50,399 nucleotides of DNA from a virus. This document shows, one piece after another, positions 1 through 50,399 of this stretch (positions are counted from its first letter, which is position 1; each line of letters opens with the position of its first letter). The notes under the pieces were generated by a model, which was not told the origin of the DNA, made no database searches, and worked only from the letters and a program-made list of their open reading frames with translations. The stretch lies in the IMG/VR virus record IMGVR_UViG_3300020180_000023, positions 1-50,399 of that record; one strand, 5' to 3'. The translations under genes were made by a program, and so were the position numbers.

Positions 1-224
1 GCTACTACGCGAGCGTAGATACGTCCCATCTCGGCGGATAAGAAGAAATGCCAGCTTGATAGGACAGAAAGTATTTCGTCCTGGTTCCTTGGCGTTAGTG
101 ATGCGAAGCCTGAGCCGCTTAATTTAACAGCGTCTCTTATTGCGTCATTTTCTGGAGAAACAATAAAACTGAGGCCAGTTGCGTGGCGCCAGTTTTTTAT
201 TTCTTCGAGTTCATTTTTATCCAC
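1..224 (-). CDS. Partial unknown protein downstream of recA/uvsX genes
   Basis: An open frame enters from the left edge and begins at a GTG preceded by GGAGGAA. About 74 residues are visible, mixed charged then hydrophobic, ending near FLSAEMGRIYARV at the window edge. No stop is seen. It follows the nuclease-fold and RecA/UvsX genes on the same strand, so a role in recombination is possible; the helical character would fit a small recombination mediator of the UvsY type. That is inference from position only and the family is not recognised. Confidence 0.6.
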   Translation of the reverse strand, partial: MDKNELEEIKNWRHATGLSFIVSPENDAIRDAVKLSGSGFASLTPRNQDEILSVLSSWHFFLSAEMGRIYARVV

Positions 225-265
225 GCTTCCTCCATGTTCAGATTGTAGGCGAAAGCGATTATTTT

Positions 266-673
266 TCAACTGGTCGGTTTAATCAGACTTAAAATCTTTT
301 CTTCGCTCGCATTGTAGGGGATTAACACGAGCCGTATAGAATTTAACTCGCACCAGGATGCTTTACGTCTATCTCTCTGTTGTTGTTCAATGAGCTTTGA
401 TTTGTCACCATGAAAAAACTTACTATACTTGTAGTGTTGTTGGCCCTGGACTTCTACAGCTACTCGCGCTATAGGAAGGAAGAAGTCTAGATACAGACCT
501 TCGCCTGGAAGAGTAAACTCCTCCAGGATATAGTCTCCGTTATATTCGCGGGCTAGTATGCCGCCAACGTCGCTTTGGAACAACCCCCTACCTTCTCCTA
601 CTTCTTTTCTTTTCCATTTAGAAGGACGAATGTCTATGGAGTATTCCTTGCCCGCCAAGCTGGTAAATTTCAA
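266..673 (-). CDS. Small PD-(D/E)xK-like nuclease-fold protein
   Basis: 135 residues. Residues 61-80 read YLDFFLPIARVAVEVQGQQH, the arrangement seen in Vsr/very-short-patch-like and related nucleases: Asp63 in a hydrophobic strand, then Glu74-Val-Gln76 in the next strand, then His80. A basic segment (KSKLIEQQQRDRRKAS) follows and a last strand carries the LVLIPYN motif. The usual catalytic Lys is replaced by Gln, as happens in some members of this superfamily. The start overlaps the recombinase stop by 4 bases, so the two are translated together. A role in recombination or repair, cutting branched or nicked DNA, is likely but the substrate is unknown. The fold call is moderately sure; activity is inferred. 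Confidence 0.7.
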   Translation of the reverse strand: MKFTSLAGKEYSIDIRPSKWKRKEVGEGRGLFQSDVGGILAREYNGDYILEEFTLPGEGLYLDFFLPIARVAVEVQGQQHYKYSKFFHGDKSKLIEQQQRDRRKASWCELNSIRLVLIPYNASEEKILSLIKPTS

Positions 674-1770
674 TCTTCGAATATCTCCCTAATCTTCTTC
701 CTCATGTCGTCTCTAACGACCTTATCGGTTTCGATTAGTTCTCTCAGTCCTTCTTCTCGGTATTTCTTATCGGCATAGGAAAGCCAGCCGCCAGCCTTTT
801 CTACAATACCGTAATCTACTGCTGCGCCTAACAAGTCTCCTACGCGGTCAATTCCAAAGCCATACAGGATAGGAACTTCAACCTCTAGGAATGGGCGGTT
901 AACGTTGTTTTTGATTACTCTACAAGTAACGGTTTGTCCAATCTTGTTGCCGTCCTTGTCTTCAATAATGCCGCTCATCTTTCTACTCAACCTAATGCGC
1001 TGGGCTGCCATGTCAGGAATAGCCTTGCCGCCCTTAGTTGTATCACCCGAAGCATATGGATTAAGGTTGGCTGTGATATGACTGATAAACAACAGTGTGC
1101 ATTTATTGCGTTCCGCTGGCCCCAATATGCTTCTTACCATCTTCCAAGCAAGACGAGCAACTAGACCCATCGTTTGCTTTTCTGCACCTTCGGCGCCTTC
1201 AACTTCAGGCATCAATGCAGACAGAGAGTCAAACACTATGAAGCAGCCAGGGACTTGAGTTACACACTTCTTGACCATATTTACGGCCTCTTCGCCGTCG
1301 TCTGGTCTAATGACAGTGAACATCTTCTTGTCAATCCCCTTGACCATATTTACTTGCGCTTCGCGCAATTTCCTTTCTAGGTCAAAGTAATATACTGGCT
1401 TGCCCATCCTGATGGCATTTGCCGCAGCCTCTAGAGCAAACGTAGTTTTACCAACTTGGTTCTCACCAAAGTATTCAACTACAGAGCCCTCAATAAACGG
1501 AATCTTGAGAATAAGGTCTAGCTTAATACTTCCAGTAGAGATGGACTTCAAATTTGAGTCTTTGAAATTCTCTCCTAGTGTAATCTTTGCGCCGCCCTCT
1601 TTAACCAACTCGGCATTAAATGAAGCTATTTGCTCTGCTGTTGCAGCTTCGCGAGCCAAGTTATCAGTGTTGGTTTTCTTGCCTTTCTTTCCCTTTGCGT
1701 CAGGAGCCGGAGTTTTATCCCCAGCCCCCTCTTCCTCTGGTTGTTGTGCTTGTTGTGTAGCTTCAGCCAT
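670..1770 (-). CDS. RecA/UvsX-type recombinase
   Basis: 366 residues from the chosen ATG. ATP-binding core: Walker A GENQVGKTT near residues 102-110, the strand YYFDLERKL following it, and Walker B CFIVFDSLSAL with Asp near 181. The loop VARLAWKMVRSILGPAERN and the HITANLNPYASGDTTKGGKA stretch correspond to DNA-binding loop L2 and the strand before it. The N-terminus is a low-complexity Pro/Glu/Lys tail of about 40 residues. An ATG two codons further upstream sits only one base from AGAGG, so the second ATG (six bases from AGAGGA) is preferred. The protein would form filaments on single-stranded DNA and drive strand exchange in recombination-dependent replication. It overlaps the MazG-like gene by 8 bases upstream and the nuclease-fold gene by 4 downstream. 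Confidence 0.93.
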   Translation of the reverse strand: MAEATQQAQQPEEEGAGDKTPAPDAKGKKGKKTNTDNLAREAATAEQIASFNAELVKEGGAKITLGENFKDSNLKSISTGSIKLDLILKIPFIEGSVVEYFGENQVGKTTFALEAAANAIRMGKPVYYFDLERKLREAQVNMVKGIDKKMFTVIRPDDGEEAVNMVKKCVTQVPGCFIVFDSLSALMPEVEGAEGAEKQTMGLVARLAWKMVRSILGPAERNKCTLLFISHITANLNPYASGDTTKGGKAIPDMAAQRIRLSRKMSGIIEDKDGNKIGQTVTCRVIKNNVNRPFLEVEVPILYGFGIDRVGDLLGAAVDYGIVEKAGGWLSYADKKYREEGLRELIETDKVVRDDMRKKIREIFED

Positions 1771-2146
1771 TTCCATTCCTCTTCTTATTCATTCTCTCTG
1801 TGCCACGGCGCAAAATATCCTCTGGCACAATACCATTCTGTTCTGCACAAAGAAGGGCGCTATTAATCAGTCCAGCGAGCGAATCTGTTAGGCGCTCCTT
1901 TGGATTTACACCCTCTGCCTTAAACTTCTTAAGCTTTGCGGTAGACCCACCAATAGCTACTGCTGCTTCTGAAGCTTGACCTAGCTCTTCTGTAAGCTGG
2001 CATAGATAATGCAATTCGTTGTTCGGCCTATTTCTATTCTCCCTATATAGTCTCATTTCCTCCAAGTAGTCTGTTAGAGCCTTTAGGGCATCTACTGATG
2101 CTTTGACTTTAGTTACGGACCTAGGTGCCTTTGGTGCTAATGCCAT
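1763..2146 (-). CDS. MazG-like all-alpha NTP pyrophosphohydrolase candidate
   Basis: 127 residues, nearly all helical. The segment LTEELGQASEAA (Glu53, Glu54, Glu60) followed by KERLTDSLAGLINSA (Glu84, Asp88) resembles the metal-binding EExxE...ExxxD layout of MazG/dUTPase-like all-alpha NTP pyrophosphatases. The C-terminal phrase GIVPEDILRRGTERMNKK also matches the end of MazG-like domains. The first motif has Gln where Glu is usual, so activity is uncertain. Such phage enzymes remove non-canonical or alarmone nucleotides. The ATG has a good AGGAGA site. The gene overlaps its upstream neighbour by 26 bases and the recombinase gene by 8. Confidence 0.6.
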   Translation of the reverse strand: MALAPKAPRSVTKVKASVDALKALTDYLEEMRLYRENRNRPNNELHYLCQLTEELGQASEAAVAIGGSTAKLKKFKAEGVNPKERLTDSLAGLINSALLCAEQNGIVPEDILRRGTERMNKKRNGNG

Positions 2147-2591
2147 TTTGAATCTCCTGAATTCTATCGAACAGGCCCAACTTCTTCTTTATTACTGGAC
2201 GGGATTCCCTGAGGTCTGGACCTTCAACTCTTGTAACCTCGGGCTTCACTTCACTAATGTCTTTTGGATATGCTAACCGCGCAGTCTGTTCCCTCATCTT
2301 CTGGAGGAAGACGTTCATCTGCGCATAGTCTGTATAGGTAGTAATGTATTCTTTGAGTGAGATTTCAAGAAGTCTCTTCTCTCCAAATTCTTTCATGAAC
2401 TTGCGAACGGCTTGAATCTCTCTACCGAATCTGAACTTGTATCTTGTATCAGTCCAAAAACGCTGAGGTAAGCGAACTCCACAATTCATCCGGGTCATGG
2501 CCATTTCTACGAGCCATGCCGCCAAATCCATTTTATGACCAGGAGTTGAGTGGGAATTATACTTAATCGCCGCTGGTTTCTTTTTCGCCAC
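2121..2591 (-). CDS. Unknown protein, first gene of the recombinase block
   Basis: 156 residues, basic N-terminus (AKKKPAAIKY), then helical segments with many Arg/Lys and a C-terminal amphipathic stretch. No family recognised. It begins at GTG, 6 bases after GAAGAGG. It is the first gene after an intergenic gap holding the bipartite promoter-like element at 2635-2674, and it overlaps the MazG-like gene, so it probably leads a transcript running into recA/uvsX. A DNA- or RNA-binding role would fit its charge but is not shown. Confidence 0.75.
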   Translation of the reverse strand: MAKKKPAAIKYNSHSTPGHKMDLAAWLVEMAMTRMNCGVRLPQRFWTDTRYKFRFGREIQAVRKFMKEFGEKRLLEISLKEYITTYTDYAQMNVFLQKMREQTARLAYPKDISEVKPEVTRVEGPDLRESRPVIKKKLGLFDRIQEIQNGISTKGT

Positions 2592-2634
2592 TGGTTACCT
2601 CTTCCGCTTCTTTTCTTACTCCGCTTATAGTCAA

Positions 2635-2674
2635 TCACTATACAGTATGATAGGCGGTCATCTCACTCCTTCAA
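2635..2674 (-). promoter_or_regulatory. Bipartite promoter-like element, copy 1
   Basis: On the minus strand TTGAAG, 21 bases, then TACTGTATAGTGA. The same two blocks with exactly the same spacing occur at 39590-39629. It sits in the gap between the 595-residue tail protein and the recombinase block, about 45 bases before the GTG of the 156-residue protein. This suits an early or middle promoter that uncouples the replication genes from the tail genes. Confidence 0.45.
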
Positions 2675-2694
2675 GTGGGCAGTTTAATATCTTT

Positions 2695-4482
2695 TTAACT
2701 GTGAGTTTGGCAGTTTCCGTAAGCCGTTGCTGGAACTGGTGGGTCGTTTTGGATACATCCGTCGCCAGCAAAAACGCTTGGAGTTTCGCCACATGGAACA
2801 TTTAGGTGAACGCCAGCGCAATACTCGCAGTTTAGCCTTGGTGCAGGAAGGAATGAAGGTTCGCATTCGATATACTCTGGTATCTCTCTTGTTACGCCGC
2901 CAGGAGTGGATGGATTTGGGAATTCTGGAGAGATTGTTCCGACGCTAGCCGCGCCCTCACCACAGCACGCGATTAGTGCTGGGATAAGAGATGAGCTAAT
3001 CCAAGTATTAACTTGTGCAATACAACTTTGGGCCAAAGCTTCGGCATAACCAGCTAGTGCATCATATACAACCGCATCGTTATTGGTTGCGTTCTGTATA
3101 GCATTGGCGTTCGATATTTGAATATTTGTATGAACGCACAGTAGACTAGAAGCTACTGAGCCGAAGTTAATGTCATTAGTTTGAGGCAAGCTATAGCCAG
3201 CGGGTTGATGGCGAGTAGCGGGAATGGTTCCGCCGTCGCCACCCCAGCTAGTTATCATGTTGCAGAAAAATGTCATGCGCTCGGCTATTGAAACGTCATT
3301 GGAGGCTAGGCGTTCGAAGTGGCCGCCGTTTAATTCGCATTCGTCAATCTTTACGGCGAAGTCCCAAACACATCCTTCGTCATTAAAGAATATGGTTCCT
3401 AGGTGATACTTGCCGTCAGATGGCGCGCACATCTCATCAGGAGGAATATTTTCGGCTGTAAAGTTTAGCTGGCCATCCTTGTCGCTTCCAACCATATTGA
3501 AGTGGGCAGTTGTTTTAATATCAACGTGCGTGCCAGTGTAAGTTTCTTCATCTCCAACTACTTCTGGTCCAGTGGCTACGCCGTGACAATCCGTTGCGTC
3601 TGGTCCTGGAATAGTAAAAATAGAGCTTAGCGGAGCTACAGTCTTTGTCTCGTCGTCATACCATCTGTGGCCTAGGTGAGTTAGTGCCTCGCCGCTCTGT
3701 TCAAAGTCACTATCCTTACCAGTAACTCCGTGTTGGTCTTCTGTTTTCCTAACCCAGAAGACATCAGTAATTTTACCCTTAAGAAATGGGAATCCAAACT
3801 CTTTGTCTGGATTTGTTCCAAACATTAGAGTGCCAAGGTCTTCCTTTCCCTGTCCCGTAATTAGGTCGTTAAATACGCTCCATGAGCCGCTTCTCTCGTC
3901 CCACCTTCCAATAATAGGTCCATGTTTCCAAGTTTCGCGAGCTAACTTATGACTTTCGTCATTCTTACGAGGGTCTTGTGGGTCAGGGTCAGTTGGACGC
4001 ATGGCTACAGTTTTGCCGTAACCAGCTACCATTGCAGGCATACGCAAACCTAGTCCTCTAGCTGCAAACTCATCTGCCGCCTTTGGATTGTTTCTAAACT
4101 CTTCTACAGTATCCTTATTAACTACAAAGGTTACTTGTTGAATTTCGTTAGCTAACTTATAGAGGTTGAAATCTCTGGCTGTGCCAGTTCCATCACCGTA
4201 TACGTCCTCTTCCAGTGTGGGCTGAGAATCAGCCATAAACTGTGAGTTAAATAGCGTGAGCCATGCGTCATGGGAAGTGCCAAAGGTTAATTTCCAACTC
4301 AAGTCATCCTTAGCGAATGCGCCTGGAGGTTGAGAAGTAATGACCATAGGAGATGAATCAGTTGGTATTTTCCCAGCATCAGACTCTTGTCCTGCGCCCC
4401 ACTGACGACCACTAAAGGCATAGGTTTGGCTAGGGAATATAACTCCCTGGATATAATCTATGTTTCCGTTTTGTTTAGTCAA
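2695..4482 (-). CDS. Tail/virion-associated structural protein, Cys-rich C-terminus
   Basis: About 595 residues from TTG. A TTG start is preferred because GGAGGAG lies 8 bases before it and the overlap with the upstream gene is only 8 bases (TTGACTAA). An in-frame ATG at 4533 has no visible ribosome site and would force a 59-base overlap. The chain is soluble, rich in Gly, Asp and Thr. Its last 90 residues are Pro- and Cys-rich (NCEYCAGVHLNVPC). No membrane segment and no catalytic motif were recognised. It closes the tail-tip run after the fibre, so a minor tail or adhesion-associated protein is the best guess. Confidence 0.7.
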   Translation of the reverse strand: MTKQNGNIDYIQGVIFPSQTYAFSGRQWGAGQESDAGKIPTDSSPMVITSQPPGAFAKDDLSWKLTFGTSHDAWLTLFNSQFMADSQPTLEEDVYGDGTGTARDFNLYKLANEIQQVTFVVNKDTVEEFRNNPKAADEFAARGLGLRMPAMVAGYGKTVAMRPTDPDPQDPRKNDESHKLARETWKHGPIIGRWDERSGSWSVFNDLITGQGKEDLGTLMFGTNPDKEFGFPFLKGKITDVFWVRKTEDQHGVTGKDSDFEQSGEALTHLGHRWYDDETKTVAPLSSIFTIPGPDATDCHGVATGPEVVGDEETYTGTHVDIKTTAHFNMVGSDKDGQLNFTAENIPPDEMCAPSDGKYHLGTIFFNDEGCVWDFAVKIDECELNGGHFERLASNDVSIAERMTFFCNMITSWGGDGGTIPATRHQPAGYSLPQTNDINFGSVASSLLCVHTNIQISNANAIQNATNNDAVVYDALAGYAEALAQSCIAQVNTWISSSLIPALIACCGEGAASVGTISPEFPNPSTPGGVTREIPEYIECEPSFLPAPRLNCEYCAGVHLNVPCGETPSVFAGDGCIQNDPPVPATAYGNCQTHS

Positions 4483-6847
4483 AGCTGTCAACTCCTCCAG
4501 TGGTTGGGGAACTTGGCGTTGTTCCTCTTCCATTAAACTGTCTGTTTATTCTTGTGCGATATTTGTCGATAAACGCTATGGAATCCTGTGGCAAATTCCT
4601 AGCGCCGCCTCTTCTTAAGAATAGGCTGATTTTTGCAAGGTCTTCTTTACTCAACTCACCGAACTTCCTCAAGAAGCTTTGTAGTTGATATTGTGTTGAA
4701 ACTCCATCAATTCCAATATTGATATTTATGTTGTTGATATTTGAATTTCGGCCAAGCGACTCTCCAATGGAGAATTCAGGGAAGCCGGCAATAGAAACGT
4801 CGGCGGTTTGAACTTCTCTTACTGTGCTACTTTGGTTGTCGCACTTAATCTGCATAGCATCCAACATGACGGTATAGCCGCCAAATTCCCATGGGCAAAA
4901 TCCGTCATCAACCTCAATCTCTAGTCTTCCTTCACTTGTTGGCCCAGTGGTTTCTGAGAAAACTGGACCATAGCGGAGATACTTGGACCTAGTTGGAACG
5001 TATACATTTAGTGGTTGGAAGTAGCGGCCGAAAATCTGTATGCCTGCAGCATGGCCGCCATAAAGCTCTAGTAGGTTGTCTAGCGACGCCTTGGCCTGTT
5101 CTACAGTTACTCCGTCAGCAGTTGTAGTGCTGTCCGAATTAATTTCCTTAATTTTCAATAATACAAATTCTGATAGCTCGGCAGTATTTGGTTTAGCCTC
5201 CATTACAGGCGCATCTATCCTTACTATATTACTATTATCTTCAATAGTCGCCGAAACAAACAGCTTGCCATTTGAATCAACAAACCAGTTGCCTTTATCT
5301 GCTTCTGTAGTCCAGGCTGATTCATTCGCTGTGTTATTTGAGAATGAATTCGCTAGTGCCATAGTCAGAGTGTTTGTACCTTGGAATCCGGCTTGTCCTG
5401 GGAATACTTGTCCTTCAGAGTTTCCAAAAATATTACTTAAGTCTACTTGAAATCCAAGTATATTACCTTGGGTGTTTGAAAATTCTACATAGCACCTGGT
5501 TTTACCCTGGTCATTCCTAAAAAACTCGTCAGCATCATTATCTCCAGCGACGACACCAATAGTCCAAGCTGCGTCGATTTTGTCGGAATCTAAAATGGTA
5601 GTAAATACAAATCGTTTGCCGTAACTATTTTCGGCATGACCCTTAAGTTTATCAAAAACTCTTCCTACAATTTCTCTACCAAAATCAGTGATATGGCCGT
5701 GATTTCTAGCTGGGTTACGCCCAAAGTTTTGTTTAACAGCGTCAATCTCTTTATCAAAGAGTGGTCTTACGAGGTCGTCTGACAAACCTCCTCCGTATCG
5801 ACTAAAGCCGCCGCCTCCATTATTTGAAGAGGATATGAGTAGCCAAGTCTCCCAACTTTGACGACTAGCGAGCACCACCCTCATTTCCATCTCTGTCATG
5901 TAATATTTGTCGTCGCCACCCTCAGATGACAAGTCAATTGGCTCATTTGCCATACCTTCAATGTTTGTAGTTCTTAAGCTCTCAACTGGAGCACCTAGCA
6001 AACAAGTGATAGCGATGTCATTGCGTAGCTCCACTCCACTGCGCGCAGACATGATATAACCAGAGTTATCAGTCAAGAAATCGGACAGGCCGATATCGAC
6101 ATTATCATTCTTGCGGTCAATTGGCTTTATAGTAACATCAATTACATTGTCGGAAGCTCTATTGCTTTCCACATACCAATCAAATGCATTTCTGGAAGCT
6201 AATTCTTGACAGAAGTCCGCTACGGACAGGAGGTTGGAATTAATTCTAACACTTCCATCAATTCTACTTTCTACCTCACTAAAGTTAAATCTGTATACTT
6301 CTCCAAAAGCCTTAGCTGTAAGTTGACCAACTGGATAGACTATCGCACCACCAATAATAATATCGCCGCCATGAAAGGCCCTTATAATCCTACTTACTTC
6401 AACTCCAGCTTGGTTCCAGCCAGAAAGGTTGAGACCAGTTATATCAAAGTCATCATAGGCTCCGAAAACGTCTATGCACGAGGAATTTGTATTAGCAATT
6501 ATTCCTGCAACATTCCTATAACCAGGAGCTAAAATCATTGGTATGGAGCGCATAATCTCGCGCGGGTCGCTCATATTTAGAGTTATAGCGCGACCTGACA
6601 CATTCCTTACATCTCTGTCATACTTGGTAACTATGCCACCGAATGTAAAGTTGGTTCCCACTTCTAGTTCGTAAAACTTACCAAGTCTAGGCTCTTGGAA
6701 TGTTACACCATTTGGCGTATCTTCAACTACCGCAACAGTGCAGGTGCTTGGCCCACTGGCTAAGCCTAGAGCAGCAGATACGTGCTTAACGTAACTGCCC
6801 AAAAACATTGATGGACCATTTTCCAAGCCTATTGATTGAACTGTCAT
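4475..6847 (-). CDS. Large tail-tip/hub-like structural protein
   Basis: 790 residues. The first 250 residues are beta-rich with short repeated strands (FYELEVGTNFTFGGIVTKYDRDVRNVSGRAITLNM) and a segment DFCQELASRNAFDWYVES resembling the hub domains of tail proteins that process a path coordinate. A Gly/Asn-rich linker lies near 330-350. The C-terminus has NINNININIGIDG and a Ser/Thr-rich tail. It starts one base after the stop of the 657-residue protein and overlaps the next gene by 8 bases. Order after the tape measure and fibre points to the tail tip; the exact role is not established. Confidence 0.7.
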   Translation of the reverse strand: MTVQSIGLENGPSMFLGSYVKHVSAALGLASGPSTCTVAVVEDTPNGVTFQEPRLGKFYELEVGTNFTFGGIVTKYDRDVRNVSGRAITLNMSDPREIMRSIPMILAPGYRNVAGIIANTNSSCIDVFGAYDDFDITGLNLSGWNQAGVEVSRIIRAFHGGDIIIGGAIVYPVGQLTAKAFGEVYRFNFSEVESRIDGSVRINSNLLSVADFCQELASRNAFDWYVESNRASDNVIDVTIKPIDRKNDNVDIGLSDFLTDNSGYIMSARSGVELRNDIAITCLLGAPVESLRTTNIEGMANEPIDLSSEGGDDKYYMTEMEMRVVLASRQSWETWLLISSSNNGGGGFSRYGGGLSDDLVRPLFDKEIDAVKQNFGRNPARNHGHITDFGREIVGRVFDKLKGHAENSYGKRFVFTTILDSDKIDAAWTIGVVAGDNDADEFFRNDQGKTRCYVEFSNTQGNILGFQVDLSNIFGNSEGQVFPGQAGFQGTNTLTMALANSFSNNTANESAWTTEADKGNWFVDSNGKLFVSATIEDNSNIVRIDAPVMEAKPNTAELSEFVLLKIKEINSDSTTTADGVTVEQAKASLDNLLELYGGHAAGIQIFGRYFQPLNVYVPTRSKYLRYGPVFSETTGPTSEGRLEIEVDDGFCPWEFGGYTVMLDAMQIKCDNQSSTVREVQTADVSIAGFPEFSIGESLGRNSNINNININIGIDGVSTQYQLQSFLRKFGELSKEDLAKISLFLRRGGARNLPQDSIAFIDKYRTRINRQFNGRGTTPSSPTTGGVDSFD

Positions 6848-8821
6848 TTATTTATATTTCCAAGCTACGCTTCTCTGGAATACCATTGTTTGTCTGTTCC
6901 AACTATACTGGTCTTCTATTTTAAATACTCTCTGTGAGCTTTCTGGCCTCTCTCCACGCGCATCGTCTGAAGGAGTATTGTTGACCAAAATATTACTTTC
7001 CGCAAGGGCTGCCGATAGAAGTAAGTTACTTACTGCTGTGGCCTGAGAACATACTGAGCCAGAAGGTGCCATTGTATACTGAATGCGAAGATTCTTCTGC
7101 AAACCAGTTACAGTTTCAATAGCCTGAAGTATTGGACCATCAGCCTTGCCTGGGATTGGAATTTCGGCCACAACTTCAGCCGCACCAGCAAAACTTACGT
7201 CAACCTGCTCATCTCTAATATTTGGATTACTTGTGCGGAAACGACTGTCGTAAGTCTCCGAGTAAGTGATGATACCACCAAGTCTATTAAATCCTAGAGT
7301 TGATGATACAGAGTTTGTTCCTACACAGTAACCACTTGGAATAATTGGAAGAACTCTAGAACGTATTGCAGGATATACGGTTCCATAAAATGCACCACTA
7401 GCTGCATTAAATCTTACTTCTGTTTTTGTTCCGCTCTCCTGAGCCAAACCGAACACTGTTCCATCAATACTTACCGAAACTAGTGATGAGTCAGTATTCT
7501 GCTCTCTACTTACCTCCCACTCCTCACGCCAGTTAAAGGTGTTTTGGTCTCTGAAAGTTCTTGATAGTGATAGAGATTTTGCAACCTCGTCCCTTTGGAC
7601 GCTTATTGATTCTATATTTCCAGACAGTGAGGCCGAAAATTGCGGCTCTGCAAAATCAATAGGATAGTTATTACTCCACACCCAATTGGTTAGCGCGTCA
7701 ACTCCAGAAGGGCTGCCCTGGCGCAAGCTTGCACTAGTAGTAACGCTCTGTGTTACCGAGCCGTCTTCGTTCCTTTCAATGCTACGAGAAACTGACCTAC
7801 TCTCGATATGCTCAACACCAGCGACACTTGGGATAGTGGACATACTGTAGTTTAATGTGCCGGCGAATCTATTCTTAGAAAGGCTGCGAGAGGTGATTGA
7901 GTTTGATGTATAAAAACCAATTTGCGGGGCTACGAAGTTATCGAAGCCATCCTGAGCATTGGCTAGTTTATCAAAAGTTGTGTCGCCATAGCCTTGAACT
8001 GTTCCATTTATTGCGAGAGACTCTACTAATCCAAGGTCTCCACGCTCCCAAGTTTGGTCAAGAGTTCTATCATCTTTGTAACTACCAGAAGCCATAATCC
8101 ATGCTTCTGAGATTTCGTAAGAACCCGCAGAAATATTTGAGTTTTCAGAACGCGTGTGATTAAAGGCACTGAAATTATCTATATCTACTAAGGATGTTAC
8201 ATAAGGAGACTTATGAAATCCACCATGGCTAGCGTCTACTGAATTGGCTCTTGCGCGCGCGTATGTGCGGGCGCTTTGTAGTGCGGAATATCCTGCGGTG
8301 GCATCATGGATACCAACGGTATTAATAGTATGACTGACAGCGACAGTATCATCCTCTTGATATTGAAATGACCAACTCTCCTGGTAGTCTTTAATTCTAT
8401 TTTCACCAAAGTCGCTTTCAATCTCAAAGACAATCTGATACTTACGATGGTTAACCATCTGAGACTCATCAAAGTCTAGGCTTACGACTCTTGGGCGCGC
8501 ATTAAATACAGTGTATCCAGAACCATCTACAACAACTAGACTTCCGCGGTCCTCGCTCAACGCAAAGGCTAGCTGGTCACTCTTTCTATCCAATAGCTCT
8601 AGACAACTTGCGTCGGGGTCAACTCCGCTAAGCGCAGGAAGAGTAGGAAGAAGGGTTCCATTAAAAGTTAAATTGGTAATAACAGCAAGCGTTGTGCTGT
8701 CATTGGCTATGCGAACATACTCCTTGCTTTCTGCCACAAGTGGCACTGGACTAAAGCAATAGGACAGTCCGTCAGACTGCCTAGTATAGAACATTCTTGT
8801 GCCAGCATTAAAATTAGCCAT
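6848..8821 (-). CDS. Beta-rich tail structural protein
   Basis: 657 residues with frequent alternation of Ser/Thr and hydrophobic residues and many short segments of the type SVTQSVTTSASLRQ and SLSRTFRDQNTFNWREEWEVSRE. This pattern suggests repeated beta-sandwich domains. The start MANFNAGTR is 9 bases after the fibre stop, and the stop abuts the 790-residue gene. No enzyme motif is seen. It probably belongs to the tail tip or the base of the fibre. The family is not recognised. Confidence 0.7.
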   Translation of the reverse strand: MANFNAGTRMFYTRQSDGLSYCFSPVPLVAESKEYVRIANDSTTLAVITNLTFNGTLLPTLPALSGVDPDASCLELLDRKSDQLAFALSEDRGSLVVVDGSGYTVFNARPRVVSLDFDESQMVNHRKYQIVFEIESDFGENRIKDYQESWSFQYQEDDTVAVSHTINTVGIHDATAGYSALQSARTYARARANSVDASHGGFHKSPYVTSLVDIDNFSAFNHTRSENSNISAGSYEISEAWIMASGSYKDDRTLDQTWERGDLGLVESLAINGTVQGYGDTTFDKLANAQDGFDNFVAPQIGFYTSNSITSRSLSKNRFAGTLNYSMSTIPSVAGVEHIESRSVSRSIERNEDGSVTQSVTTSASLRQGSPSGVDALTNWVWSNNYPIDFAEPQFSASLSGNIESISVQRDEVAKSLSLSRTFRDQNTFNWREEWEVSREQNTDSSLVSVSIDGTVFGLAQESGTKTEVRFNAASGAFYGTVYPAIRSRVLPIIPSGYCVGTNSVSSTLGFNRLGGIITYSETYDSRFRTSNPNIRDEQVDVSFAGAAEVVAEIPIPGKADGPILQAIETVTGLQKNLRIQYTMAPSGSVCSQATAVSNLLLSAALAESNILVNNTPSDDARGERPESSQRVFKIEDQYSWNRQTMVFQRSVAWKYK

Positions 8822-8829
8822 TAGTCACC

Positions 8830-11800
8830 TTAAGTATTGTAGAAGATAGTAGGAATAACGGCAGGAGTCACAACAGGAAGAGGAATCGAGCCGTGATGAT
8901 AGCAAGCTCCAGAGGAAGTTACTCCTTCTGGTATTCCTATTATAAATCCGTAAATATCCCCACTTGGTGTCAATACTCCGGCAAGATAGCTATAAACGGA
9001 CGAGGTAGCTACGCCACTTACTCCATACATATAACCTTTAATTGAAACTGATGAGAAGTCTACTCCAGAAGCAATGCTATGAATACTGCTATTTATTCCA
9101 GTTGCCGCTGATAGGAATCCGTGAATTGAGACATTATCTCCGACTGGCAAGTAGCCGTTAATGGCGCCAATCTGGCCAGCGGGACCTTCTAGGTATGCGT
9201 GAATAAACTGAGTTGCGGCTTCTCCCTTCAGGTAGCCATACATCCAGTTTGTTGGACTAACTCCACTTGTAGAGCCACCAAGGCCACCAGGGCCACCCGC
9301 AATAGTGCCGCCTCCAGATGGAGCCAGTGCGTTATTTCCCATGTATCCATAGATAAAGCTATTGGCATTGCGGCCGTCTAGGTATCCGTGAATACTTCCG
9401 CTTGGTAGGCCATAAGTGTCCATATAGCCATAAATTATAGAACTGAGGTCGTCTGCATTAATATAGCTATAGATAGAACCATAACTTCCAGACTGACTCA
9501 TTAGGAAGCCGTGAATTCTATTACTTTCTCCTTCACCAAGCATAAAGGCATGGACTGATGAACCGCTATTAGGAATACTGCTTCCGAAAACTCCATGAAT
9601 AGAAGAGGTTATATCGGTTCCCTCACCGAACATATAGCCGTGAACTGACTCCTTCATTCCTGCCGACATATAGCCGTGGATTACGCCACTTTCGATTGGA
9701 GACGCGTCTAGAACTCCGTGGACTGTAGAACTTAGTGCCGCGCCGCTCATGTATGCGTGGATTTGCGTAAAGCCCTTGGCGTTCATAAAGCCATGTATTA
9801 CACCAGTCAGCGCGGCGTGGCTGCCGTTTAGGAACCCTCCAATTGATGGCTGGGCTGGACCATTTAATCCAATTACGTTATCAATCCATACCTGTGCAGT
9901 ATTGCCAACGAGACTTCCAGAAGTAGCGCCGCGAGTATAAATCCACTTTAACGTCGACTCTCCGGCGCCGACATCAAAGGCCACATTGGTCCAGTCCAAG
10001 TTGGGAGTATTTAATTTCCTAATTAACGCCCCTTCTGTGGTGTCTCCAAAGGACGACACATAGACATCACATTTGTCGTCCGAACCAGCAAAGTCAGTCC
10101 TGTAGTCAAAAGATATAGTTCTCCTACCAAGAACTCCACTTGAGCTTGTTTCGGTTATTGATACGTTTAAATTTACCTGAACTATACCAGAACTATTTAC
10201 TGGAGTGCAGTCATTTGATTTTAGAGAGAATCCATCTCCATTACCATTAGAGTCTCCGGTAAATAGGCCACTGGCCACTAGTCCATTTTGTGGATTAGGT
10301 CTATTTGGTAACGAGATTGTCTTACTCCAATCTCCGCTTGCTCTAACTCCCCATGTGAAGTCTCCATAAGTTCTCCAGTCGGAGTTTGGCAAACTTCCTT
10401 CATAGTGCCTAAAGCGTTCCGTAGACCTACTTCCTTCCGGTCTAATAATCGTCTGCGTTGGATTGGTGCTTGTAGGCCAACGTCCCTTTAGTTGACCAGG
10501 ACCAAATAGTCTAAGTTCAGTTAATAGGTAATTTGTAGTAACTTTCTTTTGTGATTGCCTAAAATCAAACTTTAGATATTTCGCAACCCATGGCGCGATT
10601 CTTTCGCTAACGTCAGAACCCTGTGGGTTTTCTGCCGAAAGTTTAATATGAGTGCTTGTATGGCCACTTCCCATAGTGTGGACGTGATACCAATTTACAT
10701 CGTCCATAGACCCAGAGATTATTGCTCCTGGGAACCTATTTGAAGTGCTAGAGCCAAAAGTCTGGAGTTCAACGCGAGTAAGAAGCGTTGGCTGTGGAAA
10801 GCTAATAGTTAGAGAGCTTCCGCTGTTTATTACAGCGTCAGTATTATTGTTTCTATCAAATGCCCTATCTGGAGTGGTTACTTTTAGAGTTCTAAGAATT
10901 CCACCAAAACCACTTACTGGCTGGCCGCTAGTTGCCACGTAATCGTAGTCATACATTGGGTAACTAAAGGCTTCGGTTGCCTTAACAGACTGATTATAGT
11001 CCCAGACCACAAAATTGAATCCAGACGGATATACTGCCTGTGAGCCAATCGTGCAAACCAATTCCTTTTTATTAACTCCAATGCCAGGTCCAGTTGGGTG
11101 GCGCAAAACCTTAAAGTTTTTCCAGTGGGCAGTATTTTCCTTTCCGCCAGTATGCTGAGAGGTGGCGGGAGCAAATTCCCTAACTCCGCTTACAGGATGA
11201 GATAGAGAACTGAAGTCGTATTGCGTTTCAGTTGTAGTAGAACTGTTCTCTCTTTGCATTCTGCATTGAATTCTATTAACGCACTGTAGTCCCAAAGCAT
11301 TATGAGCTAAGTAGTATATATTAAGTGTGTTTGAAGAGTTGGTAAACGACATATCAACTAGAGTTCCGCTGCCGCGCAAGCCCATTCCATTAATGCCGTA
11401 GACCTGTCCAGATGGTATGTGGGCGCCTAGGGGTATGCCTTTTGGCGCGCGCCTTTTTCTTCCTAGTGCGTTAAAATACGTAGCAGTGCTATCTACTCTG
11501 ACAAATCCCGCACCATCTCCAGCCGCCTCTGCATAGGTGGTATACATCTCAAGTCCAGATGCAGACGAGACTAGAATTGGATTTAGTTTTGCCAAACCAC
11601 TACAAAAGGCCATTTGTGGACCGAATGGCAGTAGGCCACTGCCGCCTGGGTCTTCGTGGTTTACGTCGGAAACGATAGGAACGGTAGACATTTCCTGCCA
11701 ATTACCATTGACATTATTTATATTTGAAATATATTCATTATTGACATTGAAGATTATTGACTGGCCACCGAGTTGGCCGGCATCGGTAGTTATTGGATAG

Positions 11801-12408
11801 CCACCTAGCGGGCCTGCCTTTGGAGCAGAGGTACTAAGTCCTTGACCTGGAGCTACTACTCCGCTGTGAATAATAGGATATCCATTAAATGGATGAGATA
11901 GCCACCAAGCTTCTATTTCTTGGTCAGCCTTTTTGGCTACAATGCGGACGGCAGGAAATGCAATAACTGGGTCTCCAAAGATTCCAATTTTCCCCTCGCT
12001 CATAAATAGCGAGCCATGGAATCCATTAGAGGAGCTTGAGCCATCCGTAGTTAGACAATATCCAACTGGACCTAAACCGCTAGCATTGTCCCAGCCCACT
12101 CCAGGAACGCGACCAGTAAACTGATAACATCCAGAACCTCTATATTTGAAGGTTGAATGGATATGGCCGCGTGGGTCCATTATGACATCGAAATTATTAT
12201 CCAATACAAGGTCATCGCAAGCGAACAGGTGTTGTGGATTAGACCATGTAACTCCATCGTCTAATGAATAAACGTAGTCAACTTCGTTATTTCCAGAAGT
12301 ATGCGCGAGGAATACGGCGCCATCAGTTGGGGCTTGCCAGAAGCAACGACCCCAAGTTGGAAAGTTTGATTCATATATTCCTGTTAGTGCTACTACTGAA
12401 GCTGCCAT
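8830..12408 (-). CDS. Tail fibre / receptor-binding protein with Asp-box, discoidin-like and HGYM repeat regions
   Basis: 1192 residues in three visible parts. (1) Residues about 1-400 are beta-propeller-like: SLDDGVTW at 48-55 is a perfect sialidase-type Asp-box (SxDxGxxW). (2) Residues about 500-640 look like an F5/8 type C (discoidin) carbohydrate-binding domain, with LTRVELQTFG, MDDVNWYHVH and the closing strand YLLTELRLFG. (3) Residues about 860-1160 carry roughly 20 tandem units of 12-15 residues with the core (I/V)HG(Y/F)(M/L), for example VIHGYMSAG and SIHGYLDGR. The tape measure ends one base upstream. Both N-terminal modules bind glycans in other proteins, so host-surface recognition is the likely job. 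Enzymatic sialidase activity is not supported. Confidence 0.8.
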   Translation of the reverse strand: MAASVVALTGIYESNFPTWGRCFWQAPTDGAVFLAHTSGNNEVDYVYSLDDGVTWSNPQHLFACDDLVLDNNFDVIMDPRGHIHSTFKYRGSGCYQFTGRVPGVGWDNASGLGPVGYCLTTDGSSSSNGFHGSLFMSEGKIGIFGDPVIAFPAVRIVAKKADQEIEAWWLSHPFNGYPIIHSGVVAPGQGLSTSAPKAGPLGGYPITTDAGQLGGQSIIFNVNNEYISNINNVNGNWQEMSTVPIVSDVNHEDPGGSGLLPFGPQMAFCSGLAKLNPILVSSASGLEMYTTYAEAAGDGAGFVRVDSTATYFNALGRKRRAPKGIPLGAHIPSGQVYGINGMGLRGSGTLVDMSFTNSSNTLNIYYLAHNALGLQCVNRIQCRMQRENSSTTTETQYDFSSLSHPVSGVREFAPATSQHTGGKENTAHWKNFKVLRHPTGPGIGVNKKELVCTIGSQAVYPSGFNFVVWDYNQSVKATEAFSYPMYDYDYVATSGQPVSGFGGILRTLKVTTPDRAFDRNNNTDAVINSGSSLTISFPQPTLLTRVELQTFGSSTSNRFPGAIISGSMDDVNWYHVHTMGSGHTSTHIKLSAENPQGSDVSERIAPWVAKYLKFDFRQSQKKVTTNYLLTELRLFGPGQLKGRWPTSTNPTQTIIRPEGSRSTERFRHYEGSLPNSDWRTYGDFTWGVRASGDWSKTISLPNRPNPQNGLVASGLFTGDSNGNGDGFSLKSNDCTPVNSSGIVQVNLNVSITETSSSGVLGRRTISFDYRTDFAGSDDKCDVYVSSFGDTTEGALIRKLNTPNLDWTNVAFDVGAGESTLKWIYTRGATSGSLVGNTAQVWIDNVIGLNGPAQPSIGGFLNGSHAALTGVIHGFMNAKGFTQIHAYMSGAALSSTVHGVLDASPIESGVIHGYMSAGMKESVHGYMFGEGTDITSSIHGVFGSSIPNSGSSVHAFMLGEGESNRIHGFLMSQSGSYGSIYSYINADDLSSIIYGYMDTYGLPSGSIHGYLDGRNANSFIYGYMGNNALAPSGGGTIAGGPGGLGGSTSGVSPTNWMYGYLKGEAATQFIHAYLEGPAGQIGAINGYLPVGDNVSIHGFLSAATGINSSIHSIASGVDFSSVSIKGYMYGVSGVATSSVYSYLAGVLTPSGDIYGFIIGIPEGVTSSGACYHHGSIPLPVVTPAVIPTIFYNT

Positions 12409-12409
12409 T

Positions 12410-15400
12410 TTACTCTCTTATGTCTGGTGTTAACTGTCCAGACCTTACCATGACATTCACCATCTCTGCAACGCGTTCCTTTATATCCTTAATCTGTTGT
12501 TCGGAAACGCCGCTGCCGGCTAAGGTCTCCGTTAACCGTACTAGGAATCTTTCTCCATCAATAATATTGCGAACTGCTCCATTTATGTTCACTTCCAGCG
12601 CCGGCACCTTAATTTCAAGTCCCTGGACCTTCGTAAATATGCCTTCATAACTAACAGCTAGATTTCTAATTGTTGCGTTACCAACAGTCTCTACCATTTC
12701 AACGAAAGCACCTTCTAGCTCCTTAGCTACCACTTCTGAAAACTTCTTTCCAAATTCAGTTGCATTATTTTCACTAAATATATCAACGTCTGTGCTTGCG
12801 GCGTCGGCAGCAGCACCCTCTCTTGCATTTACTGGATTTCTTCTGGCGGCTAATACATCTCCAATATTGGCAAAACCTTGCTTTATTTCAGTAGCAAGCA
12901 AGTCTCTTAGAATAGTGGTTGCTCGTTCAGAGAGCTTATCTGGAGTTTTGTTTAATTCATCTGCAAACTTAACTAACTTATCAACTAGCTGGACTGCCTC
13001 ACCCCTAGTATCTACATCGCTAGCGACTCCACTAAGTCCTGCCTGACTCAATAGTTCCCTAACCCTATCTGGGTCCAAGTTTCTAGCTCCCCTCGCTCCC
13101 GTTCCTCTGAGTTCCTTTATACTCTTAATAAATTGAGAATCTCCACCAAGTAGGTCTCTGAAGGAAGACTCTAAGCCTCCAGAAATTTCATCTGACTCAA
13201 GTAGACGACGAGAGGCTCTATTTCCAATATTAGAACTTGTTCCACGAAGGTTTGCATCCCTAATTCCTTCACCAGAAACCTTTAAGCCTCTCAAGTTTCC
13301 ACCGCTACTTATTAGTGGGGTAAGTGAACTCTCGATTTTCTTTATTAAGTCTGCTCCACCTCCAATTCCATTAAATACAGAAGTTCCGGCGACATCTTGA
13401 ACTCCAGACGCATCTTGCTTTAGCTTGTCGTTATTTGAAGTCAGAATGCCAGCAGTCTCCAAGAAAGCAGAATTGAATCTACCAACAGCAGCCTCGGAAG
13501 CTTTGTAAATCTCAGTAATTTTGGCTGTATTATCCGCTAAGCCTCTCTGGAATGTAGCCAGGCGGTCATTTTCCTCTTTTACTTTTTGGAATGCAGCAAT
13601 TCCTTTGGAGATTATTTCCTCTGCACCTGCATCCATTTGCGCACCAATAGATTGCACAAATTCAGCCTGGCTAGTATCAGGATTAACTCTAATCTGTCCG
13701 AAACTACCAAGTTGCTTAACTATTTCGTCTAGAGCCTTGTTGTTTTGTACGGCTTGTAGATTAACAAGTTCTTGTAGGTGCTTCTTTTGAACACTTAGTG
13801 ATTCACGAGCAGTTAACAACAGGGCGTCCCTTTGCTGGATAGCTGCATTGTTAGCTTCTTGGTTAATCCTAAGTTGCGCTGAAGAAAGAGTGGCTTCAGT
13901 TTCGGCCAACACAGCCAATCTTTCCTGTCTCTCTTTTAGGGCCTTTTGTAGAGAAGTTTGACCCTCAAGTTCCTGGCGTTGCTTTTCAATGTCCTTGAGC
14001 AAATCCTCTGGAGAGCGGGCCTGAATCTTTTCAAAGATTTCTTGTAACTGAGCGTTACTTGTTCCACTAATTACTTCGCTTCCACCAATTTTAGTTAGAG
14101 CCTCCAGGCCCTTAACTACACTTTGTAGTCCAGCAAATTGGTTAGTTTGACGAGCGCCCTGAGACCTATTGGAAATTGTCTCCAAGCCCTTCTTGTTAAC
14201 GTTTCCTACGCCCTTAAAAAAGTTGCGAGCATTCTTAATGTCTTTGGCAACAGCCAAGAATTCTTCGGGCCCCTGAAGAAGAATGCGACCAAACTCTCTT
14301 TGTTGTTCGTTCTTTAGATTATTTAGCTCTCTTTCGCTACTAATCCTTCCTTGAATAACAGAAAGTTCCTCAGACAACACGCGGCGCCTAATATCAATCT
14401 CGGCCTTTGTCTGCTGAATCCTTAGACCAAATAGAGTATTTTCTTCTTCAGCCCTCTGCCTTAGTAGTGAAAGTTCTAGGTTAAAGGTCTTCTTCTCTTC
14501 GTCAAAAGCCTTTGCATTTCCTAGACGTGCCGCTTCTCCCATAATCTTTGTAAGTTGACTTGCTGCCTTGGCTAGCTCATCTCCACTCTTAAACGACTCG
14601 GCGCCGCCAGAGCGCAAAACACCAAGGGAGCGGGCGCCAATTCTATTTACTTCAGCAATTTGTCTCTGGGCGTCTCTACGAGCAGAGGCGATACGAGTTT
14701 CAACGCTTGCGCCGCGAGCCTCAAGTAACGAGGCAACTTCATTTGCTCTATTGGCTATAACTTCGCTTGCCGCATCCGCCTGAGAAAGAATTAATGAACT
14801 TAGTTCGCTTTGCGAGCCGACGGCTTCAGCAAACGCACCAACTACAGACTGAGCGGCGGCTTCCCACGCAGAAATTTGCTGCTGAGTATCATCAGTTGCT
14901 CTATCTACGACATCTCTGCGTAGAGCCAAAATCTTCTTTTCATTTTCCGCACGTAGCTTAAACTCTTTGTCGCGTAGAGCTTCGATGTCCTTTTCGACCT
15001 TATCAACCTCACTCCTATTTGCATTGATTTCTATAAGAAAACTCTTGAATTCTCTTTGTTTAGAAATCTCCCTTCCTAAATTATCTAGTTGGCGACCAAA
15101 TGACGCCTCATTGATAACTAGTTGGAATTCTGCTTGTCTCTTCGTGTCTGCTAGGCCGTCTAGTGTTGATTCAAATATCTCAATTGAAGAAAGGAATCTA
15201 GTTTCTTCCTTTCTAATTGAAGCGATATTGCGAAGGACTTTCTCGCGCTCCTTGTCAACAGAAAGGGCCTTCTTTCCAATTTCGGCGCGGAAATTTTCAA
15301 TTTCAATTAACTTCTCAGTCTGTCTCTCAAGAAGAATCTTCTCCTTTTCTTCATTATTTGCATTCGCCTCAAGTTCGGACGAAATGTCTTCTAGTTGCCT

Positions 15401-18400
15401 TGTTAGGCCTATGAGCTTCTGGGCTTCTGCTGTGCGGCTTGCCGATGCAATATCTTCTTTAGCTCTACGCGCAGCGTTAACCTTGGCCTGCTTTTCGGCG
15501 GCTTCGTTAAATGCAAGTTGGGCCAAGTTTTTATTAGCCTGCTCGCTCAAGGTTTGCTCTATGGCTGCGCTAAACGCACTAACTCTAGCCAACACACTTC
15601 CGCCGATTGCACCGACTGCCAGACCTATGGGGCCGCCTACGGCAAATCCAGTAAGGGCTCCAGCAATACCTCCTTCAATAGCAGCGCCTAGACCTTCACC
15701 AACAGCATTGGCTACAACGTCCTTTCCATCTCCCTTAAATGACTTTCTTACTGCGTCGGCTAGGAATGTGCCACCAACTGCCCCGGCCGCGAGAGTCGCG
15801 CCACCGGCTGCCCTTAATAATCTGCCCTGACCAGTTATCTGCCTAGACAGATTCTTTCTAGCTTTATCCTCTTCCTTGATAAACTTTGTATATTCTTTCT
15901 GTTTATCAGTAACATCATTAAGAGCATTCTGTTCTGCCTTAAGGTCTCTTACGACCCGGCCTCTTAAGTCATTTAGTTTATTTTGTGCTAACCCGATATT
16001 GTTTCTAAGAGTAAGTTCCTGTGTTGCTAGCTTTACTCTATCAAGCTGTAGCTTGCTTGCCTTTTCTTCCGAAATAAGACCTTCGTCCTGCGCCCTTTTA
16101 ATTCCATCGGAGGCAGTTTCTTTATTCCCCAATAGGTCTGATACCGCACCCCTACTTGCAGCTGTTCCTATCTTAGATGTTGCGCCAAGCAATACTCCCT
16201 GTAGGCCAGCCTTCACCAGTGGAGCTAGTTTTGACAAGCCGATGGCTAGTATAGCCGGACCAATAGCCTCCAATACACTAACTAGTTTATTAAATCCATT
16301 TACTAGTGAAGTAACTCCTGAAACTGTCAACTTTAGGAACGATTGAATTCCAGTATTGTTTGTTAGTTCAGTAAACTTATTAGATAGACTTGTAATAGAA
16401 GCTTCTAGGCCCTGAGCCTCAAACTTTTCCTTTAGAAAGGCTCTGGCTGCCGCTTCTGCGACATAATCAATCTTGGCTTGGTTGGTAGATAGATTACCAA
16501 GCTTCTGGTCTAGTGTAGAGACGGATGCGGCTAGAGCTTGGCCGTCTGCCAAGTTTCTACGGTCAAATATTAGGCGGGCCAACTGGTCAGCGGCCTCTGG
16601 ACCCAATCTAGAAATTTGCCTCAAGACATCTAGCGAAGCCTGGAAGTCAACGGCTCCTTCTGCTCCGATAATTTCAATACCAGTAAGCTCTTTAATCTTA
16701 TCGGCATTTTGAATAGACAGAGTTCCTAGCTGTCTGAATAGAGTTCCTAGACGCTCAGCGCTGGCACCAGTAGCATCGGCAGCAACACCGACTAGGTTAA
16801 TAGCCTGAGCAAAGTCGATTCCCTGTAGGTTGCTAAATGTAGCGCCTAGACGAGTTGTAGCATCAATCAACTGAGATACGCTGAACGAGCTTTCGTCGGC
16901 CACGGCCGCTAGGACGGCTCCTATATTTTCTACAGCGCCAAGGTTCTTAAATACCTCATCATTTATACCAAACTGGTTCAAAATAGCATTTAGGCCAGTA
17001 GCAGCTTCTTCGGCCGACAATGCTCCAGCCTCGAACCTAACTAGAGTATTAACTGTCTTAACGAAGCTAGAAGCTACCTTTTCAGCGCCTCCTGCCAAGC
17101 CCTGTGTAGTGGTAATAAATGGCTGGCCAGTTCTAGCTGAAACCAGGAAAGCCTCTGTGATTTTCTCAATTGATAGGCCAGCTTCCTTTGCTGTCCCAAT
17201 AATCAATTTCATATTCTCTTGCGATATTTTCGCAGCCTCACCGAACGAAATTACGCCCTTGATGATTTTCGTGGATGTCTTTGGGTCAAAGAACGTCAAA
17301 CGACGAGCTTCTCTGTCTAGTGCGATAATTTCATTTGTTGCTGCGCGCAAAGAGCTTAGGGCGCTAAAAATAAATGTCGCTGGTGTAGCCCAAGCCAATA
17401 GACGCTGGGCTGCGTTAGTAGCAGATACGCCGAACTCAAATGCGCTTCTTTGAGCGGCATTTAGCGAGATATCGTATTTTTGAATTAGAGAGTCTGCTCT
17501 CCTTACGGCGCCACCGAAGGTATCTTGCGAGCCAGCAGCATTTTTTGTAAGAGTAATACTTTGATTGATAATTCTATTAAAGACTTCAAGTTGGCGAGTA
17601 TTTAGGTTGGCGGCGAACTTTTGAATATCTCCAATTCCACCTACTTGCGGTAGAGCTTTGCCACTATTTGGGCCGCGGAAAGTATTCTCTTTGGTTGGTA
17701 GTTTACCCTCTGCCTGGGCGTCCTTTACGCGCCGGGCGATTACTTTATTTAGGTCTTCCTGGGTCTTCACTCCCTTTGCAATTGCGCCAGTCTGCTCGTT
17801 TAGCTCATTGGCTAGTTTCTCTAGAGACTTATTTTCTCTACCAAGCTTTTCGTCCGCAATGGCCTTTGTTCTATCCTTTAGCTTCTGGATGTAATCATCT
17901 ATTGCCTCTTCTTGCTTGTGGTTTTGAACCACAACATCGGCCGCTCTCTTAAATAGTTGCTTTAGGTAAGAGTTTTGCGCCTCTTCCTGCTTTTGTCCTT
18001 GAACTGAAGAATCCGCAGCCCTCTTGATTAGCTGTTGGATATAAGAATCTTGTGCATTTTCTAGCTTCTTTTCTCCAGACAAAGCATCAGCCGCGCTCTT
18101 AACTTCCAACGCTGCGATATTTGCACGCTGATTTAGTAAAGCTGCAAGTTTTGTCTTCGCAGCTTCAATAGCCTTGTCATTTTCGCTACCGCCCTCTGGA
18201 CTTGAGGTTACATCAGAAGCAGTTTGAAATCCACCAAAGCTCCTACTAGGAGAATTTGATAGACTTTGAAGGTCAACTAATGCGCTTTCGATTTCGTCCT
18301 TTAGAGCCTGCTTTGCTCTAGCAGTTACTCCAATTTTATTTAGTCTAATTTCGGTAGCATTTTCGATAGCCTGGCGCAAATGCTTTACGCTGCCAGGGAA

Positions 18401-18580
18401 AACGCTTAGATTTACAGGAAGGTCTAGACCGTCATTGGCAAGCTCTTGTAGGCCCTCCAGTGAGATGTTTAGTTCTGGATTCAATACGCGTATAGCGGCA
18501 TTGATATCAGATTGAACTTTTCTGATACTCTCTGGTGATAAGTTTATGCCGAGGCGAACGTCTACATCTACTGGAGGCAT
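12410..18580 (-). CDS. Tape measure protein
   Basis: 2056 residues, the longest gene in the window. The N-terminal quarter is helical with near-repeated segments (QDSYIQQLIKRAAD, QNSYLKQLFKRAAD). Residues about 400-640 match the conserved tail tape-measure core (ATPATFIFSALSSLRAATNE, then GLNAILNQFGI and LGTLFRQLG). A Gly/Ala-rich hydrophobic stretch near 915-1010 (GGPIGLAVGAIGGSVLA) could insert into the membrane. Beyond it lie long coiled coils (KEREVLRNIASIRKEE type and QEFGRILLQG). In siphophages this protein sets tail length; at about 1.5 angstrom per residue it predicts a tail near 300 nm. It follows the chaperone-like genes, the classical order. Confidence 0.93.
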   Translation of the reverse strand: MPPVDVDVRLGINLSPESIRKVQSDINAAIRVLNPELNISLEGLQELANDGLDLPVNLSVFPGSVKHLRQAIENATEIRLNKIGVTARAKQALKDEIESALVDLQSLSNSPSRSFGGFQTASDVTSSPEGGSENDKAIEAAKTKLAALLNQRANIAALEVKSAADALSGEKKLENAQDSYIQQLIKRAADSSVQGQKQEEAQNSYLKQLFKRAADVVVQNHKQEEAIDDYIQKLKDRTKAIADEKLGRENKSLEKLANELNEQTGAIAKGVKTQEDLNKVIARRVKDAQAEGKLPTKENTFRGPNSGKALPQVGGIGDIQKFAANLNTRQLEVFNRIINQSITLTKNAAGSQDTFGGAVRRADSLIQKYDISLNAAQRSAFEFGVSATNAAQRLLAWATPATFIFSALSSLRAATNEIIALDREARRLTFFDPKTSTKIIKGVISFGEAAKISQENMKLIIGTAKEAGLSIEKITEAFLVSARTGQPFITTTQGLAGGAEKVASSFVKTVNTLVRFEAGALSAEEAATGLNAILNQFGINDEVFKNLGAVENIGAVLAAVADESSFSVSQLIDATTRLGATFSNLQGIDFAQAINLVGVAADATGASAERLGTLFRQLGTLSIQNADKIKELTGIEIIGAEGAVDFQASLDVLRQISRLGPEAADQLARLIFDRRNLADGQALAASVSTLDQKLGNLSTNQAKIDYVAEAAARAFLKEKFEAQGLEASITSLSNKFTELTNNTGIQSFLKLTVSGVTSLVNGFNKLVSVLEAIGPAILAIGLSKLAPLVKAGLQGVLLGATSKIGTAASRGAVSDLLGNKETASDGIKRAQDEGLISEEKASKLQLDRVKLATQELTLRNNIGLAQNKLNDLRGRVVRDLKAEQNALNDVTDKQKEYTKFIKEEDKARKNLSRQITGQGRLLRAAGGATLAAGAVGGTFLADAVRKSFKGDGKDVVANAVGEGLGAAIEGGIAGALTGFAVGGPIGLAVGAIGGSVLARVSAFSAAIEQTLSEQANKNLAQLAFNEAAEKQAKVNAARRAKEDIASASRTAEAQKLIGLTRQLEDISSELEANANNEEKEKILLERQTEKLIEIENFRAEIGKKALSVDKEREKVLRNIASIRKEETRFLSSIEIFESTLDGLADTKRQAEFQLVINEASFGRQLDNLGREISKQREFKSFLIEINANRSEVDKVEKDIEALRDKEFKLRAENEKKILALRRDVVDRATDDTQQQISAWEAAAQSVVGAFAEAVGSQSELSSLILSQADAASEVIANRANEVASLLEARGASVETRIASARRDAQRQIAEVNRIGARSLGVLRSGGAESFKSGDELAKAASQLTKIMGEAARLGNAKAFDEEKKTFNLELSLLRQRAEEENTLFGLRIQQTKAEIDIRRRVLSEELSVIQGRISSERELNNLKNEQQREFGRILLQGPEEFLAVAKDIKNARNFFKGVGNVNKKGLETISNRSQGARQTNQFAGLQSVVKGLEALTKIGGSEVISGTSNAQLQEIFEKIQARSPEDLLKDIEKQRQELEGQTSLQKALKERQERLAVLAETEATLSSAQLRINQEANNAAIQQRDALLLTARESLSVQKKHLQELVNLQAVQNNKALDEIVKQLGSFGQIRVNPDTSQAEFVQSIGAQMDAGAEEIISKGIAAFQKVKEENDRLATFQRGLADNTAKITEIYKASEAAVGRFNSAFLETAGILTSNNDKLKQDASGVQDVAGTSVFNGIGGGADLIKKIESSLTPLISSGGNLRGLKVSGEGIRDANLRGTSSNIGNRASRRLLESDEISGGLESSFRDLLGGDSQFIKSIKELRGTGARGARNLDPDRVRELLSQAGLSGVASDVDTRGEAVQLVDKLVKFADELNKTPDKLSERATTILRDLLATEIKQGFANIGDVLAARRNPVNAREGAAADAASTDVDIFSENNATEFGKKFSEVVAKELEGAFVEMVETVGNATIRNLAVSYEGIFTKVQGLEIKVPALEVNINGAVRNIIDGERFLVRLTETLAGSGVSEQQIKDIKERVAEMVNVMVRSGQLTPDIRE

Positions 18581-18599
18581 TTTTCACCTATAAAGACAG

Positions 18600-18642
18600 A
18601 AAGGCCATGGAGTGGGTATGTCCCACTTTCCTCATGGCCTTT
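18600..18642 (-). terminator. Hairpin between chaperone-like gene and tape measure
   Basis: AAAGGCCATG (18600-18609) pairs perfectly with CATGGCCTTT (18633-18642). Inside, AGTGGG pairs with CCCACT around a 5-base loop. It lies between the 241-residue protein stop and the tape-measure start. A partial terminator would lower tape-measure expression relative to chaperone. The T-run on the minus strand is short (TTTCTGTC), so it could instead be an RNA-processing or stability hairpin. Confidence 0.6.
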
Positions 18643-18667
18643 GCTTAATCCCTGTAGATTGCTCTAC

Positions 18668-19393
18668 TTATAAAGTAACAGAACCCTTTTTGCGTGACTT
18701 CTTCTCGGCCTGCTCAGGCGCAACCTCTACCACTTCTGCCTTTTCAGCTTCCGCTGCTTCAGCCTCTACCTCAGCCCTTGCTTTTCTCTCGCTGGTCCAT
18801 TTGTTTTCTGGATAGTGAGAAGTAAGGTCTGATGGTAGCGATACATTTAGCTGGTCTTCAAGGTTTGAAATAACAGCTTCTCTGTATGCGTCAATAGTTA
18901 GAGGTTCGTCGAGGCGTGACAAGAAATCATCAATATCCTTGAATACTTTTACACCGCTCTTGGCATTCACAACACAACTAGCTGCAAGGAATTGATTGCG
19001 AGCTTCTGCTGCATTTGATTCGCAGGTATTATCTGCAATACTTCTAATGTTAGCATTATGGTCTGCTAGCTTAGCCCTTGCCATCTTAATCTCATCCACA
19101 ACGGCCATTCCGTCTTCATTTGATAGAGACTGGTCTTTAAGTTTCTCTTCTAGGTCATTAATTTTGACCCTCAACTCCATGGTCTCTTCTTCCATCTCTG
19201 TGGTCCAGATATCACGTTCCCTTAGATACTTAATAACTTCGGCATTGGTCAATAGACCCTTCCGGAAGGCATTTGAATAGGCTTCCTTTGACTTCAAATC
19301 AGCCTTGGATAGAATAACTTGGGTTGGGCGAATAAACTTCAACACTACTTCTTCGCCGGCCTTGTTTTTGGTCTTAAAAATTCTAGCTTCCAT
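18668..19393 (-). CDS. Tail-assembly chaperone-like protein
   Basis: 241 residues. Begins with a small beta region (RIFKTKNKAGEEVVLKFIRP), then a helical part containing LLTNAEVIKYLRERDIWTTE followed by an acidic coiled coil (MEEETMELRVKINDLEEKL), and ends in a low-complexity Glu/Ala/Lys tail. The middle section has a counterpart in the 394-residue protein at 19720-20904 (LRKELELRGIWTPTQEEQID). Position immediately before the tape measure is that of tail-assembly chaperones. I looked for a frameshift extension at its end and saw none. The function call rests on order and on the shared signature. Confidence 0.65.
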   Translation of the reverse strand: MEARIFKTKNKAGEEVVLKFIRPTQVILSKADLKSKEAYSNAFRKGLLTNAEVIKYLRERDIWTTEMEEETMELRVKINDLEEKLKDQSLSNEDGMAVVDEIKMARAKLADHNANIRSIADNTCESNAAEARNQFLAASCVVNAKSGVKVFKDIDDFLSRLDEPLTIDAYREAVISNLEDQLNVSLPSDLTSHYPENKWTSERKARAEVEAEAAEAEKAEVVEVAPEQAEKKSRKKGSVTL

Positions 19394-19404
19394 TATTTGT
19401 TCCT

Positions 19405-19710
19405 TTAAATTGCTTCCTGAGAATCGAAAGGATTCTCAAACCTAATGTGATACGGCCTAAACTCCACGTTATACTTTTCCATCTCCAACTGGACATGTCT
19501 TACTTGGTCGTTAGCGATGTTTAAAATCCTGGACCTCATCCTAGAAGACACTTCTTTAGTTATGTTACCCGAAATGACTTCTTTGTCAAGAGCATCAAGA
19601 ATACCGACATAGATTCTTTTAATCTTGTGTTCGATGGCCCTTCCTAACTTCTTTTTCGAAGCTACGTGCCAGTTGTCCTTCTTCTCTTCCAGATGTTTAC
19701 CGAGTCTCAT
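19405..19710 (-). CDS. Small basic helical protein between the two chaperone-like genes
   Basis: 101 residues, strongly basic N-terminal half (MRLGKHLEEKKDNWHVASKKKLGRAIEHKIKR in content), then helices and a Phe/Pro-rich end (EFRPYHIRFENPF). The ATG follows AAGGAGA by four bases. It is 9 bases after its upstream neighbour and 11 before the next. The family is not recognised; co-location suggests tail morphogenesis. Confidence 0.7.
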   Translation of the reverse strand: MRLGKHLEEKKDNWHVASKKKLGRAIEHKIKRIYVGILDALDKEVISGNITKEVSSRMRSRILNIANDQVRHVQLEMEKYNVEFRPYHIRFENPFDSQEAI

Positions 19711-19719
19711 TTTTTCTCC

Positions 19720-20904
19720 TTATAATGTTCCGCCAGGGTGTCTAGAGGTTATATCTCTAGTTGTTCCGTTCTGCCCCCTGCGCATCTTTCCCACAACGGC
19801 ATCCGTTGCACCAATAACGCCTCTACTCTCTCTGTCTCCTCGTGGTCTCAATTCCTTCTCGTCTATTACTCCCTTTTCCTTAACTCTCTCCATCTGCCTA
19901 TTCTTCCACGACTGAATAGAAGGAGAGTTTAGTTCTGCTACTTGTTGAACTGTCTTTGCTTTAATTATTTCTCCGTTGGTTGGCCTAATCTCTTCTCCTA
20001 CCACTACGAATACTTCGCCGTGCCTACTTACCTTCTTCGATAGACCTAGTGGACCCTCTTCTTTTTTCTTCTTGTCCTTTTCTTTTCTCTTCTTGCTTTG
20101 TTCCTCGAACCACTTGTCTAGCTTTTCGTCATCAGCAATAATTTCGTCCGATGGACGTTCATAAGCTTCATAGGCGGAATCATAAACCTGGCTCCAGTAC
20201 AGAAGCGCTTGTTGCTCCAAATCAAGCTCAATAAGTGGGCGGCCGAATAATGCGCCGCAGCTTTTGGAGCCGTTCCATTTAAATCGCCATGATGGCGAGC
20301 GCGCAATTTGGCGCAGGTCCTTCTCTTGCAGGAATCTGTTGTTATTTATTTCCAATGTTATATTGGTGATTAAATCAAAATCACTCTCCTGCTCAAAGTC
20401 CTTCCATGTATTCCAGTAGCGTTTTTCTTCATCGTTTAGTGTTGAACAAAATACTAGGGCATACATTCTATTAACTTCGGCCCACCGCTCAGCGCAGACA
20501 GATAATCTGTCCTGCCTCTCGGTCACAAGTTCATTCAGCTTTTTTTCTAGGGCCGCGCGTGATTTGTTAAAACGCCTCCACTCCCTACTGCCCTCGCTAC
20601 AGTCAGCGAGAGTCTTGTCCATGTCTTCCAGTTTGGACTTTAAAAAGTCAATCTGTTCTTCTTGGGTGGGCGTCCAGATACCTCTAAGTTCTAGCTCTTT
20701 TCTTAATTCCTCTTCTGATAGAACACCGGCCTCTTTAGCCTGTTTGAATGAATCATCATAGATAAAATTAATCCAGTTGCGGTCTCTTAAGTCTGGAGTT
20801 TTAATTATTAGATATACGTCGTCAAGATTTTTATTCTTAACCCTAACGTATTTCTTACCCCACCCGATTTTGTCAATATGCTTGTCAACTTCGTGTGGAA
20901 ACAT
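19720..20904 (-). CDS. Larger tail-assembly chaperone-like protein
   Basis: 394 residues from the ATG that follows GAGAGGA by 8 bases. An in-frame ATG at 20943 lies inside the terminator hairpin and is not preferred. Residues 25-130 carry the same plan as the 241-residue protein: LSEEELRKELELRGIWTPTQEEQIDFLKSKL followed by coiled coil. The centre has a unique domain with Trp and Cys (SPSWRFKWNGSKSCGALFGR). The C-terminus is highly charged with a run of lysines. It lies between the tail-tube gene and the tape measure, so tail assembly is likely. Confidence 0.65.
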   Translation of the reverse strand: MFPHEVDKHIDKIGWGKKYVRVKNKNLDDVYLIIKTPDLRDRNWINFIYDDSFKQAKEAGVLSEEELRKELELRGIWTPTQEEQIDFLKSKLEDMDKTLADCSEGSREWRRFNKSRAALEKKLNELVTERQDRLSVCAERWAEVNRMYALVFCSTLNDEEKRYWNTWKDFEQESDFDLITNITLEINNNRFLQEKDLRQIARSPSWRFKWNGSKSCGALFGRPLIELDLEQQALLYWSQVYDSAYEAYERPSDEIIADDEKLDKWFEEQSKKRKEKDKKKKEEGPLGLSKKVSRHGEVFVVVGEEIRPTNGEIIKAKTVQQVAELNSPSIQSWKNRQMERVKEKGVIDEKELRPRGDRESRGVIGATDAVVGKMRRGQNGTTRDITSRHPGGTL

Positions 20905-20930
20905 CAACCATTCCTCTCTAAATAGAAATA

Positions 20931-20956
20931 GGGCACGCCACAAGTATAGCGCGCCC
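20931..20956 (-). terminator. Terminator after the tail-tube gene
   Basis: GGGCACGC (20931-20938) pairs with GCGCGCCC (20949-20956), with one G-T pair when read as RNA. On the minus strand the stem is followed by TATTTCTATTT. It sits 28 bases past the tail-tube stop, which would isolate a highly expressed structural gene from the chaperone genes. Confidence 0.6.
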
Positions 20957-20984
20957 CACTTCGTCTAACAACCTTATTCCTTCC

Positions 20985-22148
20985 TTACGAGAAGGTGCTA
21001 TGCGTAATAGTCAGGTCGTTGAAATTCTGGTAGTTGTAAGTGATAGAAACGTTATCGCCACCAGCCTCGCCACCGCTCCAGTCAATACTCTGTAGACGGT
21101 TCTTTCCGCCAAGGTCGATTACTAGTCCTTCGCACAAGCAAAGCTTAATCGCCTGGTTAGCAGTGTTCTGCTCACGCACGCAAGCGGCAGGTTCTTTCGA
21201 CACGGCGTCAATCAAGTCACCCTGTGAGGTAATAGCCTCGATTGCGCAAGTTACTTCGATTGGGAAGGTTACGAACTTGAAGAATGGACGCTTCTTGCCA
21301 AGCTCGAAGATATCTTCTCTACCAAGGTCAGTAGATACCGTAATCGACTGAATGTGTTCCTTTAGGCTTCCTAGAGTTCCAGATGCACTTACGCCTGGAA
21401 TTTCGGTTGGTAGACGCGAACAAGCCAAGTCAAAGCTCTCTCTACGCTGAACACCACTACCAAGGATAGTAGCATCTTCACCAATAGCAGTTGTGAACGC
21501 ACCAACGCCTAGCTGTGGGTCAGAGTTCCACTGTGGGTTATATCCGCTTGGGAAGCCTAGAGGGGACGATGCAGTAGGAGTAATAGTGTGACCAGCGGCC
21601 TCTTGAGGATATGGGTCTCCACCTAGCTCATAGTCAGCCCAAATCTTATCGTTTCCAATAAGAGTTACAGACTCGGTAAAGTTACCGTCCACAGGGAAGG
21701 TATAGTTTAGCGAGCTTAGGAACATACCTGAGCCTAGAACCATCGAGATTGGCAAGCCAGTCGCGCGGGTCTTAGTGTCACTATAGATAGGAACGGCAAC
21801 GTCAACCTTATATGACGCGGTCCGGTTGGTTAGACTGGTTGCTCCACGAGGACCAGTAGTCATGAAGTATAGAGGCTTGGTTCCGTCAAGAACCTTCTCT
21901 ACAGTAAATTCAATTTCTGGTTCAAGTTCAACGAACTCATAGGTTTCAATCTGACCAAGCTCGAACACTTGCTCAAAGTTAAAAGTCGTGGTCATACCTA
22001 CGGATTGAACACCTCTACCAACTTCCCAGCGGCCAGACGGTGCAACGTCTCTACCGGCACGGATGGGTACGATTTCGTTAGTTGGAGTTGTTCCATTCTG
22101 CTTGAACGCGACAGAGTGAATGGCATAGAATACTCTGTTATTTGGCAT
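20985..22148 (-). CDS. Major tail tube protein candidate, internally duplicated
   Basis: 387 residues, beta-rich. Two halves carry matching blocks: VQSVGMTTTFNFEQVFELGQ then EFVELEPEIEFTVE in the N-terminal half, and IQSITVSTDLGREDIFELGK then KFVTFPIEVTCAIE in the C-terminal half. Two fused tube-type barrels would explain this. It has its own candidate late promoter 35 bases upstream, a strong ribosome site (GGGAGG) and its own terminator, all as expected for an abundant virion protein. It lies between the connectors and the tape measure. A tail-tube role is inferred from order, length and duplication; no sheath gene is visible. Confidence 0.7.
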   Translation of the reverse strand: MPNNRVFYAIHSVAFKQNGTTPTNEIVPIRAGRDVAPSGRWEVGRGVQSVGMTTTFNFEQVFELGQIETYEFVELEPEIEFTVEKVLDGTKPLYFMTTGPRGATSLTNRTASYKVDVAVPIYSDTKTRATGLPISMVLGSGMFLSSLNYTFPVDGNFTESVTLIGNDKIWADYELGGDPYPQEAAGHTITPTASSPLGFPSGYNPQWNSDPQLGVGAFTTAIGEDATILGSGVQRRESFDLACSRLPTEIPGVSASGTLGSLKEHIQSITVSTDLGREDIFELGKKRPFFKFVTFPIEVTCAIEAITSQGDLIDAVSKEPAACVREQNTANQAIKLCLCEGLVIDLGGKNRLQSIDWSGGEAGGDNVSITYNYQNFNDLTITHSTFS

Positions 22149-22181
22149 CTTAATCCTCCCTGGTTGGGCTAGTTACTACTA

Positions 22182-22191
22182 TAAATACACC
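22182..22191 (-). promoter_or_regulatory. Candidate late promoter before tail tube gene
   Basis: Minus-strand GGTGTATTTA, one of five near-identical copies placed just upstream of minus-strand genes. It is about 34 bases before the tail-tube ATG and 15 bases downstream of the previous stop. Confidence 0.55.
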
Positions 22192-22205
22192 AAGAGTCGG
22201 CGACC

Positions 22206-23126
22206 CTAGAAGTTTGGATACACCTTTACTCTGAATTCTGCCCTGCCTCGTTCTACTTCGAACAAAGGCTGGTCTTTTTTTGCTCTAACTTCGTCCAAAT
22301 ATATTCTTCTCCAGAAGTATGAGTGGTGGACGTTAGAATATGTGTCATAGCTTTCAAATTGACTGTTCGTATCACCCTTATAGTTTAGAGGATACGGCGC
22401 ATCGTTAAAGTTAATTCCTAATATAACACTGTGTTGCGCATCTGTCAAAATGTCTTCTATGAGGTCCTGAACGAAGTCGTCCCTCGACCATATATGGAAT
22501 ACACCAAAAAATTCGGACACTAGGCTAGCGGAACCAAGCTCATATCCTTTGCTGCGGCGGTCTATTATGTCTATGAACACAGATGGCAAAGTCCTAGATT
22601 TTGAACTTGGGTAAATGTCTGACCCACTAGCCTGTGGGTTGTCTTTAAATGCAGTCTCTATTAGCAGTGCCTTATTTTCGTTATTCTTTTCTGTGGCCTG
22701 ATGCACTCCGACCGTCTTATGTGAGAATTGGGCCTGGACTGTTCCAGATATTACATTATTAAAAATAACTCTACCATTTGGGTAATCTATGCTGTGAGCA
22801 TGAGCAGCGCTGTATAGTGGAGAGTTTGAATCTTTGGCGCGGAAAATTCCATTTACATAAACTCCGCTACAAACGACAGGAGGGGTTAGGCCGCTCTCTG
22901 CTGGAATAATTCCACTTTCATAGACCCAGTTTTTAAATGCGCTCTGGTATACAGTTCCACTAGTCATAGCTCCATCAGAGAAGCTTACTAATCTACTAAG
23001 GTCGTGGCCGTAAATATCAGCGTCGCCAGAAGGAATGTTTACGTAGAGACCGTGCGTCAACAGCTTATTGTTGAGCCAATATTCTAGATTTGATTTTACT
23101 AGAGCCTTTCTTCCCATTGAAGCCAT
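22206..23126 (-). CDS. Neck/connector or tail-terminator-region structural protein
   Basis: 306 residues, mixed alpha/beta, without enzyme motifs. The start overlaps the stop of the upstream gene in TAATG, so the two are translationally coupled. Segments such as VIFNNVISGTVQAQFSHKTVGVH suggest a beta-sandwich. It is the last gene before the tail tube in the transcriptional order, the place where head-tail joining or tail terminator proteins usually lie. The family was not recognised. Confidence 0.65.
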   Translation of the reverse strand: MASMGRKALVKSNLEYWLNNKLLTHGLYVNIPSGDADIYGHDLSRLVSFSDGAMTSGTVYQSAFKNWVYESGIIPAESGLTPPVVCSGVYVNGIFRAKDSNSPLYSAAHAHSIDYPNGRVIFNNVISGTVQAQFSHKTVGVHQATEKNNENKALLIETAFKDNPQASGSDIYPSSKSRTLPSVFIDIIDRRSKGYELGSASLVSEFFGVFHIWSRDDFVQDLIEDILTDAQHSVILGINFNDAPYPLNYKGDTNSQFESYDTYSNVHHSYFWRRIYLDEVRAKKDQPLFEVERGRAEFRVKVYPNF

Positions 23127-23746
23127 TAACGTCCCTTTGCTATTTTCTCTGCCAACTTAGTTAACTTAGTTGTTATTCTTTCAGTTAATTCCATTGGTCC
23201 TATTGGGTGTGGAGGCATTCTCCATAGACTTCCTGTAACCATAATACCGGCTCCGGTTCTTGAAGGTGGGAATGAAAATTTACCAGCCAAGAATCGGCTG
23301 CCCGAAATTACCTCTCCATCAATATACCACTTCATCCAAGGTATTTCACCAATATCACTATCACTGGCATCAATCTTGGAATCTTCTAGCTCAAAGAAAG
23401 CTTCCCAATCAACAGTGACGGTCATCTGTCCTATTTGGCCATTAGCACTACTCCTCTTAAAACTAACTTGTGTGGCCTTTCCAGCACTAGCCAATAGACC
23501 TTCCCAGGCATCGTCAATTTTCTTTGAGAACTTTCCACCCTCACCAACACCAAGCTCGGCAGCCTCATCGTTACTAGGAATAAATTCAACTCTAGTTTGC
23601 CTGACGGCCATGTCTACTTCGTCAACCATTCGCTCTGTAGTCGCTTTGACGAACCTGTCTTTTAGAGCATTAACTACAACGTCTTTTAATTTCTTTATAA
23701 AACTTCTATTGTCGTCGATAGAAATTTCAACTTTAACGCCCGCCAT
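23126..23746 (-). CDS. HK97 gp10-like neck/tail completion protein candidate
   Basis: 206 residues. The N-terminal helix with SFIKKLKDVVVNALKDRFVKA and the following basic, amphipathic helices resemble small neck and tail-completion proteins of the HK97 gp10 type. The middle contains an acidic beta part (DWEAFFELEDSKIDASDSDIGE). It is coupled at both ends: its ATG overlaps the previous stop by one base and its stop overlaps the next ATG. The call is from order and length, not from a clear motif. Confidence 0.6.
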   Translation of the reverse strand: MAGVKVEISIDDNRSFIKKLKDVVVNALKDRFVKATTERMVDEVDMAVRQTRVEFIPSNDEAAELGVGEGGKFSKKIDDAWEGLLASAGKATQVSFKRSSANGQIGQMTVTVDWEAFFELEDSKIDASDSDIGEIPWMKWYIDGEVISGSRFLAGKFSFPPSRTGAGIMVTGSLWRMPPHPIGPMELTERITTKLTKLAEKIAKGR

Positions 23747-24279
23747 TATCTCTCAACCTTAGTATTTTTCTTTTCCCAAAAGGTTACGACGTAATAGAGG
23801 TTGCCACCGAAGCCAGTAACAACGGGGTCTTTAACTAGCTTAACTGGCACGCCGTCTATTTCAGCTCCTATGCACTCCAGTATATGATTATGTGCAGCCA
23901 CTACCATCTTGGTTCTAACGTCTGCATTGTAAATGCGGCCCGCGATTGTAGCCTGGCCACCAACTGAGTTTGGATTAAGCGGCTCTGTTATCCATCTAAT
24001 GTTTGCGGTGTAGATTGTCTGGCGTGGCTCAAACTGGAATCCGTCACCACCACAAGCTCTACATGGCTGGCCATTTGTTCCTATGAATTTGTTATAGGTC
24101 TGATTAAACCTACAACCAACAGGACACGGCATTTTTACTGGAGGTAGGTGTAAGGTTACACTTCTTCCGCCGCCTATCATTACAGAGTCCATTGCCTCTC
24201 TAAATTGGCTTGCTAGTGAAGAAATTGGGGTGCCAGAGGCAGTTGGAGAAAAGCTCTGGTTATTTGCTACTATTGCCAT
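23746..24279 (-). CDS. Head-completion protein with DnaJ-like zinc cysteines
   Basis: 177 residues. Residues about 51-80 hold two Cys pairs, CPVGC and CRACGGDG, the latter like a DnaJ zinc-knuckle half. This is a plausible four-cysteine zinc site. The rest is beta-rich (TIYTANIRWITEP, NLYYVVTFWEKK). It lies directly after the 141-residue adaptor-like gene with no gap. A stopper or head-closure role fits its place; the zinc site is visible, its function is not. Confidence 0.6.
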   Translation of the reverse strand: MAIVANNQSFSPTASGTPISSLASQFREAMDSVMIGGGRSVTLHLPPVKMPCPVGCRFNQTYNKFIGTNGQPCRACGGDGFQFEPRQTIYTANIRWITEPLNPNSVGGQATIAGRIYNADVRTKMVVAAHNHILECIGAEIDGVPVKLVKDPVVTGFGGNLYYVVTFWEKKNTKVER

Positions 24280-24705
24280 TTACCAAATCAACTTTCCGTC
24301 AGTATTCTCTAGCTTAAACTCCAAAATTGCTGACTTAAGCTCCTCGCATGGTCCATGCTTGCTATCGAAATAACTCTGACGAACAGCCGAGCTAGCTCTA
24401 TTGTCTAATGTCTGCTCACCGTCCTTAACGAACAGTCCGGCGCCGCCCGAATTTAATTCCTCGTTAAAATCTCTCTTTGCAATCAAGCATTCTGCCTGAA
24501 GCAATACTAGGTCGTGCATTTTTTCGCCAGTGTCGCTACTTGTAATTGCCCCCGTGGCATCAATAACAATTGGGTCAGAAAGGGCGAGCGTTCTATTTAA
24601 GCGGCGAGCAGCCTTAAGTAAAATAGCAATTAGCTGCGCATCACTTAGTGACGGTGCTGCGCTGTCATCTCCTATGTCTACTCGTATGTCACTAATAAGA
24701 CTCAT
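24280..24705 (-). CDS. Head-tail adaptor (connector) protein candidate
   Basis: 141 residues, mostly helical, with LSDAQLIAILLKAARRLNRTL followed by EKMHDLVLLQAECLIAKRDF. This four-helix layout and length are typical of the small adaptor ring proteins (gp6/gp15 type) bound under the portal. It starts 4 bases inside the preceding gene and ends flush with the zinc-containing head-completion gene. Confidence 0.65.
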   Translation of the reverse strand: MSLISDIRVDIGDDSAAPSLSDAQLIAILLKAARRLNRTLALSDPIVIDATGAITSSDTGEKMHDLVLLQAECLIAKRDFNEELNSGGAGLFVKDGEQTLDNRASSAVRQSYFDSKHGPCEELKSAILEFKLENTDGKLIW

Positions 24706-25067
24706 TCTACACCTTCTATCTTGCTAAGTATGCTGCGTCTCAGGGCGCGCTTCTCTATATCACTATACTCCCTATTACCTTTGGATACGTAGTCAATACC
24801 GACTAGGCGTGCAATATCAATCACTGTCTTAAAGTCAATCAACCAAAAGGTTGTAGGGGTGAATGATACGGCTGGGAATTGCTTCGAAAATTTCCTACTT
24901 AACCACTCTGAAGTAAATTCAAACTCCTCCAACCTATCCTTGTTTTTATGAAAAAAATCTCTAGTTACACTCGTTGGCCCAAACGACCCTCTGGCGTAAT
25001 ACTTTCCACACAGAGTCTTTCCATCTAGAGTAGTGCATCCCATAGGTTCTTTCAAGTAAACAAACAT
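24702..25067 (-). CDS. Unknown protein directly after the capsid terminator
   Basis: 121 residues with a short beta N-terminus (FVYLKEPMGCTTLDGKTLCGKYYARG) and helices after. The ending RRSILSKIEGVE overlaps the adaptor gene by 4 bases. It is first in line after the strong terminator behind the capsid gene, so it relies on read-through or an unseen promoter. The family was not recognised; a small capsid- or neck-associated protein is possible. Confidence 0.65.
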   Translation of the reverse strand: MFVYLKEPMGCTTLDGKTLCGKYYARGSFGPTSVTRDFFHKNKDRLEEFEFTSEWLSRKFSKQFPAVSFTPTTFWLIDFKTVIDIARLVGIDYVSKGNREYSDIEKRALRRSILSKIEGVE

Positions 25068-25083
25068 TATACCTCCAGAAACG

Positions 25084-25120
25084 AAAAGAGGAGTGAGACA
25101 TTGAATCTCACTCCTCTTTT
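25084..25120 (-). terminator. Strong intrinsic terminator after major capsid gene
   Basis: A perfect 15-bp inverted repeat: AAAAGAGGAGTGAGA (25084-25098), 7-base loop, TCTCACTCCTCTTTT (25106-25120). It ends in a T-run on either strand and lies 26 bases past the capsid stop. It is the clearest terminator in the window and separates the capsid genes from the connector genes. Confidence 0.9.
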
Positions 25121-25145
25121 GATTTGTGCTAATCCTTTTGAGGGA

Positions 25146-26174
25146 TTAGAAGGTTCCGAGGATAACTCTTCTGTTATCGAGAACTGCGAAACCGTGTTCC
25201 ATCCAACCGTAGATACCAGCGCGCTGCTGACGGTGGAATTCTGGGCCGGCCTCGAAGGTCTGAAGCTCGGCGCGAATAGGCTGAACGAAGCTGTCATTCG
25301 TAGTCCTATCCAAGCCAACGCAGAACTGAACGTCAGTTGCGTCAACCGCTGCAACGCTACGACCAAGTGTAGTAGCAAGGTAAGTCTGATACTCTTGACC
25401 AACGCCGAACTCGGTCATGAAGTGTAGAGAGGTGTTATATAGGCTAGCTACATTGTTTCCGCCGCTTGTCAGAATCTCACGACGGGTTACTTCGTCGATT
25501 TCGGAGATATCCCAAGAGCGGATGTTCTCCATAGCTTCAAGCGAAGTATACAGGTCGGTTAGCTTACCAACTTGACCATTACCACCCGCGTTACGGGTCA
25601 TAGAGGTCTGAAGCTTAGCAACAAGCTCCTTAGTAAACTGGTTCGGCTGAGCAACAGTGTCAGCTACAACGAGACCACGGCTATCAGCAGCAGCTAGAAG
25701 TGTATGCCATCCGTCTTCGTTAATCTTACGAACGAAGCCCATCTGATATACTCTTACTGCGCGTGCAACAACATCGAAGCGCGCCTCACGAGCATAGCGT
25801 AGCGACCAGTCAATTGCGTTAGCAATCGCAAAGGTTGGAACCCATAGCTCGTCACCTTCAACGTGACGCTCAGGCACTCTACCCTGCTTTGGCAGAGTAA
25901 TAGCAGTGAAGTCAATATCTTCAGTGCCAGGACGGATAAAGTCCAGTGGATAGTTAGGAGTTGCACCAGGGGCTAGAACTTCTCTACGGAAGATTCCGCC
26001 TAGGTTATCTTCATCAAAAATACCCTCACGCAGTGGAGCATTTAGAGCAGCAGCAAACGACTGCATAGCAGCGGTTGCGACGGCGACGTTCTCCGAAGCA
26101 GTTGCCCTTAAGAGAGCAATTTGTTCGTCTGTCAATCTTACTGGCTGGGTATTAGCCTTAGTCTTATTTCCCAT
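25146..26174 (-). CDS. Major capsid protein
   Basis: 342 residues, a usual length for an HK97-fold capsid protein. Features that fit: a helical N-terminal region, then a segment PLDFIRPGTEDIDFTAITLPKQG leading into an E-loop-like stretch, a long spine-helix region (WSLRYAREARFDVVARAVRV), and a beta-rich C-terminal P-domain ending RRVILGTF. It lies between the decoration protein and a strong terminator, downstream of portal and protease-scaffold. Codon choice is more uniform and C-ending than in neighbours, consistent with high expression. The assignment is by order and profile; no unique motif exists. Confidence 0.85.
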   Translation of the reverse strand: MGNKTKANTQPVRLTDEQIALLRATASENVAVATAAMQSFAAALNAPLREGIFDEDNLGGIFRREVLAPGATPNYPLDFIRPGTEDIDFTAITLPKQGRVPERHVEGDELWVPTFAIANAIDWSLRYAREARFDVVARAVRVYQMGFVRKINEDGWHTLLAAADSRGLVVADTVAQPNQFTKELVAKLQTSMTRNAGGNGQVGKLTDLYTSLEAMENIRSWDISEIDEVTRREILTSGGNNVASLYNTSLHFMTEFGVGQEYQTYLATTLGRSVAAVDATDVQFCVGLDRTTNDSFVQPIRAELQTFEAGPEFHRQQRAGIYGWMEHGFAVLDNRRVILGTF

Positions 26175-26207
26175 TTTTATTATTCCTCCGTTATTATTTT
26201 ATTTAAA

Positions 26208-26648
26208 TTATAGGTCGATACGAACCTTGGCATAGCCAAGGCTGTTCTTGGCGCTTAGGAAGCGGCCGACCTGTGGTGCTGGGTTTAGTCCGTCAGTGAG
26301 TCTGGTTGCGCCCATCCAACCCGATGGGTGGAGGTAAGCTGGCTGACCCTGCGAAGGGCTGCCAACAATAAGGTTTGACTCAATTTCGCCGGCAGTAATA
26401 AGACCTACAACTGCACCAATATCATCAACGTTACGCTGACGGTATTCTGGGTGACGGTCATAGTTCATATCCTCGATATCGCCCATCAGGACGCCGATTG
26501 GATAAACTGTCGAGCCCGTTGGGGCAACTCTGTATTCTACTTCACCGGCTGTAGTAGAAGCGCACGCGACGCCACCGCGCTCTGCGGCTGCTGCCATCGA
26601 ATAGTCGATGTTGTCGTGGAAAATCTGTCTATTTGGTCCAAGTCCCAT
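26208..26648 (-). CDS. Capsid decoration (cement) protein candidate
   Basis: 146 residues, small, beta-rich and Gly/Ala-containing. PTGSTVYPIGVLMGDIEDMN and GQPAYLHPSGWMGATR fit the barrel of small capsid-stabilising proteins that sit directly before the major capsid gene. The ATG has AAGGAG upstream. It lies 33 bases before the capsid gene and 22 after the protease-scaffold. Confidence 0.7.
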   Translation of the reverse strand: MGLGPNRQIFHDNIDYSMAAAAERGGVACASTTAGEVEYRVAPTGSTVYPIGVLMGDIEDMNYDRHPEYRQRNVDDIGAVVGLITAGEIESNLIVGSPSQGQPAYLHPSGWMGATRLTDGLNPAPQVGRFLSAKNSLGYAKVRIDL

Positions 26649-26670
26649 TGTAATTACTCCTTTATTTTAC

Positions 26671-28227
26671 TTAGTCACGCTTGTTTGCGTTAACGACCGC
26701 AGTAGCCAAGCTACCAAAAGCAAGCTTTAGGTCGACGCCTTTGTTATTACTATCTACACCGGCTGATGGACTCACAGACGCCTTAATCTTTTCTAGAATC
26801 TTTGGGTCTGTAATTCCAACGTCTTCACTTGAGGCCTTGGCCTTAGCGGCTGCTTCAGCAGCAACCTTTGCTTCGGCAGTCTTCTTATCTTCTTCTGCCT
26901 TAGCTGCGGCAACCTTAGCTGCCTCATCAGACTCGGCCTTTTTCTTCTTGTCGTCTTCTTCTTCCTTCTTCTTCTTGAAATCTTCCAAAGCTGCGGTCGT
27001 TGCAGCAAGAAGTTCCTTAGTCGAAGAAACGAATGAAGCAAAAGACTCGTCGCTCATTTCCTTAGCGGAAGCTAGAAGCTTCTCAAGTCTGTCACCCTCA
27101 GCCTTTAGCTCGGTTGCTAGAACGCTACGGCGCTGTGCAACTTGAGTATCCTTTGCTGCCTGTGCTAGCTTGGCCTCTGCCTCAGCAAGCTTCTTAGTTA
27201 CTTCTTCGGCCTTAGCCTTTGCAGCGGCAACGTCTTCTGATGCCTTCTTTTCTGCGGCCTCAACCTTTGCCTTTAGGCTAACAATTTCGCTAGCCATTGC
27301 TGTGCTCGACTGCTCAAGCTGAGCGGCCTTAGCGACTGCGCCCTTATAGTCTTCTACTGTAAGACCACCAAGAACGACTGGCTGTAGGTTTTTATTCTCA
27401 TCTCCCATTTTCACTAACTCCTTTTGAATTACTTTACCGTCGGGATGTATCTCACCAATTATGTTACTAGCGATTGCCTTCTCATTATACACTTCACTAG
27501 CTTGTGCCTGAACTGGAGCACTGGTGATGGACTTAATTACACTGTTCGTATTCGCTGGTCGATATACAATACCTTTACCACCGAACACCAAGTTGCGCAA
27601 TACTCTTTTTACAGAAAGATTGTCGTATGAACCCGTGCCGCCTCTAGCTCTCAAATTTCTATCCAAAAAAGCGGTCTGTTCATTTCTAGCAATAACCTTA
27701 TTTCCTACCAAGTAGTCGTAGTTATCGAACCACGCCTCCATAGAAACAAATAAAGTTCCTTCCTTGGCACCCTTCTCAATTTTCGCAGTTAGCTTAGGAA
27801 ATAGACTCCTGTAAAGAACTGCCTGGTCAATGATATGAAAGCTTGAAGGGATTTGAAAGTCTGGTGCCGAAGCCTTTACTTCATCAATGACGTTTTGTTG
27901 GTCATCAACTGCGTAGGTATTATACATTACACCAATTATTTGGTTTCCTGCAACTGGCTGACGTGGATTCTTGGCGAAGTCCTCATCTGAGACTTCTGAA
28001 CCAGTTTCGTGCTCCCAATCAACTGGCTTGAGGCGTGGTGAATGGCGAGCCTTCCACATTTCGTCTGGAAGGAAAACATCATCATTCTTATTATCGCCAG
28101 TGCTTACTAGTAGCGAATCCATATAAAGGAGGTCTGATTGTGGAGTATCTACCACACCAGCAAAGGCCCTCTTTGGCCCATCTGTAACTCTAGCTTCAAT
28201 TAGAATTTTTACTTTTTCTAGAGCCAT
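26671..28227 (-). CDS. Prohead protease fused to scaffold-like coiled coil
   Basis: 518 residues from the ATG 15 bases after the candidate late promoter. An ATG at 28251 would place the start inside that promoter. Residues 1-190 look like a prohead protease: DDVFLPDEMWKARHSP, His73 in VDWEHE, IIGVMYNTYAV, and Ser162 in LFVSMEAWF, a typical catalytic Ser context. Residues about 290-470 are a long charged coiled coil rich in Ala, Lys and Glu, ending in a short hydrophobic tail (LAFGSLATAVVNANKRD), as in scaffolding proteins. The product would both template the capsid and cleave it. The protease call is supported by motif and by position before decoration and capsid genes. Confidence 0.8.
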   Translation of the reverse strand: MALEKVKILIEARVTDGPKRAFAGVVDTPQSDLLYMDSLLVSTGDNKNDDVFLPDEMWKARHSPRLKPVDWEHETGSEVSDEDFAKNPRQPVAGNQIIGVMYNTYAVDDQQNVIDEVKASAPDFQIPSSFHIIDQAVLYRSLFPKLTAKIEKGAKEGTLFVSMEAWFDNYDYLVGNKVIARNEQTAFLDRNLRARGGTGSYDNLSVKRVLRNLVFGGKGIVYRPANTNSVIKSITSAPVQAQASEVYNEKAIASNIIGEIHPDGKVIQKELVKMGDENKNLQPVVLGGLTVEDYKGAVAKAAQLEQSSTAMASEIVSLKAKVEAAEKKASEDVAAAKAKAEEVTKKLAEAEAKLAQAAKDTQVAQRRSVLATELKAEGDRLEKLLASAKEMSDESFASFVSSTKELLAATTAALEDFKKKKEEEDDKKKKAESDEAAKVAAAKAEEDKKTAEAKVAAEAAAKAKASSEDVGITDPKILEKIKASVSPSAGVDSNNKGVDLKLAFGSLATAVVNANKRD

Positions 28228-28242
28228 AAATACCTCTACGTG

Positions 28243-28252
28243 TAAATACACC
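28243..28252 (-). promoter_or_regulatory. Candidate late promoter before protease-scaffold
   Basis: Minus-strand GGTGTATTTA, identical to the copy before the tail tube gene. The leader to the ATG is only 15 bases and holds GTAGAGG, so the transcript would start just before the ribosome site. Confidence 0.55.
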
Positions 28253-28257
28253 CAAGA

Positions 28258-28626
28258 TTACTTTTTAGTGGCAACATCTTTCTTTGGGCGCCCAGGCTTC
28301 TTTTTCTCAATCAAAGGTATTGCACCGACGCCTGGGTCAACTGCTGGCGGGCTGGCAATTGGGCGAATATCCAATTTTTCTGCCTGGCCATTTACGGCAG
28401 GCTTGCCTTCATTTGGACTAATATGGACTGGCTCAGGAATAACTGGCTGGACATTCAATGAGCGCGCAACTTCTGGCTCATTTACCACAGCATTGTCAAT
28501 TTCTGGCGGGAGAAGGTCCAAGCCCGCCTCTGCCTGAAAAGCCGCATTGCGGCGAGCCTTCTTCTGTAAGATGCGCGGCGAAAGCATATTATATATTTTC
28601 TCTCTATTGAGCCTGCTCATCTTCAT
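28258..28626 (-). CDS. Small Pro-rich protein with basic AT-hook-like tail
   Basis: 122 residues. The N-terminus is basic (SRLNREKIYNMLSPRILQKK), the centre is Pro/Val/Asn-rich and probably disordered, and the C-terminus KKKPGRPKKD contains the GRP core of an AT-hook. The start overlaps the portal stop by 23 bases. A short DNA- or portal-associated virion component is possible. The family is not recognised. Confidence 0.6.
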   Translation of the reverse strand: MKMSRLNREKIYNMLSPRILQKKARRNAAFQAEAGLDLLPPEIDNAVVNEPEVARSLNVQPVIPEPVHISPNEGKPAVNGQAEKLDIRPIASPPAVDPGVGAIPLIEKKKPGRPKKDVATKK

Positions 28627-30973
28627 TCTCCTCTTCTACGTATGTTAATGCGATAGCCTGGGCTCTTATGTCCCTACGTTCCTCCACAGTTGGAGAGCGC
28701 ATGTTGTTTTCCATAAACGAACTAAACAACATTTGTTCCGACTCCAAAACGTCTGACGCGACTGTCAGGGTGTCCTGAGACATTATTTTCTGGACAATAT
28801 CTAAAGTTACGTCTGCGTTGATTGATAGCCAACTTGAGACGGCAAATGACAACTCCTCTATGCCAGTTCTTTCTTCCTTTGTCAAACTCTTCTTGTATTT
28901 CTTTCCAGTAGACTCCAGAACACATCCAGTAATAATCTCCTCTACCGCCGTGTATAGGCGGGAAGCCGAAGCCTTATCAGTCTCATATTGCAAGAAGGCC
29001 ATTCCTTTGGGCTTTGTAGACCTCTTCTTTGCTTGAGGTATCCCCTTGGAATTAGCTGGTCGTCCACCAATCTTCTTTCCGCCGTTCTTACTTCCCTGCT
29101 TCTTGATTACGTTATCTATCTTCTTGAATTCTTTTTGCTGCTTCATTTCCTTGTCCATGACCTGCATGTTAAGCTCTTGCTTCTTTTCCATTTGCTCGGT
29201 TTCGTGGTCAAGTTGCTCAATATCAATATCAGTAAGCTCAACAAGTGGGTTAATAAATGGACCATGCTTCTGTAGAATACCTTCGTCGTCCCTAAGCTCT
29301 TGCTCTCTCCTTAGACGTGCAAGCTCCATTTCAAAGTCTTCTCCGAATACTTCTAGCACGGCCTCTACTGATATAACATTTCTATCAAGTAGACCTAACA
29401 CTAGGTTTTTTTCAGCATTTTCGTCACGCAGCGACATACGACCAAACTTGACCTTAGGAATATCCCTATGGCCCATAATCTCGGCAATCATTCTAAGCTG
29501 CTTATTAATCCACTTCTCTACTTCGTGTCTACCCTCTTCTAGACGCTCAAGTAGGGTGCGGACGCCAAGGAAGCCGTTCGAGAAGTTTCCACCGCCACCG
29601 CCACCAAGTAGGACATCTGGCACGCCAATACCACGTAGAATATCTCTATCTACAGCTTCGTATTTGTCGGCCGACAACATCTTCTCTACTGGTGGGTAGC
29701 TATGGATGACTTCGATTGCATCGTTCCAGGTAAGTGTCATTGCCTCAGTTGGGGTTCTTAGAAGCTCTGAGAACTTCCTCAAATATTCAGGGCCGGGAAT
29801 AAAGCCGTTCTTATAGTCTCCAATTTTGAAAACCGTAATGGCCTTAATAATACTGTTACATACAGAAATATCACTTTGGCGTAGCTTGTTCTTATACTGG
29901 ATATCTGCCATTACAGGCCACAGCATTGGGTCGGCCCATTCCTCATGGTCGTCCTTCATATAATGCATGGTCCATAGATTTTCTTGTTTCAAATCAACTA
30001 TGCGGGTTTCTGTTCCGGCACGGTTCTTTTCTACTAGCTCCTTAAACTCTGGAGGTAGATTTACTTCTGTGTCGTCCAAGAAGTCTACATTCTCGGCCTT
30101 TGGCAATCGCATTCTATGAGCGGTCTTTTCGTCGAGCACAAAGACCCAGCGAGACTGGCCGAAATATTTATCTCCGATAGTATCCATCTGGAATGGATTA
30201 AGGAGAGTATATCTCCATGGAATCTGGCGAGCCTTTTCTGGCTTGCCCTTCTCAATCTCTACTTGCTTCTCTCTCTCGTCCTTTGCTGGGTCCTGAGTAT
30301 CAGTGAATGCAGCCTGTAGTTTTAGAGTGGAAGCATTGGCATTTTTCATTGCCCTATAAGTATCTTCGTCTATGGTTCCCATAGTGCTGTATAGGAATAC
30401 ATTACCGAACTTGTAATAATAACGAAGTGCATCCTTTACTCGTCCATTAAGGTCTACGAGTTCTGCCCAACGCTGATAGAACCTTTCGATGGCACGCCGA
30501 GGATGTTTAATCTTCAGTCCTTCGGCCGCGAAATTTGCCATCAAATCAATGACGTTTTTTGCTACTCCAAAGCCCTTGTAAGCCTGGACGCACATAGCCA
30601 TTTTCATTTTAGCTATTCTACTGAACTGTGAGCCGTAGTCGCTGTAGTGGCCATTGCCCATGGCGTTGTAAATGCCAACACCTTCCATGGCGCCGAAATT
30701 ACCCAGACCCATCGCCATATCGGTTAAATTGCCGGCATCTCTTCCGTGGTATCCATATGGAGAGCTTCCCTCGCCCATAGGACCAAGCTGACTAAAGCTA
30801 TTTGTGTCTCCAGGGTAGTGATATCCACGGCGCTGAATATCGAATGTGGATGCAAGCGCCTTGTATGGGTCGTTTGTCTCGATTGTCTCCGCAACAGACT
30901 TTTCAAGCTGACGGATAAATTCACCGTTAGCGAGCCCGTAAGAACTTATGCCAAGATTTATTTCGTTACCCAT
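28604..30973 (-). CDS. Portal protein
   Basis: 789 residues, long for a portal. N-terminal 110 residues are Gly/Tyr/Met-rich. The portal-like core runs from about 120, with MCVQAYKGFGVAKNVIDLMANFA, RVKDALRYYYKFGNVFLY and YTLLNPFQMDTIG, through a stem region (KALTVFKIG, LRKFSELL) to VPDVLLGGGGGGNFSNG and LEEGRHEVEKWINKQLRMIAE. The C-terminal 200 residues are charged coiled coil and helices that may form the crown. It stands between large terminase and protease-scaffold, with a GAGGAG ribosome site and its own candidate late promoter. Confidence 0.85.
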   Translation of the reverse strand: MGNEINLGISSYGLANGEFIRQLEKSVAETIETNDPYKALASTFDIQRRGYHYPGDTNSFSQLGPMGEGSSPYGYHGRDAGNLTDMAMGLGNFGAMEGVGIYNAMGNGHYSDYGSQFSRIAKMKMAMCVQAYKGFGVAKNVIDLMANFAAEGLKIKHPRRAIERFYQRWAELVDLNGRVKDALRYYYKFGNVFLYSTMGTIDEDTYRAMKNANASTLKLQAAFTDTQDPAKDEREKQVEIEKGKPEKARQIPWRYTLLNPFQMDTIGDKYFGQSRWVFVLDEKTAHRMRLPKAENVDFLDDTEVNLPPEFKELVEKNRAGTETRIVDLKQENLWTMHYMKDDHEEWADPMLWPVMADIQYKNKLRQSDISVCNSIIKAITVFKIGDYKNGFIPGPEYLRKFSELLRTPTEAMTLTWNDAIEVIHSYPPVEKMLSADKYEAVDRDILRGIGVPDVLLGGGGGGNFSNGFLGVRTLLERLEEGRHEVEKWINKQLRMIAEIMGHRDIPKVKFGRMSLRDENAEKNLVLGLLDRNVISVEAVLEVFGEDFEMELARLRREQELRDDEGILQKHGPFINPLVELTDIDIEQLDHETEQMEKKQELNMQVMDKEMKQQKEFKKIDNVIKKQGSKNGGKKIGGRPANSKGIPQAKKRSTKPKGMAFLQYETDKASASRLYTAVEEIITGCVLESTGKKYKKSLTKEERTGIEELSFAVSSWLSINADVTLDIVQKIMSQDTLTVASDVLESEQMLFSSFMENNMRSPTVEERRDIRAQAIALTYVEEENEDEQAQ

Positions 30974-31011
30974 AATGTCTCCTCAATGCGATTGGTAATG
31001 CCATTGCATTG

Positions 31012-31020
31012 TAATACACC
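31012..31020 (-). promoter_or_regulatory. Candidate late promoter before portal
   Basis: Minus-strand GGTGTATTA, directly after the terminase stop and about 38 bases before the portal ATG. This is the shorter variant of the five-copy motif, lacking one T, as at 39542-39550. Confidence 0.45.
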
Positions 31021-31022
31021 CT

Positions 31023-32879
31023 TTAAGCATAATCAACCCACTGTCCAAAAGAAGGAGCTTGATTGTTTAATGTATTATCCACTATATAGTTGCGTGCTGC
31101 CCATGACGACAGCAATAGTGCAGAGTAACGGTCTTTTCTTTGGTTTGATGTCAACGTTCCTTGCTGCGAGGCGGCAATTTCTGGAACGTCAAAGTGCTGC
31201 ACTCCGGTCTTGGTTGCAGTAACTACGATTTTGCACATCTCGTCTTTTTGGTCTTCTAGCTCTGTCCAAATTTCTTCAGCATCCTCTCCTGCCTCAGCTT
31301 CAATGTTCCTATATGGAAATAGTATTTTTTGATGCTCAAGGTCGGCAGCGAGTCCATAGTTGGCTTCTGAAATCCAAGTTGGGCAAAAGTTGACCATTCC
31401 TAAAATATGAGCGCCATTGTAACGCCTGTGCTCTTCGTCATCGAAGCGCCAAATGAGTTGGTCTCCAGGCTCCATCAAAGCTTCTTCTTGGAGCAAATCC
31501 TCAACTGTTGTTCCGCCACCACCCGAGTCAACTGCAATGCGAACTATGTTAAACTTGCGCAGCAACTCTCTTACCTTCTTTACGCAAGCTGGCCAGTTCT
31601 TATTATTCATTGATGAGCAGTAGACGTTATGAAAGGTTTCTGGTCCAACTATCTTCACTATGGAGATAGCAAAGTTATCTGTCTTTCTAGCGGGGTCTAT
31701 GCCCATTACGTATTGAGCGCCAGAACTTCCCCTAAGCTCAATTGAGAATGGCCTACCTCCAAACAATCCAGGAGTGGCGGCGTTGAGTATGCTTCGTTTG
31801 TAAAATCCATCTGAGTCTGTAGGGAATATACATCTGTATTCCATATTAAACAGTGCGCGTGGCATTGTCGCCTGCGCTTGTGCAATCTGCTTCTCGTCCA
31901 TAAATGACTTTGGCAAGCCGTTAAATGGAACTTGAACAATAACGTAATCTCTGTAGTCTACTTGTCCATCTAGGTGGACTGCATTTTCATCATCAGCACT
32001 TTGATGTCTACTAGAAATATCTGTAGCTTTACCAGAGAACTTGGCATCAATAATATCTTTGTGGATTTTATAAAGCTTATAAAAGTGATTGAATTGAAAG
32101 TTGGCAGTTCCAGAATAAATAATCTGGTTGGAACTGTTGGTCATTCTGTCGGAAGCTTTCATTCTTCCTTCTTTAACGGCCCTCTCTTCTTCATGTCTCT
32201 TTTTAGCAGCCTCTACAGGGTCGGCTGAAACGGCCGCGAATCCCCTTACAACGACCTGGAAAATCTCAGGAGGTATCGAGGCAAATTCGTCAGTGATGAT
32301 GTGAGTGGCGCGCTCACCTCTAATTTTTTCGCCGTTACCTAAAGGTAGAGCTTTGATGACGCTTTCGCCCACTCTCAATACTCGTGAGTCTGTAGGCTTC
32401 TCGATGCCCTTTTGGCAACAGTCTCTTAGCATAGGTGAGTAGTTATAGAATTGTTCTATGTAGTCAAAAACAATCTTACTCTGACGAAACGACGCCGCGA
32501 CAATAACTATTTTACTGCCAGGGGTTAACATCGCGCGCAGGCAAGCATAGAGAGCAAGCATCCAGCTTTTGCCACCACCACGAGTCATTAGAAGGATTGG
32601 GAAGGTCTTATTCCACAAGCTGTCTAATATAACACTCTGGAATGGCGCAAGCATTACTGGCTTACTCTTCCACTGTAATGTGTGGTAAGCAGCCCAAGTT
32701 AAATTCTCCAAACAAATGTCTACGAATTCCTCGTATGGGTCTTCGAACTTTCCCATTCTATTATAGAAAGGGTTTACAATTCGAGCGTTGCCAACATCGT
32801 AGACGATTGGCATTCGAGTGCTTCCGGCATCGTCCAATACTTCTAATACTGGCTCTGGAGGCAATAGAATTTCTGTCAT
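31023..32879 (-). CDS. terL: Terminase large subunit
   Basis: 618 residues from the ATG that overlaps the upstream stop in TAATG. ATPase: adenine/Q region ending MLAPFQSVILDSLW, Walker A TRGGGKS at 99-105, Walker B with acidic pair ATHIITDEFA (Asp197, Glu198). Nuclease: YVMGIDPARKTDNFA near 390 supplies the first Asp, and RIAVDSGGGGTTVEDLL near 445 the second acidic site. The motor packages DNA into the prohead through the portal encoded next. An in-frame ATG seven codons upstream lacks the coupling and is not chosen. Confidence 0.95.
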   Translation of the reverse strand: MTEILLPPEPVLEVLDDAGSTRMPIVYDVGNARIVNPFYNRMGKFEDPYEEFVDICLENLTWAAYHTLQWKSKPVMLAPFQSVILDSLWNKTFPILLMTRGGGKSWMLALYACLRAMLTPGSKIVIVAASFRQSKIVFDYIEQFYNYSPMLRDCCQKGIEKPTDSRVLRVGESVIKALPLGNGEKIRGERATHIITDEFASIPPEIFQVVVRGFAAVSADPVEAAKKRHEEERAVKEGRMKASDRMTNSSNQIIYSGTANFQFNHFYKLYKIHKDIIDAKFSGKATDISSRHQSADDENAVHLDGQVDYRDYVIVQVPFNGLPKSFMDEKQIAQAQATMPRALFNMEYRCIFPTDSDGFYKRSILNAATPGLFGGRPFSIELRGSSGAQYVMGIDPARKTDNFAISIVKIVGPETFHNVYCSSMNNKNWPACVKKVRELLRKFNIVRIAVDSGGGGTTVEDLLQEEALMEPGDQLIWRFDDEEHRRYNGAHILGMVNFCPTWISEANYGLAADLEHQKILFPYRNIEAEAGEDAEEIWTELEDQKDEMCKIVVTATKTGVQHFDVPEIAASQQGTLTSNQRKDRYSALLLSSWAARNYIVDNTLNNQAPSFGQWVDYA

Positions 32880-33346
32880 TAAATAATTCCCTCTTCGCAA
32901 TACTTAAAGAGCTTTGCTAGGAGGAGGCGTGCATATTCACGCGCCTTGTCTATTCTGCCTGCAAAAATTACATGGACTCCATGTTTTACTTGGAGCGATA
33001 TTAGCTTGGCGTGGATATTTTCGGGCGGCAGCTTACTGTATTGATAGCCAGCACTTACTTCTGCAAGGGTGCCCTCAATTATTAAATATTTGACCTTATG
33101 GTTTTTTGCCCTATTAAGCTCTCTCAAGAAGCGTTCGTAATTGGCACCAAGTGTTCCCCACAAGTCGCCAATTGTTTTGCGCTCAACCATCACCTTATCT
33201 TCGTAACCTTTTAGAGAATAATCTCCTACGTCGAGCTTTACCTTTTCCATTCCTTCGCAATTAGCGGAGGAGCGGAAATTCCAACCACAGCCGTCCTGCT
33301 CTCTAGTGTCACGGATTATTGTGAATTTCTTTTCTTCCTTTGCCAT
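32879..33346 (-). CDS. ERCC4/XPF-type nuclease
   Basis: 155 residues. The ERCC4 catalytic set is complete: DTREQ (Asp13, Glu16), VGDYSLKG with Gly41-Asp42, VERKTIGD (Glu55, Arg56, Lys57, Asp61), then ERFLRELNRA and YLIIEGT. No helix-hairpin-helix domain follows, so it is the nuclease domain alone. ERCC4 nucleases cut branched or flapped DNA. The gene sits between the small and large terminase and is coupled to the latter, so a job in trimming replicative DNA before packaging is attractive but inferred. Confidence 0.88.
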   Translation of the reverse strand: MAKEEKKFTIIRDTREQDGCGWNFRSSANCEGMEKVKLDVGDYSLKGYEDKVMVERKTIGDLWGTLGANYERFLRELNRAKNHKVKYLIIEGTLAEVSAGYQYSKLPPENIHAKLISLQVKHGVHVIFAGRIDKAREYARLLLAKLFKYCEEGII

Positions 33347-33473
33347 CTACTTCTTCCTTTATTACTTCCTTCTGATTGGAGCGACGCCTCTTGGAAGTAT
33401 GGCGCTTTTCCTTGCAGTGCTTTCCCCACTCGCCATTTAGCTGAGCATTGGACTTATTTCCTAATTGGGCCAT
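33309..33473 (-). CDS. Small very basic protein between terminase and nuclease genes
   Basis: 54 residues, beginning at an ATG five bases after AGGAGG, one base past the small-terminase stop. The chain is strongly basic (WGKHCKEKRHTSKRRR) and overlaps the ERCC4 gene by 38 bases in another frame. The strong ribosome site and the otherwise empty gap support it. Nucleic-acid binding is likely from charge; the family is unknown. Confidence 0.6.
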   Translation of the reverse strand: MAQLGNKSNAQLNGEWGKHCKEKRHTSKRRRSNQKEVIKEEVDGKGRKEIHNNP

Positions 33474-33474
33474 T

Positions 33475-34281
33475 TTAACCTCCTAGTAAGTATTTCATCT
33501 TATCCATATCATCTTTAGCCCTACCAGTCATGTATGACATAACGCCGGCAGTTCTGCCAGCTTCCTCTCTATTCTTCTTATCCATCAACGCCCTAACTAT
33601 AGTTGAGATGTTTATTTTTTCTTCCCTATTAGTTTTGAGTCTTTGCTCTCTAGTAAGGTTTAGTTTCTCTTGATAATCAACATAACGCTTTTCCATTTCG
33701 TTAAGGTCTTTATAGAGATATTGTTGTGGTGGGCGGCGGTCTTCACCCTCGGCGTCGTGATACTCGTCCATCGCATCCTTTATTTGGATTTGGACTCTTA
33801 ACATCTGAATCTCAGTCATAATCATATTATGAAGGAGGTCTTCCTCTTGAAAAGTAATTGTATCAATGGCGTCGAGGAATTCTACATACTTGCGCTTGTA
33901 ATAATCAAGCTCGTCTGGAAGTAGAATCTTTAGCAAGTTACTATAGCGGAAGTTCTCGGCAAACTTCGTCTTATAGAACTGTATGCGGTCTTCTTTGCTT
34001 AGCGTTGCCAGCGAATATTCGGTAGGCTTCGCAAATATTGAATCTTTGCGCGTGGTATTTTGCGGGCGACCATTAGCTTTAGACAATCCTAGCTTCTTGC
34101 GCCTCTTTGCTACTGAGATATCATCTCTGCCAATCTTCTTGCCTAATTCCTCATCCGTCATGGTAGCCCAATGTTCCATAATAAGGGCGTCTTCCCAAGC
34201 TGCGAAGTGTGACCTTTTGCCAGCAAGAGCCTTCTTTACGTCATTTAAAGCAGCCGGGTCATCTTTTTCTTTTTTAGCCAC
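33475..34281 (-). CDS. Terminase small subunit candidate
   Basis: 268 residues from GTG, seven bases after GGGAGG and overlapping the upstream stop by 8 bases. Residues about 25-65 (FAAWEDALIMEHWATMTDEELGKKIGRD, then ISVAKRRKKLGL) form a Myb/SANT or helix-turn-helix unit that would bind DNA. The central part is coiled coil, and the last 60 residues are basic. DNA-binding N-terminus, oligomerising middle and position three genes before the large terminase fit a small terminase that recognises the packaging site. An ATG at 34341 would extend into the preceding gene without a ribosome site. Confidence 0.7.
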   Translation of the reverse strand: MAKKEKDDPAALNDVKKALAGKRSHFAAWEDALIMEHWATMTDEELGKKIGRDDISVAKRRKKLGLSKANGRPQNTTRKDSIFAKPTEYSLATLSKEDRIQFYKTKFAENFRYSNLLKILLPDELDYYKRKYVEFLDAIDTITFQEEDLLHNMIMTEIQMLRVQIQIKDAMDEYHDAEGEDRRPPQQYLYKDLNEMEKRYVDYQEKLNLTREQRLKTNREEKINISTIVRALMDKKNREEAGRTAGVMSYMTGRAKDDMDKMKYLLGG

Positions 34282-34690
34282 GCTTCGCCTCCCTAATGTC
34301 TTTCCTGTAAATAGTCCATGGCTCACCTGGGTCATCACCATACTTGGTTACGGAACTCATATCTGGCCCCAATTCATGAATGAGGCTTAATCCACCACCA
34401 ACATAACCTATGCAGTAACAGGCCCCACCAACGGAGCCTGTAGACCATACCTTCTTTTTTTGCAGGTAACCTTCTTGTTTTGCAGGAAGTTTTACTTCGC
34501 TTCCATTTTGAAACTGAACGCGAAGCTGCGTAATAGATATGTCGTTTTCTACTACATAGCATGAGAGTCTCTCCCAGGCAATTGTCTCGCCTGGCTTACA
34601 ATCCTCAAAAATAGTTTCGCCATTTGAAAGTGAAGCTATCCATCTATTTGGAGGAACGTGTTCGTCCACTCTCTTTGTAACGTAAACCAC
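34274..34690 (-). CDS. Unknown protein before small terminase
   Basis: 138 residues, beta-rich, beginning at GTG after GGAGACGG. It contains GGACYCIGYVGGGLSLIHELG, a glycine-rich turn region, and ends with the basic EAKRG overlapping the small terminase start. The family is not recognised and no enzyme motif is visible. It may be a small virion or regulatory protein co-expressed with the packaging genes. Confidence 0.65.
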   Translation of the reverse strand: MVYVTKRVDEHVPPNRWIASLSNGETIFEDCKPGETIAWERLSCYVVENDISITQLRVQFQNGSEVKLPAKQEGYLQKKKVWSTGSVGGACYCIGYVGGGLSLIHELGPDMSSVTKYGDDPGEPWTIYRKDIREAKRG

Positions 34691-34710
34691 TTCCGTCTCC
34701 TATTCCTGGT

Positions 34711-35304
34711 TTAGAGGAATTCAGTCTCAAAGTAAAACCCAATTTGTGTCTTCTGACCAATGCTAGTTGGAGTAGCAGTCAGACCAACATACCAGCGATG
34801 GGTTCCACTTCCGTATAGGTGGTCTTCCATAGTTAGAGTTGAACCGGAGCCATAAATTTGAGTCCAGCTTGTATCGCCAGAACCTCTAGTTAATACAGAG
34901 TGCTTTAGAATTTCCGCAGCATGAATAGTGACGCCCGATGGGTTGTTATTAATGTTCGCGCGGTCAAATGCTCTAAACGCAGTATTACGCGTCTGCACTG
35001 CTGTATCGTTTGTCAGAGTGATTTGTAGAGAAGCTTCGTCGTTATTTACTTCCTTCAACTCTGTGGCAGTAAGCTCGCTAGCTACATATGCACCAGATGC
35101 GTTCGCATAACGCAAGTTTGGGCACTGGCCATGGTTCGCGGAACCATTATCAGTTGTTACGAACGAAGTGTTGTTATACTCACCAACTCTAATCGAGTAG
35201 CCGAAGTTAGCGCCGAAAAAACCAAAGGTGTCGTTTGCACCAGATTCGGCTGGCAGAATGGTATTTACTCCATCGCCGCCCTTCCATCCAATAGTTGCAA
35301 CCAT
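34711..35304 (-). CDS. Beta-rich virion protein with own promoter
   Basis: 197 residues, rich in Asn, Thr, Gly and Ala, with alternating hydrophobic residues (SLQITLTNDTAVQTRNTAFRAF; HRWYVGLTATPTSIG). This looks like a single beta-sandwich such as those of head-fibre or decoration proteins. It has AGAGGAGAG before the ATG and a candidate late promoter 45 bases upstream, implying strong late expression. The exact place in the virion is unknown. Confidence 0.65.
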   Translation of the reverse strand: MVATIGWKGGDGVNTILPAESGANDTFGFFGANFGYSIRVGEYNNTSFVTTDNGSANHGQCPNLRYANASGAYVASELTATELKEVNNDEASLQITLTNDTAVQTRNTAFRAFDRANINNNPSGVTIHAAEILKHSVLTRGSGDTSWTQIYGSGSTLTMEDHLYGSGTHRWYVGLTATPTSIGQKTQIGFYFETEFL

Positions 35305-35349
35305 GATTTACTCTCCTCTCAATGGGTTTACCCTATGATACTATTCTCT

Positions 35350-35359
35350 TAAATACACT
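35350..35359 (-). promoter_or_regulatory. Candidate late promoter before 197-residue virion protein
   Basis: Minus-strand AGTGTATTTA, one base different from the copies before tail tube and protease-scaffold. It lies about 45 bases before the ATG and 26 bases after the sigma-factor stop. Confidence 0.5.
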
Positions 35360-35385
35360 AGAAGCTATGACTTGCGCCAATACTT

Positions 35386-36027
35386 CTAGAGGTCCTCTTT
35401 TTTACTAAGCAGGGCTTTAACAGCCTTCTGAACCTTTCTACGCTGATTGAGAGTCACTTTATTTCCTTGACCCTCTAACATATCATTAAATGGTTCATGA
35501 AGTTCTTGAGAGAGTTTTTCCAAAATAAAATCCCGCAAGTCTCTAAACTTCGCATTTCGGTCTTCTTTGTCGTCCCTTATGACATCGCCAATTGCATCAA
35601 TATTAACTGGGTGTTTGATGCCAATTCTTTTCTGGATATTCTCCTTATGCTTAAGCCATCTTTTACATACCCCATCCAGGTCGCTCGTAAGATATTCGTC
35701 GCCATGAAGGGCTAAGCAATCTTCCTTACAGGCCGCTGCCGGACGAATATAATTATCCCTCTTAAGGTTCTTTAATCCGTTGTCTACACATCTGCCAAAG
35801 AAATTTGTCCATCTCTCCTTTTCTATAAGAGAGGTGTCGAAATGCTGTAGTGCCCTATAGCATATGATTCGAATTTCTTGACCTATGTCATCTGGACCAT
35901 AAACATCAAAGGAGAAGGAATGAGACTTTGTAGATACTAAGTATTCTACAATATACTCTATGTCCTTATAGGCTAGTTGTAACCTCTCCAGTTTTACTGG
36001 CTCCGGTATTATCTCTGAGTTCTCCAA
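35386..36027 (-). CDS. Phage late-type RNA polymerase sigma factor
   Basis: 213 residues. Residues about 44-95 resemble sigma-70 region 2: GPDDIGQEIRIICYRALQHFD, then WTNFFGRCVDNGLKNLKRDNY. The following RPAAACKEDC matches a cysteine pair often found after this segment in phage sigma factors. No clear region 4 is seen, but the C-terminus (NQRRKVQKAVKALL) is basic and helical. The TTG start follows AGAGGA by six bases. Such proteins redirect host RNA polymerase to late phage promoters. The GGTGTATTWA motifs in this window are the natural candidate targets. The sigma-fold call is fairly sure; its promoters are inferred. Confidence 0.75.
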   Translation of the reverse strand: MENSEIIPEPVKLERLQLAYKDIEYIVEYLVSTKSHSFSFDVYGPDDIGQEIRIICYRALQHFDTSLIEKERWTNFFGRCVDNGLKNLKRDNYIRPAAACKEDCLALHGDEYLTSDLDGVCKRWLKHKENIQKRIGIKHPVNIDAIGDVIRDDKEDRNAKFRDLRDFILEKLSQELHEPFNDMLEGQGNKVTLNQRRKVQKAVKALLSKKEDL

Positions 36028-36148
36028 TTGTATTCCTCTTTAGTATCTCTTCTTCAGTTAGGCCAGCTGTGGCCTTATACTGAATGGTATTTAATTCCTT
36101 AGATTCTTTAACAGACACATGTGCCTTCAAGGTAATTTTATCGCTCAT
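35966..36148 (-). CDS. Small acidic unknown protein upstream of sigma gene
   Basis: 60 residues, starting after GGGAGAG and overlapping the sigma gene by 62 bases. The chain is SDKITLKAHVSVKESKELNT then a short helical end. It may be a leader or accessory for the sigma factor. The family is not recognised; the good ribosome site and short overlap with its upstream neighbour support translation. Confidence 0.5.
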   Translation of the reverse strand: MSDKITLKAHVSVKESKELNTIQYKATAGLTEEEILKRNTIGELRDNTGASKTGEVTTSL

Positions 36149-36464
36149 GTTTTCTCTCCCTTACACCTTTGAATTTAAACTCTTCGGCCATTTCATCTAC
36201 AAGCGAAGTCATCTCCTCTTCGCTTATTTCCTCAAACTCACCTCCGCACGTTTGAACGGAGTTTAGTCTAACATCTCCTAGTTTGAGAGCTTTGTCCCAA
36301 TTTAGCCTGACTCCATGGTCAAGCGCATCCTGAGCATCAAGTGTTTCATAATCACTAAACGCCCCACATGTTATTTCTACACCTTCGATATCAGGCCCAA
36401 TAGATAAATTCGCGCATTTCTTGCATTTAAAGTATTTTACCACAAAGACTCCATTCCGACCCAC
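36138..36464 (-). CDS. Small zinc-ribbon-like protein
   Basis: 108 residues. The N-terminus KYFKCKKCANLSIG has one Cys pair; Cys33 and Cys73 (ITCGAF and QTCGGEF) could complete a zinc site. The C-terminus is an acidic helix (EEEMTSLVDEMAEEFK). Translation may start at the ATG or at a nearby GTG nine codons... the context of both is weak. It precedes the 60-residue protein with an 11-base overlap. Function unknown. Confidence 0.6.
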   Translation of the reverse strand: MGRNGVFVVKYFKCKKCANLSIGPDIEGVEITCGAFSDYETLDAQDALDHGVRLNWDKALKLGDVRLNSVQTCGGEFEEISEEEMTSLVDEMAEEFKFKGVRERKHER

Positions 36465-36523
36465 ATGGGTCCACCGTCACCTTAGATAAGAAAAGTAACA
36501 CCATTAGAGTAGAAGCGCAAGGA

Positions 36524-39010
36524 CTAACTACACTTCGAACTTCCGCAATTCTGGCAACGTGGACAACCCTCTTGGTAAACAAACTCAGTTCCATCGCAAA
36601 ATGGGCATTTGTTAGATGAAAGCATTCTAGAGCCTTCTCCAATATATTTCTTGAGCACTCTACCCAATACTTTATTCAAGTCCGTTACGTTTCCCTCTTT
36701 TCCTAACTGCTCAACCAAAAACTCAATTGGAGTGCCGTGGCGTAGTGCAGTGGACACTAGGCGAGTTGCCCATCCAAATTGGTCGCCGCCATCTGTAAAA
36801 CAGAGCTTTGATACAATGTCATCAATTGACTCACAATCGTTATCAAATACCAAACTATACCTACCCTGCGCTCTTCTTACAACTTTGCCAGTCTTGCACT
36901 TGTTTGGAATGTCAATCGTAGAAGCTGGGCCGCCAAACATCTCGTAAGGCTCTCCATTTAATAGACCTACAATAGCATACCACTTACGACCCTTTACGGA
37001 AACTTGGTGGATTTCGCACGCCAATTCCTTAGGACGCTTTGGCGCCATCATTCTCACAACGCTCTCTGGCCTTACAGTTGTATCAATCTTCTTATTTGCG
37101 GCGCCTTCTTTTTCGTCAACCAACACTCCGTCACGCGAGCCGTCAACATATACAGTAACGCCCTTTAGACCGCTCTTCCATGCGTGCAAGTAAATCTGTC
37201 CAACCGTCTCCTTGCTAGTCCCCCTTGGTAGGTTGATAGTTGATGAGATGGAGTGGTCAATATACTTCTGCAACGTTCCCTGAAGCTCAACGCGGGCCAG
37301 CCAATTAATATTTTCTGACTCTACAAAGATATCAGGGAGGGCATTTAGGTCGCCACCAGTGGTTTCTGCCCAATTTGCAACGTTGTGATGGTGGACCTTA
37401 AATTCCATCCAGTGGTCACCCAAATCATCAATGCGGTCCGTTCTAAAGCCGGGGTCTCCTGGGTTTCCCTTCTTCCTTCTAATGTGAGCATTTTTGAACA
37501 CAGGCTCCATACCAGAGGAAACTTGGAAACGCTTGAAGCTTGGGCCAGTCTTAGAGACCAACGAAACGGAACCAGTAGGAGCGTTAGTAAGGAGCGCAAT
37601 GTTCCTTCTTCCGTGAACTGCCATCCTGCGCTGGATAGACTCTGGCAAGCTCTTGATATACTCATTATCCTTTTCGGTTTCCCAATTAAACTCAGGAAAT
37701 GGGCCACGGATAATAGCTAGGTCAATGGAAGTATTGTAGGCAGTATCCCTAAGCTCGGCACCTAGAGTATCAGCGAATGCCAATGCATCCTTACCATCAT
37801 ATCGGAGTCCTAGCTGAGCCATGGTATCGGCCAAGCCGTGAGTGCCAAGGCCAACACGACGACCACGTTCGCCAGCCTCACGCAACTTGCCCCACATAGT
37901 GCGCTCTAGCTCATCTTCGCACTTCGATAGAATCTTATCAATCAACTCCAACTCGATATCGACCAAGTTATCGGCCATTTGAGTGGCAGTAGTAACATCT
38001 CTTCTAAAGGCACTCCAGTCGAAGTAAGCCTCTGGAGTAAATGGATTTCGGACGTAAGCAGTTAGGTTGATGCTTATTAGGCGGCAGGAGTCATAGGGCG
38101 ACAGACAAATTTCGCTGCATGGATTTGTTGATGTAGACCTAAATCTCTTGTAAGAGTGAGCAGGGAGTCTCTTGGTCATACGGTCCCAAAAGATAAGGCC
38201 GGGCTCGGCACTTAGCGTTGCGTATTTGATAATAGTATTCCAAACGTCGCGCGCTCTTACCATTCTGCAAAATACAGGAATAGTTCCCTCTTCACATGGG
38301 AAACGCTGCTCGTATTCAGTATCTTTGTCTACCGCTTCCAAGAACTCGTCAGTTAGACGAACTGAGACGTTAGCTCCAGTTACCTTCTTTTTATCCGCTT
38401 TCATAGCGGCGAATTTTTCAATATCAGGGTGATGGACATTCATGGTTAGCATCAAAGCTCCACGGCGACCATCCTGCCCTATGCGGCGCGTAACTTCGCT
38501 GTATAGGTCACAAAAGGATGCTGGGCCAGTCGTCTTGCGCGCGGCATTATTTACCGACCAATCTTCTGGACGTAAAGTACTTACGTCAACGCCAACGCCA
38601 CAGCGGCGCTTATAAAGCTGTGCCAGTTCAGTAGCGGTCTTAAAGATACCACCAATTGAGTCATGTGGACTCTCTACTACTACACAATTGGATGCGCTCA
38701 TCACTCTCAATTTATTACCAACCGCACTCATCGGCGAGCCTTGCGGAACGATGCGCTCAAACTCAAGCATCGCGCTGAGATACTCCGAATATTTCTCCGC
38801 TAGATTAAATCCATACTTCTCATGGTCTACGCGGGCAAACTCGGAAGCCAGTCTCTTATGCATGTCGTGAGGAGTCAATTCGTGGTAACGACCCTCATTG
38901 TCCTTTACTGCATACTTGTCAGTCCAGACAGACGCCTCTAGCTCGCCACCGTTGAAATATTCCTTGGTGCAATTCATAACCTCTTCAAACGAATACGTTG
39001 CGCTTGACAT
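36524..39010 (-). CDS. nrdJ: Class II (B12-dependent) ribonucleoside reductase
   Basis: 828 residues from the ATG four bases after GGAGG (an upstream ATG at 39061 has no such site). Active-site features: Cys109 in SNCVVVESP, the NPCSEICLSP loop near 298-307 with catalytic Asn, Cys and Glu, and NAPTGSVSLVSKTGPSF in the phosphate-binding part. The C-terminus has a TSCPD-like region (CEIHQVSVKGRKWYAIVG) and a cysteine-rich end (CPFCDGTEF, CPRCQNCGSSKC) that can shuttle electrons. The enzyme makes deoxynucleotides using adenosylcobalamin, without oxygen or a second subunit. It supplies precursors for phage DNA synthesis. Confidence 0.93.
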   Translation of the reverse strand: MSSATYSFEEVMNCTKEYFNGGELEASVWTDKYAVKDNEGRYHELTPHDMHKRLASEFARVDHEKYGFNLAEKYSEYLSAMLEFERIVPQGSPMSAVGNKLRVMSASNCVVVESPHDSIGGIFKTATELAQLYKRRCGVGVDVSTLRPEDWSVNNAARKTTGPASFCDLYSEVTRRIGQDGRRGALMLTMNVHHPDIEKFAAMKADKKKVTGANVSVRLTDEFLEAVDKDTEYEQRFPCEEGTIPVFCRMVRARDVWNTIIKYATLSAEPGLIFWDRMTKRLPAHSYKRFRSTSTNPCSEICLSPYDSCRLISINLTAYVRNPFTPEAYFDWSAFRRDVTTATQMADNLVDIELELIDKILSKCEDELERTMWGKLREAGERGRRVGLGTHGLADTMAQLGLRYDGKDALAFADTLGAELRDTAYNTSIDLAIIRGPFPEFNWETEKDNEYIKSLPESIQRRMAVHGRRNIALLTNAPTGSVSLVSKTGPSFKRFQVSSGMEPVFKNAHIRRKKGNPGDPGFRTDRIDDLGDHWMEFKVHHHNVANWAETTGGDLNALPDIFVESENINWLARVELQGTLQKYIDHSISSTINLPRGTSKETVGQIYLHAWKSGLKGVTVYVDGSRDGVLVDEKEGAANKKIDTTVRPESVVRMMAPKRPKELACEIHQVSVKGRKWYAIVGLLNGEPYEMFGGPASTIDIPNKCKTGKVVRRAQGRYSLVFDNDCESIDDIVSKLCFTDGGDQFGWATRLVSTALRHGTPIEFLVEQLGKEGNVTDLNKVLGRVLKKYIGEGSRMLSSNKCPFCDGTEFVYQEGCPRCQNCGSSKCS

Positions 39011-39043
39011 AAAACCTCCGAGAGCTTTGTAGTAAATAATTAT

Positions 39044-39074
39044 GGGCCGTTGCTCTTCCAAGCTGCTTCGGCCC
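39044..39074 (-). terminator. Hairpin between 132-residue gene and nrdJ
   Basis: GGGCCG (39044-39049) pairs with CGGCCC (39069-39074); an inner GCT/AGC pair is possible. On the plus strand it is followed by a T-rich stretch, on the minus strand by ATAATTATTT, so it could act in either direction. It lies in the 107-base gap after the 132-residue gene. Confidence 0.45.
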
Positions 39075-39117
39075 TTTGTTTTAAATTTTCTTTTATCTTA
39101 TTTGAGCAATGAGAACT

Positions 39118-39516
39118 TTACTCGCCTATCTCTTCAAGGTCTTTATCTTCTGGCTCTTTTTCAATTCTGCGACGTGATATTAAAGACTTTTGTAGCTGGA
39201 CGAGTTCTTCACCTCCAAGGAATAGGTAGCCTTCCTTCTTCAGTCTTCTCAAAAACACATTAACTTTATCTATAATCAAATAGTCAGCGCCGTTCGCCGT
39301 AAGGTGGTTCTTCTTTCCATGCGTCACAAGATAGCACATTGGGGTGCAGTAAACAATGACTATAGAGTCCTTATTAGCCAATACATAAATAATAGTATCG
39401 TGCAATGCCTCTGCGTTGAAAATCGCTACGACAGGACCCATATCGAGTTTCTGTGCGAATTTCCCAAAGGCCACGGCACGGTTTCCAGTCTCTTTACTGA
39501 GCGGCATGTCGGCCAT
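39118..39516 (-). CDS. Unknown protein, first gene of the minus-strand run
   Basis: 132 residues. MADMPLSKETGNRAVAFGKF, then alternating beta/alpha (PVVAIFNAEALHDTIIYVLA; SIVIVYCTPMCYLVTHGKK) and a charged C-terminus. The ATG follows GGAGG by six bases. It lies downstream of both a GGTGTATT motif and the TACTGTATAGTGA element, so it may be transcribed at more than one time. No family recognised. Confidence 0.65.
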   Translation of the reverse strand: MADMPLSKETGNRAVAFGKFAQKLDMGPVVAIFNAEALHDTIIYVLANKDSIVIVYCTPMCYLVTHGKKNHLTANGADYLIIDKVNVFLRRLKKEGYLFLGGEELVQLQKSLISRRRIEKEPEDKDLEEIGE

Positions 39517-39541
39517 CTTCGTCCTCCAGTCTTCTTCTTCT

Positions 39542-39550
39542 TAATACACC
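39542..39550 (-). promoter_or_regulatory. Candidate late promoter before 132-residue gene
   Basis: Minus-strand GGTGTATTA in the divergent region, 25 bases before the ATG of the 132-residue gene. It is the same nine-base variant as before the portal. Confidence 0.45.
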
Positions 39551-39589
39551 TTCGGGAATTAAGCATCTTAAATCCCTTACAACTATCAC

Positions 39590-39629
39590 TCACTATACAG
39601 TAGAGAGTTTTTCTCTCGTCGTCTTTCAA
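39590..39629 (-). promoter_or_regulatory. Bipartite promoter-like element, copy 2
   Basis: Minus-strand TTGAAA, 21 bases, TACTGTATAGTGA. Spacing and the 13-base block match the copy at 2635-2674. It lies in the 167-base divergent gap between minus and plus gene runs. A plus-strand TTGAAA with TATAGA 20 bases on (39635-39667) may serve the plus genes, with a long spacer. Confidence 0.45.
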
Positions 39630-39683
39630 GCCCCTTGAAAACTTTCTTTTCCCGCACTCTTATAGAGTAGGGGAGATGAAGAG

Positions 39684-39989
39684 ATGAGAGGCGTCGGCCG
39701 CATTAAATTAATCATCGCAGAGCTTGAAAAATACTGGACTAAGAACCCAGACCTTCGCCTGTGTCAAATTATCGGGAATATTCTGGAGACAACAAAACAG
39801 TGTCCTTACTGTATGGGGTCTGGATTTATAATGCGGTTAGGAAAACACGAGTGCTGTATTCGGTGTCTCAGTAGTGGATACGTAGATGTAAGCACTTACA
39901 ATGTCGAAGACGACATTATCTTGAAGAAACTAACAGAACTAAATTTGCAGCATGAAATGAAGGAGCGTCTATCGTGGGGAGCTATGTAG
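39684..39989 (+). CDS. Small zinc-ribbon protein with NPDLRLxQIIGN signature
   Basis: 101 residues. The N-terminus IIAELEKYWTKNPDLRLCQI carries a short helical signature that recurs in phage and bacterial small proteins. Residues 40-66 form two Cys pairs, CPYCMGSG and CCIRCLSSGY, like DnaJ zinc knuckles. First gene of the plus-strand run, after GGGGAGATGAAGAG. The next small gene starts inside its end in another frame. Function unknown; zinc binding is likely. Confidence 0.7.
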   Translation: MRGVGRIKLIIAELEKYWTKNPDLRLCQIIGNILETTKQCPYCMGSGFIMRLGKHECCIRCLSSGYVDVSTYNVEDDIILKKLTELNLQHEMKERLSWGAM

Positions 39990-40120
39990 TAATAAATCAT
40001 AGATGGGTTTCAGAAACAGTAATGGAACCCTGCGGGGCGCACTACGTGCCTAAAGTAGTAGTGAGAGATGTTTATACTTGTGACTTGAATACAGCGCAAG
40101 CCGTGACAGTAGAGGAATAA
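39974..40120 (+). CDS. Small unknown protein
   Basis: 48 residues from GTG, nine bases after AGGAG. It overlaps the preceding gene by 16 bases and ends 3 bases before the next. Content VGSYVVINHRWVSETVMEPC and later CDLNTAQAVTVEE. It fills an otherwise empty gap in a tightly packed run, which is the main support. Confidence 0.5.
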   Translation: MGSYVVINHRWVSETVMEPCGAHYVPKVVVRDVYTCDLNTAQAVTVEE

Positions 40121-40123
40121 CTC

Positions 40124-40432
40124 GTGATAGAACTAGATACTAAGGTTTTGGTATTAGACACTCATTACGATGGCGCACGTAAATTCGTGGGGCAAACTGG
40201 CTTCGCTATAGGTAGAGTTCCTAATGGTTGGACTGAGGAAGAGGATTTGATATTGGTAGAATTTGACCCCACGAAACTTTCATTCGAACAAGTCTTTGGA
40301 GACCACTATGAAGACCCTAGGTGGAACGATTGCTGCTTTGAAGGAATGGAAGATGAACACCAGGGAATTTTCTTAAGGAGTTTTCCTACAAAGAGTGAAG
40401 GAATACAACCCATCGGGTCGCCTACAGACTGA
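40124..40432 (+). CDS. Unknown small protein, SH3-like barrel possible
   Basis: 102 residues from GTG after AGAGGA. IELDTKVLVLDTHYDGARKFVGQTGFAIG, then EEDLILVEFDP, looks like a small beta barrel for cofactor or RNA contacts. No family recognised. It overlaps the next gene by 38 bases. Confidence 0.6.
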   Translation: MIELDTKVLVLDTHYDGARKFVGQTGFAIGRVPNGWTEEEDLILVEFDPTKLSFEQVFGDHYEDPRWNDCCFEGMEDEHQGIFLRSFPTKSEGIQPIGSPTD

Positions 40433-40610
40433 GGAGGGAGCCAAGGTAATTGACGTAGAGTTAAAGAAGCTCCTAGAAAAACATCACATCGCCTACGCTG
40501 ACAGAGTGGCCAACAGGGACGCTCCGAGAATTGTCTGCAAGGACGTGCTGATGATATTGGGAAAGGTGCAGCCGCCTCCTGTTATATACTTTGGAGTCGA
40601 AAAACTATGA
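40395..40610 (+). CDS. Unknown small protein
   Basis: 71 residues from GTG. The chain has a helical middle (EEGAKVIDVELKKLLEKHHI) and ends VIYFGVEKL, overlapping the following ATG by 4 bases (ATGA). No family recognised. Confidence 0.55.
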   Translation: MKEYNPSGRLQTEEGAKVIDVELKKLLEKHHIAYADRVANRDAPRIVCKDVLMILGKVQPPPVIYFGVEKL

Positions 40611-40948
40611 TATTTCTAGGAAACGGAGAATGTTCCCAGGATATGGTGAACGATAGGATAATCCAATTCTTGGACCTAATCACACATCTTGGCGGCTTAC
40701 AACAAGGGCTTAATAGTAAGAAGGTTCTTAACAAATACAATAGGAAAGCTAAAAGATTTGCCCGCCAAATAAAGTTTGACCTCTTAACGAATAAAGTTGG
40801 TGACCTCAAGCTATACAACTCGCCAGAATACTTAAAGAAGGTTAGGGCGGCATTTGAGCAGCTAGACAATGCTCTAGGCATTGCTGCTAGAGAAGAAAGA
40901 AATAAGTGGGAAGTTGAGGAAGACGAAGAAAGGAACATTCCATTTTGA
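40607..40948 (+). CDS. Unknown helical protein
   Basis: 113 residues, mostly helical with a charged C-terminus (ERNKWEVEEDEERN). Coupled to both neighbours by 4-base overlaps: ATGA at the start and TTGA at the end. The middle KYNRKAKRFARQIKFDLL is basic. No family recognised. Confidence 0.6.
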   Translation: MIFLGNGECSQDMVNDRIIQFLDLITHLGGLQQGLNSKKVLNKYNRKAKRFARQIKFDLLTNKVGDLKLYNSPEYLKKVRAAFEQLDNALGIAAREERNKWEVEEDEERNIPF

Positions 40949-41361
40949 AGATAGCTTTTGATATTGGTGGGGTCTTGAGTAAATACCCAGCGGAGTTTAG
41001 AAAATTGCTCGCTGACCTAGATGGCAACGATGACATAGAATTGTTTGTCATAACAGACATGCATGACAAGGATGAAGTTGTTAAGCAGTTGAATGAGAAT
41101 CTAGGCTACTTCTTTTCACCAAAGAATGTTTACTGTGCTGACTATGAAAAGCATGGGGAACTCTGTAAGGCAGTTCTGTTAAGGGACTTAAAAATCGACA
41201 TGTTCTATGACGATTTCGTTGGTTACACAATGTGGCCTCCACACTTTGGGCCAGCCCCAATAAGAATGTTGGTCATGCCTGATGGTTACAGACCTTATTG
41301 GCATCCTGACTGGAAATGTTCTGGTGGTGATTTTGGCCGCCGGGTTTACAAAGGAGAATAG
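40945..41361 (+). CDS. HAD-like protein with altered catalytic motif
   Basis: 138 residues from TTG overlapping the previous stop. Motif I reads FDIGGVL: the nucleophile Asp is present but the second position, usually Asp, is Gly. ELFVITDMHD may supply motif II (Thr) and MFYDDFVGY motif IV (paired Asp). The length is short for the superfamily and has no cap. Phosphatase or nucleotidase activity is possible but the missing general acid argues against typical chemistry. It overlaps no downstream gene. Confidence 0.6.
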   Translation: MKIAFDIGGVLSKYPAEFRKLLADLDGNDDIELFVITDMHDKDEVVKQLNENLGYFFSPKNVYCADYEKHGELCKAVLLRDLKIDMFYDDFVGYTMWPPHFGPAPIRMLVMPDGYRPYWHPDWKCSGGDFGRRVYKGE

Positions 41362-41362
41362 A

Positions 41363-41734
41363 ATGCACTTTGATGCAGAAAAAGCTAGAAAAGCAACAAA
41401 CGTAATCCTGGTTAAAAAAGAAGAAGAATACAGAATGGAAGCTTGTAAGGTTGCAAGGGAAAAGTCTCAGCAATTCAAAGCCGGAGAGTATGATGCTTTT
41501 CAAAGGCTTGGAGAAATTGAATCACTAATATGCTTGGAAGCTGGCAAAGGAAGAGGGTATGCGACATATCAACATGGTCCATTTGAATGGAGTGGCCCAA
41601 AGCTAGCTTACTTAGAAGGACTAAGTAGCGTTATATTATCAGAGCTTACAAGTAATGGATATCAAGCTGTGGTTAATATAATCGGCACGAAAATTTCAGG
41701 AACACTAATGTTAGACGTGGGAGTGGGGTGGTAA
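41363..41734 (+). CDS. Unknown protein
   Basis: 123 residues from the ATG six bases after AAGGAG. The first half is charged and helical (EKARKATNVILVKKEEEYRMEACKVAREKSQQ). The second half is Gly-rich with beta character. No family recognised. An in-frame ATG upstream lies inside the HAD-like gene and has no ribosome site. Confidence 0.6.
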   Translation: MHFDAEKARKATNVILVKKEEEYRMEACKVAREKSQQFKAGEYDAFQRLGEIESLICLEAGKGRGYATYQHGPFEWSGPKLAYLEGLSSVILSELTSNGYQAVVNIIGTKISGTLMLDVGVGW

Positions 41735-41735
41735 A

Positions 41736-41954
41736 ATGGAAACTGAAGCAGTAGTAATAGACTATACAAACTGGAAGGGTAATAGACGCTTCAGGCGAAT
41801 TGTGCCAAAGCCCAATGGTTTGGAGTTCCGAAGCAATCAATTCCATCCAACTAAACAATGGTTGCTTGAAGCTTTTGATTTGGATGATAGGGAGTATAGG
41901 AGCTTTGCTCTCTCCTCAATCCATTCGTGGACTCCTCTAGGAGAGACAAGATGA
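41736..41954 (+). CDS. WYL-like small protein
   Basis: 72 residues. VVIDYTNWKGNRRFRRIVPK then QWLLEAFDLDDREYRSFALS matches the pattern of phage single-domain WYL-like proteins: a strand, an arginine-rich turn, a Trp-leu strand, and R-x-F-x-L. WYL domains bind ligands or nucleic acids. It ends in ATGA, coupled to the Nudix gene. Confidence 0.6.
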   Translation: METEAVVIDYTNWKGNRRFRRIVPKPNGLEFRSNQFHPTKQWLLEAFDLDDREYRSFALSSIHSWTPLGETR

Positions 41955-42376
41955 TTAGATATGTGCTAGGCTTCCTATTTAATAATGGGGAAGACAAAGT
42001 AGTATTGATTAGGAAGAATAGACCAGAGTGGCAAAAGGGCCGCCTGAACGGTGTTGGTGGTAAAATTGAAGGCTGCGAGACTCCACGCCAGGCTATGATA
42101 AGGGAGTTTAGAGAAGAGACGGGCGCCAAATGGGAAGACTGGAACCACTTCGCAACCCTACAAGGCGAAACCTTTTTAGTTGAAATATTTAGAGCATTTG
42201 ATACTGAGACGCTTGGTAAAGTCCAGTCTATGACAGATGAATGGGTTGAAACTCATGACATAGAAGATATTACTTCGGGCCGCCTCTGGACTATTAGTAA
42301 CTTGGCATTTTTAATCCCGCTGGCTATAAATCCAAAAGACATCCGTCTACCAGTCGTATTCAATTACGACAAATAA
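41951..42376 (+). CDS. Nudix hydrolase (MutT-like)
   Basis: 141 residues. A perfect Nudix box at 37-59: GKIEGCETPRQAM then IREFREETGA, meeting the Gx5Ex7REUxEExGU pattern with Glu43, Arg51, Glu52, Glu55 and Glu56. LNGVGG leads into it as in MutT. The enzyme hydrolyses a nucleoside diphosphate linked to another group: an oxidised nucleotide, a cofactor or an alarmone. The substrate cannot be told. Start ATG overlaps the previous stop. Confidence 0.92.
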   Translation: MIRYVLGFLFNNGEDKVVLIRKNRPEWQKGRLNGVGGKIEGCETPRQAMIREFREETGAKWEDWNHFATLQGETFLVEIFRAFDTETLGKVQSMTDEWVETHDIEDITSGRLWTISNLAFLIPLAINPKDIRLPVVFNYDK

Positions 42377-42387
42377 AGGAGAATGAA

Positions 42388-42648
42388 ATGAAAGTTAAAT
42401 ATGAACTATCGCCTGAAGACGTAAAAAGAGCCATTAGAGAATATTTGGGACTGAAAGCTACTTCTACAGTTACGTTTAACATCTCAAATGATTTTACGGA
42501 CTACCAGGAGACCTCGCGTGTAATAAAATTTGAGGGCGCTGAAATAGAAGACGAGCCGCAAGACCAGGCGAAAAAGAGGCCGGCGACACCAAAAAGAAAG
42601 AAAGAGCCGCCGCATTCTCCCTCCCAACTAGAATTAATGGGCCACTAA
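42388..42648 (+). CDS. Small acidic/basic protein, paralogue of next gene
   Basis: 86 residues. LSPEDVKRAIREYLGLKATS followed by a beta pair; the C-terminus is Lys/Pro-rich. The next protein has LTSEEIIRAITSFYGYPADA at the same place and GARIAWK like GAEIEDE here, so the two are paralogues. AAGGAGA lies before ATG. Confidence 0.65.
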   Translation: MKVKYELSPEDVKRAIREYLGLKATSTVTFNISNDFTDYQETSRVIKFEGAEIEDEPQDQAKKRPATPKRKKEPPHSPSQLELMGH

Positions 42649-42837
42649 ATGGCGGGCCAGGCAACTTCCGAACTTACTAGTGAAGAAATTATAAGGGCAA
42701 TTACTTCCTTTTATGGGTATCCCGCCGACGCTGAAGTTATCTTCACTACAAAGACTCTTCCGCCGCGCGAAGGGTCATTATTTAATTTCCCAATGGATGT
42801 AATAGACGGGGCGAGGATAGCATGGAAAACGGACTAG
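42649..42837 (+). CDS. Small protein, paralogue of preceding gene
   Basis: 62 residues starting right after the previous stop. It repeats the helix-then-strand plan of its neighbour without the basic tail. It overlaps the next gene by 16 bases. Function unknown. Confidence 0.6.
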   Translation: MAGQATSELTSEEIIRAITSFYGYPADAEVIFTTKTLPPREGSLFNFPMDVIDGARIAWKTD

Positions 42838-43271
42838 TTAAAAACAACCATCCTTTTTATTTCTCCTATGGAGATGGTATAGGAGAAAAGAAATACCCAG
42901 CCCCATTAAATGTATTTGAGGCTAGGGAAATAACTGAGCGCAAAATAGAGGAGATGAAAGAAGAGGAGAGGTTATCCTGCGCTCTACAGCGAATGAAAAC
43001 TGAAGAGTATAGGAGTGGAAGGGCGTATGGGTCTCAGTTTATTAAAGAACAAATTTGGGGGCCTATTAGGACCGCCGCCGAAAAGGGTTTAAGTGATATG
43101 ACTACATCTATGAGTGGTCAATATGGAATGAAGGGTAAGGCTCATTATGAGGGCATATTGGACGTAATTATTAATACGCTAAGACCCGCAGGCTTTGAAG
43201 TTAATGGTAGTATAAAGAAGAGCCCGAACTCTTATTGGTTAATATTTACTGTAACGATAAGTTGGAAATAA
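42822..43271 (+). CDS. Unknown protein
   Basis: 149 residues. Charged helical first half (REITERKIEEMKEEERLSC), then a Gly/Met-rich middle (MTTSMSGQYGMKGKAHYEG) and an ending VTISWK. The ATG has GCGAGG upstream. Its stop overlaps an ATG in TAATG. No family recognised. Confidence 0.65.
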   Translation: MENGLVKNNHPFYFSYGDGIGEKKYPAPLNVFEAREITERKIEEMKEEERLSCALQRMKTEEYRSGRAYGSQFIKEQIWGPIRTAAEKGLSDMTTSMSGQYGMKGKAHYEGILDVIINTLRPAGFEVNGSIKKSPNSYWLIFTVTISWK

Positions 43272-43415
43272 TGCACGAAGAATTAGAAGGTTTTTACTAA
43301 TGGGACTTGTTGCGACTGTGAATATGGTGGGGCGGCCGAAACAAAATGCGATATTAGAAAAGACGGCATTCATTGCGTTCATTGGTGGGATGGGCCAGAC
43401 GAAGAGGGTGATTAA
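43271..43415 (+). pseudogene. Frameshifted Cys-rich zinc-finger-like gene
   Basis: Framed on both sides by TAATG couplings (43269-43273 and 43413-43417), yet 145 bases long, so one base too many. The ATG frame ends after nine codons at TAC TAA. One base on, in the +1 frame, the rest reads TNGTCCDCEYGGAAETKCD then HCVHWWDGPDEEGD, a clear small cysteine protein with no start codon of its own. The shift point is the run of five T at 43291-43295. Either a natural or sequencing single-base insertion has broken it, or +1 slippage on UUU is used. A competing frame from 43300 gives a hydrophobic peptide and is less likely. Confidence 0.65.
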
Positions 43416-43645
43416 TGGATGAAGTAATAGACGTAATAATCAAGGACACGGTTAAGGTCGAAGGGAGAGGAACCATCTTTGTAGTAGAAAAGGAAGGTTC
43501 GCCTGTTCCACTGCGCAAACTGCGGCGCGCGACAATAAGGGTGGACGGCGCCATTTATAATGTAGTGGGCTTTGAATGCTGGTGCTTACCAGAGGACGTT
43601 GAGTTGAATGTTGCGGGCTTATTGGTTAGACCTCAAGCCGCCTAA
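43415..43645 (+). CDS. Small beta-rich unknown protein
   Basis: 76 residues, coupled by TAATG to the preceding Cys-rich frame. EVIDVIIKDTVKVEGRGTIFVVE and the later RATIRVDGAIYNVVGFECWC give an all-beta barrel look. Last gene of the packed plus-strand run. The family is not recognised. Confidence 0.65.
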   Translation: MDEVIDVIIKDTVKVEGRGTIFVVEKEGSPVPLRKLRRATIRVDGAIYNVVGFECWCLPEDVELNVAGLLVRPQAA

Positions 43646-44156
43646 ATTGAGATAAAACCGGCCCTGTGAGGTTACTAGTTATTTTTTAAGAGACTGAAAG
43701 AGGAACTGACTGGAGCAGAGGGATTATATAGAGTGGGCAAGTGAGATATGCGAGCCCTCCAGTGGGTATTAGGTGAGGATAGTTGAGGATAAACGATTCT
43801 GGAGACTTTCCATATATTTTAAAAGCCACCCCTGTCCATATGCGCCTATACGAATGGTAATAATTCGAAAAACCCCCCACCCCCTAGCAAACTTCGGACC
43901 GTGAGCGCTCGAGAAATGCGCTCAAAGCAAAGCACGTTCCAAGACAAATGCTTGACGCAAATTCGAGAGAGCACAAGCAAATCCCATGCCCGATGTAAGT
44001 CTAGTAACTACGCAAGTAGTGAATATGGGCCTATTGACGCATTAGATGCCCGCCATTGAACGCGTGAGGGTCTAGGTGCTACGGGTCAAATATCCAATCC
44101 AAATGAAGCCTTGCCCTTCTAATAACTTCGCCCTTTTCTTACATACCTAACGAAAA

Positions 44157-44263
44157 CCTAACGACGCTCCCTAACACAAACCTAACGACGCTCCCTAACA
44201 CAAACCTAACGACGCTCCCTAACACAAACCTAACGACGCTCCCTAACACAAACCTAACGACGC
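44157..44263 (+). repeat. 24-bp tandem repeat, 4 units plus partial
   Basis: Four exact units (44157-44180, 44181-44204, 44205-44228, 44229-44252) and 11 bases of a fifth. The unit is two related halves, CCTAACGACGCTC and CCTAACACAAA, giving CCTAAC about every 11-13 bases. One more CCTAACGAAAA precedes it. It lies in non-coding DNA and looks like iterons or binding-site clusters. Confidence 0.92.
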
Positions 44264-44285
44264 AAGTCCTTTGTTTTCAAGGTGT

Positions 44286-44320
44286 TATAACATCAATCAC
44301 GGCATGTTCGGCACGCTTCT
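44286..44320 (+). repeat. CGGCATGTT element, copy 1
   Basis: ATAACATCAATC, one base, then CGGCATGTT. The same string with one different base recurs at 50129-50150. Related CCGGCATTTT elements are at 47866 and 48755. Confidence 0.65.
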
Positions 44321-44708
44321 TGCTTGCGTTTTTAACTGGCATAACACTTGCTTGTGAGACGAAGCGTAATACGTCGCACGAAATGACACGTAACGCTCCT
44401 ATTTCGCTATAAATCCGAGAAAAATCCAACCGAGTAATGGCAATGGGTTACGACTGAGTGTTTTCAATGGGTTAGAGCTAACCCTAGCAACGGTGCCGCA
44501 CTAAATTCTGAAACGAAGGTAAGACCTAGAAAACAAACAGCTTGGAGCTTTTGCAGCGGAACGCTTTTGAAACGGCTGGCCTATAGGTAGAGAGACTCTG
44601 GATTCAAGCCCGATTCTCTTGTTTGGTCTTTCACAACTAAGCTTGCTTCCACGCGTGAGACGCTAACGAGCCTATCTAGGCTCAATGGCCAGTAACGCAT
44701 GGTGACAA

Positions 44709-44734
44709 GCTTCCCTTACCAACGGGAGGGAAGC
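44709..44734 (+). other. Stable hairpin in the non-coding region
   Basis: GCTTCCCT (44709-44716) pairs with AGGGAAGC (44727-44734) around a 10-base loop. There is no T-run, so it is not a clear terminator. It might be part of a structured RNA preceding the DUF6011-like gene. Confidence 0.5.
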
Positions 44735-44966
44735 GTAGCAAGCGGCCTTTGAGCGAATGGAATTTCGCTAAGGGATTCACTTAACAAAGCCATAGCTTGT
44801 TAGGTGCGAGATAATCAGTCTATGGCTCGAAAGCGCCTAGCGTCGAGTGACGCCGCACAATGGACCATGGCAATGCAACGGGAAACCTTGCGCTATGCGT
44901 TGTGCCCCGGTTCGAATCCGGTAGGTAGCGATTTGGGGGTGAATCGTGGAAAGGTTAGGTGTCCGT

Positions 44967-45509
44967 ATGGCTCGCAAGCTTCAGGAGGTTTACACGGTTG
45001 AGGATTTGAGAGACGGTAGTTGGGCAACGTGGCAAGCGGCAATGGGCAAGAATGGGACATACGTTCTGAGCTTGCTTTGTGCGCGGGAGAATAGCGCACA
45101 AGAATCGTATAAGGAGGTGGCGCGCGTTTCGTTCCTTTCCGACGATAGCGCTGAATTGGTGATTTTTCAGAACGTTGTGCCGCACAGAATTAAGGCGACG
45201 AGCTTCTTGCCCCATGTTCTCATGGCCTATGGTGTCAAGGTTCGAGGTTATGAAATGGGCGCGGGAATCCTGCCCGATTGTTTCGAGCTTTTGCCCGCGT
45301 CACGGTGCACGCGTTGTATGCGCATTCTGACTCGCCCCGAATCAATTCGAACCGGGCTCGGTGACGAATGCGCCGGGCGGCGCGCGCGCGCCGGAAGTAA
45401 GTTCGAGCGAGCCAAGCAATTGGGCTCCGCTGAGGAAATGAACAGACATATTCGGGCGCGCAATAAAGAGCGCGAAGCGGAAAATAAGTTTAGGCTACCG
45501 ATTCGGTAG
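44967..45509 (+). CDS. DUF6011-like zinc-binding protein
   Basis: 180 residues from ATG; an in-frame GTG at 44946 after GGGGGTG is an alternative start. The C-terminal part has CTRCMRILTRPESIRTG then LGDEC (Cys114, Cys117, Cys135), the signature of DUF6011 domains common in phages: CxxC, L(T)xPxSIxxGxGxxC. The last 40 residues are basic helices (SKFERAKQLGSAEEMNRHIR). The gene uses more G/C at third positions than the genes left of 43.6 kb, suggesting different origin. Function of the family is unknown. Confidence 0.8.
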   Translation: MARKLQEVYTVEDLRDGSWATWQAAMGKNGTYVLSLLCARENSAQESYKEVARVSFLSDDSAELVIFQNVVPHRIKATSFLPHVLMAYGVKVRGYEMGAGILPDCFELLPASRCTRCMRILTRPESIRTGLGDECAGRRARAGSKFERAKQLGSAEEMNRHIRARNKEREAENKFRLPIR

Positions 45510-45565
45510 CTTGAAGCTCTGTATAGGCTTATCGGGCTTTTCTTTCAACATCAACTGGAGGTGTC

Positions 45566-45685
45566 ATGCTCATTCGCATTGTTCGGGCAGGCTTTTGTCC
45601 GTGCGGTTGCGCTATCCGCGTCAGGAAGGGTGACTCGGGCGGTTACACTGTCATGGGCCGCCGAGTCCGTTGGGTGGTGATTTAA
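45566..45685 (+). CDS. Small Cys-containing peptide gene
   Basis: 39 residues after CTGGAGGTGTC. FCPCGCAIRVRKGDSGGYTV has three Cys in a row of five residues. Its TAA overlaps an ATG (TAATG). Short, but ribosome site, coupling and cysteine pattern support it. Confidence 0.5.
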   Translation: MLIRIVRAGFCPCGCAIRVRKGDSGGYTVMGRRVRWVVI

Positions 45686-45711
45686 TGTATACTCACAAAC
45701 ACGAGGTTATC

Positions 45712-45840
45712 ATGCGGGACAATGTCGAGGTTTTGAAGGACGAAGCGAAGCTACTGGACAGATGGCTGCGCTATGGTCATGACCTGCGCGCATGGGACGT
45801 TTACCAAGAGGAGGCTCAATCGACTGAGACTGAGGAATAA
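45712..45840 (+). CDS. Small gene of cassette copy 1
   Basis: 42 residues, MRDNVEVLKDEAKLLDRWLR and an acidic end. The start is chosen because ACACGAGGTTATC before the ATG is preserved in the second copy at 45942, with GAGG five bases before ATG. An upstream ATG at 45685 is in frame but not conserved. The 5' leader and first nine codons are almost identical to copy 2. Confidence 0.55.
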   Translation: MRDNVEVLKDEAKLLDRWLRYGHDLRAWDVYQEEAQSTETEE

Positions 45841-45864
45841 GCACTAGTTCAATGGGTCTTTATG

Positions 45865-45877
45865 GGATAAATACCTA
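45865..45877 (+). promoter_or_regulatory. GGATAAATACCTA motif, copy 1
   Basis: The same 13 bases lie at 46180. The context CTAGTTCAATGG upstream and TCTTGCC downstream is also shared. ATAAATA resembles the T4-type late core TATAAATA. Each copy is followed by a gene start, 65 and 33 bases on. Confidence 0.45.
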
Positions 45878-45941
45878 TCTTGCCCTGCTTAGGAATTAAG
45901 CTTATTCGTTATACTTCAACAAACACGAACACGAGGTTATC

Positions 45942-46163
45942 ATGCGGAACAATGTCGAGGTTTTGAAGTCTCACAGACGGGCCATGGTGGCCGTCCTCGT
46001 CGTAATTGACGCCTGCTCTCGCGCGCTTAGCGACCAGCGCGCGGACCAGCGCGTTGCGCACGGTCGTCGGGTCGCGTTGTGGCAGAGCGGCGGCGCAATC
46101 GCGCCCAGGGAGCGCGCGGGCGCGCTCTGCTGCGCCTTCTTCGCCGCTTCCTACCGCTGCTAG
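45942..46163 (+). CDS. Small gene of cassette copy 2 with GC-rich replaced body
   Basis: 73 residues. MRNNVEVLK matches copy 1, after which the sequence departs completely at the codon following AAG. The rest (45969-46163) is very GC-rich and gives an Arg/Ala-rich chain of low-information type. This suggests a foreign segment dropped into the cassette. The leader makes translation likely; whether the protein is functional is doubtful. The opposite strand is also open (45909-46241). Confidence 0.4.
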   Translation: MRNNVEVLKSHRRAMVAVLVVIDACSRALSDQRADQRVAHGRRVALWQSGGAIAPRERAGALCCAFFAASYRC

Positions 46164-46179
46164 CTCAATAGGCTTTGTA

Positions 46180-46192
46180 GGATAAATACCTA
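46180..46192 (+). promoter_or_regulatory. GGATAAATACCTA motif, copy 2
   Basis: Identical to 45865-45877, 33 bases before the ATG of the GHKL/metalloprotease gene. It is a candidate promoter for that gene. Confidence 0.45.
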
Positions 46193-46224
46193 CCTTGCCT
46201 TTAACCCTTAACTCGGAGATTTCA

Positions 46225-47673
46225 ATGGCTCGCATCACCATGTCTCACGAATGGTTCTCGAAGATTCTGGCGGATTACTCCAATTGGCTTTTTGCTTGGG
46301 CAAGGGAAGCGGGGCAAAACTCGCTTGACGCGGGCGCTACCGCAATCCGTTGCAACGTCGAATTGCGCGACGGAAATACAGTTGTCGAATGGGCCGACAA
46401 CGGTAAGGGAATGAATCGAAGCGTGCTCGAAACGCGCTTCATGGCCGTTGGCGGCTCGCTAAAGGGCAACGGCGACGCGGGCGGTTTCGGTGTCGCAAAG
46501 CTCGTGTTGGCTTTCGCTCAAGTTTGCTATTCGATTCGAACGGGTTTCTTGTTCGTCACTGGCCGTAATGACGAATACGAAATCATGGAAACGAGCGAAG
46601 AGGTTAAGGGTCTTACCCTAACCGTCACCATGGCCGGTGACGTTGTGCAACGGTTTACCGAATGCGTCGAGCATTGGGTTAGGCATACGACACCGAACCG
46701 GCCGGTTTGGTTCTATCTCAACGGCCAAGCCTTGCGTTTCATGCCTTCCCTTCCTGCGCCCGCGAGTGTCCAGGATTGGTGTTCGATTCACGTTCTCAGT
46801 GTCGAGGATAACCCGAAGCTTAAATCGGGCGTGAAGGTTAGAATCAACGGCCAGTATATGTTTAATACTTGGTCGGAGGTTTCCTCTTGCATTCTTGTGG
46901 AGCTTACCGGGTCAAGCCTTGTTTACCTCACGTCCAATCGTGACGGTTTACAGGGTGGGTATCGTGACAAGCTTTCGAAGCTTATTAGCCTCATGACGAA
47001 AGACCCTGACGTTTTGTGCGATACCGAATCCGACAAAATCGAGCTTTACGCGGGTGAGCTTGGTCCGGCCGTCGGGGGCGCGATTGATACGACGCAAGCC
47101 CATGGCCGTAAGCTTGTGACGAACAAAGCGCCCGATACGGTTACCGTGTTTGACGGCGAGCCTACCGCAATCGCTTCGGGTGATTCGGACGATTCGTCGT
47201 ATGGCTCTGAAGTTTGCGAGCGTCCCAGCGCTAAGGTTAGCGGGAACGATTTGGTTATCATGAATAAGACGAACAAGCCTATTCCGCACAAGTATACCGT
47301 GGTCGGGATGCGTCCCATGGAATGGCGCCTCTTCGCGAAATGGACGCGCATTGTCCAGGCTTGCGCTACGGCTTTGGGCGTTCGTCGTGCGATTCGCACG
47401 GGATGGGTTTTCTCTACCAGCGCCCGCGCTATGCACAAGAGGAATGAGAAGCTTGGAACGCTCGTGTTGCTCAATCCGTGCGAGCTTGAAGGCAACGAAT
47501 GGGTTAAGGGTTTCGACACTTCTAAGGATTCGTTCTTTACCCTCGTTAGCCTGGCGGTTCACGAGCTTACGCATATCACGCATAGCTACCACGACGAGGA
47601 GTATGCTAGTGCGCTGACGCGTAACATGGCGGTTATTTTCGCTAACATGGCTTTGATTAACAAGGCCAAGTAA
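46225..47673 (+). CDS. GHKL (MutL/Hsp90-type) ATPase fused to HExxH metalloprotease-like domain
   Basis: 482 residues from the ATG five bases after GGAGA (an upstream in-frame start lies on the promoter motif). ATPase: N-box EAGQNSLDAGAT (Glu28, Asn32), like MutL ELVENSLDAGA; strand pair IRCNVELRDGNTVVEW; G1 box DNGKGM (Asp58); G2-like GDAGGFGVAK (83-92). The centre is a transducer-like alpha/beta part and a Ser/Asp-rich linker near 325-335. The C-terminus has VHELTHITHSYHDEEY with His446, Glu447, His450 and His456, an HExxHxxxxxHD zinc site as in WLM/Wss1 or metzincin proteases. No sensor or HNH is seen. The gene stands alone, GC-rich, with its own promoter motif. ATP binding is well supported; proteolysis is inferred. 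Confidence 0.85.
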   Translation: MARITMSHEWFSKILADYSNWLFAWAREAGQNSLDAGATAIRCNVELRDGNTVVEWADNGKGMNRSVLETRFMAVGGSLKGNGDAGGFGVAKLVLAFAQVCYSIRTGFLFVTGRNDEYEIMETSEEVKGLTLTVTMAGDVVQRFTECVEHWVRHTTPNRPVWFYLNGQALRFMPSLPAPASVQDWCSIHVLSVEDNPKLKSGVKVRINGQYMFNTWSEVSSCILVELTGSSLVYLTSNRDGLQGGYRDKLSKLISLMTKDPDVLCDTESDKIELYAGELGPAVGGAIDTTQAHGRKLVTNKAPDTVTVFDGEPTAIASGDSDDSSYGSEVCERPSAKVSGNDLVIMNKTNKPIPHKYTVVGMRPMEWRLFAKWTRIVQACATALGVRRAIRTGWVFSTSARAMHKRNEKLGTLVLLNPCELEGNEWVKGFDTSKDSFFTLVSLAVHELTHITHSYHDEEYASALTRNMAVIFANMALINKAK

Positions 47674-47700
47674 GCGAAGGGATATCTAGTCCAGTCATTT

Positions 47701-47720
47701 GGGAGCTAACTACTCCCTTT
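47701..47720 (+). terminator. Weak terminator after GHKL gene
   Basis: GGGAG (47701-47705) and CTCCC (47713-47717) around a 7-base loop, followed by TTTGACATTTTAG. It lies 27 bases past the stop. The stem is short. Confidence 0.4.
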
Positions 47721-47825
47721 GACATTTTAGGGGAGTTTGGAATACGTTGGTATGGACCAATTTATTGCAAGCTCTAATTTCGGGGCTTTGGCCTTGAAGG
47801 ATAATTATCTTCCGGCCTATTTAAC

Positions 47826-47866
47826 GATTAAGTAGCGTTAGATTTGTTCTAACGTTTTACTTAATC
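47826..47866 (+). other. Long hairpin ahead of the repeat field
   Basis: GATTAAGTA (47826-47834) pairs with TACTTAATC (47858-47866), and inside CGTTAGA (47836-47842) with TCTAACG (47848-47854), loop TTTGT. That is 16 base pairs with one small internal bulge. It runs directly into the CCGGCATTTT element. Confidence 0.75.
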
Positions 47867-47898
47867 AAAACCGGCATTTTGCGTGTCATTTGCGTTTC
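47866..47898 (+). repeat. CCGGCATTTT element, copy 1
   Basis: AAAACCGGCATTTT then CGTGTCATTTGCGTTTC. The copy at 48755-48790 is nearly the same (one G absent, one T changed to C). Both stand at the left side of a group of GAGACG repeats. Confidence 0.7.
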
Positions 47899-48479
47899 TT
47901 GCTCCCGAGACGCATTTGCAACGTTTCATTTGCGTCTGAGACGCTTTTGATACGATTCATTAGCGTGTCATTCGTTCCATATGCGACTCTTGAGACGTAT
48001 TTGAAACGGAAATGAGACGCTAAAGAGACGAATGAGACGTAAAAGAAACTAATAGCTAAATATGAATGAAACGTAAATGTGATGAATAGTTCGTTTCACA
48101 TAAACATTCCCAGCTTCGAAACGAAGTGAATAATTGGATGAGACGTAAATGTGGTAATGGTGAAAAGCGGAGGAATGCTGGCGCCCTGTCGGTGGGGCGT
48201 GGTATGGGGCCGCGTAACCGATTTTGCCCAAATTAGTAGAAAATACGTAACCTGTGGCCCAGTCCCCAGTTAGGGCGTGGAATTCCCATCTAGACCTAAA
48301 CACTTGGGAATGCTACGATTAGGACGCGCCCATCCCTCTTCTGTCACCCTAACGCCCGAAATTCTCCCCTCGCCTTACGTTACCTTTTGTGGGTTCTGTG
48401 CCTATACAGTTGAAGTTAGCTTGGTAAGGTTTGCTCGGCGGGAGTTTTTATTTAAAAATACTTTGTAGTGGAGAATATT

Positions 48480-48581
48480 GTGATTACTGACCCAATCATC
48501 ATCGCTGCTATCCTGTGCTTCGCCTGTTTCGTGGCCGGCTTTATTATTGGGCGCACTGACGGGAAGCGCGCGAGGTTTTAA
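48480..48581 (+). CDS. Small single-pass membrane protein
   Basis: 33 residues from GTG after GGAGAATATT. ITDPIIIAAILCFACFVAGF followed by IIGRTDGKRARF: one membrane helix, then a basic cytoplasmic end. TAATG couples it to the next gene. Function unknown; small phage membrane proteins often act on the host envelope. Confidence 0.55.
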   Translation: MITDPIIIAAILCFACFVAGFIIGRTDGKRARF

Positions 48582-48703
48582 TGATTATTCTAGTGACGGA
48601 TGAAAAGGGCCACGCCTATATTATCGTTGTGCCGGACGTAAAAATGGATGAAGTCCAAGAGCTCGCTAAGGGCATGTTGGTAAGCTTGCGACCACAGGTA
48701 TAG
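48581..48703 (+). CDS. Small unknown protein
   Basis: 40 residues, starting in the stop of the membrane protein gene. MIILVTDEKGHAYIIVVPDV then a helix. No family recognised. Confidence 0.5.
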   Translation: MIILVTDEKGHAYIIVVPDVKMDEVQELAKGMLVSLRPQV

Positions 48704-48754
48704 AATGCCAAAAATCATTATAAATCAACTATGTTTATTCTACAAAGTTTTATA

Positions 48755-48790
48755 TCAACCAAACCGGCATTTTCGTGTCATTTGCGTCTC
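48755..48790 (+). repeat. CCGGCATTTT element, copy 2
   Basis: ATCAACCAAACCGGCATTTT followed by CGTGTCATTTGCGTCTC; see copy at 47866. It again stands before a GAGACG cluster, just past small genes. Confidence 0.7.
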
Positions 48791-49062
48791 ATGGCCTCTG
48801 AGACACTAATGCTCCCAATGCGAGACGCTAATGCTCCTATTATAAGTCCTTTGTGGTCATAGCTCTTCTCTATTCGCGAATAGGGAACAGTGAGACGCAT
48901 TTGAAACGGTTTCATTTGTGTCTTCCCAACGCTCCCGCCTGCCCACCCTCCCACCATTATAAGGAATAGGAATAATACGCTTATGGGACGGACTGGATGG
49001 GACCCACATGGACGAGACGTAAATGACCCCGATGGGATGAATGGAAAATACGGTATTAAATT

Positions 49063-49101
49063 TAATAACATAAGTCCTTGTGGTGTAACTAAACTATTAA
49101 A
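49063..49101 (+). repeat. 39-bp direct repeat, copy 1
   Basis: TAATAACATAAGTCCTTGTG and 19 further bases ending AACTATTAAA. It matches 49566-49604 at 38 of 39 positions. Both copies lie downstream of GGACGAGACGTAAATGACCC. Confidence 0.9.
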
Positions 49102-49565
49102 ACGCGAGACGCAAATGAGACGAACGAAAACCGAACATGAGACGCTAATGCGACGGGAGCTTTTCCGCGTCATTTTTCGCGGTTCGTCCCGGTGCGCCCC
49201 ATTGTGGTGAGACAGTTGCCAATAGGAGACACTAATGACACGAACCAATAATCGGCTGAGACGCTAATGGAACAAATGCATATGCTCCGCATTATTTTAA
49301 TGTCATAAGTTGTTTAGTTTCAATAAATGATTATTTTAATCCTCTACATATGGAACTTTCTCCCCATACAGGTATTGAGCATAAGACGCATTTAATACGA
49401 AAATGAGACGAAAATGCCCCAAAAACACTGAAACACATATGAATCACACTTAAAAAAAGTGAAACGTAAACGTTCCCGGCTGCGAGACGCTAATAAAACG
49501 AACGGAAACCGAACGGAGGCCGAATATGAGACGACCTGGACGAGACGTAAATGACCCACATGGGA

Positions 49566-49604
49566 TAATAACATAAGTCCTTGTGGTATAACTAAACTAT
49601 TAAA
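49566..49604 (+). repeat. 39-bp direct repeat, copy 2
   Basis: Second copy of the 49063 repeat, one base different. The flanking GACGAGACGTAAATGACCC is shared but its distance differs (about 30 bases less), so a larger module was duplicated and then lost bases. Confidence 0.9.
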
Positions 49605-50323
49605 TTCATTTTTGGTGTTGTAGAACATAGGCGAGCTTACCACCCAGGAGGAAAGTGGCATCGGCGTCCATATTTTAATCATAAGTCTATATAAATGACA
49701 TTAAAACTTGATTAAACTCAATTGGGGTCATTTTCGCTCATTAAACCTCAAATGCGTTATATGTAAACCAAACAGGCTGGGACGCGCGAGACGCTAATGG
49801 GCCAGAAAAACGCTGAGACGGAAATGGGAAGGTTAGACGTAAACGGTCCCGACCGCGAGACGTATCTGGAACGGACTGAGACACAAAGGAGGCGATGGGC
49901 GAGACGCAAAGGACACGAACAGAGCCCGAACCATCGCCCTAACAAAACCCTTAAAAATCGTTAAAAATACTTTATAGTTAAATATAAATAGAATACAAAT
50001 ATATAGTAAGGGAGCAGTTAGGGTCCGCCTGAGAAGAAGTCGCGCCGAGCGAAAGCCATGAGCGGAACCGCGCGCCCGCGCGTAGCAATCCTCATACCGT
50101 CATAAAGGCGGTTAAAATAAGGAGTTTCATAACATCAATCCCGGCATGTTGGCATACTATTTGCTATATGACGCGGTGCGTATCAAGCCGGACGGCCAGC
50201 GTTACGTTTCATGCACGTAAACAGTTGGGGCATAAGGAGATATGATTAAAATTCCTTTGTTTTTAATATTCGTGGAACAATTGTTTCCATCCGGCCACTG
50301 CAACCGAACCGTAGCATACTGAA
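49605..50323 (+). other. Non-coding right end
   Basis: No convincing gene. It contains the last GAGACG repeats, an AAAAATACTTTATAGT string at 49963-49978 that recurs with one change at 48454-48469 before the membrane protein gene (possible promoter), a GC-rich patch near 50040-50095, and the CGGCATGTT element at 50129. A 26-codon frame at 50241 has AAGGAG only two bases from its ATG. Confidence 0.5.
50129..50155 (+). repeat. CGGCATGTT element, copy 2
   Basis: ATAACATCAATCCCGGCATG plus TT, the partner of the element at 44286. Shared bases include the ATAACATCAATC run. The copies lie 5.8 kb apart. Confidence 0.65.
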
Positions 50324-50399
50324 ATGGCTCGTGTTACGCTCGCCTCAGTTTGGCCCTCCTCTTGCTATGCTGTCTCTCGTGCAAAGGTCCTCCTGGAGC
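50324..50399 (+). CDS. Possible partial gene at right edge
   Basis: Open from ATG to the window end, 25 residues, MARVTLASVWPSSCYAVSRA. The ATGGCTCG start also begins the DUF6011-like and GHKL genes. The ribosome site is weak and no more can be said. Confidence 0.3.
   Translation, partial: MARVTLASVWPSSCYAVSRAKVLLE

Follow-up and report, generated by a model that had tools for sequence, protein, structure and literature searches.

A GHKL ATPase joined to a predicted Wss1-like zinc protease in a protein family of large uncultured phages and megaplasmids

A single gene in a 50,399-nucleotide stretch of viral DNA (IMG/VR record IMGVR_UViG_3300020180_000023, positions 1 to 50,399; hereafter the window) encodes a 482-residue protein that is predicted, from its sequence and structural model, to combine a catalytically complete GHKL ATPase and its S5-like second domain with a flexible tether and a Wss1-like minigluzincin holding all zinc ligands and the catalytic glutamate. 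Both domains are known, while their union as a family is new in the records and literature available to us. The first-pass annotation, made from the letters of the DNA alone, had placed the GHKL boxes and an HExxHx5H site in one chain, and the translation revealed all of them at exactly the claimed positions: EAGQNSLDAGAT holds E28, N32 and D35, and HELTHITHSYHDEEY holds H446, E447, H450 and H456 (Table 1). In 20,000 shuffles of the window protein, the chance of HExxH was 1.4% and that of HExxHx5H was 0.035%; the question of chance is irrelevant because homologues keep the site.

Table 1. Coordinates of the GHKL-zincin gene, its parts and a neighbouring gene in the window
Feature	Coordinates	Strand	Basis or remark
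GHKL-zincin gene, 482 aa, no internal stop	46225..47673	+	family profile E 1.2e-134
GGAG, ribosome-binding-like, just 5' of the ATG	46215..46218	+	sequence
GHKL ATPase with S5-like second domain, residues 1-265 (predicted)	46225..47019	+	Pfam HATPase_c weak; PDB profile, model, Foldseek
N box REAGQNSLDAGA	46303..46338	+	E28 general base, N32 magnesium site
G1 box DNGKGM, residues 58-63	46396..46413	+	conserved in homologue alignment
G2 box / ATP lid GGFGVAK, residues 86-92	46480..46500	+	conserved in homologue alignment
SNRDG loop, second domain	46933..46947	+	R239 40/41, D240 37/41
Disordered tether between ATPase and protease, residues 285-335	47077..47229	+	pLDDT <50; 24-25% identity to orthologues
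WLM/minigluzincin-like zinc protease domain, residues ~341-482 (predicted)	47245..47670	+	model, Foldseek, HMM vs PDB
LLNP strand, N417	47467..47478	+	N417 38/41; aligned with likely Wss1 beta3 active-site Asn
HELTHITHSYH: zinc ligands H446, H450, H456; general base E447	47560..47592	+	41/41 homologues
DUF6011 neighbour gene, GC3 0.60	44946..45509	+	Pfam E 1.5e-8

A search for proteins of the same architecture, as the first-pass annotation had advised, found approximately 47 divergent homologues (20–40% identity) in large uncultured phages, six megaplasmids and one MAG contig (L021), the viral contigs spanning 16 to 494 kb. A tblastn search of plasmids returned eight records, six of which encode both ends at 25–29% identity, and about 40 further proteins came from alignment-guided scans of viral contigs. 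Such scans were needed to find the viral homologues, a single-protein query being insufficient; with the window protein alone as the query, the viral contig scan was empty. Nearly all loci were fetched by patterns from the GHKL side (QNxxDAGA, WWREAxQ, GGFGKAK and DxGxGM) and were therefore not selected for a protease. Most family members are stand-alone proteins of about 450–900 aa, unlike polyvalent proteins, and their zincin is Wss1-like and matches no polyvalent MPTase family of Pfam.

HExxH and the downstream histidine could be found in 40 of 41 profile matches at E ≤ 1e-60, the sole exception being L022, on a MAG contig, which has the GHKL part without a zincin. Among weaker matches, HExxH is missing from L070 and L072, and HEVAH occurs in L069 and L071 within larger proteins. 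A 41-row alignment revealed nine invariant columns, namely D35, G60, K80, G86, G89, H446, E447, H450 and H456; E28 and N32 were present in 40 rows with one gap, M63 in 40, F88 in 39 and D58 in 32, the remainder having N. Based on these columns, the zinc site is conserved no less strictly than the ATP site. Absence of HExxH from homologues had been named beforehand as a finding that would refute a protease site, and all four of its key residues proved invariant (41/41).

The same annotation knew of no named phage family with this pairing, and none came to light in Pfam, PHROGs, NCBIfam, PADLOC or 50,697 phage records. The four family databases gave significant matches at the ATPase end only, and tblastn of the window protein against the phage records gave no match; its relatives, used as queries against phage records, gave nothing or only the ATPase ends of rIIA. 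A pairing of GHKL with a metalloprotease, zincin, WLM or HExxH was not described in the literature searched. A MutL-like protein of a faecal contig, matched by tblastn with a relative as the query, lacks HExxH. Two loci on Rhizobium and Sinorhizobium plasmids (L007 and L009) encode ATPases of the MORC type, with Z1, AIPR and Dcm/Vsr genes next to them, and were set aside; the L007 protein lacks HExxH. In 395 genomes of the phylum of the L022 MAG, general GHKL proteins were found outside the genome of L022 itself, and all of those inspected lacked HExxH, a 4,560-aa match lying outside the inspected set.

The C-terminal domain, modelled alone, reached a pLDDT of 95.3 and a pTM of 0.89. Its only high-probability PDB matches in Foldseek were abylysin, jannalysin and Wss1 of two yeasts, with probabilities of 0.93–0.99 for the Wss1 chains, 0.98 for abylysin and 0.85 for jannalysin, and E-values of only 0.02–0.24 for this small domain. 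A domain HMM compared with the PDB independently selected proabylysin and Wss1 (E 0.001–0.006). The zinc ligands of ScWss1 are His115, His119 and His125, with Glu116 as the base (PMC5557861), and the spacing of H446, E447, H450 and H456 is identical. N417 of the LLNP strand is aligned with the probable Wss1 active-site asparagine (Asn-83/Asn-80; PMC5557861). The earlier guess of a WLM/Wss1 protease at this end thus appears right in structure, since the only good PDB matches of the modelled zincin are Wss1 and abylysin/jannalysin and the ligand spacing is equal; the predicted zinc site is likewise compatible with the model, which matches Wss1, a protein whose three zinc-binding histidines have the same spacing along the chain. 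The Pfam WLM profile (PF08325) scored 14.4 bits against a gathering score of 26, and its best E-value among 19 family members scanned was 0.0013. The domain is therefore named WLM/minigluzincin-like and not a Pfam WLM member. The compact zincin fold, HExxHx5H and the core-strand asparagine are common to Wss1/WLM, the minigluzincins abylysin and jannalysin, and the window zincin, but only the last is fused to an ATPase, and Wss1 has SUMO and Cdc48 motifs of a eukaryotic pathway.

The window is collinear with two other contigs, G403 (177 kb, source of L054; terminase 62% identical) and G404 (98 kb, source of L011; terminase 60% identical). A minus-strand block of head, tail and packaging genes is common to all three at about 28–81% identity, and small genes on the plus strand occupy the region beyond the head/tail block. 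There, the GHKL-zincin gene is the only plus-strand gene of the window with a match in G403 or G404 in the stretches compared. Its orthologues have the same place and orientation, outside the head/tail block and opposite to it in strand in all three phages, and are 38% and 26% identical to the window protein (45/31% in the ATPase, 24/25% in the tether and 35/26% in the protease). The window protein and the two orthologues form one clade (support 100/99). Because position, orientation and high GC3 are kept and the clade is single, the gene has long resided at this syntenic position, and it evolves much faster than the terminase with its active sites fixed.

Elsewhere in the window, the minus-strand gene at 36524-39061 encodes the large subunit of a ribonucleotide reductase (E 1.1e-98 in PHROGs), and the G403 protein at its place is only 23% identical over partial length. 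The minus-strand gene at 12410-18580 encodes a 2,056-aa protein with no Pfam match above the curated cut-off and none in PHROGs; it is 28.5% identical, over partial length, to a G403 protein.

In one homologue, L020, the module is embedded in a 3,112-aa protein (5352-14687, plus strand) that also has a radical SAM domain and, in its C-terminal part, matches DarB-like antirestriction proteins (phrog_10089, E 1.6e-19). This polyvalent, multi-domain architecture is absent from the window protein. The L020 protein also carries a second zincin-like site, HELFGH. In one clade, DUF5661 is fused to or beside the GHKL-zincin gene (L014, 7764-11294; L016, 6990-7742; L017, 5865-7310; L026, 10406-12223). 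The neighbour analysis of homologues revealed no partner gene recurring across clades. On the Bosea and Methylorubrum megaplasmids (L005, L006 and L008), the convergent gene downstream of the GHKL-zincin gene belongs to one homology cluster and is annotated as a tyrosine recombinase/integrase in L005 and L008, which suggests an integrated element.

The reading that we prefer, with about an even chance of being correct, is that the protein is an ATP-gated zinc protease that is made early in infection and cuts host proteins, most likely those of defence or those targeted for takeover. By analogy with Hsp90, MutL and MORC, the models for the clamp closure and ATP gating proposed here, ATP binding would close a dimeric clamp round DNA or a client protein, closure would keep the substrate next to the tethered protease, and ATP hydrolysis would let it go. 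Zinc proteolysis may have little sequence preference, as is proposed by analogy with Wss1, so that the clamp-held substrate would set the specificity. We infer a host-protein substrate from the variable, non-structural location of the gene, from its fast divergence with fixed active sites, and from the DarB-like fusion. In favour of this reading are the conservation of both active sites across 41 sequences of about 20–40% identity, the modelled succession of an Hsp90/TRAP1/MORC3-like part, a linker and a Wss1/abylysin-like zincin, the low identity of the gene relative to the terminase in a region that is otherwise unshared, and the module within L020 beside a DarB-like part. Phage GHKL proteins of the rIIA type are seen as acting in counter-defence and as having C-terminal domains that vary greatly, and patchily distributed phage zincins of the SprT-like and ArdC-like kinds are predicted to cut host proteins (PMC7824862). 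Zincins are also very frequent in polyvalent proteins (PMC5512222). Against it stand the six megaplasmid homologues, where host takeover has no obvious need, and the lack of a recurrent partner gene that would indicate the target.

The main rival, which we consider unlikely, is a phage counterpart of Wss1, in which the GHKL clamp would sit on phage DNA and the protease would degrade the proteins stuck on it, whether crosslinked ones or host proteins that bind tightly, so that replication, transcription or packaging could proceed. The clamps of MutL and MORC encircle DNA when they close, and the DNA that large phages and megaplasmids must keep free is long. The closest match of the protease domain is Wss1, which is a DNA-protein-crosslink protease and is activated by DNA (PMC4559962). 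However, the archaeal minigluzincin abylysin is an equally good match, and bacteria would not be expected to have the SUMO- and Cdc48-binding motifs of Wss1. Slower divergence than is seen here, 26–38% identity against about 60% for the terminase, would also be expected of a housekeeping repair enzyme.

A less probable alternative is an enzyme that processes the phage's own proteins, either in virion maturation or in the cleavage of polyvalent proteins. The zincins of polyvalent proteins are proposed to process the chain that holds them or to act on the host (PMC5512222), and the location of the L020 module within such a protein, together with the DUF5661 fusions and adjacencies of one clade, is consistent with processing. 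However, the homologues mostly stand alone, and those on megaplasmids have no known virion to process. The placement of the gene outside the head/tail block and on the opposite strand, in the window and in both relatives, also argues against such a role.

The full-length model (pLDDT 84.9), predicted from the viral and MAG rows of the alignment with the plasmid rows left out, was ordered over residues 1-265, disordered over 285-335 and ordered again in the C-terminal domain. In a Foldseek comparison with the PDB, this full-length model aligned over about 340–370 columns with chains of TRAP1/Hsp90 and MORC3, which match its N-terminal part, and the family profile matched MutL, Hsp90 and MORC. 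Residues 1-265 are thus modelled as a GHKL+S5 module of the Hsp90/MORC type; the earlier assignment to the MutL/Hsp90/MORC kind of ATPase was upheld by these matches and by the conserved catalytic residues. The N, G1 and G2 boxes and the S5-like domain with a conserved Arg loop are common to the window protein and to Hsp90/HtpG/TRAP1, MutL and MORC, and R239 in that loop is a candidate for the basic residue contacting the gamma-phosphate, by analogy with Hsp90/MORC architecture. Those proteins have C-terminal domains of their own, whereas a predicted protease stands at that end here.

Among viral models (BFVD), many of the best matches were rIIA proteins, again over the N-terminal part, and hhalign matched the rIIA of phage 44RR2.8t with 94.7% probability over the ATPase domain. 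The window protein could be an rIIA-like protein whose zinc domain serves for structure or binding and not as an active protease, although we judge this slightly less probable still than a processing enzyme. The N-terminal GHKL ATPase and its fold are common to both, but the alignment with the 44RR2.8t protein stops at residue 185 of its 705, and its C-terminal part differs and lacks HExxH. Moreover, E447 would be free to drift if catalysis had been lost, and this residue and the three zinc ligands are invariant, in keeping with an active protease.

The GHKL-zincin gene was also described beforehand as GC-rich against the phage backbone, and it is: its GC content of 0.535 and GC3 of 0.62 lie above those of the late genes (about 0.43–0.48 and 0.35–0.47). 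A promoter motif of its own, claimed at the same time, did not stand, as three sigma70-like sites occur in 5 kb against 4.6 expected by chance. The high GC is no sign of recent acquisition because the orthologues of the relatives are equally GC-rich (GC3 0.70 and 0.71). A recently acquired cargo gene, or moron, with no tie to the phage's own biology would explain a composition above that of the late genes, but it is largely refuted and very improbable, since the orthologues sit at the same position, are equally GC-rich, have diverged to 26–38% identity and form one clade with the window gene, as an old resident would. The window shows two compositional regimes in one lineage (39600-48000 against 600-39500), as do G403 and G404, and many plus-strand genes of the relatives are GC-richer (GC3 about 0.6–0.75), with AT-richer late genes (GC3 about 0.35–0.5). 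The DUF6011 neighbour of the window gene is equally GC-rich, and the stretches of G403 and G404 that were retrieved contain no homologue of it.

As far as we know, AAA+ unfoldases serve the well-known energy-dependent proteases of bacteria and bacterial viruses. A protease linked to a GHKL clamp would couple ATP to substrate choice in a different way. A bolder form of the proposal, which we hold only tentatively and think more probably wrong than right, is that an Hsp90/MORC-type clamp, in place of an AAA+ unfoldase, selects substrates and feeds them to a Wss1-type protease, with which large phages and megaplasmids strip or destroy DNA-bound host defence proteins, constituting a new class of ATP-gated protease. 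Because it recurs in megaplasmids and in uncultured phages as large as 494 kb, the GHKL-zincin family is an overlooked family and not a one-off. For the 'highly variable C-terminal domain' of rIIA-like phage proteins it also offers a concrete reading that can be tested, since in the GHKL-zincin branch this domain is a predicted protease.

Follow-up and report, generated by a model that had tools for sequence, protein, structure and literature searches.

Near the right end of a viral DNA record we found a field of degenerate 11-bp direct repeats that is confined to one locus, is phased with the DNA helix, occupies the same place in two relatives, and is conserved on both strands and inside genes. 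The field is a selected signal in duplex DNA, and chance, RNA, a peptide, and a decoy based on the hexamer GAGACG can be set aside as its explanation. We regard it as roughly an even bet that the field is an extended cis-acting, putative protein-assembly site that serves the anchoring or segregation of the genome or the start of its replication.

The window, i.e., the whole stretch analyzed, is the complete IMG/VR record IMGVR_UViG_3300020180_000023, a linear sequence of 50,399 bp that is probably a genome fragment. Its DNA had no match in the phage collection, and its terminase was just ∼24–34% identical to those of known phages. The terminase and portal genes are on the minus strand, and, judging by conserved relatives, the capsid gene is predicted to lie there as well. 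Both the gene strand and the GC skew switch at ∼40 kb, and the GAGACG field is on the right side of this switch, at 47.85–49.95 kb. A preliminary description of this DNA had counted 22 GAGACG on the plus strand against one CGTCTC in positions 47907–49906, and our count was the same, with the single CGTCTC (a minus-strand GAGACG) at 48785. After dinucleotide shuffling of these 2 kb (1000 replicates), GAGACG occurred 0.5 times on average and four times at most. This density is confined to the field, and the remainder of the 50-kb window contained a total of 16 GAGACG. The features of the window are listed below.

44146–44263, plus strand: 24-bp tandem repeat CCTAACACAAACCTAACGACGCTC (4.9 copies, 97%), just left of the satellite cluster and inside a 1.3-kb stretch without clear ORFs.
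44309–44352, plus strand: sigma54-type −24/−12 matches, CGGCACGCTTCTTGCT at 44309 and TGGCATAACACTTGCT at 44337, which are consensus matches only.
44309–44665, plus strand: satellite iteron cluster, mostly plus (44313, 44359, 44388, 44513, 44561, and 44660), with one minus-strand site (44372).
46195–47673, plus strand: GHKL/HATPase_c-like protein of 492 amino acids that adjoins the field (Pfam match below the cut-off).
47870–48160, no single strand assigned: left sub-cluster of the main field, with inverted CATTTGCGT copies at 47876–47993, tandem plus-strand iterons in 11/9-bp steps at 47992–48045, and single sites to 48151.
48480–48703, plus strand: stretch devoid of iterons that separates the two sub-clusters and contains two possible small ORFs (GTG start, 48480–48584; ATG start, 48581–48703).
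48768–49910, plus strand: right sub-cluster of the main field, with ∼24 plus-strand iterons and a few on the minus strand (48774, 48785, and 49166–49195).
48840–48857, plus strand: second repeat family, TAAGTCCTTTGTGGT, with more copies at 49066–49100 and 49570–49604, and CAAGTCCTTTGTTTTC at 44264.
49006–49101 versus 49534–49604, and 49456–49520 versus 49829–49893: local segmental duplications in the right sub-cluster.
50150–50165, plus strand: TGGCATACTATTTGCT, a sigma54-type match right of the field and within a copy of ATAACATCAATCMCGGCATGTT, which is also present at 44.28–44.31 kb.

The repeat unit is a degenerate, asymmetric 11-bp sequence, TGRSACGCWWW, of which GAGACG is just one portion. 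A short seed extended to a matrix on the window sequence alone gave T-G-A-R-A-C-G-[C/T]-A-A-A-T-G with a second ACG 11 bases on, and matrices grown separately in two relatives, G001 and G002, gave TG[A/G]NACGCA[A/T]NTG with the same echo at +11. The window matrix, TG[A/G][N]ACG[C/T]A[A/T]NTG, also takes in GAAACG, GACACG, and other variants. The recovery of an 11-bp direct-repeat unit by the matrix bears out the proposal that GAGACG is the core of a degenerate 11-bp iteron. The statement that GAGACG is mostly followed by (C/T)(A/T)AATG was too strong: exact YWAATG follows 8 of the 22 copies, so that the unit as a whole is looser than the hexamer, its best-preserved part. A “mirror set,” CATTTGCGT, had also been described at the left flank; the sequences are present there, but they are not a separate set, being the 11-bp unit on the minus strand (47876–47993 and 48768–48790).

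Sites were counted with one fixed ten-column matrix at a threshold of >7 bits. The window field had 45 sites (33 plus, 12 minus) in 47850–49950, compared with 3.7 in shuffled sequence; the G001 field had 132 (92 plus, 40 minus) in 4.1 kb (shuffled, 8.6), and the G002 field had 150 (106 plus, 44 minus) in 4.5 kb (shuffled, 9.5). Chance or base composition as the source of the field was ruled out by the shuffles, by position nulls, and by matrix-free lag tests. A simple tandem repeat was also rejected, given that only short local arrays were detected, and the DNA between most sites is unrelated, so the sites are not products of one amplification. The unit resembles the sigma54 −24 element (TGGCACG), yet TGA was more frequent than TGG and no −12 element occurred at the right distance, and an array of such elements was therefore discarded. 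Further single 17–18-mer matches in IMG/VR (L013–L015 and L043–L048) were isolated and without a field, and were taken as chance. A known RNA family was not indicated, as neither the window region nor L037 matched Rfam.

The preliminary description had noted phasing at 9–11 bases in places, and this phasing is real. Nine same-strand pairs in the window were exactly 11 bp apart, when the mean of 2000 random placements was 0.5 and the maximum was 4; in G002 and G001, there were 36 and 33 such pairs, with random maxima of 10 and 8, respectively. The plus-strand sites share a period of 10.4–10.6 bp over distances to 110 bp. In G001 and G002, this periodicity exceeded all 500 random draws and persisted when lags 11 and 22 were removed, and in the window it was above the 95% level and not above the random maximum. 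A matrix-free measure, base identity at a fixed lag, peaked at lag 11 in all three fields (3.4–3.7 standard deviations), and no lag-11 peak was present in the neighboring coding DNA. Between minus- and plus-strand sites, no significant mutual phasing was detected.

The terminase query returned three records with 62–64% amino-acid identity, of which G001 (35 kb) and G002 (177 kb) were of sufficient length for the field to be seen. The repeats are thus kept by the nearest relatives, and the field lies 10–15 kb right of the minus-strand terminase, a position matching that in the window. Full-sized fields are known in these two relatives, and the G001 record stops inside its field. In the 177-kb G002 record, which was read directly in part, nearly all near-exact matches to the unit fell within 149.6–153.4 kb and almost none elsewhere. 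A link to a GC-skew switch had been put forward as a check, and the field does lie near a switch in skew and gene strand. The sign of the skew flips within ∼2 kb left of the G002 field, where the gene direction also changes; the skew minimum of the window, at 40 kb, is 4–8 kb from the sites.

The capsid query returned 27 loci, many of them in records of 150–183 kb; one match was in a Hydrogenophaga MAG, which is only a hint of the host. G009, with 69% capsid identity, has a small plus-strand cluster (L077 10240–11020). Records at 60–63% capsid identity had no clustered field of the TGRSACGCWWW-type motif, and in the stretches examined they had no other 11-bp field, so the large field is restricted to a narrow clade. 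Several other elements were observed in these genomes. In the more distant G015, a small-gene block (L079 3900–6150) is dense in CGGCC and GGCCG, with 21 and 18 copies in 2.2 kb compared with ∼1 per kb in most of the remainder, and has no 11-bp phasing. G002 encodes a class-I release-factor-like protein with RF-1 and PCRF domains (L036 2724–3386) beside a B12-type ribonucleotide reductase, and L036 13770–13837 resembles the type-P1 twister ribozyme at a score below the threshold (33 bits; cut-off, 67). A cloverleaf-like element composed of CCCTGAAGGCAGGG, GTCGCAAATGCGAC, and CCGGTTCGAATCCGG was found at L037 3630–3690 and L036 5838–5900, with an iteron in its middle hairpin; its closing stem has changed yet is still complementary (GACCG/CGGTC versus GGGTCG/CGACCC).

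The fields of G001 and G002 align over 2.7–2.8 kb with 84% identity. In noncoding DNA, 19 of 337 core columns had changed (5.6%), compared with 170 of 906 columns elsewhere (18.8%; p = 9e-10). Third codon positions, compared in five ORFs, had changed in 12 of 90 cases in the cores (13%) and 113 of 391 outside them (29%; p = 0.002), and fourfold sites showed the same trend, which was not significant (p = 0.08). All 19 minus-strand sites were kept, with changes at 3 of 133 core positions, as were 46 of the 56 plus-strand sites. In this comparison, G001 sites were queried against G002 with a matrix partly derived from these two genomes; the reverse query gave similar results, and conservation was lower on average with column-permuted matrices. 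Sites within ORFs occurred in all three frames and on both strands, which rules out a peptide repeat or a codon effect. Because conservation extends over both strands, all frames, genes, and gaps, the signal is read in duplex DNA.

The binding of a protein to one face of the DNA best explains the 11-bp direct repeats and their helical phasing, in agreement with the earlier suggestion of a protein that coats the DNA. In such a mechanism, a sequence-specific protein would read the asymmetric unit TGRSACGCWWW, and the spacing of neighboring copies, one helical turn or an integral number of 10.5-bp turns, would align the bound molecules on one DNA face. The aligned molecules could form a directional filament or a wrapped scaffold over 2–4.5 kb, and this assembly would act like the parC-type direct-repeat centromeres or the p6-type nucleoprotein complexes. 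We infer that one protein may bind all copies cooperatively and either anchor or segregate the genome or help to start its replication, and we consider these two roles to be about equally likely. A packaging or recombination site, which had also been proposed earlier, is a further candidate role, as is a regulatory scaffold. A stronger form of this reading seems to us possible but on balance doubtful: the field would be a sequence-programmed, chromatin-like domain, in which an 11-bp helix-phased code over 2–4.5 kb of coding and noncoding DNA directs a phage protein to form a continuous one-sided filament.

Several observations argue against an assembly site. The parC-type sites described to date occupy short stretches of noncoding DNA; the field, in contrast, spans 2–4.5 kb and overlaps genes. 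In addition, the relatives with 60–63% capsid identity have no field, the two strands are not significantly in phase with each other, no candidate binder was found, and no tubulin, ALP_N, or ParA partner was found above the cut-off. A tubulin gene (TubZ, type III) was found in none of G000, G001, and the 177-kb G002, all records that may be incomplete, and the control for this search was positive. For ParA (type I ParABS), G002 gave a single match below the cut-off (13.8 bits against 27), and an actin-like ALP_N gene was absent from G002; in the StbA/ParM search, the control itself returned no match. Tandem 10–11-bp direct repeats, a trait of type II (ParMRC) centromeres, which adjoin genes for ParR (RHH) and the actin-like ParM, are present in the field, and the same repeats appear to be of the initiator-site kind found in iteron origins.

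The strongest rival, which we nonetheless consider unlikely, is that the field is a regulatory scaffold whose role is in transcription, i.e., an oversized operator or silencer through which a phage or host regulator controls the small-gene block from a sigma54-type promoter. Regulators of the PhoB/OmpR type also read 11-bp direct repeats, in a 7+4 layout. Sigma54-type consensus matches lie at the flanks of the fields and on the same strand (window 44309, 44337, and 50150; L037 3409; L036 9381 and 9491), and a second repeat, (G/A)TAASTCCTTTGTTTTC, is present in several copies upstream, to the left of the G001 field (L037 3030–3400), and also occurs at L077 6010. This second family, located upstream of and within the fields, could serve the sigma54-type promoters as an array of enhancers. 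Furthermore, two genes of the more distant G008, the HATPase gene among them, are closely preceded by a different repeat, TTTACAYTTCYGTGACA, in four copies. The G008 repeat TTTACAYTTCYGTGACAMTTC, with four copies at L078 6215, 6270, 6334, and 7377 (G008 91211–92393) upstream of two genes including a HATPase orthologue, may be the equivalent of the iterons in this genome. HATPase orthologues were found in G002 (39%, right of the field) and G008 (30%) only; the HATPase and the field proteins have few or no relatives beyond the clade, and most have no Pfam function above the cut-off. However, the sites cover coding sequence on both strands over 4 kb, far past any promoter, and the window field overlaps almost no genes. 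The sigma54 elements are no more than consensus matches, and searches of G002 and G009 gave no gene for a sigma54 activator.

We give a lower probability, and see little prospect, for a classical iteron origin, in which a replication initiator bound to the repeats would melt an AT-rich element close by. The 11-bp direct repeats, the AT-rich islands of the window (82% AT at 49292, and another at 49950–50010), and the nearby skew and strand switch in G002 are consistent with such an origin. However, no AT-rich element occurs in the fields of G001 and G002, where the maximum was 63–68% AT per 60 bp, and this weakens the case for an origin, as does the distance of the window skew minimum from the sites. 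Moreover, 130–150 sites far exceed the number in any phage origin that we know of.

It is very improbable that the units act at the RNA level or in recombination, marking the joints of gene cassettes (a stop codon with an iteron pair, a T-loop hairpin, and an inverted iteron) for RNA processing or short-repeat recombination. In each of the five G001 field ORFs that were checked, the stop codon is joined to a pair of iterons, and in several cases a T-loop hairpin follows. These hairpins, which carry the tRNA-type TTCGATT on stems of 10–16 bp and resemble the top half of a tRNA, lie between the small field genes of G001 and G002 (L037 4836, 5534, and 5888; L036 7065, 7762, and 8124) and were almost never found in shuffles; local duplications in the window also fit this explanation. 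On the other hand, in-gene and minus-strand sites are equally conserved, a 10.5-bp phase is characteristic of duplex DNA, and no T-loop hairpin was found in the window or in the other loci scanned. Finally, a decoy for host enzymes had been suggested earlier. A field that served as decoy or target of a BsmBI/Esp3I-type host enzyme, restricting or modifying DNA at GAGACG, would account for the 22 exact hexamers in the window, but this explanation can practically be dismissed, because exact GAGACG is not maintained in the relatives, where the two bases before ACG (positions −2/−1) vary freely (A 65/G 23/C 11% and G 45/A 28/C 25%), because minus-strand sites are conserved too, and because conservation spans TG..ACG.A in 11-bp phase, more than an enzyme decoy requires.

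Among known systems, iteron origins such as lambda ori and the plasmid origins have direct-repeat initiator sites that may sit inside genes, with a few iterons by an AT-rich element. In contrast, the field has 10–30 times more sites, and the fields of the relatives have no AT-rich element. To our knowledge, the phage centromeres, origins, and operators described so far rely on few repeats, most of them outside coding sequence. Up to 150 helix-phased sites preserved at third codon positions amount to a second code over a gene block, and if a dedicated protein does coat the field, the field would be a rare phage example of genome architecture that is directed by sequence. The field supplies a clear bait sequence for finding the binding protein, and the combination of lag-11 phasing and third-position conservation is a general test for such domains in other viruses.

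The field resembles the type II partition system parC/ParR of R1 in having asymmetric direct repeats one helical turn apart; in parC, two iterons fit a 22-bp fragment, and ParR binding builds a superhelical scaffold (PMC4949242, PMC5016525). However, R1 parC consists of two sets of five iterons beside parMR (PMC4949242, PMC5016525), whereas the field has 45–150 degenerate sites over 2–4.5 kb on both strands, overlaps genes, and has no partner genes that we could find. In the alpS/AlpA system of the Corynebacterium prophage CGP3, phage-encoded repeated sites also couple viral DNA to a scaffold (PMC5539076), but alpS is made up of TTAAnnG copies within a single promoter region (PMC5539076), so that motif and scale differ, and no actin-like ALP_N gene was detected in G002. 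The p6 protein covers phage DNA with about one contact per helical turn, every 12 bp in phi29 and every 11 bp in GA-1, and acts in replication and in a transcription switch (PMC10899789); a protein on the field would likewise contact the DNA about once per turn. Whereas p6 reads bendability and not sequence (PMC10899789), the field has a clear motif under selection.
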